Source of the DNA: Clavulina sp. PMI_390
Taxonomy: Eukaryota; Basidiomycota; Agaricomycetes; Cantharellales; Hydnaceae
Reading direction: 5' to 3'
Length of the DNA: 64,000 nucleotides
NCBI GenBank assembly: GCA_015039315.1
Contig: WIDE01000075.1
Coordinates: 99,047-163,046, forward strand
Position 1 is the stretch's first letter; the number at the start of each line of letters is the position of its first letter. Made by a program: the position numbers and the translations under genes. Shown here piece by piece: positions 1 through 64,000 of the stretch. A model generated the notes under the pieces. It made no database searches and was not told the DNA's origin. It was given only the letters and a program-made list of their open reading frames with translations.

Positions 1-820
1 GATATTCCTATAAGCATTGGTCTCTTACTATAGCAAACCGGTCAGCAGGGATACTTATTTGAAAAGCATTACACGCGCCAAGCACATCTTGGCGGCCAAG
101 CCACCATCTTACATGGCTCAAGAAACACGGCCATACGTCCTGTCCACTTCACAGCATCGCGAGTGTTTTGATAGAGGTCATATGCCAGGCTCACTTGGAA
201 AGTTGAGCAATTAAATCGTATTGCATACCAGTAGTAAGAGAATCGATCTCAATATGTTGGAAAGCGCAAAGTGCCACCCAATATGTATCCTGTATTGAAT
301 GTAGTGTAAAGCGAGAGTCTCTTTTATGCGTATATCATCAATGAACATGAATTTTGATAATCACAGCCCACTACATTTGTGAGACCGGCCAACATGACGA
401 TCAGCTTCCCGCTACTCAACGAGCATAGTCTAGCAGCCATGTTTACTCAGCCAGAGAATTCAACGCGGGGGGTCATTGCCATAGCATGATTTGCTGGGTT
501 ACCAACGCTTGGATCCCTTGGCTTCCAGCGGGCTGTTCTTCCATGACAATTACCCGAGAAGTAGCGCCATATTATTGATTCTATTTCACTAACTCGAATC
601 CATTTGCCAACCTGGATCATCAAACCTTGATGGCTGCCCATTTACGTTCCAATAGCACTAACGCTGATTGCAAGCTACAAAAAGCCGCCCTTCGAAAGGA
701 AACACACCACTGGTTGCGCGTCCCCTCCCTCATCACTAACCTCAAGCTTATCCTGGGGTAATATCACCCCTATCACCCTACTGCCCATTGAAAATCTCTT
801 CTGACGATCCGGTAGTTGCG
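1..820. other. Intergenic, no gene recognised
   Basis: No reading frame with family resemblance or consistent splice sites was found. The last ~100 bp are the pyrimidine-rich leader of the first membrane-protein gene. Confidence 0.5.
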
Positions 821-2067
821 ATGTCGAACCTCCCGGCTCTTTCTCGGCTCCCTGTGCTTAGTGAGTCACTTGTTTCTCTCTTCCCGGCGACAATGGTGGA
901 CCAGTTATTACTTACGATAGCTCATAGCTGTTACCCTAATGTTCTCTCTCATCGTCCTCGGTCGGTTTGTTCTCGCTGCTTCCTCATCCCGTTCTAAGTA
1001 GCTTCTTACCCAGGTCTTGACGCGAACCTCCAGCACAAAGTGCCTCGTGTACTCGACGACCTGAACGAGAGTGCTGGATATTCATACTTCCCCGTCGAGG
1101 CCCCTTTATCGTTTGCTAGACTTGGTATTGCTACCGCAGTCCTCACAGTCCTCTCACTTATCCCAATGTGCGTATCACATGATATCCCAGATTACACGAA
1201 GCCTCCATATTTCTGGTACATTCCTCGCTGATCCCGCTGTTTGGTTTATTACTCTACACCACTTATCCACATCAAATTGCCATTCAACGATGGATAAATT
1301 CACATTTCGCTTTTCTTCCGGCACTTCTGCAATCCTGGTATGGTGTCTGACGACGTCATATCCACCGCCGGCGTCACGATTATGCTTCTTGGTGCCAATA
1401 ATCTGCCCTCCGCCGTATCTGACCGGATATCTCATCTACCAAATATCTTTGCCACTCGCTTCTCCTTCATGGCTACTGCTTCCTTGTCCTTCCCCGGAAT
1501 CTCATGTTCCACTTCACGCGCAAATATGCGGAACATAGGGTTGTGATTGACCTCATTCGAAAGGGATCAGTGACATCAATGATTGCTGTTGAGCTCGGCT
1601 GGCTTGGATTTCTGTGGATTATGTGGCTGGGTGTGTTAATTTCCTCTTTTGCACGCTCATTATATTGACGGATTCCGGACTTCAACCAACCTACTCGACC
1701 ACCAATACTGATAGCCACTGCTGCCGATGCCGCATCCAATAAAGGTTGCTCTAGTGATTTGGTTTCCGCCATGGAAGCGCTCGAAATCAACGATATGGCT
1801 TCGCTTTGCTCACAGTTCCGAGCCGCTGAGGCATTTTCCTTCCTCATCTGGCTCATCCTCTTAAGCTATTGGACCCTCCTTCTTGTATTCTCTGTCATGG
1901 GCCACATAGCAGGAAATAAGGAGGTCTGGACGACCGGGGTTAGTGATGTCAACTTCACGAGTGGCGGCGGTGTGGCGGCCCCACCCGCCACACGCCCTCC
2001 GATTGTGCCAGGTGGGAGAGCCATGCACGAAATACCTGTGTCATACCCCCCACCTCAAAATGTTTGA
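821..2067 (+). CDS. MARVEL-like four-TM membrane protein, copy 1
   Basis: Predicted integral membrane protein of ~230 aa with the layout of fungal MARVEL-type proteins; its role is unknown. I read five exons: 821-860 (MSNLPALSRLPVL), 928-960 (TM1, ending IVLG), 1014-1167 (extracellular loop plus TM2, ending LSLIPM), 1539-~1630 (VVIDLIRKGSV then TM3 ELGWLGFLWIMWL) and a last exon from about 1712 to the stop. The last exon holds TM4 and the hydrophilic tail ending PPPQNV. Two loop Cys (GCSSD, LCSQF) precede TM4, as in the paralogues. The intron between TM2 and TM3 is unusually long (371 nt), and a small extra exon inside it cannot be excluded. It is the first of three same-strand paralogues. 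Coding, family topology and exon phases are consistent; the MARVEL assignment rests on topology and the LGWLGFLWIMWLATAA-like TM3. Confidence 0.7.
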
Positions 2068-3272
2068 GCTGTGCGCATCCCGTGTCTCTACTATGCCTCT
2101 TTTAGTTGTACACATCAGCCCGCCGTTTAGTGGCAATTGGATATGCTTCGTTTGGATGACATAAATAACTTGCTTTCCACTATCGGATATCTGCGAGCGT
2201 CAATTTGTGCCTGGCCGGCATTCACTATGCATGCATATTTCATCACAGACGTGATCACAAGCGCTCTTCGCAAGCTGTTCCCTACAATCTTGCTTGCTGA
2301 TTACTTGCATTTAACAAGAGTATGGAGGCGACCTCTGCTCAATATTCGGGTATTGTTGTCGCAGAATCAAGCTGAGCGCTGCCGGTTCTCTCGTCCGGTG
2401 TGTGCCTGAAATTTGGAGAGCCTGCAATTGACGCGGTTTAGGGGCGGAAGGGCAAATTTGGAATGTATGCACATGTGTCAACAAATATTTCACTCTCGAC
2501 TCATATCAGCGCATGGATAGCCCAAGCGTACCTTGGCGCCAAGGCCCTTTTTGGAAGACTCAGATATTGAGCCCATCTCGGCCTCAAGCCCTCCCAAGAA
2601 CGGGAGTAATTCACTACATCAATGCTTTGTGCGGGGTTAAATTCAATCATCCAGGCCTCTGAGTCTGGATTAGAGAATTCCTACTAAAACGATAGATTGA
2701 GAAGGTTTCATTGAGTGCTCTGTTCGTTCATGTCTTTCGGGCCCTTAGTGCTTTTACGAACCTCGCCAACGTCTAAAGGGCAAGATGATGCCACGTGTGT
2801 GCGTGGTTGGTATCAGGCTCGATCAACTGGATTGGCTATCTTGTCACAAAAGGATAACTGCTACAGCATCCAATTGATCGAGGCTTGCTACTGGATGAGA
2901 GCGAGGTCTGACTAGGTCATGTTTATCTTTTCAGGATTTATGCCAACTAGACTACAGCCCTTTTGAGATGTCTGGATCCAGCTGGCTACTCCTGCATGAC
3001 AATTGGCTGAGAAGTTTTGCAAGTGTCCTGGTTCTATTTGAGAAATCGAAATCAATTCACTGATTTCCAAGCCTGAAGACTGATAGCTACTGCTCTTACG
3101 TTATTTTTGGATAGACGCTGCCAGCTAGGTATAAAAGCCGCCTTCAGCATCTAGAATTCGACCTTAAGCCCGCGTCTCTTTCCTCTCCGTGGAGCACAAG
3201 CTCGCCTTGCCTTGAAATCCCTCTATCCGTCGTACTACTTGAGATTTCCATTCTGAACGCTCCATCATAGCA
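2068..3272. other. Intergenic between membrane-protein copies 1 and 2
   Basis: Nothing coding was recognised. It carries the TATA element and leader of copy 2 at its right end. Confidence 0.5.
3130..3137 (+). promoter_or_regulatory. TATA box upstream of membrane-protein copy 2
   Basis: TATAAAAG lies 136 bp before the copy 2 start codon and is followed by a CT-rich leader. The spacing is typical for a regulated fungal promoter. Confidence 0.5.
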
Positions 3273-4515
3273 ATGAATAACCTGCCAGCCCTCGCTCGGC
3301 TACCAGTGTTCGGTGAGCCCCTCACTCCCCAGCCTCTCAAAGACACTGATTGACGAAGCCATTCATCCTCATCTGTAGGCGTTGCACTGCTCTTCTCTCT
3401 AATAGTTCTAGGTACTCTATCTTCTCAAAATTTCTCCCGTCTTGTCAACTCAACATGTTCCTTCAGGCATTGACGCCGACTATGACCACAAATATTCCAA
3501 GATTCACCAGATCGACCTACTCGGATTCCCTATTGGAGATTATCTCCCTTCTCCCTCGTTCCCCAAAGTCGGTATCGCAACTGCAGTCCTCACCATGGTC
3601 TCTCTCGGTCCAATGTGCGTATTATCCAGCTGCTGTTGGCTGTACAGCATTTTCGTATTTCGAATTTATTTTGCTAAACCCTGTTTAATTTGCTTTGTTC
3701 CTCGCCTTGGCGTCTGTGTTGCAAATCTCATCCCGATTCTGATTGTAAATTGACGATATTGCATTTGATATCTTGCCGATATCCTTTGGCATCCTGCTCC
3801 TTGCATGTGATCTTGATGTCTGGTCATGATCCTCTGTATTTTGCTCTGTGAACATTGACTCAATCGCTGTGGGGCATAACCGGAATATCTCATGCCAAAT
3901 ACATCCGTTCTGGTTCGATCTGCCTCGTTGTCACCGCTCGGGAACCTTGCCTACCCAATCCCTCTCCTATACCCTTTTTGAACGTCAATAACTCGTAACT
4001 TGCGCTCATCTGTCATATAGGCTTGTGATTGACCTAATCCGCAAGGGTTCGGTCACTTCCTTCATCGCTGTTGAGCTTGGTTCGATCGGATTCCTCTGGG
4101 TCATGTGGTTGGGTATGTCAACTCTTCATCCGTTATCTCATTGAAGAAGCATCGCGCACTTCAATTATCACTGACCTTGATTCAAATAAACTCACTAGCC
4201 ACTGCTGGTGATACTGCGGCCTATGGCTCCTGCCCCAGCTCTGCAGGCTCAATCTGCTCTGAATTTCAAGCAGCCGAGGCTTTCTCCTTCCTCACATGGC
4301 TCATCCTTATGGCATATTGGATTCTCTTATTGACGTTCTCCATCATGGCGCACATGTCCGGAAACCACGACGTCTGGATGTCCGCGGTCAGTGATGTCAG
4401 CTTTACGAGCGGCGGCAGTGCGGCTACCCAACCCGCCACCAGCTATCCCGCTGTACCAGGAGAGAAGCCCATGCACGAGATACCTGTGTCGTACCCCCCG
4501 CCTCAGAACGTTTGA
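3273..4515 (+). CDS. MARVEL-like four-TM membrane protein, copy 2
   Basis: Paralogue of the gene at 821 with the same exon plan. Exon 1 encodes MNNLPALARLPVF. A short exon carries TM1 (GVALLFSLIVLG). The third exon holds a longer charged/aromatic loop (DADYDHKYSKIHQ...) and TM2 (KVGIATAVLTMVSLGPM). A long intron of ~420 nt follows. The next exon is LVIDLIRKGSVTS plus TM3 (ELGSIGFLWVMWL), and the last holds TM4 and the tail ending YPPPQNV. Cys residues flank the TM3-TM4 loop (GSCPSSAGSICSEF), suggesting a disulfide. The tail, with GGSAATQPATSYP, is soluble and probably cytoplasmic. It has a TATA box upstream, unlike the paralogues. Function is unknown; membrane organisation is an inference from the MARVEL-type topology. 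Confidence 0.7.
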
Positions 4516-6458
4516 GCTGTGGGCATCCAGTGTGTCCCCTGGCTAGCGTGGGGCGTGGCGTACGACGAGTGTTCGTACGACGCGCTAAATAACTCATTGA
4601 TCCTCATCATCTGCTATATCCCTCAATCTCCTCCATTCTTGTATATAATATTCTTTTCAATCCCTGACTCCTACTTTTTTCCTCTCGCGGATGCGTCGAA
4701 TCCTATACCTCGCCTCCTCGTATCTAGTCAATTGAATGCTGCCACTGCGGAAAGAAAAATCTGGGGGCGATCCTAAACGAATCATGTTGCTCCTGAAGAA
4801 TCTCTTTAAATATGACACTGCTCTGTACGGTGCCAAGCCAGGATTCCCACTTTCGCTGAGGCAATTCCTAATCTGATCAATAAAGGCGCCATTCTTCATG
4901 AGGGCAAGATCTCCAGATTGAGTGCGCATCGTCGGTTTGCAAATAGCCAGGATCCACATACTACTCGGACAGCGAGCTGTCTTGAATGAGGCACCCACAC
5001 AGCGACAAGGCTGGCTGAAACTCTTTTCTGTCTTTCCTCGTGATTTCCGTCTGTGTCGCTGGGCATGTCAAGTCTAAGGAGGGGTAGAAGAGCGATTGGG
5101 CTGCTCGGGCTGCCCAGACCAGGGAAAAGCCAGCTTATTCAAGAGTACTCAATGTTCTCTTGGAATCGCTCTCTCAGTGTATTGAATGTTTGGATACCTA
5201 ATAATCCCGATGCGCAGCTTATCTTTCAACAGCAGGTGAGTCATGTATGTCATTCCAGCTTTGAACGAGACTTTGGCTTCTGGCCCTTGGAAGGTCCTCC
5301 AGCAGAAAAATCCATAGCCTCATGATTCCGCTGCTTGATGCCAGTAAGTACGTTGGGATAAATGAGGTGTACTAGGTGCTATCTTAATCCTTGCTATATT
5401 TAGCGGCGCATAGGGTGGGATCTGTGCCTGATGGGAGGTTATTCATTATCGTCTCAATGCTCATGCAGTTTGAGTGATCCCATATCAACACGGCATCCAG
5501 TGAGCGGACTTTCTAGCTCTCTCCGGGTTTCTTCTACGCAATGCGCCTGAAATTTCTCGTATCACGGTTTGTCCTAAGCGCTCGCCTGTTTCACGGAGGT
5601 GACTATAGCCCGATCTGTGCCGGATTCGATGCGGAAGCCTTGTTGGGGGAGGACGCCGCTGATGTAGATGGCAAGGGCCCGGAGGCGAGTAAGGATCAAC
5701 GGCTTCGGTTGTTAGACGGAAGGCTGTGTTGTGTGAGTAGTCTATTTGGGCTGTATATATATCCGCCACCCCTAATTATCGCAAAGACCATGACGACAGA
5801 GCATGCCAAAAACGTGTCGGGGTCGACAAATCCCGACTATGACTGCGGATTGCACGGAGCTAGTAAGAGTCATCCAATATTGTATCGACATGGATGTTGT
5901 GATGAGCAAACGTGCAACGGCTATGGCTTGGTCAATGGGTGCACGAAAAAGGCAAAAGGTGGAGCGCCTGTGACATCACGCTGTCAAAAGATTAAGCGGC
6001 AGTCACGCACAGCTGATCTCGAGTAAAGCCAAGCTTTCATCTCTACCCTCACCTACTCTACGGGATTCAAATGGGCTCAACGCCCGAACACCGTTTTTTA
6101 CGTCGTCGGTGTCACCAAGGCTGTGAGGAGGATGAGGGGGCGTGATGATGATCAGGACGGTCTTAGCAGGGCTGTGCGACAAGACAGTTGACTTGTGAAT
6201 TGCCGCTCCCTCGTCCATTCAGTTTACAAGATCCAATTCAGTTAGCCAATTCAAATCTTGGCGAACCTTGCCAATTCGTGCTTGCTCGGGACAGATGCTG
6301 GGCTCTGGATACAAAAAGGCATCACTTTGGGCAGAACAGCAACCGTATTCCTCCTTCACGCCTCATAACCAGCCTCGAGCCAGCCTTGCTCCAGCGTCTA
6401 TTTCACCTTACCAGCCGTGCTACCTACCCGACCACCTCTTGAACGCTAGATAACTGCA
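4516..6458. other. Intergenic between membrane-protein copies 2 and 3
   Basis: About 1.9 kb without a frame I can connect through splice sites or relate to a family. The stretch near 5540-6026 is open on + for 161 codons, but its composition and lack of any domain do not support a gene. Confidence 0.4.
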
Positions 6459-7836
6459 ATGGCCAACATTCCTGCTCTCGCACGGCTGCCCGTCTTTGGT
6501 GAGTCACTTCGTGTTTCTTTTCCCGACGAATTGTCTGACTTGGAGGCCTGTCATCTTTGCCTATAGCCCTAGTCCTCATTTTCTCTCTCGTGGTGCTGGG
6601 TACGTCCTCTCGGTGTAGTCCTCTCCTGCACCTGCGACTCATTCACATTTTCACTTTCGACCTCAGGGCTTGATGCACATTTCGACAGCGAATTCTCTGG
6701 CTCTACCACCCTCTTCGGTATCACATACACTTACTCTGCTCCAGGATTTAGCAAGCTTGGTATTGCTACTGCTGTCCTCACGCTTGTGTCCCTTATCCCA
6801 ATGTGCGTATCGCCATCGTGTCGTACGATTGATCGACACCTCCGTATCTCCACTGGAATTCAACTGACTGTTTCCCATCCCCTGTTGCACATGACCACTG
6901 GTTGCAATCCTCAATTGGCCCACCAAAACACTATATTACCAAAACACTATATTGGCAATCCAACGAATTGGATTTTCCCATTCATCCTTGGTCCTCCACA
7001 ATCCCATTTGAAATGCAATTGGCACCGCCTCCTCTCTACCCTGGCGACTTGGTTATCGTTCTTCGTGTTCCTGCTTTGCACACACTCTTGGATACACGTT
7101 CGCCCTTTGGGGTGCTGTGGAACCCCCTTCCACCACACATTCATTCACCTTTACATCCATCTGGCCCTACGACATTCTCACCTCCCTTGGTGTTCTCAAT
7201 GGCCATACTGTGGTACAAACTGACTCATCGTCGTCATTGGCGTCAATCTTTGAACGTGATCTACTGGGAAACTTCATCTCCTTCGACTGTCTAATTGCTT
7301 TCCCCATCGTTCCTCCTACATACCTTGTCAAACAATAGGCTCGTGATTGACTTCATCCGCAAGGGTGCGCCCACGTCCTTGATTGTCGTCGAGCTCGGCT
7401 GGCTTGGTTTCCTCTGGATCATGTGGCTGGGTATGTGCCTGCTTTTTCCTTGTTATCCTGCATCCCAACTAACAAGAATCTCGTGGACCCTCACGCTCTC
7501 CTCATCCCCCGTTCAACAGCCACTGCCGCGGATACCGCTTCGTTTGGCTCCTGCTCTGATTCTGGGAACTCGTTCTGCTCCCAGTTCCAAGCCGCCGAGG
7601 CTCTCTCTTTCCTCACCTGGCTGCTCCTCATGGGCTACTGGATCCTCCTGCTCGTCTTCTCCGTCATGGCGCACTCTGCGGGTAACCAGAACGTCTGGAT
7701 GACCGGTGTCAGCGACGCCGAGTTCACCACCGGCGGTGTCAACCACGGTCCCGCCATGGGCCATGCTGGTGTTGTTGGTGGTGAGAAGCCTGTTAGCGAA
7801 GTCCCCGCCACCTACCCCCCACATTCGAACGTCTGA
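6459..7836 (+). CDS. MARVEL-like four-TM membrane protein, copy 3
   Basis: Third same-strand paralogue and the best preserved in codon use. Exon 1 is MANIPALARLPVF. Exon 2 is TM1 (ALVLIFSLVVLG). Exon 3 starts GLDAHFDSEFSGSTTLFG and ends with TM2 (KLGIATAVLTLVSLIPM). After an intron of ~530 nt come VIDFIRKGAPTS and TM3 (ELGWLGFLWIMWL). The final exon starts TAADTASFGSC, has the paired Cys loop, TM4 (SFLTWLLLMGYWILLLVFSV) and a tail with EKPVSEVPATYPPHSNV. The long intron is at the same place in all five copies and contains a short block (GGAAATGCAATTGG-like) also seen in copies 4 and 5, so an alternative small exon there is possible. Role unknown; plasma-membrane or vesicle localisation is inferred. 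Confidence 0.75.
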
Positions 7837-8751
7837 GTGTGCGGCCCCACTGTCCTCTCTTTATGTATCGCTGTTGCGAGTGCGGGTGTGGCGCGACGAC
7901 CGTGGCGCGCGACTGGTTTCTCGAGCCCAACCACAACCACGTTTCCGGAATCAAAGCATCCTCTTTCTTGTTTTTCTCTTTTATTTGTTTCTCTCAGCGC
8001 TTCCCGTCGATAGCCCCCTGCATTTTCCGCTCCACCTCCCATCTTCCTTCTCCGTTCGCCTTGAAGTCGAGTAGTGCAGTATACCTCCCCTCTGACCCCC
8101 TCGCATTCTCGTTCTTTCCAGGCGAGCTGGCCCGTGTCCTTCTTCCACCCCCTGCTCAATCAAAGCTGAAGCAAAGTGCTTGCTTGCAAACTACGATTCT
8201 GCAATGATATTAACCATCAAAACTTTCCATGTCTGCCTGATCCTTGGTGCTAACATGAAAATAATCTCGGAAGAGAATGCTAGCTTATCGTCGCTGGGTA
8301 CCGTACCATGGCAGTGGAATTCGTCCACTAAAGCTTCACACCCTGAACCATTCTTCCGGCTCGCTCAATCATAACGCTTCGTTCACGGCTGTGGGTCAGA
8401 CGGACGTCAGACTGAGTTAATAAGTTTGAATTTTCTTTTGCGTCGCAGAGTCTGTGTCCAAGTGGCTAGAGATCAGGTACAAAACACTTTATTATACAAC
8501 AAGTGGTGAAAGATGAACAGTTGTTTGGTGGAAGCTTCCCCGATAAGAAAGTCTTGACGAGGAGAACGTAGTAGATGGTCTACACTGGGGAATCATGAAT
8601 ACGTCGACGATGATGATAAGAAATAAATCAATGATGAGGTCTATCTGGAATATGTTGCAGCCTCGTCAGTCGCGCGCCACGATCGCCGCACGACGAATTA
8701 TACTTGATATGCGCTTAGAGCGTGCATAGTTATTGCTTGGGCGATATGACG
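7837..8751. other. Convergent 3' intergenic between copies 3 and 4
   Basis: Pyrimidine-rich 3' flank of copy 3, then from about 8190 the left part of the 2.9 kb duplicated segment. No gene recognised. Confidence 0.5.
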
Positions 8752-11095
8752 TTACGGGTATGTCGCTCCTCCCACACGGGCATGGCGCATAGAGGGCCCA
8801 CTGACGCTATCGCTCGCGAACTCCGCAACGGTGACACCCGTGAACCACACTTCGCTGTTACCCATCGAATGTGCCCGAACAGAGAAACCGAAGAGGAGGA
8901 ACCAGTAAATCATGAGGATAACCCAGGTTAAGAGAGAGAACGCCCAAGCTGTTCGGTACTGGGCGCAGAATGATGTAAATGCGTTGTCGCAGGAATCGGG
9001 GATGAACCACCCATCACCAAACTTGGTAGTATAAACAAACGTGGCTATTGGATATGTCGTAGCCGCGAGGATGTGATGGTTTATATATGGGTTTCGCTCC
9101 GTCAGCAGATTGGCCCAGGCGTTGAGAGAAGAAGGTACTAACTCAACCACAAGATCCAGAGGACCCCGATCCAGCCTAAGTCGGCAACGACAAAGGAGGT
9201 TGGGCCACCTTTATGAATAAAATCAATCATGAGCCTGTTTTCAAAAAATTTCAGGCGGCGTAGGTCGAAGAAGGGATGGCAAGGAAGGGGAGAAAATCAA
9301 GGCAGTCCATAAGCAATCAAGATTTGTACCATCATTTCGCAAATCGTAGATATTCCAGGAAGCACCGCCCCAGCAGCGAACAACAGGTCATGTGCCAAGC
9401 AAATGCGCCAAGCAAAGGGTCGGCGCCAATTGCATTTCCGATTAAATGAAGAGTCGATAGCGATGTCAACAATGTGGAGGCACGAAATATGAATGTCAGT
9501 TCAATTGGCCCATTGATCATGTAGCCGCGCGCAACCCGGTCCGCGGGGGGGTTAGGGGGGAAGGAAAAATCCAGTTAGTAAATGCACATAAGGTATGGAG
9601 GTGCTGAGCATGATACGATGCAGTGCGCACATTAAGCTGAGGGAAAGAATAGTTATAGCAGCAGTCGCAAGAGCAAGCTTCGAGAAGAGCGGTGCAGGTG
9701 GATAGACCATTCCATAGTCGAAGTAGTAGAATGGGCGAGTGAACTCTTCAGCAAGGTGGGCATCGATCCCTGAGAGAGTGCTGGTGTCAAACGAGAAGAA
9801 AACGAGGAGAAAGAAAACTGATGCGAGACAACGGACCGAGGACTATGAGAGAAAAAAGAATCACAAGGACTGAGAGTTTTCGTCAGGTCAGTCATCATCG
9901 TAGACGGAGAGAAGATTTTGACTCACCGAAGACAAACAAGCGGGCTTGAGCGGGGGTGCTCGGCATACCAGATATCTAATGTGACGATCAGGATGATGGA
10001 CGGCTCAGGCGACTTGACCGTGAAGCGCAACAAACTTGATGGTGCAGGGGGAAGCAAGTAGGGGCGAGGCAGTCACTGCGCCTCTTCAAGGGATCCTTGT
10101 TTGGATGCTGTGTCTCGTATCCGGTATCAGCTCCCGAAAATTGGGGAGTGCGGGTGTTGGAGCTAATGAGTTCACCTGAGTTAATTATCTGAATGGGTAT
10201 AGAACCAAGTCTGTTGGCTCGCTATTTGCTTGACTTCGAGATAAACAGCTAAGAGATAGTGAGACCAACATAGTGGTAGGATCAATGATTGTTTGGTGGA
10301 TCAAAAGTGGGGAAGCTCAGAGGTGAATTGTGGCCGCACACGTATCAAGGTCAAGCAGCATTCTCATACTTTCATATCACCTAGCATGAAGCAGTTGACC
10401 AAGGTATTTTACAATTTATGACGAAGTTTCCAATATAATAGCGTTTCAGAGAGTACTCGGATCGCTGATCATAGCCCATTACGTTCATTCACAAGGTGGT
10501 CCACACCTGTTGTGCTTCGCGTGAACACATGTATTGTTCGGTAGCAGCAAGGGACGGTCGAAATCATGATTATGCGCAGGCATGGTCTCAAAAATTATGG
10601 GGTTGGGCTACTCTAAATCCCTAAAGGCCCGTGCGTATGCCTCTAAGACGCGAGCTATTGCGGCAGCTTAGCCGGGATGGGAACCCAATAGTCGTAGGTA
10701 AGATTAGTGACGACAAGTTGAAGAAGGAAAGCGGCACAGCGCGAATGATCACTATAGTAATCTAAGAATCTGTGATGCTGTCGGATGGCAGTGGTGGTGA
10801 CGGTTGGAGTAAGGCATTTTCTGCCTGTACAGTGGCACGTGACCATCAGGTGGCTGTAGTGCTGCCGACCCATGCCGCTGTGGCCGTGTTCAAGGCAGTC
10901 ATGCCCTTCTTGGCCATCTTTTGCTGCACCGCCATATCATCAGGAGAGGTCCTAATCGGCGAAAATCGTGAGAAGTTCCAACTACAACCAATGCAACTGG
11001 CAGGACACAGAAAATGCAACCACTCGCTCTCCTCTGTACCTCTCTTCTACCAATAACTTAGCTTACTACCTCCCGCTGACGTCCCCTGAAGAAAC
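8190..11095. repeat. 2.9 kb segmental duplication, unit 1
   Basis: Order and sequence match 11120-14030 with an offset of ~2930 bp. Both begin with CTACGATTCTGCAATGA, then the block around CTGATCCTTG / CCGATCCTTG, and a minus-strand membrane-protein gene. Both continue through TCAAGGGATCCTTGTTTGGA (10088 and 13055) and end near a GCTTACTACCTC / GCTTGCTGCTTC block. Divergence is moderate, with many substitutions and small indels, so the duplication is not recent. Confidence 0.7.
8752..9966 (-). CDS. MARVEL-like four-TM membrane protein, copy 4
   Basis: Minus-strand paralogue in duplication unit 1. It starts MPSTPAQARLFVF at 9966, a different N-terminus from the plus-strand copies (MSNLPALARLPVF type). 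TM1/TM2 exons lie around 9900-9600. TM3 follows 'IDFIHKGGPTSFVVADLG' near 9150-9230. The last exon includes CDNAFTSFCAQYRTAWAF, TM4 (SLLTWVILMIYWFLLFGFSV) and a short tail ending RVGGATYP. Compared with copies 1-3 the tail is shorter and lacks the GG/Pro-rich region. It faces copy 3 tail to tail. The exon structure between TM2 and TM3 is uncertain. Confidence 0.6.
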
Positions 11096-11773
11096 GAGTA
11101 ATGATAAAACGCCGATGTTGGCTCTACGATTCTGCAATGAAATTAATCATTAACACATTCTATGCCTGCCCGATCCTTGTTGTCAACATGAAGGGAATCT
11201 TGGAAGAGAACACCAACTGACCTTATCGTTACTGTGTACTACGCCATTGCTGTAGAATCCACCCGTAGGGCTTCTCACTTGGCTCATTATTCCTACCCGC
11301 TCAGCCCATCTACACCGTCATAACGCTTCGCTTATGGCTGTGGTGGTGGTGGTAGTGAATTCTCATTTATTAGTCGTTGTAAGCTGCGAGCGGCTGTGGA
11401 TTACCGATAACGGCCATGGACGTCTGATTGAGTCGAGAAGCTTGAATTTTTTAGCGTTATAAATCTGCGTACAAGTGGCCGGAGATCAGGTGTGAAACTA
11501 TTTTATACAACAAGTGGTGAGAAATGAGCAGCTATTTGGTCAAAACTTCCGCGATAAGAAAGTCTTGACAAAGAGGAAAGGAGAATTGAGCAGACGGTCT
11601 ACACTGGAGAATCATGGACGTAACAACTACGACGACGATGAGAAATAAATCAATGATGAGGTCTATCTGGATTACGTTGCAGCCTCGTCAGTCGTGCGTC
11701 ACGATCGCCGCACGACGAATTATACATGGTATGCAATTAGGGCGTACATCGCTATTGCTTGGGCAATATGTCG
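9967..11773. other. Intergenic within the duplicated segment
   Basis: Upstream region of copy 4 plus the start of duplication unit 2. No frame could be assigned; similarity to 12932-14030 is at DNA level only. Confidence 0.5.
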
Positions 11774-14030
11774 TTACGGGTATATCCCTCCCCCCACGCG
11801 GGCATGGCGCATGGAGGGTCCACTGACGTTATCGCTCGCGAATTCCGCAACGGTCACACCTGTCATCCATACATCACGGTTGCCCATCGAGTGCGCCCGA
11901 ATGGAGAAAACGAGGATGAGGAACCAGTAGTTCATGAGGACGATCCAGGTAATGAAGGAAAATGACTTCGCAGTCTGGTATTGTGGGCAGAACGAGGTGA
12001 ACATGTTGATGCAGTCAGCTGAACTGTGACCCCAGGCTGATATACCAAACTTAGTGGCATATATAGAATTGGCTGTCGGGCGTTTCATGACCAAGATTAC
12101 ACCAAATTGAACGGCCAAATTGCATCTAGTCAACAGAAGAGCACGCCGATTGGGGAAGTTTTACTGACTTAACCACAAGATCCAGAGGACGCCAATCCAG
12201 CCCAGCTCGACAACCACAAAGGAGGTCGGCGCACCTTTGTGAATGAAATCAATCACGAGCCTGTCGTTTTGATGAGATGAAGGGGAGGAAAAACAAGGTG
12301 GTCGGATGGAGATTCGTAATTGATTGTGTCCCAGAATTGAAGCGGATGGCAAATCAGCGATGTGACATGGAACATCGCCAAGTGGTGAAAATACACAGTA
12401 GATCACCCGCCAAGCAAAGCGTCGGCACCAATTGCATTTCCGATCGAAAATCCAGTCAACCAACGTACGTATGCGTTGGTTCAGGTGATCGATCCCAGCA
12501 AATAGCGGCCACACACAGCGAGAGGGGAAAACGTAGTATCAGTGGTAGATGCATTGAAGCGGATATAGATTGTGAACATAAGACTGAGAAGATCTGATGC
12601 CCACATTAGGAGAAGAGAAGTAATCGTGATGGTAGTGGTGGCAAGACCCAGCTTGGCAAATAGTGGCACAACTGAATGGATACCTTCATCAGGGAAGTTG
12701 AACCAATGGGAAAATTCCTGAGCAAAGTGAGCATCGATCCCTAGAGGGTATGATGAATGATGAATAGGGGCAACAGAACGAGAGATAGATCAAAGTAACT
12801 TGCCAAGCACTATGAGGGAAAAGAGGATCGCAATGCCTAGAAAATCGCTCGGATTGGGACCGCCTCGCAAAATGAAAGGAAAGTATCTCACTAAAGACGA
12901 AGAAACGAGCATGAGTGGGGGTGCTCGCCATATCGGACGCGTATTAATGATGGATTGGTCGGCCGGCCAGACACTGAGTCGGAACAAGCTGGAGGGAAGG
13001 GGGGAAGGAGGGCAAGAGTTAGAAGTGGCAAGGCAGTTCCCCCTACCTCCTCAAGGGATCCTTGTTTGGATGCTGTGCTTTGGGTCTAGCTTCAGCCGCC
13101 GTAAATTGAGGAGCACTCATGTTGAAGTTAGTGAATTGACTTGAGCTATGAACTGAATAGGTATAGAGTCGAGTGTGTTGGTTTACTATCCCCTGGCGTT
13201 GATAAGCCACCAAAAAGGATACAATGGAGTAACAGATGCTACCAGAATGATGGTACGTCTGGCACATCAACAGAGGAGATCCACAGACATGGTTGCATTG
13301 CTGCATATACGCCAACGCTCGCTGATATTCTTCAACACGTATCTCACGAATGGAAGAACTAACGGGCCCGGTCAATTCAATTATTCTGATCATTGATGCA
13401 AGGAAAGGATGTTCAAGCAGGTACACGGATTGATGTCCATAGACCATCAGGTTCATGCTTTGCCTGTTTGACAGCACACTATACTTGATGTCCACGCGTG
13501 ATCCGTTTACCAGCCATGAGCAACAAATGATCGTTTCGAATCACATGAATAGAGGTTCAAGAGACACCGCAGCGAGCACTGTCACGACTTCGAGGTCCAG
13601 AGCCTTAGAAAAGTGAACGATCACAGGCACCTGGCTCCGGACATGTGAGCACTTTGGTTCGAGAGGAGATCAAGGAGAATACGGATGGACGAGGATTCAT
13701 ATTGGCGCAAGGATAATCTTAGCAGAAGTAGGTGCATTTGTGATGCTCGCCGACGATGGTGGTCGGAAGGAGGCGTTCTCCACTATGATTGACACGTGAT
13801 CAATTTTCGCCCCAAGGACGTTGAACCGTGCTGGTTTGGGGTGTCTCCAAGATAGTCGTCCCCTCTCCAGCCATCTTTCGCAGCATTGGCTTATTACCAA
13901 AACTAATGCTCATCTGTGACAAACATGACAAGCTCTAACTTCAGCTGACACAACCAACATGACGTACAAAATGCAACGACCCACCAACCTCAGTTCCTCT
14001 CTTTAACCGAACACCTGGCTTGCTGCTTCT
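11120..14030. repeat. 2.9 kb segmental duplication, unit 2
   Basis: Second copy of the segment at 8190-11095, in direct orientation and immediately adjacent. It carries membrane-protein copy 5 and both its flanks. Confidence 0.7.
11774..12931 (-). CDS. MARVEL-like four-TM membrane protein, copy 5
   Basis: Minus-strand paralogue, sister of copy 4 by position and sequence. It starts MASTPTHARFFVF at 12931. TM2 reads KLGLATTTITITSLLLM near 12650. After a ~370 nt gap come LVIDFIHKGAPTSFVVVELG and TM3 (WIGVLWILWL) near 12250-12160. The last exon has DCINMFTSFCPQYQTAKSF, TM4 (SFITWIVLMNYWFLILVFSI) and the tail ending RHARVGGGIYP, almost the same tail as copy 4. The paired Cys before TM4 are kept in all five copies. 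Whether it is expressed cannot be told from sequence; its frames and splice signals are intact where they can be read. Confidence 0.6.
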
Positions 14031-14769
14031 TAAATATATACCCTAGGGATGTATCATCGCCGAACGCCAATATCTGCCCTTGTTCATTACTATTTCCAGT
14101 GCTATTGATGCTATTGGTGGTCCAGTGTTTATCTAGCAACGAGAGCATGCTTGTCCGTCATGCTCAGCCGTTCTATCGCTACCTGAGCTGAACAGATCGC
14201 TTGCCATAGCTGCTGGTCACCTCGTCATAAGATCTGATTGGTGCTGCCCTCTGGGTTCCATTTCCAACTTAGCCCCATGCACCTCTTGAACGTAAACCAA
14301 TCGGGAGCGAGTTCGGCTGCCAAAGATTCACCGTGTCAGCCTTCCGGCTTGTCCGTATCTACTTCTTATGTCTCAAGCATCACATGTCAGTATGTAGCGG
14401 CTATTGGAAACTGCTGCCCATGCCACGACGTAATATTGTAGCGAATTGACAGCTCTGCATGGGGAAGATGCTGAATGCTCATACCGGTTCATGTGACCAA
14501 CCCACCCGCATTTATCTGATATCCGTCTATTACGTCTACGACCTAGTTGTGAGTTACCGCCAAGCCAGGCACTCACGGACATCCGCGTAAATAGAAACGT
14601 CAAGGCTATAAGTGGCGAGTGGATAAATGCTTGAATATGCACTCCGACCCAAGTTCCCCTTCAGGTATCCTCCATCTCGTCAATACCTGTCAACGAGTCT
14701 GAACTTACCGACTTTCTTACTCCGAACCCAAATTCTCCCTCATCTTCACCCTCCAGACACACTCCCATC
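12932..14769. other. Intergenic
   Basis: The left part is the end of duplication unit 2. The right part holds the promoter of the small secreted protein gene. No other gene recognised. Confidence 0.5.
14607..14614 (+). promoter_or_regulatory. Possible TATA element of the small secreted protein gene
   Basis: TATAAGTG lies 163 bp before the start codon at 14770 and is followed by a long C/T-rich leader. Confidence 0.35.
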
Positions 14770-15175
14770 ATGCGAGTCTCTTCCCTCACTCCCGTCGCCC
14801 TCCTTGGCACACTTATTCAGCTAGTGCCATCGGCGAGTGCCGTAGACTTCCGTATCCTTGTGAAATTCAATCCCAGACACTATCATTCTGGAGACGCATT
14901 CTGCACAAAATGGTTGTCTGCCTGGTAAGCCACTAGAGTTTCTACGATTCTTTGGATTCTCAATCGGCGTAATATTTATTCTCAACACAAAATCGTATTG
15001 AATCATTAGCCGATCCTATACGCCGAAGGATACATCTCTCTATTACATCGGCTCATTGTGTCATCCCGGCGACTACCAGGGAAAGAATAACCACACAGAG
15101 GCATTAGTAACCTGTGTATTTGAGAAGAGTGTGGCGGATGGAGTCGTACACGAGCTTGGCATCCAACATATTTAG
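14770..15175 (+). CDS. Small secreted protein (~106 aa), effector-like
   Basis: Two exons, 14770-14924 and 15010-15175, joined by an 85-nt GT-AG intron (GTAAGC...TTAG). They give one continuous frame of ~106 residues; the junction codon is TGC (Cys). The N-terminus MRVSSLTPVALLGTLIQLVP... is a typical signal peptide ending near SASA, so the mature protein is ~80 aa. It has four Cys (DAFCTKW, the junction Cys, GSLCHPG, VTCVFE), enough for two disulfides. No domain is recognised. Small size, signal peptide and even Cys number resemble fungal effector-type or cell-surface secreted proteins; that is inference. It is isolated in a gene-poor stretch. Confidence 0.55.
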
Positions 15176-18100
15176 CCTTGGAATCGATGAGTCGAGGGGC
15201 AGCTTGCATATAAGGCCAGGGAATTGTAAATGAAGGATAGGAGGGAGAGAGCATCAGGAACCACACTCACCATCAACTGGACTCCAATCGTTGTAAAATA
15301 TTGTTGTATTCAGAATCTACACATCATATTTGTTCGACTCTTCTCATCAGCCCGTATGCAAGGTTAGCCCAAGCCTTAGGAATAGATTCCTGTGTCGAAT
15401 CCTGTCTCCACATGCAAAGAAGGATGCAATACCTACAGCTTTCACGGAATTCGCCTGCTCATAAAGCGCCGCATACCGCGAAGTAGGAATCGTCTGGTTT
15501 ACTCGACGTATATGGTCTGAGGATCGGCATATCCTTTCATTGGAGAAACTGAATAAGAATGGCGCTGGTCTGTCTTGTCTGTTTGGTACTACCCGATGGA
15601 AACGGGATCATACATTCCGCATAGGCTACGATGCGACGCACAGTCCTGTCAGCACCGAGTAATCAAGGGACTCGAATGACCTCATTTTACTTGAATATCT
15701 GAGTCTCGACTAGGCGAATATATCCGCACCAGATGATGATGATGATACCGAGCTCGAGGCTAGCGCTTTCGGAGATGCTTGAGATCAAATGAAGAACAGC
15801 TCGTGAAGATTTGGGTCGACAGCTAGAGCGCCAGTGCCACTGGTCCATATCTGAGGACTCGCAGCCAACCGATTTATCCACAATATCGCCGCTCTCGTTC
15901 CATTCTCCTTCGAGTTCATTTCTGGCACACCAGCGAGTAGGTAGGTGGGAGGAGGCACTCACTGCCTACGTTAGGGCGATAGACCCATTTGAGCACATCA
16001 AATGAGTCCAAACATGGGCCTGTACAGGGTGCCGGATCACTAGGGGCTGCCATGTTTGAAGAGCTTGAAAGGAATAATAGGGCAGTAGAGCTCTGCCAAG
16101 AGATTCTCACCACGATGACGAACATTATCTCACTGCACAAAGCGCCACCAAAGTAGCAGTATCGCTACGCAAAGCACATCCCCCACCAAAGCCTTTAGGG
16201 AGGCCATCAGCCTTGTTCCTGCTCTCTGCTCAGATGTCCCCAATCCTTGAAGATACGATGCCGCCACCCGAGAAAAGAGTCCATATCTCTCCAACGGGCG
16301 AGCTGGTTGGAGAAAACGATGACATTATTGAAATGGGAACGGCACTGGCATAATGCTGCATGTCCTACGTGACGTGGGCAATATTGAGTGTGCTCTAGCT
16401 TCTGTTAACGAAGCGCTGGCAGCTTTCACGTCAGCTCACGATGAGGCTCCTCACGATGATAGCATCGTGACTAGCTTGGATGAAGCGCGCGCTTCAAGGC
16501 AGCTTGGTTCAGCTCCTGAGTTCCTCCGATGAGTAAGAAATGTGACAAGGCTAGTCTAAGGATGCTGTCGAGCTAGAATCTGGCTGGATAGCGGTGTAGT
16601 CGTATAAATAGTTGTTCAGTTCGTCTTGAGCTCATAAATAATAAACCTTAGCTGATGACTGCGAAATTCTAACGTTCTTTCGTATCGCTCGAAATCAAGA
16701 GCATAACTGCGAGCGCCAATAGTCATCCGGGTTTCCGTGAGATATGAAAAGCTTTGTCGCTGCACCTTCTATCGGTGCTGTTATATCGAAGGTGCACTCA
16801 CCTCAACGAGGGAATTATACATCCAATGGCTTCCTCGATGGAGACTAATTGTCAGCGACCATCAGGTGCGTGGAATATCTTCATTACTGTAGGGTCTTAC
16901 ACGATTCACTGCATTATTCCCGAAGATAGACGGATAGCGATGGTACTCCTGCACAGGAAGTATAGAGAACTGGACCACAGGCGGTGTAGCGTCTGCTGGA
17001 ACAGTTGGTTGACATTCTGGAGTGTCAGATAGAACAGAAACTGTTAATGTAGGTGCGCTGAAGGGGCATGTGGACGACTGAGGCCGATGGTATTCGTTAG
17101 TGTCAAGAGTAGAATGCAGCTAGATGGAGCATCGATGATTATGAGCATACGGGAGTGGTCGAAGCGACGACGACATCCATAATTCATTCTTGCATTGGTA
17201 GTACCCATAGTATATACATGAGATTTGGATCTACAGATGATGATGACAATTTGCGAATGCTGAACGAGGATGTGGTCAGTAAACGTCATCGTCCCCACAA
17301 GTGATGAAAGAGAGAACAGCGAAAAAGCACGAGGGAAGGTTCAGAAGGAAGGCAACGGAAGTCTCCACATGGGGTATTGCGCTCTCGGACAGGTGAGACG
17401 TATCTCTTTACATCCGGATTTGTTTCGTCATAATATAAAGCAGAAGGATCAAGAAGACCAAAGGGAGAGTAGGCGAAAAAAAGTGATGGGGAGACTTACA
17501 GAAAGAGCCGGCAGTGAGAATCCTGTGAGGCAATGGGAGCTGCTGGGGGTTAGTTGAGAAATAGCTAGATTGGGTCATCGAGCAGAGCTAGAAGGTCGCG
17601 AAAAGATAGTTTTGGTGGTGGAAGAGCGCGAGCAGTCGAGTTTCTGTTCACGTGACTGATTCACACAACTCAAATCCCAGTAATGCGTCCGACATCGCAG
17701 CTTTGCAGCCAGTTAGCAGTTTGGACAATCCTTGGCCTGTAACGTTGGCGGCTCCATTTCTTGGGGAAACTTTATCGCTACCATCCCACCTCTAGGCTTT
17801 GGGAGGCAGGTATTGCGGCCGCCCATATCGCTCCGATCAATTTGCGGTCAGACCTGACCCCAGATCCGGCATACTTGGTTGCTGCCTTACTCAACAGCCG
17901 AAAAAAATTCAAGGAATCCGACGGTGCCCGGCCGCGAAACTTGCCTATCCAGTTCTTGTTGGAGCAAACTGAAATGTGCGACGGTTGCCAAGGGTTCGGG
18001 ATCGCTTGGCGGGTCGCATTCGTGCGTGGGTTTGATCATCACCCTTCCAGCGAGACGAGGCACATGTGGGATTTTGGGGTAGCTCGTCTTTCGGTACATT

Positions 18101-18590
18101 CATATTCGTGAGTGGTATAATAACGTTGATCAATTCTTGAATGCTGCGGGTACATACTAAGGATGAAGGTTGATGAGACCCAAATACACTCAAATCAACA
18201 TCCTTTTCGTCTGCATTGTCGTCCACCAAGCCCATAATACTGTTCGCGATCAGCAGCCGCCGATAACAACGCACATCATCACTTCTTGATCAAATATGAG
18301 CGCCTCCTTATTTCGTAAAAATTAAGTTCCCATCGTGAATCGATAACTCGAAACATTGTTACGACCGTTTGATGCAACTCGTACGTTGGCAACCGGGAGC
18401 CGGGGATCGGGGATGGAGAAGAGGTATATAACCTGCTCTGGAAATGGACTAACAATCCTCAGCTCGACTGGTCGATCCTCCCCCTCCTTTCGCTTTTCCA
18501 ACACTTTTCCTTGTTCAAACCATCTTAACGACTGGGTCGTTAACTTCTTGCCAATCTTCACCAATCCTTCTATCAACCACACATCTCGTC
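15176..18590. other. Gene-poor stretch, possible gene relics
   Basis: About 3.4 kb with no intact gene I can support. Near 16028-16160 (+) a short stretch reads GAGSLGAAMFEELERNN then VELCQEILTTMTNIISLH. This amphipathic sequence resembles the N-terminal helical part of fungal NLR-type proteins, but the frame breaks quickly on both sides. The remainder has no family resemblance. Confidence 0.35.
18425..18431 (+). promoter_or_regulatory. TATA box of the secreted-protein gene at 18591
   Basis: TATATAA lies 160 bp before the ATG, with a C/T-rich tract between them, as in strongly expressed fungal genes. Confidence 0.5.
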
Positions 18591-19204
18591 ATGAAGTTCA
18601 CTGCTGCCATCTTTGTCTCCGCCGTTGCCTTCCTTGGCGCCTCTGCCGCTCCTTACCATCAAGCTCGCTCAATCAGCGCGCGTGATGTCAACCCGGCCCA
18701 GGTGCTTCAGTTTGGTGTGGCCCAGGGCGTCCGCGATCCCAACGGCAGCGGTGAGTCATATATCGCAATGTTATCCACATTAGCTCATCAATTCTCTTCG
18801 CGTTATAGCCTCTTGCGTTGGCATCAACAACATTTTGATCCCTTGCTCGTGCCCTCCGGATCGGACTGCGTTCATCAATGTGGGCCCTAACCCTGCTGTC
18901 TTCCCCCCTGCCCGAACTAACCTGACACGGAACATAGTCCCTGAACGCAAATGTTAATGCCGGCCACGCCGTGAACAACCCCGGTGTTCCTGTGTCTTTC
19001 CCTAGCGATAACAGTGTTGGTTCCCAGGTCTGTCCCTCTCGCCCATGCCTTGATGTTAGCAGAAAACTTACTTTGTCCTTGACTTCTCAGATTGCAAGAG
19101 TTCAAGCACAGCTTATCACCCTCCAGAACCTTAACGGACCCGGCGTTGGCTGCCCTGCCGTGTCGACCACCTTCTCTGCTGCGCTCAAGGCCCTTACCGG
19201 CTAA
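18591..19204 (+). CDS. Secreted protein of unknown function
   Basis: Four exons read in phase. The first encodes signal peptide MKFTAAIFVSAVAFLGASAA and then a propeptide-like stretch with SARDVNPAQ. The second has SCVGINNILIPCSCPPDR. The third is SLNANVNAGHAVNNPGVPV through FPSDNSVGSQ. The fourth runs from IARVQAQLITLQNLNGPGVG to the stop after KALTG. The mature protein is ~130 aa with four Cys (SCVG, PCSC, GCPA) and no membrane segment or anchor. I do not recognise a named domain; similar Cys-poor secreted proteins with a 'GPGVGCP' C-terminal motif occur in basidiomycetes. Intron ends are standard (gtgagt..ag, gtgggc..ag, gtctgt..ag). A TATA box lies upstream. Confidence 0.75.
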
Positions 19205-22200
19205 AGTAGCACCGCTGTGGTGGATTCTGTTTTGTGCTTCCAGTTTCTTGTGATATTCGCTCGCTTTTGTATTATTGGTTTAGTTTTGGAAAATACGAAT
19301 GGAACTTGTCGCTCACCCCTCCTATTCCTGCTGAACGCCCGTTGTGATCAAACCACGTTTTCGTATACAGTGGCCAACGCTAGTAAATATGCCATCATGG
19401 AACAGCCAATAGCGTTGGTAATGAGAGATACATCATGCTGCTGACATTGATCCGGGACGACATCAGGCTAACCCCCATCTCATAACGACATGACTAGGCA
19501 TCTCGATTGATCTATATTTATGTGATTGCGAAAAGGGTCGCAGACGCAATCTCGGAGAAAGGTAGATGCTGAATTCGGCGAAGCATCTTCATGTATCTTG
19601 AGCGATGAGAAGCTCATACAATAAAAACGACACTGGGCATAAGGCTCTCGAGCCCTTCATGCACAAATAAGCAAGCCTCTAGATAAACGGAGCAATGCAA
19701 ACCTAGCCAAATTACGCCGCGAGCGGAATGTCTTCCTTACAGTTGATTGAGCGGGTAGAACCTTCACAGAGTATCCGTATTGGTCGCTTGTCGTCGTAAG
19801 ATCATCCGATATGGGTGTGAGCAATCGCAGATAACCACTATCAGATCTAGATGACTAGTCCATCGCGGGTATTTCACGGGGCTGGCTCCAGTCAAGCCAA
19901 GTAAGACCGTGAAGATCAATACGTACATGGGCGGCGCACATCAACGAACGTTCGAGAATTGCCATGAGGAGTCGGCAGGATATGCAGCTATGCAAACCTA
20001 AAGCTTACTCAAGGAAATGATAGCGAGCGGCCTCCGCGAGCACCATTGTAGTGGCCAGCAGAGCTTCAGACTCGATGGAGTAGGTAAAGACTACACTTCT
20101 GCTATCGACGATATCGTGTGCCTCTGCGAAAGTTCACAGATTATCCTTGCTCCACGATGACAACCGAAAGGTCTCGGGAGCATTCGGAGCTCAAACAATT
20201 TCGTGCTGGTGAATTATTGACGCCCCCGTGCCCGTTCGTGAGCTGCTAGAGATAGTGCGCACATTCGTCGGAATATTTTAAGTGCTCGTAGTGGCTAGAG
20301 ATATGAACGGAGCACGGCCCGAGATAACAGGGATAGCGATCAATAAGGTCTATCAGGAGCCAAGCCCCCTGTTATTCTTGTTGCATGGGGCACACCACTC
20401 CGTCAGATATCGAGAAGCACAGTGGAGACATGTGAACCAGAGGTGATTGGGTCGATTCTTAAGCCTACCATTGTATGTGGTTGAACTTGCCGATTTCCTT
20501 TTGACAATGGGTCTGATTGCAAGGTCCATTGGCCAAAGGTTCTGACGTCTAAATAGTGGAGGGGTCCAAAAATCGAAGGCAGGCACGAGATGATATCGTT
20601 GGGGGCACGTGATGCCGCCACCCTCTCAATATCCACTTCCTTGGGGCGCCCTTTGCTCCTTCGATTCTATCTCAATGTTTCTCCGGAGACGATCTTCTGT
20701 CGCTAGCCGACCGTCGGTGGTCGGTGCGCACGACAAGGCTTCACCGAAGTCCGTCCGTGGCTCCAGGGAGCATACATTTCCGAAATACCCACCCTTATCA
20801 CGTTATTTTTGGGCAAAACTATGAAATCTCGATGGATAATCTGCTATAGGGCTGATCTACTCACACTAGAATCTCTGCGGCTTGGCGTCTCGAATACTGA
20901 GAAGCATTGAGGCACACCGTCCGGGAGTGAATGGTACACTATGGGATGCGTGAGGATTGGCTGCCCGTCGGCCAACGATATCACGTTATCGCAGGGTTTA
21001 GACTCTGAAGATCGATCTATCCTCACTAGCGATACAACTAGCGGATCATCTTTGACGGTAAAGCCTCGGGACGTCGATATGCAGGTTTGGGGCTGACTGA
21101 CATCTGACGTCTGTTCGCGGTTCATATGAAAGCTCGGGGTAAATATTGAGCGAGCATTACTGACAGGGCTCTCATCAGCACACTGAGGGCCTCTTCGAGA
21201 GCAGCGCTCCAATAATCTCGCAGCAGCTGCTCCAGCTTCAGCTTATTGGCTCCTCGCCCCAGCATTGACTGATGATTGACTTTCTGCGATCCCCATCATA
21301 TTAGTAACCACTGTTCTGCCGCACACCTGCATGTACCTATTTGACTTCCAGCCGCTTGCGGGTAGGTTTGCGATTTGCAACAGTGTGGGCTAGGAGCCTT
21401 TGCGGTCAAAGTTTGTCATGTGTACCTGGTCGATCTCATCTGTGAGCTGCACAGTGCGATCCCCCGCGCATGCGCGGCATGGACGCACGCAGATTGAATG
21501 TAAACTGCACGAGCGCTCCGTGGTTTCGCCTCGATTCACTCCACTGACGCCAAGGACTGATCTGCATCGGGGCCCGTTTGCCATTTTACGGACCGTTAGG
21601 AGAGGGCTCGCGTCAGCTTATGCTATGCGAGGCCAGCTACGCACGCAATTAGTAATGCGCAGCCATCGTTTTTGACGCTCTCAAGCGGAAAACCATAACC
21701 ATACAGCGGAACTCGGAAACCCTGTCGCTGTAGCCTGACCGAGCGCGTATATTCTCCAAGCGAGAATGAATCAATGGTATCTATCGATTATCTTTTTTGA
21801 ACGAGATATGTATGCTTGTAATGGTACAATGTGCTATGGAACGGGAGGGACGAACCGGAAAAAACAATGAAGTAATTGGCAAGGCGGTAGTGTTAGTTAA
21901 TAAGACGAGAAGGCTCTTTCAGTTAATTGTTGCCTCTCAGGTGCGGCAGAGTAGCTAATTCACGAGGAAAATCGAGTCCATATAACGAGGTGGCGCAGGT
22001 GGATGGGTGGGAATAAGAAGTGGGTGAGGAGATACGCCAAGGCAGTAGTAACGCAATGAGGGAGGAGTGCGAGATGGTCAATTGGATGGCCCTGCAGTGG
22101 CTGCTGCTAATTGACGCACGGCGATGTCTGCTCGGATATAGCAGTCATTCGCCTTGGCAGAAGCAGGCCACGGTGTTCAAGCGTGGCGTGGGCAAGTGTG

Positions 22201-22544
22201 CAACCAATCCTTGTCGCAAGGCCTCCGGCTCCGGAATCGCGTGTCAGTAGATAATGATGGAAGGAAACGGATTCTAATGGTGATGATGGGTGATGGGAAG
22301 AAGGGACCGCCGCCACACGAACCCCCATAGGGAGATACATGGGCATGGGATGGACATGTGCAAAGATCGCCGATGTGTCTAGAACCCGAGTCCACACATG
22401 CGAGGCAAACGCGATGCGAATGACCCACATGCATACATTCTGGGATAGCAACCAACAAGGCGTCGTCGTCGCCTCGTCAAGTGCATGAGGAGTTCAAGAT
22501 CTGCCGTTGCCCAACGTGGAGGGGTCTTTCTCGTCTGCATCGCA
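19205..22544. other. Gene-poor stretch
   Basis: About 3.3 kb with no supported gene. It contains a 14-bp perfect palindrome (21464-21477) and otherwise short unrelated open frames. Confidence 0.45.
21464..21477. repeat. 14-bp perfect palindrome
   Basis: CCGCGCATGCGCGG equals its own reverse complement. It is CpG-rich inside otherwise balanced sequence, and no gene adjoins it closely. Confidence 0.6.
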
Positions 22545-23582
22545 CTACTGTGCACCTGCGCTTGCGGCGACCCAGCGATTCCCAGGCGTCATCGCGGGGG
22601 CATACGCCGCAAAGCCAACCGGAGGGGCAAACCAGGAACTGGCACTCGTACCAGCGTTGAGGTTTGTAGCGCCATTGGCCGGATAGTGGCCGCCATCGGT
22701 GCCCGCCGGGGGTGCCATGTACATGGAGGATGAAGCTACCGACGACCCGTGAGTGTGATGTGCATTAGGGAATGCGGGGGCGGCTTGAGAAAGGCTGGCC
22801 GTGGCGGCTAGATAGAATGGGTCAGATGAAGCGAATGTAGACGAATTTGAGGAAGAGGATGCGGGATAGTAGGAGGGGGAGTAGGCAGAGGATTGGGACT
22901 GGGACTGAGGTTGAGCTTGTATGAATGCAGGGCGGGATCGGCTGTGGGGCTGGTGCGGGGGGTTGACATTCGTCGAGTATTGCGAAGATGACGGCTCAAG
23001 CGCATAGTACTGTTCATGCGCCGTGTATGGGTCAGCGGATCCATAGTCGAGCATGATAGTTTCTTCCACTTCTTGCATCTCATCCCAGTCAGACATTTCA
23101 GGTGTCATCATTGTTATCGCAGAAGAGGAGACGACGCTATTGCTCCGCGTTCGGTGTGGAGTGGTGGACCGGGTGCGAGAGGCGGATCTGCTCCTGACCG
23201 GGGTACTTGTCCCCGCGGGCATTGAATACGATGCTGAGTACGCTGAGGATCCCCAGAATGCGGGAGAGGTAGAGGAAGTGGGGGTTTGAGTACCAGAACC
23301 CGAGGCACCGTATGACGCTGAGCCATAGGGGGCCTGGTATGACGTCTGGGTGGGCGATGCAAAGGAGGATGGCATTGGTGCGTTAAATGACTGCAGCGAC
23401 TGGGCGAGTTGTTTCTACACGTAGGAAGAGCGAAGAGTAAATCACTAGTATTTGTGGCAAATACCACAGCCTGGCCGCCGATGTGTGATACATACTTGCA
23501 GCAACGCGAGGTCCATCGCCTCTTGGCCAACGGCTTGGCTTTTGAAGGAGGAAATCAGATCGTCGATGTCGAATTGCGACAT
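22545..23582 (-). CDS. Low-complexity Ser/Pro/Tyr-rich protein
   Basis: Two exons on the minus strand. The first (from 23582) encodes MSQFDIDDLISSFKSQAVGQ followed by EAMDLALLQ. After one intron the second continues KQLAQSLQSFNAPMPSSFAS and runs to the stop at 22545, giving ~307 aa. The short N-terminal part is the only segment with a folded, helical look. The rest is disordered: S/T/P/Y-rich with RSRSASRTRSTTPHRTRSNS-like basic repeats, then an acidic patch (SDWDEMQEVEETIMLDYG) and Gln/Ser tracts. The basic RS-type stretch could be a phosphorylation region or nuclear signal. A TATA-like element sits ~95 bp upstream. Function unknown. Confidence 0.65.
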
Positions 23583-25567
23583 AACTGTTTGAGTTTAGGG
23601 TGCGTCTACAACGGCGAGGAGACAGAGGAGGATGGGGAGGAGGGGTGGAAGGCTGTTGATATTTGCTCCTCTGGTTCTTATATATGCCTATCGGAACGTC
23701 CATAGCCACGGAGTCTCCTGAAACAGGCTATGGATCCATTAACCCGATAATCAGCCTGTTATCACAGCATGTCGCCCTCACACCGATCCACTTACGATAA
23801 GAATACACCTTCTTTTTTGAAAAAGGTCCCAGTCGTCCATTGGGCAGTCGCCATCGTTGCAGGCGTTCTTGAATTAGGCCGGAGGATGATATTCCGGACC
23901 GGGTACCGACGGTGAAAAAAGAAATAAATACCGCAAAAAAGATTCTTATCATAATTCTAATTGATTGAATATGCGATCAGGAGCTAGATACTGTGCACCT
24001 GGGAACTACGACGCAAAGCAAACGGTGAAGGCCAATCGCAATGATTTTTTTTTTTGCTTGGCCTGGCTGGCTCACCTCTGTCCCACATGACGGCGACTTT
24101 CTTCTGCGTGCATTGAGTCCTAACGCTCGCGTGACCTCAGGAGACATAGCTTCATCAGCCCCTAGGCAGGTTTGGATCACCGCCAACCGACGGTACCTGT
24201 AGTGGCGCGGTGAAAATGCCGACTGCGTCCGGCGGGCGGGTCCGGTTCCTCAAATTTCCGGTGGCGTCGACAACACCACGCCACGACAAACATCGCCCTG
24301 GTGCCTTGCAACCCCAACCCCACTGGTTGATCCAGTTTACAGCGAGGATTGTCCGTCCTCCGCGCGCATAAGCAGGAAATCGAGATGTAATCAATCTCTC
24401 TCCGATTAGTGAGAGTCATGAAAAATTGCCCGCACGTCAGTTAGTACATTCGCGTTTTTTTCCGAACCCCGCCTACGTGTTCCGATTCTTCGCAATAAGC
24501 CAAGCCCTCAGAGTAATATCGTTAGCGCGGCGTCCTTTACGAGCCAGCTTCTTTCATACTTTCCACCTTTTTTTAGCCGTCTACCTTCCTCTCGCTGTTA
24601 GGACCGAGATCAATGGTTGTTGGTCATGCGTTCAATGATCAGCATCAGTGCGCTATGTATCTCTGGATCATCGAAGCTTCAGCTACGCGGGGCCAACGTA
24701 CGCCCGCATAGATCAATTAAGCCAGCGTGGGCGTAGAAACTGGGCAGCGCAACCGTCTATCATCGATCTCATGAGGCTGTCTACACACCGCGTAAATCTG
24801 AAAATCATACCGTGATTTCTCCGGATACTCTTGACACCGTCTGTAACTCCCCTACTACATTTGACACATGTGCCGCTTCCTCTAAAATAAAATAGTGATT
24901 TGCCCTCTGCAAATTCAAAAAAGCCCGTGCAGTGTGATCCCGAGCTCGAAATGATACCAATACAGAAGGAGGGCTGGAGAAACTCTCGCCGAACTTCTTA
25001 TTGTTCTATTGGTGGATATGGTTGAGTAATGTATCTACTCCCTAACACTTAACTTCCGCAAAATAGCACACCCGAAATGAAACTAGAACGCTCTGCACTG
25101 TCATCGATCTAGGGAACTGCGGCGGCGAAGGTGGAAGAGATTCTGGAAGCCCACGTCTGGGCCTTCGTCACTATACGTATGGAACATTCGTCATCCACAA
25201 GCCGAGTGGCTGCTTCTAAGCATTAATCGCTCCGCCACTGGAGAGTCATCGGAAGATAGGATCTCCGAGGGGAGAATATTATCGAATCTAGTTGCAAGGC
25301 CTAGGCAGATCTATTGGCGAGCTTAGAAGCTTAATATCTGGCTGTCGGTATTTCAGGCCCCTGTGGGCGCGAAGAAGACTAAGGGTCGAGGCGGGCGTTA
25401 CGAGGATTCCGCGATTATGGATGGTGTGAAAGGGACACACACAAAGTGATCGAGTTGTCATCGAACGCCGGCCCTGACTCAATAGTGGCACACTGGGTTG
25501 GATACATGTGGGACAGAGAACAGTCGACCAGTATATGCACATGTACAAGAATGATGGTGGTAGGTCT
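23583..25567. other. Intergenic, no gene recognised
   Basis: Nearly 2 kb, including an A/T homopolymer tract near 24045. No consistent exon chain on either strand; the last part is the 3' flank of the DRG1 gene. Confidence 0.45.
23678..23685 (-). promoter_or_regulatory. TATA element of the low-complexity protein gene
   Basis: Reads TATATAAG on the minus strand, ~95 bp before the start codon at 23582. Confidence 0.45.
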
Positions 25568-27620
25568 CTACTTCTTCACTAGTTGTACGACGTCCTCGTC
25601 TTCCAACACATGGTCCTGCCCCACCTTTTGACCTCGTGAATGCTTTGCGCTAGAGCCCCATACGGTTGCACTACATACCCAAGGAAATCGGAGAAAAGGG
25701 AAGATATGAGTACAAAAGTCGGCTTGAGGGACTATCGCAGACGCCATGCGTAGGAAAGAGTCATTAGAATAGGAAAACCCACTATTTCAGCTGCTTGGCG
25801 ATCTCCTTGTGGATGGCATTGCAGAAGTCTTCTATGGAACACTTGCCTCTCCGCAGGACGACTGGGGCTGTGTAGTCGGGGGCTTGCCCTCGTGGTTTAG
25901 TGTACCTGAATGGATCACGGCATCGGCATCAGCTGACACCGGCCCACATCAGAGGCTAGGCAAATCAAGCACGCACACACGAACGAGATCCAGCATTTCC
26001 CACATTTTCTCGGTCAGCTCGTCTATATTCCACCATTCACGAGAAGAGATTGGTACGGAATTGGGAATCTTGTATAATAGATCCAGTTCCTCGATAGAGA
26101 TTGCGTCAATCTATGGGATGGGAAGGCAGGAAATTAGTACGAAGACACGTGGTGGTGCAAACGAATAACGTACTTTGTTTAGAACATACACGCATGGTAT
26201 GTACACTCTGGAAGGGCAAGCCAGATTAGGAAGGCAGAAGACAAAGATGGGGGCATGTGCCTACCGGTTCCCTTCTATGACGTCAATAAGGTCTTCCGCT
26301 GTAGCATCCACTTGTCGGATGGCAACGTCGGCGTTCGAGATCTAGGGAAAGTAAGGTCAGGCAGGAGCGTCGTAATAACGAGGTTGTGGCCTACTTACTC
26401 GATATTCGTTCAATACGCCCTTGATATCGTCGTGATCAAGGTTTGTGAGCGGAACAGTGTTGGTGATTGCAATGCCACCCTTCTCCTGAATATCAATGTT
26501 AAGATGGCGCATCGTCACGGAGTCGAAGAAAGGTATAGGCACGCACTTTCCTTCGAACAGTGATAGCAGGCGGCTTCTTGTTCAATCTGATGCCAAACCC
26601 TTCTAATTCTCCTTCAAGAATGCTTTTGTCTCCAAGAGGTTTCAGGACGTCGAGGACGATGAATATGAGGTTACAAGTCCTGGCAACTACACAGAAGTGT
26701 CAGTCATAGCGGGTAAAGTATCACGAGAGAAGTAGGTCATACCAGCGATGACTTGTTTGCCTCGACCCTTGCCATCTGCAGCACCTTCAATGATGCCCGC
26801 TGTGGACCGAAGGGGGTAGTTAGCAGTGGTGCGAGCGAAATGCCGGACGGTTACCAACGTAGATCGAGAATTTGGACTGCATGCCAGAGGATTTAGCTAT
26901 GATGACGACCAGCTTGGGTAGCATATTAGGACTTACTTGGTGCTCCATGAACAGTTAGAGTTCCTGGAACGGTTGTGAGGGTAGTAAACTCGTATTCGGC
27001 TTGCTCAGAGTAAGTTCCAGTCAGCTTTGACATCAGGGTACTCTGAGAGGTGTTAGCATGAGCAATGTAAAGTAACACAGCATCGACTGTTCGCTGACCT
27101 TTCCCACTGACGGGAAACCGACGAATCCGACAGAAGCAATACCAGTTCGAGCAACGTCGAACCCTTGGCCACCCCCGCCCCCTCCGCTACCCTTTGGTTC
27201 GATGAGTTCTCTTCGTGCCTTGGCGAGCTTGGCTGTAAAGAGAGCAATGAGCCTCCTAAATTTCTTCAATTGGATAATTGGTACCTTTTAATAATCCTAA
27301 ATGATAGCTGTGGTATACAAGTATCAGCGCCTTGCCGATCCATGAGCATGGGTGTCAGTTGACAGCACCTTGTTGCCTAAGAGCTCAGATGATTAGTAGG
27401 CTCCAGGGGAAATTAGGTGGACATACCTTATTCTTTTGTGCTTCATACGTCGTAGTTCTACATCAGTATCGGCCACCTGAAGGCTCAGAGAAATTCAACG
27501 TACTTCGAGCCTACATCATACTTAGTTTGTCAGTGAAAACATGAATATCACGATTGAGGATGTACCATGAATCACCATTTCGGCCTCGATCTCTTTGATC
27601 TTTTGTACTGTGGTCGCCAT
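25568..27620 (-). CDS. RBG1: DRG1/Rbg1-type developmentally regulated GTPase
   Basis: OBG-family GTPase that in eukaryotes binds translating ribosomes with its partner (DFRP1/Tma46); cytoplasmic. The start at 27620 gives [15 protein letters not shown]. The following exons give the Lys/Arg-rich helix ([12 protein letters not shown]), the Gly-rich linker and the G domain. G1 is GFPSVGK (the next exon supplies S). Switch region is [19 protein letters not shown]3 DLPG is split by an intron and continues [18 protein letters not shown]. Then follow [26 protein letters not shown] and G4 NKID. The C-terminal TGS domain reads [15 protein letters not shown] and [15 protein letters not shown], ending [10 protein letters not shown]. 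All key motifs are present. About ten introns, so exact length (~370 aa expected) is approximate. The gene shares a 133-bp divergent promoter with the Virilizer-like gene. Confidence 0.9.
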
Positions 27621-27753
27621 GATGAATTACAGCCCAGGGATCGTTGGAGAATGTCGATAAGCGCCGCGCGTCAACAGCAGCAAATGTCTCCTTCGAGCCA
27701 AACTTTGAAGCCTCTCGCGTAAACAAGCTCTTGTCCACTCGACTTTCAACTTC
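27621..27753. promoter_or_regulatory. Compact divergent promoter (DRG1 / Virilizer-like)
   Basis: Only 133 bp separate the two start codons, so both leaders and promoters must overlap. No TATA box is visible. Confidence 0.5.
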
Positions 27754-30700
27754 ATGCTTCTGTTTTGGTCACAAGATGTAGCGAATGGAAGAAATGTCGC
27801 TGCCGTGAGGTTTGATGCACATGTCAAAATTGACTCAATCCGGATCATTCCTGCTGGCGTTAGTCCATTCCATGCAATACCACAAACCATCGGGTACGCA
27901 TCCGCGCGACGAAGAAGAAGCACATGCACTGTTGACGCGAATATATTGAACCCTAAGTCTTACCTCGCCCGCAGAGTTTGTCCTCAATGTGAAAGTCAAC
28001 TGTCAGCCTGACGATACGAACGACAAGTCGCGTCCACCGAACTCTCTTGTGCCGTTTACCATTCAATATGATGGCAGTTTTCAGGAATTCACAGTGCCGA
28101 TGACTGATGTAAGCCCATCATCAAGGGACAACCATCATTTTACCCTCATCAAGCTTCCAGTTCTCTACGCGTCTCATAGTATTTGATGGTGCTTTTGAGA
28201 CCCTCAGCGTTGCGATTTATGGAAAGCCTCTAGCACCACCAGAAACTGCCGCTGAAGATGTCCCGAATATGGCCGGGGGCAGCGCCTACCATTCCGACCC
28301 TCTTCCCCCTCTACCTGAGCCCTTCCTATCGCATCCCTCTCTCCAATTTGCGCATATGGTCGACCCAACTGAAACGGCTGTGCAGCTGCTGGCGGAGGAC
28401 TATACGGACTGGAGTATAGAGTCAATAACCCGGCAAATGCTATTGGATGAGGATTCCCGCAATGAGCGCGCAGTGGAAGGCGAGAAGGGACAAGAACAAG
28501 TACCTGACCTCATTGACCGTTGCGTCGCCGATACGACCACTGACCCTGAAGACTGGCTCGATGGTGCAGTGCGCCTTGCTCGATCTCCTTTTCTGTCGAC
28601 CCACCCCGAACTCGCTGATCAATTTGTAGAGAGGGTACATGATGCATTGGGTAAGCACCGATTCCAGAGGTGTATGCTGTAGGCTCGACTCAATGGTGTC
28701 TTATAGGCGATAGGTCTTCTGATCCAACTGAATTCCAACGACAATGTTTTTTCGAGCTGCTGTCATGTATGACAATCCAACCCGAATATCTTGTGCTCAA
28801 CTTTTTGGTAAGATTATTCTGCCGTCCGTCTCTAGCCTCGCTTAACGGAGTTCTAGAGGCCAGGAATGTTATCAAAGTTCATAAACGGGGTAACTGAGAG
28901 TTCTGATCTCGACCACCTCCATTTTTGTATGCTCAATCCTCATATTGCGCAAGCTTTTCGCGAAGACCCCGCCGTCGTGGCGCATATCACCACTATTCTC
29001 CAAAAGGATCTCACTCTATCAACAATGAAGGATCTCATACGGAAAATACAAAAGCGCGCAAATGGGTGGGCTACACTCGAGGCTTTGCTAGAAGGGCAGC
29101 CTGATGATTCCTTTGAGTCTCATAATGAAATTGTAGAGTGGCTCACCGACTATCTTCGCGCGGGAAGGTCTTTCGGCCCGTTACTGCTCAACTTCCTCCT
29201 GCTCCACAGCCAGAGCCTCGCCTCCGGGCCATTCATTTCTCCCATCTTTGTCTCGCGTCCTTCGTCAACCCAGCTGCTAGCTCTCATACGAGCCTATCAG
29301 GGTGCTTTAGCAATTATATCTGTTCTATGTTGGGCTTTCTATGATCTCAACACGGCCCTGGCCTATCGCGTACTGCTATTGTTGGAACGTTTGAGACAAT
29401 CTGGTTATGGAGAGGTTCGCTGGTCAATTTATTGCTGATCTTGCACTTTACTGATCTCTACTGTATAGGTCATTGGAACGGTCGTGCGACTGGCGTTCGT
29501 AGACCACTATCTTCGCACCGCTGCAGATGATCAAATATCCCCCTTTGAGGTCACAGACCTTGTCAAGACTCTTGTTTCTTCGACTTACTCTGTCGTGCAC
29601 CAGCCTGGAGGCTTTCCGATCGAGAATCTCTTCATTGAGAACGAAGCCTATTCGACCCTTGACATGGAAATATCATCTTCATCTCTCACTCCTAAATTGC
29701 TCTATTCTCTCCAGCGGTTCTTAGCAAGGCGTATCATGCTCGCGGGCACGGCCCATGAGCGGTCTGATATCAGCGAGATACCAGGGACTATGACACAATC
29801 GCTACCAGTTTTACGAACTCTCCTCGATCGACTGCTTAATCCTACGATGGATGAAACTACTCACTTTATTCCCCAACCCCTTCTCGCTCACACTATCATG
29901 CTCGCTTTATCTCTGCTTGACTCGCTCATCCCTGGTGCATTCATACCTTCCAATCAAGCCGCCGAGCTTGGCACGCTGTCAGTGCTCACGTTCCGATCAT
30001 CGCGTCTTCTGTCAGATGCTGAGGAGGCGGGCGCCATTGCAACAAGTGCTGTTTCTCTATGGCATGCGATCCTATCACGCAAGAACCAAACGGACGAAAG
30101 TATTGCTTTCGTACGGAGCACGATCCTTTTCCAGTCCCGAGAGCCAGAGGTTTCTATGAATGATCCCACATTAGTCTCGGATTTCCTGGTGTCGCTTATC
30201 CAGCACACTGCTTCTCCACCATATTCATGGTGGGCACGACGGCTCTGCGCCATAATCCCAGAGCTAAATATCTTAGATTCATCGCTTCCCCTCCCCGCTC
30301 GATGCTCTTTTGTCTCTTTCCTCGATGAAGTAGACTCAAGTGGGCTGGGGCTCGTGTCGGAAGTTGTTGCTTCGGGCTGTGCACAACTTCAAACAGCGGC
30401 GTCCTATCTTGACACTGGGCTAGACACCGTATCTCAAACATTACTTCAGCAGATGGTCGAGGAACATCTGGGATTTCTTACCTTTGTATGGAATAAACTC
30501 TCTGGGAAGGAAATCTTTGGCCGACCAGATGTTGCAGCCTCCCTCGCTTCTGTCATTACTTCTATTTCTCCCTCTAAAGCTCTACAAGGACCACTGGGCG
30601 CGTTCATCTGGCAGATGGACCCTCTGAAAACTCCAATACACCCCCTGTTGGCGATGTCCTGCATCACAGCTCTCCTATGTCAGGCATACGGGTCGCCAGC

Positions 30701-31534
30701 GGGCCAGAGCGTGGCCAACGTATATGGGAGATGTGCCTCTTTATGTGCATCTCTTCCAGAAACTTTTGAGCTCCCTCACGAACTACCTGAAGCCTTGGGG
30801 CGGTCCTTGGCAAAACTTGCGTCCTTCAACAGCACCCAGCTTGATAGCGTTGCACAGAAGATAGTTGCGCGATCAATGGTCGCGGTATTAGCATGGATTG
30901 CAAAGAGCGCTGCAATTCAGCGTTTGTCATTTCCTGCTCTCACTGCGACGAAATATGATGCCCTTGGCGCGACCTATGGACCATACTTCACTGGACAAGA
31001 AAGCAACACGTTCAACGCCCTCAGATCACAGCTTCTGCTTGCAGAAGACGATGAATTGGAGGTTGCAGAAAACGAACTGTTGATAGAACCGCTGTCAGGG
31101 GATGTGCTAATGGCGTCCTATGAGGAGCTCGCTCTTGCGTGCAATCCCTCGTTATCAGGCACATCCACTCCAGGTGCTCGTCCTCAAACCCCACCCAACA
31201 TCAATGTTGCTGCAGTTGCAGCTCTCATGTCGCCCCCTATCCTCCGATCCCCAACCATCACCGGACCATCGTTACACAAGAAGTATTCAGCTCAAGACTT
31301 CCGCCAGCCAAGACTTAGCCCAACAAGTGCTTCGAGGCCACCTTCTACCCATGTTGATGTGAGCCCATATCTCGCTTTTCTGATTGTCCCTACTGACGCT
31401 CGGATCCGTTTTAGGCTTTTGACAATGAGACCTTGTCACCTCGAGTCTCCCCAATCAGCCCTTCAATGCAAACTGCTCCACTCTCGCCCGTCATGGGACT
31501 CCAAAGTCCAGTGATGATCTATCATCCAATCTAG
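27754..31534 (+). CDS. Virilizer-like protein (m6A writer complex component)
   Basis: Large protein of ~1,150 aa. The N-terminal ~130 residues resemble the Virilizer N-terminal domain: LLFWSQDVANGRNVAAVRFD, VKIDSIRIIPAGVSPFHAIP, EFVLNVKVNCQPDD and RLIVFDGAFETLSVAIYGKP. Virilizer (VIRMA) is the scaffold of the nuclear mRNA N6-adenosine methyltransferase complex. The remainder is helical repeat-like (PFLSTHPELADQFVERVHDA and on), with a long exon from 29484 and an S/P-rich tail. I place the stop at 31534. A final intron (GTGAGC...TTTTAG, ~31360-31413) restores a frame ending LQSPVMIYHPI with SP repeats, which fits the preceding STHVD better than reading through to 31514. The start ATG at 27754 directly begins the domain. 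Family assignment is from pattern memory; the coding nature is clear. Confidence 0.72.
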
Positions 31535-31738
31535 ATTACGAAAGATTACGACGTAACGTAACATTGAGTTGGGGGGTGATTGTACATATCAGTTCGCGAG
31601 ATGGCTAATGGATAATGATATGTGAAGAAAAAAGCAAACGGCAGTGCACAAAACGAAAGCGAATGAACGGGGATATGTGAACTGGGAGAGATTAGAAGCT
31701 AACGAAGAGAGCGAAGAAGCGAATGTGGAGGAGAGAAA

Positions 31739-34087
31739 TCAGTGGGGGAAAGAAGTCCGTCGGCGCATAACACTGCCCGCCGTAGCAGCAAAATAGTGAT
31801 CTACTTCAGAATACTCGCTTGGTGCACCGGGGGAGATGGAGGGAGACGTTGGGACTTCGGATTCGGCTGGCTCAGGTTCAGGAGTGGTAGGAGAAGCCTT
31901 TTTCTTGCTCCCTCCCAGGTATATCGTGCGTTTCCGCCGAGCCTTGACAGGGGCCCGAGGTTCTGCGGGGGTGGCAGGAGATGCCCGTCCCTCTGTGCCC
32001 AGCCGGTGGCGCATATGAAGCCCACTGCGCACCGTGAAGTGTTCGAGAGATCGCGTAAAGGGGGAAAGAGTGTGATTGGAGTAGCTGAGAGTAGAAAGGT
32101 GAGCGGCGCTGTTCTGCCCAGGTCGGAGTGGGTGAATGGCGCTTTGAGATGCTTCCAGCTCATGATTGATGCCCGCTGCGGGGTCATGTAGAATATCATC
32201 ATCGTATGGGTACACGGCGGAGAGGGATATTGACCCTCTTCGACGACGCTTGAACGGATCAGGATGACCGCCGAGAAGCACAGCATCGTCTTCGGCGTCA
32301 AACGCATGTGGCTCAGAGGAAGGAGGGGTTGTAAGAGAATGAGTGACAGCTCCACTACTGGAGTAGGAACGGAATGATGACTCTGGAGATTGCTGGCGAG
32401 TGGTAGTTTCTGGGGAAAGGAATTCATGTGAGATATCGGTTGGTTGACACTGAGTGTAAAGCTGAGATGGTGCCACAGAGCCTGCCCCACGAGGGTTGTA
32501 TGTTTGGGCAGACGCTCCGAGTTCCATATCATCCACATCGCCTGACCACCCCTGTCGTAGGGGGCTCTGATGGGAGGCCGAATTGTAGAAGGATGGCGTC
32601 CGAGAGGGCAGTTCCGAACGAGGAGTTGGGAATGAAAAGGGATTGGTGGCCAAAGGACTTCGTGACCGTGCTGAGACGACTGATTGGGCGTGCAAGACGC
32701 GTGGACGAGTAATCACGCCGCCTCCTACAGCGGGGAAAGCTTCGTATTCAGGCGGAGACTCCTCGTTATAGATCCCAGACTCCATCACGCTCCCTTCGTT
32801 CCAGGGTATCCCATTAAACGAGCGCTCGGTGCAGTCGATGTCGTCCTGGAGACGTATTTCGGGCTCCTCGGCCAAGTCTGCCAGCCCGCGAGGTGACTGC
32901 CACAATGAGCCAAATCCTGAATATGCGCTTTTTGTTGGAAGGCCTTCGGGTCTCATCCCGTATGTCGGATCGTAGTTCTCGAGTTCGGGGAATGATGACT
33001 CGTTGTCGTCACTGTTAGGGGGGGACGGACTCTGGACAGTCGGGACGGGATGGGTTGAGTAGGCTCGTCGAGGTGGAAGGATGGGAGAAGAGGCAGTAGA
33101 TGAAAAGGCTTGAGTAGGGACTCGTGCTTGAGGCGGCGGGAACCCGGCGGAGGATGAGCGAGGGAGGAGACCTGGGCGAATGCCTACGGTTGGGAATCGA
33201 TAGGAAGGGATGGCAGCAGGGTTATACCCAGGGGCCGACATGGTTTCCAATCGCTGGTTTTCCTTGGGGGACATCCGCTGTTGCTCCTTGGTATACGGTG
33301 TCTCGATCTTTGAGTTCCCAGGAATCCAGCGCTGGCTAAGTTTGTGGATGATGGCAGGGAGATCCTCACGGAACATCTCGCGCAGCTGGCCTTCGATTTC
33401 CTTTTGGATATACTTCTGGATGACGGCGATGGAGTCGAAAGTACTGCTAACATCGACGTTCTGGAGAGGATCCGTTTTGAACACGAGAGTGATGCCCTTG
33501 GACTTGGAGACGACGAGGACAACATAAGCGTTGAGCTTGAAATTGCTCAGCCTAAGGTTCATGGGTACCACAAGAGGCTGGTGAGCAGCCAGGATGCGAC
33601 GCGAGCCCCCGAGCAGGTCCATTCCCGGCTTCTTATGATGGAGAGGGTTGGCCTGGTCAAGGAGAGAGGTTAATAGCCAATGCATTCAATCAACGTCATG
33701 ACTCGTACCTGTACTTTGGTACGAAGGACGATGTGAGCATCTCCAGAATAGCTAAGCTTGAAGATTCCTCGAAACTGATCAGTGGTAAGATCGCCAATAT
33801 CACGGATCTCTAGCTCAGGAGGCTGAGGATATGGTGGATTTAGCCTGACTTCCTCTGGAGATCCTGTTGAGAGAACACGAACCTGCGTCCCCATATTCAG
33901 CTCCACGACTTCAATCTTATCTTCAATGATCGGGGGTTTGCTGCCCTTATTCAGGGCGTTGTTGAGCATGTCGGTCGTCTCCGCATGGAACTTGTCCGAG
34001 AAACGAGGCCATTGGAACGAGAAGCTGTGTCACCATCAGGGTCAGTCGATGACCGTGAATATTCTAGATGATTTCTGTGCACCTCAT
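31739..34087 (-). CDS. MDM34: MDM34, ERMES complex subunit
   Basis: Mitochondrial outer-membrane component of the ER-mitochondria encounter structure, which moves phospholipids through its SMP domain. A tiny first exon (ATGAG at 34087) joins across an intron to give MSFSFQWPRFSDKFHAE, the invariant Mdm34 start. Then follow LNNALNKGSKPPIIEDKIEV, ELEIRDIGDLTTDQFRGIFK, YSGDAHIVLRTKVQ, an intron, and ANPLHHKKPGMDLLGGSRRI, ILAAHQPLVVPMNLRLSNFK, LVVSKSKGITLVFKTDPLQN, STFDSIAVIQKYIQKEIEGQ. This completes the SMP domain in ~210 residues. The ~450-residue C-terminal part is disordered, with a basic KARRKRTIYLGGSKKK motif that is also typical of the family. Convergent with the Virilizer-like gene (204 bp between stops). 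Confidence 0.93.
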
Positions 34088-34233
34088 TGAGCCTGTTCAG
34101 GCCCCTGACGTCGCCTGCAATGCCGAGAAGTGCCGAGGAAAATAGCCCAAAGCGCGCGAACAATCACATGTAAACAGGACCCGCTCAGCCACTCCCTGCG
34201 GCAGAAAAAGTTGATATTGAAGGAGCAATATCC
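34088..34233. promoter_or_regulatory. Divergent promoter (MDM34 / F-box gene 1)
   Basis: 146 bp between the two start codons. No TATA element seen. Confidence 0.4.
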
Positions 34234-35929
34234 ATGTCCCGCGAAGATGAAAACCTGCCGAAATCTAGATTAGAACTCCCTCTCGTTTTCCCCCTGGAAA
34301 TCTTTCATTCGATTGCCCTGCGGCTTGACGTAGTGTCCATCATACGCCTGAGCGTGGTGAGCCTCTTTGCCATCATGTCTCTAAGAACACGGAACTATAA
34401 CCTAAACCACTTCTGCTCGATTCTGCCCACTAGACTTGTAAGTTTCTACGAGAATATATCCAGACATCCCTGGCACTATGGCGCGAGATCAGTGATCGAG
34501 AGGCTCGCGCGGCTGCTCTGGCACCTTTCTCTGTTCCTCCTACGCTTTCCACCGAAGAATTGATCGCATTCGCTACGCGCCCGTACCGCATGATACCGGC
34601 ACTATCGCCAACGCTTGACAGCGCAACGCCAGCTCCTGTGGAACCCTTGGTCGATGCCAAGGAGTTTTGCATCGCCCTTCAGAACAACGAATTTTATGAT
34701 TCTCACGATGCACCACATGGCTCGCAATACCTGCTTCCTGGGGGACGATGGATGCTCGGATCACAGCTAGTTTACAGTGGGCACGCCCGTCTCATGTGTT
34801 GGGATATCGCGAGCGCCGTCAATGAAGTCCCGTGCGATCCTGCCGCTTATATCGATTCACAACATCGAGCTCTTGACTTTCCGGAATACTTCTCTATGTG
34901 CATGCAGCTTGATCCTGAAAGCCAATCTGTGACATGCTTGCTAGGTTATGTGGGGCGTCTGGAGAGGTGAGGCAGTCCGCCAACAAGATTACGCTTTGAA
35001 GCAGTCGCCTAACGACGACGATTGAAGCGGTCTGCAAGTCACCTTCTTGGAGATCATATCTCTCACTTGGCCTTCGGACGCCACTCCGCAGTTTCGATTT
35101 GTCACTGAGACTGCACACTCCAACGATGAGCATAGCCCAATCTCAACATGTAAGCTAGATGGTGATATGGTGTGTTCATCACTGGACAATCATCTCATTA
35201 CGTTATGGGACTGGAAGCGGTCGTCGTATAATGTTATTGAACTGGTGAGATCTTTAAATTTGAATCCATCAGCACAGAGCTGATCGTCGTATTTGTGCGC
35301 CTTTCCAGAACTCGGAATACATAGCTCTCAGAGAACCTTATATTTTTTCCGACTGGGAGGGTACCTCGAGCATCCGAATTACCAAATGCACCTACTCAGA
35401 GAACGAGTCCAGGTATTTGTTTGATACCACCATCATCCCTTCTCCCCAGTATCCCAACTTCGATAATCCCACGACCTTCTCGCTCACGCCAATTGACTCG
35501 GATGCTTGGGTCCGTCGTCCTCAGGGCAACGAGAGTCCTTTATGTCTCCTGGGAGGCTCGTTCGCCAACCACCATGTCATCCACTGGACCCCTGGCTCCG
35601 AGTCGTGGGATGAGCCATTACTCCCTTGGTTGGTCCGAACTGGACGGAGCACGCGCGCAGAGAATGGACTCTTCATCATCCCTGCGTTTGTTAGGACTCA
35701 ACTAGCAGAGCCTCTTGCATTTGATGCGGTCTTATATCCTTGGTCCATCTCGGATGGGCCTCCCAAATCTCGGTCCTTCAGAGCACCTACCTCTGCACCC
35801 GCAGCAAGCAACCTCTCCCAACATACGATTACAATCCATCGTTGCATATATTCTGGGACGTTTCTGGTGTACGAATGGCGGGCCATGAATCCGGCAACCC
35901 TTTGTTACCGCCACTTTCGATATCTCTGA
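34234..35929 (+). CDS. F-box protein, tandem copy 1
   Basis: Putative substrate adaptor of an SCF ubiquitin ligase. Exon 1 from 34234 (MSREDENLPKSRLELP...) carries the F-box core LPLVFPLEIFHSIALRLDVV then SIIRLS, cut by an intron as in the neighbour. The next exon starts at an AG before ACTTGTAAG and reads TCKFLREYIQTSLALWREIS, completing the F-box. The ~430-residue remainder has β-rich repeats (GSQYLLPGGRWMLGS, GHARLMCWDIASA, DGDMVCSSLDNHLITLWDWK), which suggests a propeller-like substrate domain of the type seen in many basidiomycete F-box proteins. The protein ends RAMNPATLCYRHFRYL at 35929. Four or five exons; target unknown. Confidence 0.7.
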
Positions 35930-36322
35930 TTTCCACGAGCAATGATAGCTCCATGCCATCATGCTATCCGAGCCTCGAAGGTGACTGTAGTGTCACATGT
36001 GAATGAGATATTACAGCCTTCTTACGCTAATTATATGTATCTTCCACAATAACCAAAGTCTCAATAACTCGATTCTTGTCCTACGACAATAGCCTCCCGC
36101 CGTAAACAGCTCCGCACCCTAAGCAGATGCGATCTCAACTTGGTGCGGAGAAATTTATGTATATTCAAGGACATTGATCTCGTTCAATGAAGCTCTTAAC
36201 AATGCTGGAAGAACTTTGGCAGAAAATAATGCATTCGCGGACAGATCGACAGTGTCGATAGACACACAATACGCGGACAATCAAACGTAAACAGCCTAGC
36301 CGCCACTGAAGTTGGACGATCA
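35930..36322. other. Intergenic between the F-box genes
   Basis: 393 bp, A/T-richer than its neighbours. No gene or TATA box recognised. Confidence 0.5.
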
Positions 36323-38055
36323 ATGCCGAAGTATCACGTCGATAAAATCCCAAACAGGGATCACTCGGGCCTCCTTCCCTCTCTCCCCTTGGAAATCTAT
36401 CACGCCATTGCTCTCCAGCTCGATGTCGTGTCTATCATCCGTTTGAGTATGGTGAGCTTCTCTGCTACCAGAACCTGAGAATCACGCGAGCTTCCATGAA
36501 CGAAATAATCCGTATGTGTGAAAACGTAATTCTATGTATCTAACAATCCTCTTTCAAATCAAATAGACTTGCAAATCTCTCAGCAACTACATTCAAACAT
36601 CTCTTGGGCTATGGCGCAGGATCAGTGATCGAGAGGCTCAAAAAGCTGCCTTGGCACCTTTTTCTGTTCTCGCCACGCTCTCCGTAAAAGACATGATGGT
36701 ATTTGCGACTCGCCCATATCGTATGATGTCATTGTCGTCTTTGGCTCTCAACAGCGGGGCAACCCCTGTTGGGACGTTAATTACGGCAAAGGAACCTTCT
36801 CTTCTTCTGAGAAATGACGAGCTGCTCGACCGCCAAAGTGCAGAGCACGGCTCTCACTACCTCCTTCCAGGTGGAAGATGGATGGTTGGGGTACAGTCAA
36901 AGTCGCGTGGATACCCCCGTCTTATGTGTTGGGATGTCGCGAGCGCCGTCAGCGATGTACCCTGTGATCCCGTTGCTTCCGTAAGCTCACAACATCGAGC
37001 TCTCGGATTTCCCGAGGAGTTTTCTCTGTCCACACAGTTTGATCCTGAGAGGCAGTCGGTAACGTGCTTGCTCGCATATATCGGACAACTCGAGGGGTGA
37101 GGTGAACTGCACGGTATATCCGTTTACGATACCTTTCTGTCTGACGCGCAGTATATGAGCAGCGGGGAAGTCACTTTTCTTGAGATCATATCGCTTACTT
37201 GGCCACCAGACACCTCTCCACAGTTCCATTTCGTTACCGAGACCGCACACCCGAATGAGGAGCTTACTCCAATCTCAACTTGCCAGCTAGACGGTGACAT
37301 GGTTTGCTCGCTACTTGAAAGCGGTCAAATCACCTTGTGGGACTGGAAACGTTCATCGTATGATGTGCTTGACGTGGTAAGCTTATAGCCACGTAACAAT
37401 TCCGTCCCAGGTTGGCAATCTTACGCAAGTAATGCTGGAGAAATCCGATTTCATAGCTTTAAGAGCTCCCTTTATCTTTTCCGATTTGGAAGGAACTACT
37501 AGCACCCGGGTCACGAAATGCATTTACTCTGAGAGCGAGGCACGGTATTGCTTTGATGCCATCGTCGTTCCTCCCCCGTATTATCCAGATTTTGATTTCC
37601 CCACCGGGTTTGTGCTTTCGCCGGTTAGCTCGGATGCTTGGATTCGTCGTGCCCCGAATGATGAACGTTTTGTTTACCTTGTTGGAGGAGCCTATGCTAA
37701 CCATCGCATACTCCGCTGGCAAACCGGCTCAGCGTCATGGGAACAGCCACTACTTCCTTGGCAGGTTCAAACTGGATGGAGTACACAAGCTGATTCTGGT
37801 CTCCTAATTGTATCTCAATACATCCGGACTCGCCCGCGAGAGCCATTTGCCTTCGATGTAAAGTTGTACCCATGGTCAATCTCAGATGGGCCTCCGCGGT
37901 CGCGGTCCTTCGTAGCATCGGAACCGGCAACGAAAAGCCCAGTACAGCTTGTGATTAATATCCGTGGCTGCATGTATTCTGGAACCTTTCTTGTTTATGA
38001 GTTCCAGTCTACGGACCCTGCGATATCGCAGTATCGTCACTTTAGGTACCTCTAG
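36323..38055 (+). CDS. F-box protein, tandem copy 2
   Basis: Tandem duplicate of the gene at 34234 with the same exon order. It starts MPKYHVDKIPNRDHSGLLPS, then F-box core LPLEIYHAIALQLDVVSIIR. After the intron comes TCKSLSNYIQTSLGLWRRIS, then DREAQKAALAPFSV and FATRPYRMM. β-repeat segments GSHYLLPGGRWMVGV, GYPRLMCWDVASA and DGDMVCSLLESGQITLWDWK correspond one-to-one to copy 1. It ends TDPAISQYRHFRYL. The pair shares most core motifs but differs strongly in the segments between them, as expected if the F-box and scaffold are kept while the recognition surface diverges. That is inference. Confidence 0.7.
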
Positions 38056-38601
38056 AATTCGTAGCTTCATATGGATGGGAATAGCCTTTCGAGGATTCGC
38101 TCTTGCTTAGGAATCGACCCATGGGATTCTCTGTTCAGCCAGCAACATATTCCGCGAGATCGTGATCCCATGTTTACTATGTTGGTTGGCTGTCACTAAT
38201 AGCTGAATGGCTTGTGATCTTCAGAAAAGTCGGAGTAGGTGTCGTTTTTAGAAGATTTAGATACCATGGAATCCAACAAGTCGCAGTGCCTCTTCAGGAC
38301 TAGCAGAAGCGAGCTCAAGTGGTGGAGAGTCATGGTACCACCTTTGAAAGCGCGTCTCCCGATGTTGTTGGCAGGCGATAGCCGGACTTTCTTTGCCGAT
38401 ATCGGTGTTAGTAGCCTCGACCTTATTCGATAAGACATATGGCGAACGGTGGCCATCTGTACACGGAAGACAGCTTAAAGGCCAGCCTAAATTGGATGAA
38501 GGGTTTAAAAGCGTAGGATCCGGGGAGAAGCAAGAGCTAGAGGGTGGTGTGACACCCAAATGACCATGTGATGCGAATTTAGCTGCTGGAATAGCCCCAT
38601 C
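38056..38601. other. Intergenic
   Basis: About 550 bp. Short open frames only; nothing supported. Confidence 0.45.
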
Positions 38602-39742
38602 ATGTCTGACGACCTTTCTGACGATTCCTCGTTGTCTCAACGCTCTATGTGCAGTATTCGCTCCGCAGAAGTGGAGAAATGGCGAAAACACTTTGAGCAG
38701 CTCCGTGGTTCCACTCGCTTGTCCATCGCAAGGGGAGCAATCCAAGCACAAGGAAAGAGGAAGACCAAGCTAAGAGGCAGCAAGTAGTTTCCTTTTGAGT
38801 AGATTGCCACGATCCTCTAATCAGAGCTCTCGGAACTCCCAGAACGCGGAACTAACAACGCCAGAGTCAAACGCAGAGGTAAGCAAACACACGGGTTAGT
38901 GGTGTACCCACGCGATGAACGCAAATGCCCACCATAGAACCGAGCTTGACTGACAACAGTGATAATAATGAAGGAGATGAAGATGATCAGAGAGATGAAG
39001 ATGCCATTGGTAAGGCGTCTTGTAGGTATTCGGTCTGCAATCCTCACGGACACACCACAAATCAATGATAGAGCGCACTCTCACTTCGGGGCTACAGAAC
39101 AAGGACGATGATGTTTATTTCCGTGAGCCTAGTGAGTGGACGAGCTAATAGTCTCACTTGCAACTTTCACTGTCGTCTCAGTTCTTGCTGGACATGGCAA
39201 TCCCACATATAGCGCCGATGGACTGGAACCCCGGGGTGGAGCAAATGGAACAAACAGCCAAGGATGAACAAAAGGGAGACGATGGTGGGTTTACCCTATG
39301 TGTACTTTTGGACTTCTGTTTCATTATCTAATGTCGGGCAAGGCCATCAAGTTTGCAACGTCTCACTTCGGCCACATTTGGGGCAGCATGCGAGTCATGA
39401 CAAGCATCTGCACGCGTCTTACAAGGGACTTAGGGCTAGTCAATGTAAATAACTCACTCTCCTTGGCCCTGCAGTCTTGATGCACTCTAACCTTTTCTCC
39501 AAAGCGGCTATCAAAGATTTGGACCGCGCTCCTCCCATACATAATAAACAAGAAAAAAAGAAAAAGAGGACACGGCTTCCGGAAGATGAAGGCGCCAACG
39601 GTAAGTCTGGCTGGAGATTTGCTCCCTGAGCCAAAGACGTCTGAGCCATCTAATTGGAACAGACCAACGCGGCGTGCGCAAAAAAAGCAAGAAAAGATCT
39701 ACCCTCAGTGTTGCACTTAAACACCGCTCTCCAAAGACTTGA
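38602..39742 (+). CDS. Unrecognised multi-exon protein with basic C-terminus
   Basis: No family recognised. The 3' half is an in-phase exon chain: 'FLLDMAIPHIAPMDWNPG', VEQMEQTAKDEQKGDD, then across introns GHQVCNVSLRPHLGQHASHD, KHLHASYKGLRASQ, FLMHSNLFSKAAIKDLDRAP, a KKKKKR tract with RTRLPEDEGAN, and finally DQRGVRKKSKKRS ending HRSPKT at 39742. Each junction has GT-AG ends (one with CTAAT branch-like sequence) and preserved phase. The 5' half is less certain. I start at 38602 (MSDDLSDDSSLSQRSMCSIR, then a charged helix) with short acidic exons near 38830-39013 and 39086-39110, whose phases I could not fully reconcile. Predicted small (~250 aa), hydrophilic and probably nuclear by its basic tail. 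The opposite strand has hydrophobic frames here, but they do not form a spliceable chain. Confidence 0.45.
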
Positions 39743-40388
39743 ATTTCATTGCTCAGTACCACAGAAAAATACAAAGACCTTATGTGCCCATTATTTCCTA
39801 GCTTGGTGTTTCTGATTGATCACATCTCTGCATCACGCAGTCCTCACGTAATGGTACAACAAAAGGCTATTTCCTAGGCGGTGAGAGGATAATTCTGGGA
39901 TTAGGCCGGCTCCATGGTTCTTATGCTACACTTGCATAATTGCTGTGTATGAGAAGACTGATACGCCCTCAATTGAGTGGATCTAGTCAATGGACACACA
40001 GGGACTAGATGCTGATTCACGGAGTGGCCGTAACAGATGCGGTTTATTAGCCAGGGCGGATCAAGTGGTGGAATGAGATAGCGGCATGTAATTCTTACAA
40101 AAGCACGAGATCAGAGGATGCGGCACTTTCTACTCAATCGGGGCTGTAGCCAATACTGGGGATGGTGGAAAGGGCAACAACAAATCGGGATACCTAGAGT
40201 CATTTTTGCGGCGGCGGTTTTTGTCCCAAGCTAAACCGTGAGCTGAGGCTTCTGTTTAGCTTAATAGGCTTTGCTTTCTATGCAAGGTATTTGGTTGCGC
40301 AACTATGGGGAATTGGTGTCATGGTTGTGCATGGCAAATGAAGATGTAGCCATAGGAGAGATCATAGCAGTTGGAAGACATGATGATG
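39743..40388. other. Convergent intergenic before the repeat array
   Basis: Separates the + gene ending at 39742 from the minus-strand protease gene. No feature recognised. Confidence 0.5.
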
Positions 40389-42883
40389 TTAAAGTGGCCA
40401 CGAGCCGGAGGCAAAAGGGTTAGGATAGGTAGCCAGAGCCTTAGGGTTGGGAGTTATATGATGATGAAATATTGGGGAGAGAATGAATGGCTTAATGTGA
40501 GCATGGGGGGTCACAAACAAGCTCACAAGCATTTTTGAGGGCAGTGGGACCGCAGCTCTTTTGGGCGGTTGGCTGGATAGCTCGTCATTCTTGAATGACC
40601 AGCCACCATCTTCGAGCACGGTTGCAGTGTAGTGCCCAGCATTATCGACTCTGTGAAAGCTGATCACGCTGATAGGGTAGCCCGCCCACTAGTTGAGATT
40701 CCTCTTGTGAGTCATTGCGACAAAATGGGAGCGGGACAAGATACTTACGACGAGCTCGGGAGAGTTGTTGCGTGCGGGTATGCGTAGCCTCACCGTCTTG
40801 TCAATATTGATCGATTTGACGTTGGTTGCCTTGTTCTTCTCGGCGCGAGGGATGAAAACCGCAAGATGATCCCCTATCTCGACAACGCGAGAAGGATTCA
40901 CATCCGCGCCATGGTCGCAGCGGTCTTGGCCATATAGCGTTGGAGCCTTGATCTCCTGCTGCTCCCAGTGGTCCAGGAGCTCTTGAGTCGAGCTTCCGTT
41001 CGAGGGCTCGATGGCAATGCATGCCGCATATGCCTGACGGACATACGGACATTTGCAGTCGGCACACATCTCATCTGACACGACGGAAATCGACGGTCCT
41101 AGCTCCCCGTCCAGACGTCGCGTTAGCCACTCTAGAAATGCAGCGACGTCGTCCTGGCCGCCAAACCTCCAGCCCTCACGTTCGCAGGCCGCTTTGAAGG
41201 TGGCGGGGTCGACGACGGCGTCTGGATTGTCACCCATAGCTTGTATAATATCTTTGAGCGCGCAGGGGACCCGGCGCAGGTCACAGGGACCATCATGGAC
41301 GTGATAGACTGGCTGGTATTTCAGAAAAACGGTCTGCAAGGCGGCCAGCGAGTAGCAGTCGTTGAGCATGTTGTGGAGCCCTGACGATCGCGCATGGGTG
41401 ATGTGATCGTCGGCGGTCAGAGGGAGAGATGGGGGAGGCTGTGGACGAGGCTGAGATGCGGGAGGTGGCTTGGATGATTGAGGTGGAGCTGATCGGGAGG
41501 TGGAGGTTGAAGGACGGGCAACTTTGCTGGCGCCACAAGTAGTGTTGGAGGAGGGACGAGGGCGAGATGAAGGTGGAATAGAAGGAGTGGGACGCTTTGT
41601 AGCAGTAGTATTAGTAGTAGCAGTAGTTGGAGGTGATATACGTGCTCGCTTTGGGGAGGGCGGCACGGTCGGAGCTGGTCGAGAGCTCGCGACGGATTTC
41701 TGCCCACTCGTTGGCTTTGGGACAGGGCGAGAGGGGGACAAGGAGCAACAAGGAGCCGGGGGAGTGGTCTTTGAGGTGGAAGACTTGGTTGGACCTCGAG
41801 GTAGATCCACAATCTTTCGAGGAGGGAGAGTGGTAACGAGTGGCTGCGATGATTTTGCTGGTGCGGCAGGTGAAATGGGATTAGGTTTGGGACGAGCCGT
41901 GGGTTGAGAAGTGCACTCTTTTGGTTGTGTCGAGACTGCATCCTCGTCTGGGGGAGGTGAGGATGATGAGGGAATGACGATGGGCTGTCGCGCCGACCCC
42001 TTGGGACCTGTGGCAAGCCACGCGGTAAGGATAGTTTTGGGCTTTTCAGCCGGACGATTTGGAGCCTTGGATTTTGATGAATTTTTCGATTTTGTATTAG
42101 TGGGAGCAGCTTGTGTGGCCGTCGTCGAGGTTTTCTTTGTAGCATTTGGGTTAGTAGAAGCCGTGGATGATGACGTGAGCGTCGCAGTTTCAATATGTGC
42201 GACCTTTCGTGAGGTCGTAGAGGCGGTGGTAGCATTAGAGTCGGTAGCAAGAAGTGGTTTAGCAGGGGTCAAGACATGAGAGCGTGCTGCGAAGAAAGAA
42301 AGAAAAAAGCGTGTATTGTTGAGCTACCAGGACAGTAAAAACTCGAAAGAAAGGGGACTCACAATTATTCTGATTTTCTACAAGCGAGTTGGGCTCTTTT
42401 GGGCCATTAGGGACGTGCAAGATAGGAAGTGTCTCAGACGAGGGGACAGACGCGTCGGCATTGGTGCGGGCGCGTTTTTGCGATCGTAGTGGCTCAGAGG
42501 AGTCTAAAAGAGACAAAAACGAGATTGGTGAGGTGATACGCCGAAGAAAGACGCATAGAATGTACCTTTAGTGAGAGAAGACGCAGCCGACGGCCGTTTC
42601 AGCGACGACTGATTGATCAAGATAGGTGAATCGTCAGAGAAAAGATAACGGGGCCATAGAGGACATCCATAGACACGTACTGGGGGCTGAGATCGGGCCT
42701 GGACCGTGTTGTTGGAGGAGTGCGACAGGTGACGAGCATGGGATCGAGCGCCGCTGCGATCTTGACGTGAATCTGGTTGGTGGGATCAACAAACGGTTAG
42801 AACATGATGAAGGTGAATGCACAAGGGTACTCACTAGCAGATTTAGACGAGCGTGAAGGAGAGAACGTGTTTTGAGGAGACAT
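40389..42883 (-). CDS. USP-like deubiquitinase, stand-alone (unit A)
   Basis: Predicted cysteine peptidase of the ubiquitin-specific protease (C19) fold, ~720 aa. Six exons. N-terminal exons: MSPQNTFSPSRSSKSA, NSRQDRSGARSHARHL..., SSLKRPSAASSLTK and DSSEPLRSQKRARTNAD (basic, NLS-like). A long Ser/Thr/Pro/Lys-rich disordered region of ~270 residues follows. The catalytic domain has Cys box GLHNMLNDCYSLAALQ (Asn at Cys-2, as in USPs), GGQDDVAAFLEWLTRRLDGE (the USP 'Q-box' region), a partial CxDCKC finger, and the His box across an intron: GYPISVISFHRVDNAGHY then TATVLEDGGWSFKND. All three catalytic positions are kept. Unlike units B and C it stops ~60 residues after the His box, with an unrelated tail. 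Ubiquitin or ubiquitin-like specificity is unproven. Confidence 0.72.
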
Positions 42884-42985
42884 GAAGAGAAAAAACGGGA
42901 TCGGAGAGGGTTTACGATTTTTTGAGGGAATGAAGGAAATAGTTTCAGAGTGAGGGAGAAGAGGTTGGTATTATAGTTTATAGTG

Positions 42986-42996
42986 GATATATATGC
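42986..42996 (-). promoter_or_regulatory. TATA-like element of unit A protease gene
   Basis: GCATATATATCC on the minus strand, ~105 bp before the start codon. Related A/T motifs occur at 51941-51950 (unit B) and, weakened, near 60668 (unit C). Confidence 0.45.
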
Positions 42997-43302
42997 CCAA
43001 CATACGCGCCCCGTGGCCGTCAATCGGGCGAGCGCGACGGAAAACGCGTCTGCGGGGACGAGGGAGTGGAGGGTGAAGAGAGTTGATCGAGCGGAACCGT
43101 GGGAAATTCCCCTTCCCTGTTCGTCAAACACATAGAATCGCGTTCCTCTCCACACAGCGTGAATGAAGCAAAGCCAGCCAGTGGAGTCGCCAAGACTTTG
43201 TGATTGTAGGAGGCCGTGGTGGGGAAATGAAGATCAAGCCAGAGGGACGAAGACAGCTGATGTGAGGTTCGGTGAATGTTGTGAGCGAGAATGTCGTGCG
43301 AC

Positions 43303-44342
43303 TCATGCAAACGAGATGGGATGACGATATCGGAGATGCCACGACAGAATTAACAGGAGAGGGGCATTGTTGAGCAGAGAGGTGAGGAGATGGCCCAGGC
43401 GAATCGTTGGAGACAGCTTGGCGGCGGAGCTGTCATCCGCAATGCATTGCAGTGCCATATCCGGGAATACAGAACGATGATTTTTTTTGAAGGCTTGTAG
43501 GCCTGCTTCTGACCACCATAGACCACCGCGCCATGTATAGACTGACGGACAACGGATGCTCCAGCTGCGACGGGCAAGAATCTGTCGGCGACATGAACGA
43601 ACGTCGCCTCTTGCACACGCATTTGAGCTCAGCGGGAGTGAAGGCCAATCGGGCCCATATGTAGCACCATATCTTAGTAAGATAGTGAGAGCTTGGTGTA
43701 CCTCTCGTGCGGCTAGAGCGAATCTATGGGCTACAAATGCACGATCTGGGGTGAGGACGATTGACGGTTATCAGATCTAACGAGCACATACGAATAGATG
43801 CCTAGTGAACTCGAAATCTATCTGAGCTTCTGAGGGGTATAAATCACCGTCCTAAGCAGCAAAAAGGAACATTAGACCTTGGCAAAAAGTGAACTGTCGG
43901 CGACGACGTACCTCAGACACGATGGGGGTGGGCGTCGGCGGGATCTCATCCAACAGTATGACGTCCTCCTCAATGGCTCTTGTTGGATCTATGAACTGCG
44001 CACAACGCCCATCCGCCGATTTAGCGACGGAACCTAGCATGAAGCTTGGAAGAACACTCACCTGTCGGACGGTCTGCCGTCGTTGGCAAGCCCCACTGAC
44101 TCTCATCGCCAGTATCGGGGCAACACGGCGCGATTGGACGCTTGATTCTTCTTCTAGATATATTAAATGATGTTCGTCAGCTCAGATATCCTGCCTCGAA
44201 TTTCTGCCTAATTTTCGCGTCGCAAACTTTGTGGTGGCGAACCCGCGCTCGTTTGCCGTTGCAGAACGCTTGAGCAAATAAATGAGATAAATTTAGTCTA
44301 CTCACTAGAAGGGTTGAGGGGAGTGGTCCGAGGAGCCTTCAT
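43303..44342 (-). pseudogene. Possible small upstream gene, unit A
   Basis: A start at 44342 gives MKAPRTTPLNPS before a good GTGAGT donor. The next exon reads on through MRVSGACQRRQTVRQ and GSVAKSADGRCAQFIDPTRA to DEIPPTPTPIVSE, and later exons include SEAQIDFEFTRHLF and FVAHRFALAAREVHQALTIL. No domain is recognised. The counterpart in unit C has two frame-changing indels (one near 61610, one in a T-run near 61165), although the surrounding DNA is nearly identical. Either the gene is decaying or it was never coding. Exon phases are only partly consistent. Confidence 0.3.
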
Positions 44343-45625
44343 GATGGCTTTAGGTTTGGGCAAGAGGAGAGGTGTTGAGCGAAAGGGTGTCGGCGATGGC
44401 GCGACTGACAGTGCGCATCAAGTGAGATGTCATTGGTGCAGAATGGGGGTGATTAGATTCGACGACGTTTAGGCAGCAGCTGTTGTTGCAACGGAGGGGT
44501 TCTGTCGAATTGGGCTAGGGTGTGTCGGTCGAGGTGGCCGCACCACGTTGTTTGTGAGTGTTGCATCCGCCTATTCCCAACCATCGTCGTATGCATACTC
44601 CCCGAGAGCTGGATCCCCGATCGCAATTCGTCTTTCCCTCTAAATGACTGATATGAGTATAGAAATCCTCAATTGAGGCAGATTATATGGATAAGAATGA
44701 CTGAGATCCGATGCTTGAGTGTGAGCTTGCTGCGAGATTCAGCGATCAGCGATCTGCAGACGTATCATGTGAATCGAGACGCCCTCTGTCTCTCTCTCGT
44801 CTATACTTTGATGAACCTCTGTTCTTGATCTAATAAGCTTGGATGTTGGTAGTAGTATTGTGGAACCCACTGACCCCCTGTGACTCGGATGCATGAGGAT
44901 GGGAATTATGTATTATAGCAGCAAAACGAATTATAAACAGACTGGAGCGATCTAAATCTATATCTTTGGGGTTATCCGGTGGGAAGAATCGGTGGCTGGT
45001 AGGTGGATACCTCCAAGTCGGGCAGGTGTGGGGTACCACCTCCTCCTACCTAACCCTCCTCCCCCCAGCTTTCCACCACCCATCGAGCCCCTTCTCAATC
45101 GTAGATAGGACCATAATAAAGTTCATCGTCTGGTTAATTGATCGTCCGGGTGGGTAAACGAGGTGAAATCTTGAACACCTCGTAGAAAAATGTAGAAAAA
45201 TCGTAAAAATACTGTTTTTGGCAGGGAATGGTCGCTGCAGTGCGTAGAATCACGTCTGTCTGCGAAGAAGCAAGAATTCACTTTCTCATTCGAGATTCTC
45301 CTCTCATGGCAAGCTCTCCGTTGATTATTTACTTGCCCAGCCAACCGTGAATTTTTTTTTTCTTGTCTCGTCTCGTCTCATCTCTTTGCGATATCCCCAC
45401 AGCCCATTGTGACAGTTCTCTTGTGTCTCTTCACTCTTATACTTTTGCTAAGTTATCACGCATTCTCATGTATCTATTCCCCAATCACACGCTTAGTTCT
45501 CCCGTCATAACCAATGAAGCTGGTCATCAATCCCATCTGTACCAGATTCCCAAGGATTAGTACATAGTATTGTCAAGGAACATCATATGCATAGGTCTAG
45601 TGCGCCTAGTAAAGAACAAAAGTAT
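44343..45625. other. Upstream noncoding part of unit A and spacer to unit B
   Basis: 44343-44912 is essentially identical by eye to 62024-62593 of unit C. The terminal hairpin and A/T motif follow at 45158-45222. 45251-45613 is unique spacer with a C/T-rich tract and a T-run at 45351. Confidence 0.6.
45158..45183. repeat. Unit A terminal hairpin
   Basis: Perfect 8-bp stem ACGAGGTG / CACCTCGT with a 10-nt loop. It is followed at 45205-45222 by AAAAATACTGTTTTTGGC. Confidence 0.6.
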
Positions 45626-48600
45626 CTACCCTCGAGGGTTGCGACACCAGTTCACCACCCGAACCACCTGGCCCACCAATGACCGCACCTTCCCACCCTC
45701 TTCAAACTCCTTGGCCAACACGGCGTCCGAAAAGAAACAGGCATGGATGTATGCCTTTTTCACCATTAGAGGAAGCTCCCAGAAAGAGCGATACTCTTGG
45801 CCAACCTTGCCTTCATGACGCGCGTCACCATGGGTTCGCAGTCCGTCACTCAGGGCCTCTACAGCCGCAGCATCACCAACCAGCCTTGGGTAGCCATCAG
45901 GGAAGAACAGTCGACGTTGATGTTGATGCTTCTGGGGCGTATACACTCGCTGCCCTTTTCCTTGACGTGAGGTTGCTATTTTCTTTTGGGGACAACGCTT
46001 GCAGTTGACCTCCCAGATCTGCGCATCCGGCTGCAGTCCCAGAAGAATAGGACTGAGCTTTCGATAAATTCCCGGATCGCATATATCCCGGAAGATAAGA
46101 TCCACCTGGCGAAGTGGACGGTGGATGCACGATGCAAGATTGAGAATCGCCTGCAGGATGCCAGACTCTGGGGAGCGGTTGGGGTCATTGTGAACAATGA
46201 CATAGGAGTCATTCCATGCAGCCTCGCATTCAGGAGTCATTGGTGGGATGACAATCGAGCTGGGAAGACACGCAGCCGAAGGCAGCTGAACAAGTCGCTC
46301 TCGTTCAAGAAACCCGTCCGGGAGCGAATGACCAAGAGGGCTTGATAGCACCTCATATGGAGTGAGCACGCGGACAGATTGGAGGTGGCCCTCGCGGGCG
46401 AGCTCCGCCACCGGTACAAACTTGGTAGGATCGGACGACAACGGACAGCGATGGACACTGGCACCGGTGATGATGGGCGTGTCTCCACACTGACACCTTG
46501 ATATCTCAGGCACAGAGTCTCGAGGCTGGTTCTTGTCAAAGTTGGCGTCGACGAGCTTCTTGACGGCCTGAGGGGCGGACTGGGTGTTTCTCCAGTTGTC
46601 TTCATTGAATGAAAGAGCGCCATCGGGGCGGAGGCGACGCATGTGGGCCTCGCCGGTCTTGGCAGACTGCCTCTTGATTGCCTTGCGACCCTCTGGGGTG
46701 TCCTTGCGCTTGTCCAGCGCAACATGCCCGTTCTTGCCGTTCACCGACTGAACAACAAGTTTGCCCTCCGCAAGTGCCATAAGCCAGCCAGGCAGATCAG
46801 AGGGATTAGCAAGCAGCTCTGGGATCGGGGTTGGAAGCCTAAACTTCCGAGCGCGTTCTTGCTTTGCCATTTGGTCGTCGACCCAGCTTTGGCGCTCCTC
46901 AGAATGAGGGGAGTGGGGAGCAGTCACGCCATTCTTGATCACTAGTAGCACGAAGATAAATAAAAATAGGCCGCGATTGAAAATATATCTCTTGATACGC
47001 ACATTTCTGCATCGTCTCAACCATCCGTTCAGAGCGAGCTTGGTTGTCTTGTTGACCAGTTGCCGTCAGCGATCGAAGAGTCCCCACAGAGGTGTGGTAT
47101 TTACGAATCTGTAATGGTGCTATGAGAAGCATGAAAAACTAATAGCAGAATGTGAATCGCACCTTATCCTTGACCCACCGAATCTCGGTGTTAACAGCGG
47201 CGCAATCTCTGTCGACCTCGTCCATGAGCGCAACAAGGTCATCTACCGTGGGATTTGAGAGCTTGGACGCGGCATGGTTAAGCTTGAGGCACTTCAGCTC
47301 AATGAGGTATCCAAGCTCTTCAACCTCGTTCAAGATTCCAGGGTCATGCTTTGAGCCGCCCCAGTGAGGCCGAACGATGCCGACTGAGAACTCTTCCTCG
47401 AGATACTCCACAATCATCATATTCCCCGCCTTCTCCAAAAAGTCAGGGGACTCGAAATGATCCAGGTCATATTCGGCAATCAATCGCTCATACCATGAGG
47501 TTTTGGGGAGCGAATTTCCAGCACTCTGGTAGTTGGTCTTAGTGAGGCCGGATTCGCTGAATAACCGGAGCCGTTCAGGGGTTCTAGGTAGGCGCCAGAG
47601 CTCGCGTTCGGAGAGGTTTGTCACCTGTAAAGGGAAAAAAAATTATTCCAAAGGTCTTGAGCAACATAGCACTCTCTTGAAACGTACCAAGGAACCTAGT
47701 AGTAAAATCACAATAGGTTTGGCAACACACAGCTTCAAAACGACTCCTAGAACCTCAAGGTGGAATTTTTTGTGAGGTCCTCTGAGCGGAAACATGTCGG
47801 TAAAGGCCCAGCCATTGCAAGCGAATTCTTCTGTGAGCCGCTCAACTGAGGTCTCCACATCCCAGCGAAGAGACAGCTGTCTAGCTCGAGCAGAATGCTC
47901 TCGTCCCATTCTGAAGGCCATCCAATAGAATTGACGTCAGACTTGATGAACATGGAAACGAGATGAAGATGCATACGTAGGGCCAGGGCCTGCATAAGGG
48001 CCTGTGATGGTCGATTCACCCTTCAGTTCCTCTCCTGTGCGATCCTTGAAGATCCCGAATTGCACGACCCTCCCATATTCATTCATACCGACGCCCGTGA
48101 CACTAGCCATGATGGCTGCTTTTGCGTGATCGGGAGGGTCAAACCCTCCGGCTTCAAAATTAGCGTCAAACTCAATCTCCTGAATAGCCTTCAGTTGGGC
48201 CCGGACTTGGGCCAACTGGGGATCAGAACGAGCATCAGTCCTTGGGGGAGGCCGAAAAGGGAAGCGTGTTTGCATCTAGCAAAGGTGGCGGAAGGAATTG
48301 TAAGTGTATGGATGTTACCAAAGGGCAATAAAATACATACCTCGGCTTCGGCTGCTAGCGCTTGCGGAGACATGGCGTCGAGGTCAAATTTAGACGATGG
48401 TAGACCTCCATCAGACGAGTTGAGAACAAAACAGCCACCGCATAGGATAAGAAACCGTTCAGCGATGAGAGAGTGTCGGCGACGTTGGGTGAGGGTTCCG
48501 GCTGATGCATCCCCGATGAATCGAGTGAACTCGGTCCATTCGTATACTTCGCACTTTGTGTCTGCGAGCAAGCCGAGCATATGTCCTGTTCGACTAGGGA

Positions 48601-51600
48601 GTTTTCCAGACAACGCCGAGGCGTGATCTTGGTCTTGGCGTAGCTGCGGGGTTGAACTCGTAGTTTCACCAATATAATGGATCCTGACAATTGCCTCTGG
48701 GTCGAGCTTCTCGAGGCGCTTGAGCCAGTTATAAGCAAAAGAGATGTCGGCAGGGTGGTCTCGGGCATATTGCTTGAACTTCTGTATTGCCTCGCGCACT
48801 TTGCACTCCCAGGAACGATGATAAAACTTGTGCTGATCCAGCAATGTAGCGCGATCCCCGGTCACTCTCCTGAGAGCGTTTGGGTGATTCAAAGCGTTCC
48901 ACATGGTGGGATCGCGAACCCACGCGTCCACTGCCTCGCACGTTGGGTCGTGTTCCACAGCTGTGGTGAGAGGATCGAGCAATGGCTCGATTGCACGCTG
49001 CCTATGCACACAGATCCACTCCAGGCGAACTTGTAGTCGCTCATCTATCGGGAGATGCTCCGTTTCCCGGAGATATTTCTGGAAGTGTTTTTCGATCTTG
49101 TGATCACACTTTGCCAGGAGAAGAAGGTAAGCGAAAGCCTCCTCTCGCTTTCGAGCTGTGGCCAATGGGCCAGTGATAGCCCGATCTTCACGACGCTTGA
49201 TATTCTCCGGTTTACTAGAGTATTCAACGGTGGCGTCATGTGCTGGGGAGGGTGCAGTGGAAGGTGTGTCGGGCCCATCATTCTCTGATCCATCTAACAG
49301 TGGCTTGAAGTCAAAATCAAGATTGGGATCGAAATTGCCCTCGTCCTCGTCCTCATCAGAGTCGAGGGTCGTGAATGCATAGTCCCCGGGAAGAAAGGCA
49401 AGCGGGTTGACATCAGCAAACTTGCGGAACACGACGAGAGTGGCAGTGGAGGATATTGAATGATGATGGATTGGAGAGTGGGGAAGGCGTGGATCGGGAG
49501 AGTCGGGCAGTCGACTGGACAGCGCGTCATTCTTGAACGACCAGCCACCATCTTCGAGCACGGTTGCAGTGTAGTGCCCAGCATTATCGACTCCGTGAAA
49601 GCTGATCACGCTGATAGGATAGCCCGTCCACTAGTTGAGATGCCTCTTGTGAGCCATTGCAACAAAATGGGAAGTGAGACAAGATACTTACGACGAGCTC
49701 GGGAGAGTCATTGTGTGGGGGTATGCGTAGCCTCACCATCTTGTCAATATTGATCGACTTGACGTTGGTCACCCTGTCCTTCTCAGCACGGGGGATGAAA
49801 ACGGCAAGATGATCCCCAATCTCGACAACGCGAGAAGGAGTCACATCCGCACCATGGTCGCAGCGGTCTTGGCCATATAGCGTTGGAGCCTTGATCTCCT
49901 GCTGATCCCAGTGGTTCAGGAGCTCCTGAGTCGAGCTCCCATTCGAGGGCTCGATGGCAATGCATGCCGCATATGCCTGACGCACATACGGACATTTGCA
50001 GTTGGCACACATCGCATCTGACACGACAGAAATTGAGGGTCCTAGCTCGCCGTTGAGGCGCCGCGTTAGCCACTCTAGGAACGCAGCGACGTTGTCCTGG
50101 CCGCCAAACCTCCAGCCCTCACGTTCGCAGGCCGCTTTGAAGGTGGCGGGGTCGATGACGGCGTCTGGATTGTCACCCATAGCTTGTATAATATCTTTGA
50201 GCGCGCAGGAAACACGGCGGAGGTCGCAGGGGCCGTCATGAACGTGATAGACTGGTTGGTATTTCAGAAAAACAGTCTGCAAGGCGGCCAGCGAGTAGCA
50301 GTCGTTGAGCGTGTTGTGGAGCCCTGACGATCGTGCATGGGTGACGTGATCATTGGTGGGCAGAGGTAGAGCTAGGGGAGGCTGTGGACGCGGCTGAGAT
50401 GTGGGAGGTGGTTTGGATGGCTGGGACGGAGCTGATCGGGAGGTGGAGGTTGAAGGATGGGCGACTTTGGCGCCGCGAGTAGTATCGGAGGAAGGGCGAG
50501 GACGAGATGAAGACTGCGAGGGTGGAATAGGAGGGGAATATTTTATGGGAGCAGCAGTAGTTGGAGCTGATATACGTGCTCGCTTCGGGGAGGGCTGCAC
50601 GGGGGTCGGAGCCTGTCGAGAGCTCGCGACAGATTTCTGCCCACCAGTCACATTCGGGAGAGGGTGAGAGGGGGCCGAGGAGCGACGGGGAGTAGGGGGA
50701 GTGGTCTTTGAGGTGGAAGACTTGGTTGGACCTCGGGGTGGATCCACGGTCTTTCGAGGAGGGGGAGAGGGACTAGTGAGTGGCTGTGATGATTTTGATT
50801 GGGCGGCAGGCAGGGTAGGATTAGATTTGGGACCAGCCGCGGACCCAGACGGTCTTGCGGGAGCCTGGGACTGAGAAGCGCGCTCGTTTACTTGCGTCGA
50901 GGCTGGATCGATGTCCGGGGGAGGTGGGGACGATGAAGGAATGACGATGGGCTGTCCCGCCGATCCCTTGGGACCTTTGGCAAGCCACGCAGTCAGGATG
51001 GTCTTAGGCTTTTCAGCCCGGGGAGTTGAAGCATTGGATTTTGATGAATTTTTCGATTTTGTATTAGTGGTAGCAGCTCGTGTGGCCGTCGTCGAGGTTT
51101 TCTTTGTAGCATTTTGATTCGTGGAAGCCGTGGATGATGACGTGAGCGTCGCAGTTTCAAGATGTGCGACCTTTCGTGAGGTCGTAGAGGTGGTGGTAGC
51201 ATTGGAGTTGGTAGCAAGAAGTGGTTTAGCAGGGGGCAAGACATGAGAGCGTGCTGCAGAGGAAAAGTCAATCTTGTCAAGCTACCGCGATGGTAAAAAC
51301 TCGAAAGAAAGGGGACTCACAATTATTCTGATTTTTTAGAGGCGAACTGGGTTCTTTTGGGCCATTAGGGACGTGCAAGATAGGAAGTGTCTCAGACGAG
51401 GGGACAGACGCGCCGGCATTGGTGCGGGCGCGTTTTTGCGATCGAAATAAGTCGGATGAGTCTAGAATACATTAAGAGTGGAGTTTAGGGCGTCTTGTAG
51501 TCCAAAAAGGGCGCATAAAACGTACCATGAGTAAGGGACGACGCGGTCGACAGTCGTTTCAGCGAGGCCTGGTCAATCGGGACGGGTAAACCATCAGAAA

Positions 51601-51838
51601 CAAGACAACAGAGCTATAGAGGACATCTGTAAGCACGTACTGAGGGTTGAGATTGGGCCGGGACGGCATTGTTTGAGAGGTGCAAGGGCTGGCCAACATG
51701 TGATCGAGCGCCGCTGCGATCTTGACGTGAATCTAGTTGACGAGTTCAACACATAAGCGGGTGCAACTGAGAGCATGAGCGCGGGTACTCACTAGTAGTT
51801 TTAGAAGAGCGTGAAGGAGAGGATGTGTTTCGAGACAT
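45626..51838 (-). CDS. USP-GIY-YIG-like fusion protein (unit B)
   Basis: One spliced gene of at least eleven exons predicts ~1.9 kaa. Domains in order: disordered S/T/P/K-rich N-terminus with basic QKRARTNAD motif; USP-like domain (Cys box GLHNTLNDCYSLAALQ, His box FHGVDNAGHYTATV then GGWSFKND); acidic linker (TTLDSDEDEDEGNFDP); ~200-residue helical segment; GIY-YIG-like domain with RIHYIGETTSS, a following Arg (QLRQDQ), Glu in LIAERFLIL and Asn in FVLNSSDGG; a variable middle (~400 residues, including NEYGRVVQFGIFKDRTGEEL and WYERLIAEYDLDHFES); and a C-terminal ~390 residues with SRCQCGDTPIITGASVHRC and CKRCPQKK Cys clusters. Exon phases from USP to stop are consistent (for example ELV|WTGYPISVIS and AAEAE|MQTRF). 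The classical first 'GIY' strand is not evident, so nuclease identity is tentative. No transposase or integrase motif seen. Confidence 0.62.
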
Positions 51839-52819
51839 GAGGAGGGAAAAAACGGATCGGAGAGGGTTTACGATTTTTTGGGAGAATGAAGGAAATAGTT
51901 TGAGAATGAGGGAGAAAAGTCGAGATTATGGTGCGGAATGGACATATATGCCCAGCATACGCGCCCCGTGGCCGTCGATCGGGCGAGCGTGACGGAGAAC
52001 GCGTCTGCGGGGACGAGGAGGTGAAGGGGGAAAAGTCGATCGAGCGCGAACCTCTTAGTGTTGCTGACCGTGGGAATGTTCCGCCCTCCATTCATATCTA
52101 CCCCGGGATTCGCAACAAAACGCTCTTGCCATCCTGGCATCAGGCAAACCAGCAAGAGACTTTGGGAAAATGTTGCCAGAGGGACATGAATAGATGTGGG
52201 AAGGGTTGGGGAGAGTGGAATGCCACGAGAGGGAACACGAGCTGGGGCGCGATTGTCAAGTACACACACATGTCTCCCCAGAAACGAGACTCGCGCGTTG
52301 ATAATAAATGGCGAGAGAGGCACACTTGGACGAGGAAGTGAGGAAGGAGGAAGGCTATGAGGGGTTGGGCGGATGGTCTGGGCGAATTGTGATGTGCAGA
52401 TCGGCGACGAAGGCTGTCAAGCGCAATGCATTGTGATTCCATATGAGGACGCAAAGCCTATTCAGACGTGTTTTTTTTTTTTTTACTTACCATTATCGCT
52501 CCCTTTCAACCACCACCATGACCACCACGACTGCGAATATCGCCACCCTCGTGTGATGCGGCCTCCACTGATTGAGAATCATCCTCATACTTGCGTTGCC
52601 GCACTTGATCAGACACTCTTGAGCGCTGAGGACAGAGAATGTTGGCCGCTGGCGGCGAGTCGTCAAGGGCTCGAAAGCTGAGACGAGGAAAAGTTTCTGA
52701 TCATAAATACCCGATTAGCTCGCCTCGCAGTCTACTGAACGAAAAGAAATGGCCCAGGTCTGAATAAGAAATGAGAGATGATCACCGACGAAATCTAAAT
52801 GAACACTCACCTGCTAGCA
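51839..52819. other. Upstream region of unit B gene
   Basis: Similar to units A and C up to about 52060, then only in patches (ATGCATTG block near 52425). It contains a T/A homopolymer at 52469-52485. No gene supported. Confidence 0.45.
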
Positions 52820-53628
52820 CTAACTCGATGTCTCCCAGATAAATGATTCTTCCTGAATGCGCCGACGAACATGAGCTTGCATTGCTGAACGAAAACTGAG
52901 AGCAAACCTGTCGACGCTCACTCACTGAATGGAGCACTTTGGGGCGCCCGCTCAGGACCTCTCGGCCACGCAATATCAAGCCTGTCTTGCCCTTGGGGTG
53001 TCGAGAGGTTTCTCAAACTCGGACTTCCCTGTGCGCTGCTGTAAGAACAAGGTCAGGGAGCAAGTATTGGTGACAACAAGCTACTTACATGATGTCTTCT
53101 CGTGAGAGATCAATACATGGGCTCGCGCTAATAGCTGGGCGAGAGTGCGAGGCACTTTGTGCGTTTGGCTTTCGCCGAGGGGTTGTAGTGGGCTGAAGGT
53201 TCAGAAGGCGTTGTCCTCGTTCGCCCCTACAAAAGAGTCGTCGCCAAATGATGAGGCTTATTTTGAATGAGGTAAAAGTTTCCATGTTAACCTACAGTCC
53301 TGCAGGCTCCTGATATAGATTCGCATCTTCCCAGTTGGCGAAACTATCCGAGCGATGATATGGTGCGGGGTCTCAGTGGGAGGTGTCAGCCAGCGATGGG
53401 CAGCGACGGCGTTTGATGATGACGGCGTTGATGTGAGAGAAGCATGGGAGTGCAGTGAGAATGACACTGGTAACGAGTTTGATACGTCGGCGGTTTGTGC
53501 GAGAGCAGATTTCGTTGGTGCGCGATGTTTGCGAGTGTTTCCTGCTTCGAGTCCGAGCCGCGGGCTTCCACGGTGTTTCTCGCTGGAGACTCGCAGCCGT
53601 AATTTATCTAATCCTCTGGTCTAGATAG
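52820..53628 (-). CDS. Unrecognised protein in unit B, 5' end not found
   Basis: An in-phase exon chain on the minus strand begins after an AG at ~53629. It reads GLDKLRLRVSSEKHRGSPRL, then APTKSALAQTADVSNSLPVS, TETPHHIIARIVSPTGKMRI and YIRSLQDCR. After an intron come GERGQRLLNLQPTTTPRRKP, NAQSASHSRPAISASP and CIDLSREDI. After another intron come SAQGSPSLRNLSTPQGQDRL and IAWPRGPERAPQSAPF, then a short last exon MQAHVRRRIQEESFIWETSS and a stop at 52820. All introns have GT-AG ends and keep the frame. No domain recognised; it is hydrophilic and S/T/P-rich. It sits where units A and C have the possible small gene, but no residue similarity is evident. The start codon must be in a further 5' exon that I could not identify. 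Confidence 0.42.
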
Positions 53629-54377
53629 CTTGTGATATCGTGCAATGGATCCTCCCGCTCAAATGAGAATCACTCAATCAACGCTGACTGGATCGATCTA
53701 GGACAGCTTGACTGACCCCATGCTGTCTTTGCCACCTCGCCTCTGAGCCTTGCCCCCCTCTTTCACTACTCCAAAATGCAAGGTTACATATATCTGGGCT
53801 CGATTGTTAATCTTCTGTTGTGTTGCTGTTATAATATATTGGCTCTATTGATTGTTCTGTCTCTCCGTCTCGTACATGTTCGCTTCTGAGCCACTCCTAC
53901 TCGGATTTTGTCACAAATAAGCTCCTATTCTTTCCGAGGGTCTTTAACAGTGATATATCATCGCAACACATCGAGATCGTGCGCTAATGTCATGGTCTGA
54001 GCCGCCGATTGCAGTCAGAGTGATTGTCTCCTCGTACCCAACACCGTGCGCTAACACCAACACCCTGGCAGCTCAGACGCCTAATGCCACGTCTTTTAGG
54101 GATCAGCGGTGATATATCGAGCACCTCCTGTGATGTCGATATAGGTTTGGAGCCGTCATCCGGGGATGGAGGCGTAAAAAATCGGGAAAAATCCCAAAAA
54201 TTCTGCTTTTTGGCGGAAAATGATCAGAAACGCAGGATCTAGCGTATTCCGGCAAACCTACTCTGACGAGTTTCTCATATGATTTTGTGCTGGGCATTGC
54301 AGAGAAGCACTAGAAAGCATGGGTGCATATTTCATTCTTGATGGAATTATTGGTGTGAGCAGAAGACAAAAAAGTAT
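53629..54377. other. Right end of unit B and junction with unit C
   Basis: Contains the unit B hairpin (54113-54143, 8-bp stem TATATCGA / TCGATATA) and A/T motif (54196-54216), then ~110 bp of spacer before unit C begins at ~54364. Confidence 0.5.
54113..54143. repeat. Unit B terminal hairpin
   Basis: Perfect 8-bp stem with a 15-nt loop. The stem sequence differs from that of units A and C, but the position relative to the A/T motif is comparable. Confidence 0.5.
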
Positions 54378-57300
54378 CTACAAACGAGGTTTGCGACGCC
54401 AGTTCACCACCCGAACCACCTGGCCCACCAATGACCGCACCTTCCCACCCTCTTCAAACTCCTTGGCCAACACAGCATCTGAAAAGAAACAGGCATGGAT
54501 ATATGCCTTCTTGACCATTAGAGGAAGCTCCCAGAAAGAGCGATACTCTTGGCCAACCTTGCCTTCATGACGCGCGTCACCATGGGTTCGCAGTCCGTCA
54601 CTCAGGGCCTCTACAGCCGCAGCATCACCGATAAGCCTTGGGTAGCCATCAGGGAAGAACGGTCGACGTTGATGTTGATGCTTCTGGGGCGTATACACTC
54701 GCTGCCCTTTTCCTTGACGTGAGGTTGCTATTTTCTTTTGGGGACAACGCTTGCAGTTGACCTCCCAGATTTGCGCATCCGGCTGCAGTCCCAGAAGAAT
54801 AGGACAGAGCTTTCGATAAATTCCCGGATCGCATATATCCCGGAAGATAAGATCCACCTGGCGAAGTGGACGGTGGATGCACGATGCAAGATTGAGAATC
54901 GCCTGCAGGATGCCAGACTCTGGGGAGCGGTTGGGGTCATTGTGAACAATGACATAGGAGTCATTCCATGCAGCCTCGCATTCAGGAGTCATTGGTGGGA
55001 TGACAATCGAGCTGGGAAGACACGCAGCCGAAGGCAACTGAACAAGTCGCTCTCGTTCAAGAAACCCGTCTGGGAGCGAATGACCAAGAGGGCTTGATAG
55101 CACCTCATATGGAGTGAGCACGCGGACAGATTGGAGGTGGCCCTCGCGGGCGAGCTCCGCCACCGGTACAAACTTGGAAGGGTCAGACGACAACGGACAG
55201 CGATGGACACTAGCACCGGTGATGATGGGTGCGTCTCCACACTGACATCTTGCAACCTCGGGCACAGAGTCTCGAGGCTGGTTCTTGCCAAAGTTAGCGT
55301 CAACGAGCTTCTTGACGGCCTGAGGGGCAGACTGGGTGTTTCTCCAGTTGTCTTCATTGAATGAAAGAGCGCCATCGGGGCGGAGGCGACGCATGTGGGC
55401 CTTGCCGGTCTTGGCAGCCTGCCTCTTGATTGCCTCGCGACCCTCTGGGGTGTCCTTGCGCTTGTCCAGCGCAACATGCCCATTCTTGCCGTTCAGCGAC
55501 CGAATCACAAGCTTACCCTCCGCAAGTGCCACGAGCCAGTCAGAGAGCAAGGAGGGATCAGCAAGCAGATTGGGAAATGGGGCTGGAAGCCTAAACTTCA
55601 AAGCGAGGTCTCGTTCTGCCATCATCTTGTTAACCCAGATTGCGCGTTCCTCAGAGTGAGCGGGGTGGAGTGCACGAAGTCCAAAGTGATTGGCTAGAGT
55701 GATAGACGTGAGATTAGACATAGCTGATGAGAGAAATAGGCCTCGCGTACCAATCTGAACCCCTCGCGACATTTGAATTGAGAGTCGCTCGTGTTGTTCA
55801 GGGCTCAACTGGTTTCGTGCACTGTCTGTTGCACGAAGAGACTGGATGTTGAGGAAAAAGAGGAAGATCTGCTCTATCCGTTAGCTAAGAAATTCACAAT
55901 AAAGGGATAGAAGGACTTACCGCGTCTTTGACAACCTTTAGCAGCGCTGGGAGACCATAGCTCTCTAGCACCTCATCCATTGCATTCATGTTTGCCACCT
56001 GTGCCGCCTCTCCACGATCACGAAAGTCGGCGTACTCTCCTGCCACAACTCGATACCCCAAATGTGTGATGTAGAGCAGCTCCTCAGCGAGCTTGGTGAT
56101 TGAAGGGTCATATTTTCCCCACCCTGGTTCGGAGCTTGGCCAGCAAGTGCGGAGTTTGTTTTGGAAGGACCGGCAAATGAAAAGCGTCCCAACACGGTCA
56201 AGAAATGGGATGCGCTCCCAATGATCAAATGGAACCCCAGCCAGTAGATCCCACCAGCTAGTGCCTGGAAGCGAAGCAAGGACCAGAAGGAGGTTGGGTA
56301 ATGTGTAATCCGCAGCAAGGGCTCTGACTGCCGGAAGATTGGGAAGATCGAATGCCCCTGCCGCCGCTAGAGCCGCCATCTGCCAAAGCAAAACGAATTA
56401 GAGCTGCTCTCAATTTGCAATGTAATGGTTAACATACCGATCCCCCCCAAGCACGAAGCAGCCCTGGATCAGCAACCTCAATTTTCATCGCGAGGCTGAT
56501 GACATGAGCATGGTACAAGTTTTTGGGACGAGAGTGAGGGAAGATATTGAAATATGCCCAGTCATTTCTGCTGATGAATGGGATTTGATCCTCGATGGGT
56601 AATGAGCTCCAGGTGAAGCGAGACGGCAATTGATTTGCTCGCTCGGACTGATCATGCCAAACACTGAAACAGGACAATAAGCGAATGAAATATTGAGAAC
56701 AGCCGAGAGAAAGCAGCGACTTACGTAGGGCCTGGGCCAGCCTGATTGTCAAACATGCTTCCTTCCCGAAGCTCCTGCTGAGTGATATCCTTGTACAGGC
56801 CAATTGTTGCAACATTACCATGGGTAGAGAGCCCAAAGCTGGTATGTCCGGCTTTGATGGTTTCGAGGACTTCGGGGGCGATTGGCTTCCCACCAGTGAG
56901 TAGATGATACTGATAATCGACGTCGAGAATTTGCCGGATACGCCTTCGCCGTTCGGCAAGGTCAGGACTTTCCGCATCATCAACAACGGCGGGGGAGTAC
57001 ACCGGAGCATTGCTCTGAACCTAAATGAATTGTACATAAGTGGATGCGAGGCGGAAGAAAAAAGGGATCTGCACACCTGGGTTTCAGCATCGAGGACTTG
57101 CGGTGCTAGTGCGTTCAGGTCTAGCTTGGACGACTTGAACCCGCCATCAGCACTGTTGAGGCTATAGGGGCCACAGAGTGTGATCAACAGGTTCTCGGCA
57201 AGCTTGGATTGCTTGACAATCTCGTCCGGTGTTTGCCCTTCATTGACGAAGGGGAAACCTTGGATCTCATACACCTGGATCTCATACGTGTCGCCCACAA

Positions 57301-60300
57301 TTTGAAGCATATTTCCCAGCCGAGTAGGAAGGTTCCCCGCAGCGACGCTGGCAAGATCGTCAAGGTGACGTTTGAATACATCCCTCGTTGACGTCTCGCC
57401 TATGTAGGGGAATCCAACTTCCTCATCGGGATCGAGGTCGAGCAAAGCCTTTTTGATGACAGATGCCCACGGGCGGTCAGCGCGATGCTTGCCCATGTAG
57501 GTGTCCAGCACTCCCAGCGCCTCTCTGACGGTCATAATCAGCCGGCGCAGATAACACGGATGGGGATGAGAGGAGAGAGCCTTCCTGAGCGCTTTCCGCA
57601 GCGTTGTAAGATGATCGACGGCTTTGAGGGTGAGTATATTGCAACTCATAGCGTCGAGAAGATCTAAAACAGCGGGGTCCTTGACAGCTTCGGAGAGGAC
57701 AGGTTTGAGCTCCTCAAGCTTGTCGCGCTCCAATAAACATTCTCGTCCCAGCAGCTCTGTGACACGCTCAGCGGCGGGTCGATCGGCAAGACTGTCCACA
57801 AATTCCTTGCGCTCGTCATCAATCTCGCAAGCAAGAGCCGCAATTGTAGCAATATATTCAAGTTTCTCGCTTGCCTTCTTTTCTCTCTCTACCTCAAGCT
57901 CTGGTAGAGCATCACGTCTATCCTCGCGCCGTTTGACATTCACAGGATTGGTGGAGCGTGAATAGTCTTGGCCTCGCGCGATGAAAGTGGCGTCAACCAC
58001 CCCAGCAGCCAAAAGGTCAAGTAAAGACCCTTCAGCGAGTTCATCAGCCTCTGATACGTCTGGAGATGGTTCAAAGCCAAGGTCGTTCTCGTCCTCATCC
58101 TCGCTCTTGGCAGAGTCGAGGGTCGTGAATACATAGCCCCGAGAGATAAAGGCAAGCGGGTTGACATTAGCAAACTTGCGGAACACGACGAGAGTGGCAG
58201 TGGAGGATATTGAATGATGATGGATTGGAGAGTGGGGAAGGCGCGGATCGGGAGAGCCGGGCAGTCGACTGGACAGCGCGTCATTCTTGAACGACCAGCC
58301 ACCATCTTCGAACACGGTTGCAGTGTAGTGCCCAGCATTATCGACTCCGTGAAAGCTGATCACGCTGATAGGATAGCCCGTCCACTAGTTGAGATGTCTC
58401 TTGTGAGTTATTGCGACAAAATGGGAAGTGGGACAAGATACTTACGACGAGCTCGGGAGAGTCATTGCGTGGGGGTATGCGCAGCCTCACCGTCTTGTCA
58501 ATACTGATCGACTTGACGTTGGTCACCCTGTCCTTCTCAGCACGGGGGATGAAAACGGCAAGATGATCCCCAATCTCGACAACGCGAGAAGGATTCACAT
58601 CCGCGCCATGGTCGCAGCGGTCTTGGCTATATAACGTAGTAGCCTTGATCTCCTGCTGCTCCCAGTGGTCCAGGAGCTCTTGAGTCGAGCTTCCGTTCGA
58701 GGGCTCAATGGCAATGCATGCGGCGTATGCCTGACGGACATACGGACATTTGCAGTCGGCACACATCTCATCTGACACGACGGAAATCGACGGTCCTAGC
58801 TCCCCGTCCAGACGTCGCGTTAGCCACTCTAGAAATGCAGCGACGTCGTCCTGGCCGCCAAACCTCCAGCCCTCACGTTCGCAGGCCGCTTTGAAGGTGG
58901 CGGGGTCAACGACGGCGTCTGGATTGTCACCCATAGCTTGCATAATATCTTTGAGCGCACAGGAAACACGGCGGAGGTCGCAGGGGCCGTCATGAACGTG
59001 ATAGACTGGCTGGTATTCCAGAAATACGGTTTGCAGGGCGGCTAGAGAGTAGCAGTCGTTGAGCGTGTTGTGGAGCCCTGACGATCGTGCATGGGTGACG
59101 TGATCGTTGGCGGTCAAAGGCAGAGATGGGGGAGGCTGTGGACGCGGCTGAGATGTGGGAGGTGGTTTGGATGGCTGGGATGGGGCTGATCGGGAGGTGG
59201 AGTTTGAAGAACTGGCGATTTTGCCAGCACCACGAGTAGTGTCGGAGGAAGGGCGAGGGCGAGATGAGGATTGTGAAAGCGGAATAGAAGGAGTGGGACG
59301 GTTTGTAGCAGTAGCAGTAGTGGGAGGTGATATACGTGCTCGCTTTGGGGAGGGCGGCACAGGGGTCGGAGCTGGTCGAGAGCTCGCGACAGATTTCTGC
59401 CCACCAGTCACATTCGTGAGAGGGGTCGAGGGGCGACGAGGAGAATGGGGAGTGGTCTTTGAGGTGGAAGACTTGGGTGAGCTCCGAGGTAGATCCACAA
59501 TCTTTCGAGGAGGGAGAGTGGTAACGAGTGGCTGCGATGATTTTGTTGGGGCGGCAGGTGAGGTGGGATTAAGTTCGGGACGAGCCGCGGGTTGAGAAGT
59601 GCGCTCTTTTGGATGCGTTGAGGCTGCATCGGTGTCTGGAGGAGGTGGGGACGATGAAGGAATGACAATGGGCTGTCGCGCCGATCCCTTGGGACCTGTG
59701 GCAAGCCACGCAGTAAGGATAGTTTTGCGCTTTTCAGCCGGGGGTTTTGGAGCATTGGGTTTTGATGAATTCTTTGATTTTGTATTAGTGGGAGCAGCTT
59801 GTGTGGCCGTCGTCGAGGTTTTCTTCGTAGCATTTGGGTTCATGGAAGCCGTGGATGATGACGTGAGCGTCGCAGTTTCAAGATGTGCGACCTTTCGTGA
59901 GGTCGAAGAGGTGGTGGTAGCAGTGGAGTCGGCAGCAAGAAGTGGTTTAGCAGGAGGCAAGACATGAGAGCGTGCTGCGAAGGAAAAAGTAAATCTTGTC
60001 AAGCTACCGCAATAGTAAAAACTTGAAAGAAAGGAGACTCACAATTATTCTGATTTTCTAAAGGCAAAATGGGTTCTTTCGGGACATTAGGGACGTGCAA
60101 GATAGAAAGTGTCTCAGACGAGGGGACAGACGCGTCAGCATTGGTGCGGGCGCGTTTTTGCGATCGTAGTGGCTCAGAGGAGTCTAAAAGAGACAAGAAC
60201 GAGATTGGGGAGGTGATACGCCGAAGAAAGACGCATAGAATATACCTTGAGAGAGGGAAGACGCGGCCGAGGGCCGTTTCAGCGACGACTGATTGATCAA

Positions 60301-60563
60301 GACAGACGAATCATCAGAGAAAAGATAACGGGGCCATAGAGGACATCCATAGACACGTACTGAGGGCTGAGATCGGGCCTGGACCGCGTTGTTGGAGGAG
60401 TGCGACAACTGACCAACATGGGATCGAGCGCCGCTGCGATCTTGACGCGAATCTAGTTGGTGGGATCACCAAACGGTTAGAACATGATGAAGGTGAATGC
60501 ACAAGGGTACTCACTAGCAGATTTAGACGAGCGTGAGGGAGAGGACGTGTTTTGAGGAGGCAT
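54378..60563 (-). CDS. USP-GIY-YIG-like fusion protein (unit C)
   Basis: Second full-length fusion gene, ~1.85 kaa predicted, with the same architecture as unit B. USP domain: GLHNTLNDCYSLAALQ, GGQDDVAAFLEWLTRRLDGE, FHGVDNAGHYTATV then FEDGGWSFKND. GIY-YIG-like part: GFPYIGETSTR, Arg-His in VFKRHLDDL, Glu in KLAENLLITL and Asn in YSLNSADGG. These are the same key positions as unit B although the domains differ at most other residues. The middle (LSTHGNVATIGLYKDITQQE, SRNDWAYFNIFPHSRPKNLY, GTSWWDLLAGVPFDHWERIP) has little similarity to unit B. The last ~390 residues (from about LNGKNGHVALDKRKDTPEG) are almost identical. No internal stop or frameshift was noticed in the long exons. The gene lies next to the tRNA gene, upstream end towards it. 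Confidence 0.62.
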
Positions 60564-61010
60564 GAAGAGAAAAAACGGGATCGGAGAGGGTTTACGATTT
60601 TTTGAGGGAATGAAGGAAATAGTTTTAGAGTGAGGGAGAAGAGGTTGGTATTATAGTTTATGGTGGATAGATATGCCCAGCATACGCGCCCCGTGGTCGT
60701 CGATCGGGCGAGCGCGACGGAAAACGCGTCTGCGGGGACGAGGGGAGTGGAGGGGGGAAAACTCTATCGAGCGGGACCGTGGGAAATTCCCCTTCCTCTG
60801 TTCGTCGAACATATAGAGTCGCATTCCTCAGCTACTATCCGCACAGCGCGAATGTAGCAAAGCCGGCCAGTAGAGTCATTATGATTGCGGGAGGCCATGG
60901 TGGGGAAATAAAGATCAAGCCAGAGGGACGAAGACAACTGATGTGAGGTTCGGTGAATGTTGTCAGCGAGAATGTCGTGCGACTCGTGCAAACGAGATGG
61001 GATGACGATA

Positions 61011-62023
61011 TCAGAGATGCCAGGACAGAATTAACAGGAGAGGGGCATTGTTGAGCAGAGAGGTGAGGGGATGGCCCAGGCGAATCGTTGCAGACAGCTT
61101 GGCGGCGGAGCTGTCATCCGCAATGCATCGCAGTGCCATATCCGGGAATACAGAATGATGATTTTTTTGAAGGCTTGTAGGCCTGCTTCTGACCACCATA
61201 GACCACCGCGCCATGCATAGACTGACGGACAACGGATGATCCAGCTGCGACGGGCAAGAATCTGTCGGCGACATGAACGAACGTCGCCTCCGGCACACGC
61301 ATTTGAGCCCAGCTGGAGTGAACGCCAATCAGACCTATATGTAGCACCATATCTTAGTAAGACAGTGAGAGCTTGGTGTACCTCTCGTGCGGCTAGAGCG
61401 AATCTATGGGCTACAAATGCACGATCTGGGGTGAGGACGATTGACGGTTATCAGTCCTAATGAGCACGTACGAACAGACGCCTAGTGAGCTCGAAATCTA
61501 TCTGAGCTTCTGAGGGATATAAAGCACTTTCCTAAGCAGCAAAAAGGAACATTAGACCTTGACAAGAAGTGAACTATCGACGACGACGTACCTCAGACAT
61601 GATGGGGGTTGGGCGACAGCGGGATCTCATCCAACAGTATGACGTCCTCCTCAATGGCTCTTGTTGGATCTATGAACTGCGCACAACGCCCATCCGCCGA
61701 TTTAGCGACGGAACCTAGCATGAAGCTTGGAAGAACACTCACCTGTCGGACGGTCTGCCGTCGTTGGCAAGCCCCACTGACTCTCATCGCCAGTATCGGG
61801 GCAACACGGCGCGATTGGACGCTTGATTCTTCTTCTAGATATATTAAATGATGTTCGTCAGCTCAGATATCCTATCTTGAATTTCTGCCTAATTTTCGCG
61901 TCGCAAACTTTGTGGTGGCGAACCCGCGCTCGTTTGCCGTTGCAGAACGCTTGAGCAAATAAATGAGATAAATTTAGTCTACTCACTAGAAGGGTTGAGG
62001 GGAGTGGTCCGAGGAGCCTTCAT
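61011..62023 (-). pseudogene. Frameshifted counterpart of the small upstream gene, unit C
   Basis: Same start (MKAPRTTPLNPS at 62023) and second exon as in unit A. One extra base near 61610 truncates the acidic segment to LLDEIPLSPNPHHV, and a shorter T-run near 61165 shifts the 3' frame. Either a pseudogene or evidence that the locus is noncoding. Confidence 0.3.
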
Positions 62024-62833
62024 GATGGCTTTAGGTTTGGGCAAGAGGATGGGTGTTGAGCGAAAGGGTGTCGGCGATGGCGCGACTGACAGTGCGCATC
62101 AAGTGAGATGTCATTGGTGCAGAATGGGGGTGATTAGATTCGACGACGTTTAGGCAGCAGCTGTTGTTGCAACGGAGGGGTTCTGTCGAATTGGGCTAGG
62201 GTGTGTCGGTCGAGGTGGCCGCACCACGTTGTTTGTGAGTGTTGCATCCGCCTATTCCCAACCATCGTCGTATGCATACTCCCCGAGAGCTGGATCCCCG
62301 ATCGCAATTCGTCTTTCCCTCTAAATGACTGATATGAGTATAGAAATCCTCAATTGAGGCAGATTATATGGATAAGAATGACTGAGATCCGATGCTTGAG
62401 TGTGAGCTTGCTGCGAGATTCAGCGATCAGCGATCTGCAGACGTATCATGTGAATCGAGACGCCCTCTGTCTCTCTCTCGTCTATACTTTGATGAACCTC
62501 TGTTCTTGATCTAATAAGCTTGGATGTTGGTAGTAGTATTGTGGAACCCACTGACCCCCTGTGACTCGGATGCATGAGGATGGGAATTATGTATTGTAGC
62601 AGTGAAACGAATTTTAAAGAGACTTGAGCTATCTATATCTATATCTTTGGGGTTATCCGGTGGGAAGAATCGGTGGCTGGTAGGTGGATATCTCCAAGTC
62701 GGGCAGGTGTGGGGTACCACCTCCTCCTACCTAACCCTCCCCAGCTTTCCACCACCCATCGAGCCCATTATCACTCGTAGATAGGACTATAATAAAGTTT
62801 ATCGCAGGGTTAATTGATCGTCCGGGTGGGTAA

Positions 62834-62859
62834 ACGAGGTGAAATCTTGAACACCTCGT
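62834..62859. repeat. Unit C terminal hairpin
   Basis: Same 8-bp stem ACGAGGTG / CACCTCGT and 10-nt loop as unit A. It is followed at 62881-62898 by AAAAATCCTGTTTTTGGC. Confidence 0.6.
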
Positions 62860-62936
62860 AGAAAAATGTAGAAAAATCGTAAAAATCCTGTTTTTGGCGG
62901 GGAATGGTCCCTGCAGTGCGTAGAATGATGTCCCGT

Positions 62937-63022
62937 GCCCTGTTGGCAGAATGGTAATGCGTCGCCCTCCTATTTTCCGGAGTGCGAGGCGAAGATTGCG
63001 GGTTCGAGCCCCGTGCAGGGTT
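62937..63022 (+). tRNA. tRNA-Arg(CCT) with 14-nt intron
   Basis: Folds as a complete cloverleaf. The acceptor is GCCCTGT (62937-62943) with GCAGGGT (63015-63021), seven pairs including G-U. The D arm is GCA/TGC with GGTAAT. The anticodon stem is TCGCC (62962-62966) with GGCGA (62988-62992). The T arm is GCGGG-TTCGAGC-CCCGT. The anticodon CCT at 62969-62971 reads AGG. A 14-nt intron follows A37 (62973-62986) and contains GGAG, which can pair with the CTCC of the anticodon loop, as expected for a eukaryotic pre-tRNA. The D arm and T arm closely match the yeast tRNA-Arg(CCU) pattern. A Pol III terminator follows. Confidence 0.92.
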
Positions 63023-63025
63023 AGC

Positions 63026-63029
63026 TTTT
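63026..63029 (+). terminator. Pol III terminator of tRNA-Arg
   Basis: TTTT begins 4 nt after the discriminator base. Confidence 0.7.
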
Positions 63030-64000
63030 GGTTCGGGAGGGTGTGTGGCTTTGTTTTGGGCGCGTGCGATCAGGTGCAAGATTGACTATATTTAGATCTA
63101 CTCTCGCTCGTCCTACCCTTATTGGCGCCATCTTGGTCGTCGATTGATTTCACTCTATTGCTTCAACAATGTTGCGTCCGATACATACAAGTACTGCTTG
63201 TCCTAACGAGACATCCCCCTCAGATCTTGATTCCCTCCCATCACGCCCAAGGTCTGATTCATCTCCATGGATTGTATTACTATCACAATAGCAGAGTGCT
63301 CCAGTCCATGTGCCTGAATTATCGCGCTGTTAGCGGAGAAGTAATGGGACAAGCCTGTAGAGACGGATCAGGCCTCGCTAAATGCGGGGAATCGAGTGTT
63401 AATTGTATTGTACCTGTAGAGACGATTAGCTAGCCAGAGCATGACCACATGAGTCTACTACTACAGGGAGAGCAATAAAATATAGATATGTGCGTCGGGC
63501 TGCGAATCAAGAATTGAGGGGCATGTCTCGCAAGGAGGGACGGTATATTAGAGGACAGAAAGTCGCTGAGGAGACGAACCAAATTAATCAACTTGACTGC
63601 AATAAAGTTGTCGCCAAGAACAATAGGCGTCGTACGAGAGGATCGGGAGTCGATCTCGACATGATTAGATCAGGAGAATCCGATGCGAGAGCTTGAATCC
63701 TAACACGTACCTCACTCTGATGACATGTACCTCCACCTTCAGTTGGTTCTCGTTTCACCCCTTTGTCCAGCCCTGACTCCCGAGTCCCTCTCGTGTTTTG
63801 CTCCCACGGACTGGCCTATAGCGGTCTCACTCTGAGATATAGCAAAGGTTTCTTTACTTTCTGTGCGCCTCTCGCCGAAGCCATCCGAGAACTTGCCGTA
63901 TCCGAGCGTTTCAGCGGATTCCAAGTACAATCCCTTACAGCACTCCAGACGATACATCACCTATGGGACTATGACACGCATTGTACCTCTTCCAAGGATG
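63030..64000. other. No gene recognised
   Basis: Short open frames only, none with splice support or family resemblance. Confidence 0.45.

Follow-up and report, generated by a model that had tools for sequence, protein, structure and literature searches.

Two intact tandem genes, B and C, are best explained as part of a fungal family of nuclear genes whose products combine a USP-type deubiquitinase with a divergent GIY-YIG-fold nuclease. Taken as a whole we think this reading probable; that the two parts are joined in one polypeptide is almost certain.

Gene copies in the window

The window analysed is the last 64 kb of the 163,046-base contig C275, from a 39.4 Mb genome in 301 contigs. A sequence-only reading of this DNA had described two tandem units, and both stand on the minus strand: gene B at 45626–51838 and gene C at 54378–60563. 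However, the tandem copies number three (A, B and C, all on the minus strand and spaced 8.7–8.95 kb), A having no YIG part. The models of B and C were built by hand from GT-AG introns; each has 11 exons, 10 introns corresponding between the two genes and zero internal stops. The 1859-aa protein of B is identical, letter for letter, to NCBI DL93DRAFT_2086090 (1859/1859 aa). The C model encodes 1858 aa, and NCBI DL93DRAFT_1788360 is the end of the same protein (1706 aa), starting 152 aa downstream. The B record and the C model share the start 152 aa upstream; the public start of the C record looks too late.

Copy A (approximately 40392–42883, minus strand) consists of the N-terminal region, the Cys half of the USP domain and the start of the His exon, after which it is non-homologous to B and C. 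In longer DNA pieces its N-terminal region and most of its USP are 82–93% identical to B and C. Because homology stops within the His exon, the USP end and the nuclease core are missing; the annotation gives a 720-aa protein without a YIG domain. The window also holds other, older duplications (34431–35234 with 36564–37366, and 8191–9238 with 11124–12264; about 72–85% identity).

Family members in the genome

We searched the genome for each part. The YIG domain found 5 places with the B query and 7 with the C113 query (two common to both, one at E 0.09), and the USP domain found 8. The C-terminal arm found 6; one of these is an incomplete extra place on C15 (L033, 12262–12654, minus strand), which codes for the arm end and comes in addition to the complete arm of that contig. 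Only the best candidates were scored and these counts are lower bounds. At least 12 loci on 10 contigs carry a USP or YIG part. Both parts occur in 8 of the 12: B, C and the dispersed loci C35, C15, C113, C202, C204 and C280, named by contig. A and C90 have a USP without a YIG part, C90 with one in-frame stop. C247, with a stop just upstream of its YIG part, and C236 have a YIG part and no USP was found; in C236 (L039) several finger-like motifs of one kind, CxxC...HYxxxH, lie downstream of the YIG-like part (4289–3669, minus strand). Three protein-database searches gave no matches beyond proteins of the window's contig (2, 3 and 1 matches, the query's record included) and, as even the known dispersed paralogs were missed, are uninformative on other fungi.

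Four loci form a sister subfamily with a different downstream region. Gene models for C113 (L019), C202 (L020), C204 (L036) and C280 (L037) have, downstream of the YIG domain, a forkhead-like region followed by 12, 14, 9 and 10 C2H2 motifs, respectively. The motifs fall mostly one per exon, exon joins restore linkers (TGERPFKC in C202, for example), and the exons downstream of YIG are similar in size to those of B and C. These models used relaxed splice scores with a bonus for finger motifs, and contain doubtful stretches in C202 and C204. The Pfam scan covered pieces of two of these loci, C113 and C280, where zf-C2H2 matches at E 4.3e-32 and 2.7e-23. Forkhead matches C113 at E 1.4e-4 but, with 22.3 bits, stays under its cut-off of 27; it is not among the Pfam matches for the C280 piece. 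At the DNA level, zinc-finger motifs are shown to lie downstream in this subfamily; the predicted gene models support their being joined to the same genes as the USP and YIG parts.

USP domain

The USP domain of B lies at 49418–50327 (limits approximate, minus strand) and is split by an intron at 49691–49631. Its Cys codon (TGC) is at 50300–50298, its His codon (CAC) at 49576–49574 and its Asn-Asp pair at 49531–49526. In C the domain lies at 58172–59081 (limits again approximate, minus strand), with the intron at 58445–58385, Cys at 59054–59052, His at 58330–58328 and Asn-Asp at 58285–58280. The Cys box NDCY, the His box GHYTATV and the Asn-Asp motif WSFKND are all present, so that the claimed set of USP catalytic boxes is seen in both genes. 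Read by eye, the Cys box, His box and Asp/Asn occur in 11 of 11 USP copies (A, B, C, C35, C15, C90, C113, C202 twice, C204 and C280). In the C90 copy an in-frame stop lies between the boxes, and the homology of copy A is lost soon after its Asn-Asp.

Against the Pfam UCH profile (cut-off 23.9 bits), the exon pieces of B and C score 15.9 and 20.1 bits, both below the cut-off, and the NCBI record of C scores 22.8 bits over profile positions 2–233 of 254. Two relatives score above it: C113 with 42.3 bits and C202 with two domains at 28.8 and 26.6 bits. The C280 USP exon gave no UCH match. Chains of USP46, USP12 and USP15 head the PDB matches to the C113 USP (best E 0.0015). C202 carries its two USP domains in tandem ahead of the YIG domain (L020:7857–5867, minus strand). 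The boxes support a USP-type domain in B and C, with ubiquitin removal as the predicted activity.

Variable core and conserved arms

The core of B covers 46887–49387 (about aa 710 to 1440, limits approximate, minus strand) and comprises a linker, a helical region, the YIG domain and exons 7–10; its counterpart in C covers 55636–58141 (limits approximate, minus strand). Beyond it, the conserved C-terminal arm lies at 45626–46827 in B (about aa 1460–1859) and at 54378–55579 in C, both on the minus strand, and is 92% identical over 420 aligned aa. The arm of B, which has no Pfam match, contains a Cys/His cluster (CQCGDTP...HRCP). A cluster of the form CxC or CxxC...HxC or HCC is conserved in the arms of B (about 46500–46430), C (about 55250–55180, minus strand), C35, C15 and C247, and might bind zinc.

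The USP domains of B and C are 93–97% identical, whereas identity in the core falls to 28% in the helical linker, 42% in the YIG domain, 30% in exon 7 and 28% in exon 9. Nucleotide identity in 20-codon steps drops from 97–100% to 28–65%, sharply near aa 700–720 and more gradually near aa 1420–1500. Synonymous divergence (dS) is 0.24 in the N-terminal region, 0.23 and 0.02 in the two USP halves and 0.11 in the C-terminal arm, against 1.1 to saturation in the core. In the arms, dN/dS is 0.48 for the N-terminal region, 0.16 for the USP Cys half and 0.26 for the C-terminal arm; with just four changes, the USP His part allows no estimate. Since synonymous sites diverge as well, protein-level selection alone does not suffice for the variable core, and with conflicting trees we rejected it as the sole cause.

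Trees of five members place B with C in the arms (support 100/99). In the core, C groups with C15 (100/100), while C35 is the partner of B (87/92, a grouping that is not starred). Tests reject B+C35 (p 6.5e-43) and C+C15 (p 3e-4) for the arms, and B+C (p 5e-6) for the core. Exons 7 and 8 were excluded, C247 entered the arm tree through its C-terminal part only, and the alternative groupings were chosen after the B/C segment identities were known. As judged from these trees, the putative nuclease core and its flanking arms are shown to differ in ancestry. This would come either from an exchange of cores or from gene conversion that made the arms of old tandem copies alike.

The recombined core and arms and the spread over 10 contigs are both features that a selfish mobile element could give. 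The genes might belong to such an element or have been captured from one, with a homing-type or transposon nuclease that the USP shields from degradation. Homing endonucleases often have a GIY-YIG domain. PMC6431247 describes such domains as common in Penelope-like elements too. We consider this origin unlikely. Outside the tandem array the best identities among the scored candidates are only 53% for the YIG part, 43% for the USP, 48% within the C113 group and 44% for the C-terminal arm, and hence give no sign of recent mobility; near-identical dispersed copies, expected of a recently active element, are absent from these own-genome matches. B and C have 10 introns each, and downstream exon sizes are similar in the other subfamily. 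No inverted repeats of at least 60 nt were found in 40000–64000. No transposase or reverse transcriptase was found at Pfam E<=0.01 in the C record and 8 of the 12 other long ORFs listed for the window; the remaining 4 overlap a scanned ORF or copy A. The selfish-element and the host-factor readings proposed from the sequence alone are both candidates.

GIY-YIG-like domain

The domain lies at 48404–48829 in B (minus strand), with the strand-1 Tyr at 48823–48821, the YIG Tyr at 48676–48674, Arg at 48640–48638, Glu at 48460–48458 and Asn at 48421–48419. In C it lies at 57140–57559 (minus strand), with the same residues at 57553–57551, 57406–57404, 57370–57368, 57196–57194 and 57157–57155. The YIG Tyr (strand 2), Arg, Glu and Asn appear in order in 9 of 9 aligned copies (alignment A3), and the strand-1 Tyr as xYxR in all 8 rows that cover it. 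Of the 184 columns filled in 8 or 9 of the 9 rows, 12 show a single residue wherever they are filled. These 12 include all four residues expected of GIY-YIG nucleases and named before this analysis, Tyr, Arg, Glu and Asn (rough hypergeometric chance 1.1e-5). Alignments A1–A3 leave out C236 (weak match, E 0.09) and contain C247 as a short open piece only, with a stop codon before it.

Identity in this domain is about 20% between subfamilies, and the columns that never vary are nonetheless those expected of a GIY-YIG active site. This conservation argues against a YIG domain that keeps the fold as a non-cleaving DNA- or protein-binding module, with the USP as the working enzyme, which would deubiquitinate chromatin and, in one subfamily, be guided by zinc fingers. 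Such a module would fit the much greater divergence of the core than of the arms between B and C, the failure of any nuclease profile to recognise the domain, and the USP copies that have no YIG part (A and C90). The converse also occurs, however: C236 and C247 keep a YIG part where no USP was found. We regard the non-cleaving alternative as improbable, and the domain as probably an active nuclease.

The AlphaFold model of the B domain has pLDDT 83.4 and pTM 0.81. In both predicted models two helices are inserted between the two Tyr strands, and the strand-1 Tyr sits in the strand before them. Structure comparison of the models returns GIY-YIG fold matches at low Z. The sequence-only reading had proposed structure prediction around YIGET as a test of the fold; comparison of the models points to that fold at low Z, and Foldseek against PDB gave no significant match. 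A BFVD structure search gave nothing at E<=0.001, with four proteins named GIY-YIG among the best 50 of 108 weak matches.

Profile and sequence searches were negative. None of the 9 family members matches PF01541, whose single match in the whole genome is at another locus, perhaps SLX1. PDB sequence searches and PHROGs profiles were unproductive for the YIG region, hhalign against three T4 proteins stayed below threshold, and 0 of 10 pattern-fitting stretches in viral contigs was a relative. The classical family has GIY followed by YIG about 10 residues later. Here the literal GIY tripeptide is absent and 48 residues separate the two Tyr in B; with the lack of a profile match, this makes the domain a divergent GIY-YIG-like lineage, not PF01541. 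The low Z and the absence of significant Foldseek or profile matches would suit a chance pattern in an unrelated fold, which we consider very unlikely; we rejected a chance motif alone, given the invariance over 9 copies and the identity of the fold matches. Judging from the predicted models, a GIY-YIG fold is very likely.

Evidence for one polypeptide

The exon that carries the USP His box (GHYTATV...GGWSFKND) stays open through YIGET...LNS[AS]DGG, at 49630–48341 in B and 58384–57077 in C (minus strand). The same open exon is found in the six dispersed paralogs, so that the junction lies within one open exon in 8 of 8 loci with both parts. The in-frame continuation claimed from the sequence alone is thereby confirmed and the single polypeptide supported, NCBI too recording B as one protein of 1859 aa. 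LNS[AS]DGG is not terminal, as had been supposed: exons 7–11 (about 800 aa) come after it. That the fusion is only apparent, with two adjacent genes or read-through of an exon, is hardly credible: given the open junction in the genomic sequence of the 8 fused loci and the single NCBI protein for B, we rejected separate transcripts as the likelier reading.

Proposed role

In the likeliest scheme, the protein would bind DNA in the nucleus, where its YIG core would nick or cut. DNA-binding modules may place the nuclease: C2H2 arrays and the forkhead-like domain in one subfamily and, in B and C, perhaps the C-terminal arm with its Cys/His cluster. The USP could strip ubiquitin from its own protein or from nearby chromatin and so prevent degradation or blocking, in line with the 'guardian' idea put forward for CifB proteins of bacteria. 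The core would be kept diverse by recombining with the arms, as in genetic-conflict proteins.

We tentatively suggest that the genes act in conflict within the genome, whether for mobile or selfish DNA or against it; genome defence, self-drive and self-recognition are all candidate functions. A fuller scheme, which we put forward as speculation and think rather unlikely, is a fungal nuclear conflict system of natural targeted nucleases. The DUB would guard the GIY-YIG core, forkhead-like and C2H2 regions would set targets in one subfamily, cores would be swapped between arms in tandem arrays, and truncated USP-only copies would possibly act as antidotes or decoys. Such a system would amount to a eukaryotic version of the CndB incompatibility toxins, or to an arsenal for defending the genome.

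Were the domain active, the host genome would encode an enzyme with two activities, DNA cutting and ubiquitin removal. The relatives that seem to have multi-finger arrays of their own for reading DNA would then be natural parallels to engineered zinc-finger nucleases. With its mosaic core the family offers a testable case of eukaryotic nuclear genes using domain exchange like bacterial conflict toxins, and the guardian-DUB idea becomes testable outside Wolbachia. The family would also add a GIY-YIG lineage missed by profile searches.

Comparison with known systems

The family shares with USP (peptidase family C19) deubiquitinases the Cys and His boxes with Asn/Asp, and UCH matches, which exceed the cut-off in C113 and C202. 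The B and C copies differ in being divergent (15.9–22.8 bits, cut-off 23.9) and fused to a nuclease-like domain. It resembles the GIY-YIG nucleases I-TevI, T4 EndoII and Hpy188I in its predicted fold, with low Z values, and in having the residues Tyr, Tyr, Arg, Glu and Asn as candidates for the active site; with T4 SegA, SegF and I-TevII it shares an N-x3-GG tail. Unlike GIY-YIG homing and restriction nucleases, it has no literal GIY, has two inserted helices and falls below every sequence-profile threshold tried.

SLX1 is the eukaryotic GIY-YIG resolvase, a repair enzyme with a RING finger. It too is a host GIY-YIG nuclease joined to a domain of a ubiquitin-pathway type, but that domain is a RING, whereas the fungal family has a deubiquitinase. 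Penelope-like elements and engineered zinc-finger nucleases combine zinc fingers with a nuclease domain, as does the sister subfamily. The fungal family differs from both in its multi-finger arrays within intron-rich genes that also carry a USP; a reverse transcriptase, which a Penelope-like element would have, is absent from the C record, where Pfam at E<=0.01 gives UCH only.

The sequence-only reading knew of no described case of this pairing, and literature text searches agree: over mostly titles and starts of abstracts, with most subscription journals outside their scope, they gave no paper joining a USP to a GIY-YIG domain. The same kind of search gave no description of a natural zinc-finger GIY-YIG nuclease in fungi.

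Another likeness is to CifB proteins of Wolbachia and relatives, which act in cytoplasmic incompatibility. According to PMC11342252 and PMC12687446, most type V CifB proteins are predicted to have a nuclease and a deubiquitylase in one polypeptide, separate trees for the nuclease and DUB parts of type I CifB disagree, and a protective 'guardian' role is proposed for the DUB. CndB-type CifB proteins resemble the fungal family in joining these two kinds of domain in one polypeptide. They are bacterial, with PD-(D/E)XK nucleases, Ulp1- or OTU-type DUBs and a partner, CifA; Pfam at E<=0.01 found no PD-(D/E)XK, Ulp1 or OTU domain in the C record. Given the other domain families and the CifA partner, the likeness is one of how the systems may work, not of membership. 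The fungal family, by contrast, consists of nuclear genes with USP and GIY-YIG-like domains and, in one subfamily, zinc-finger arrays.
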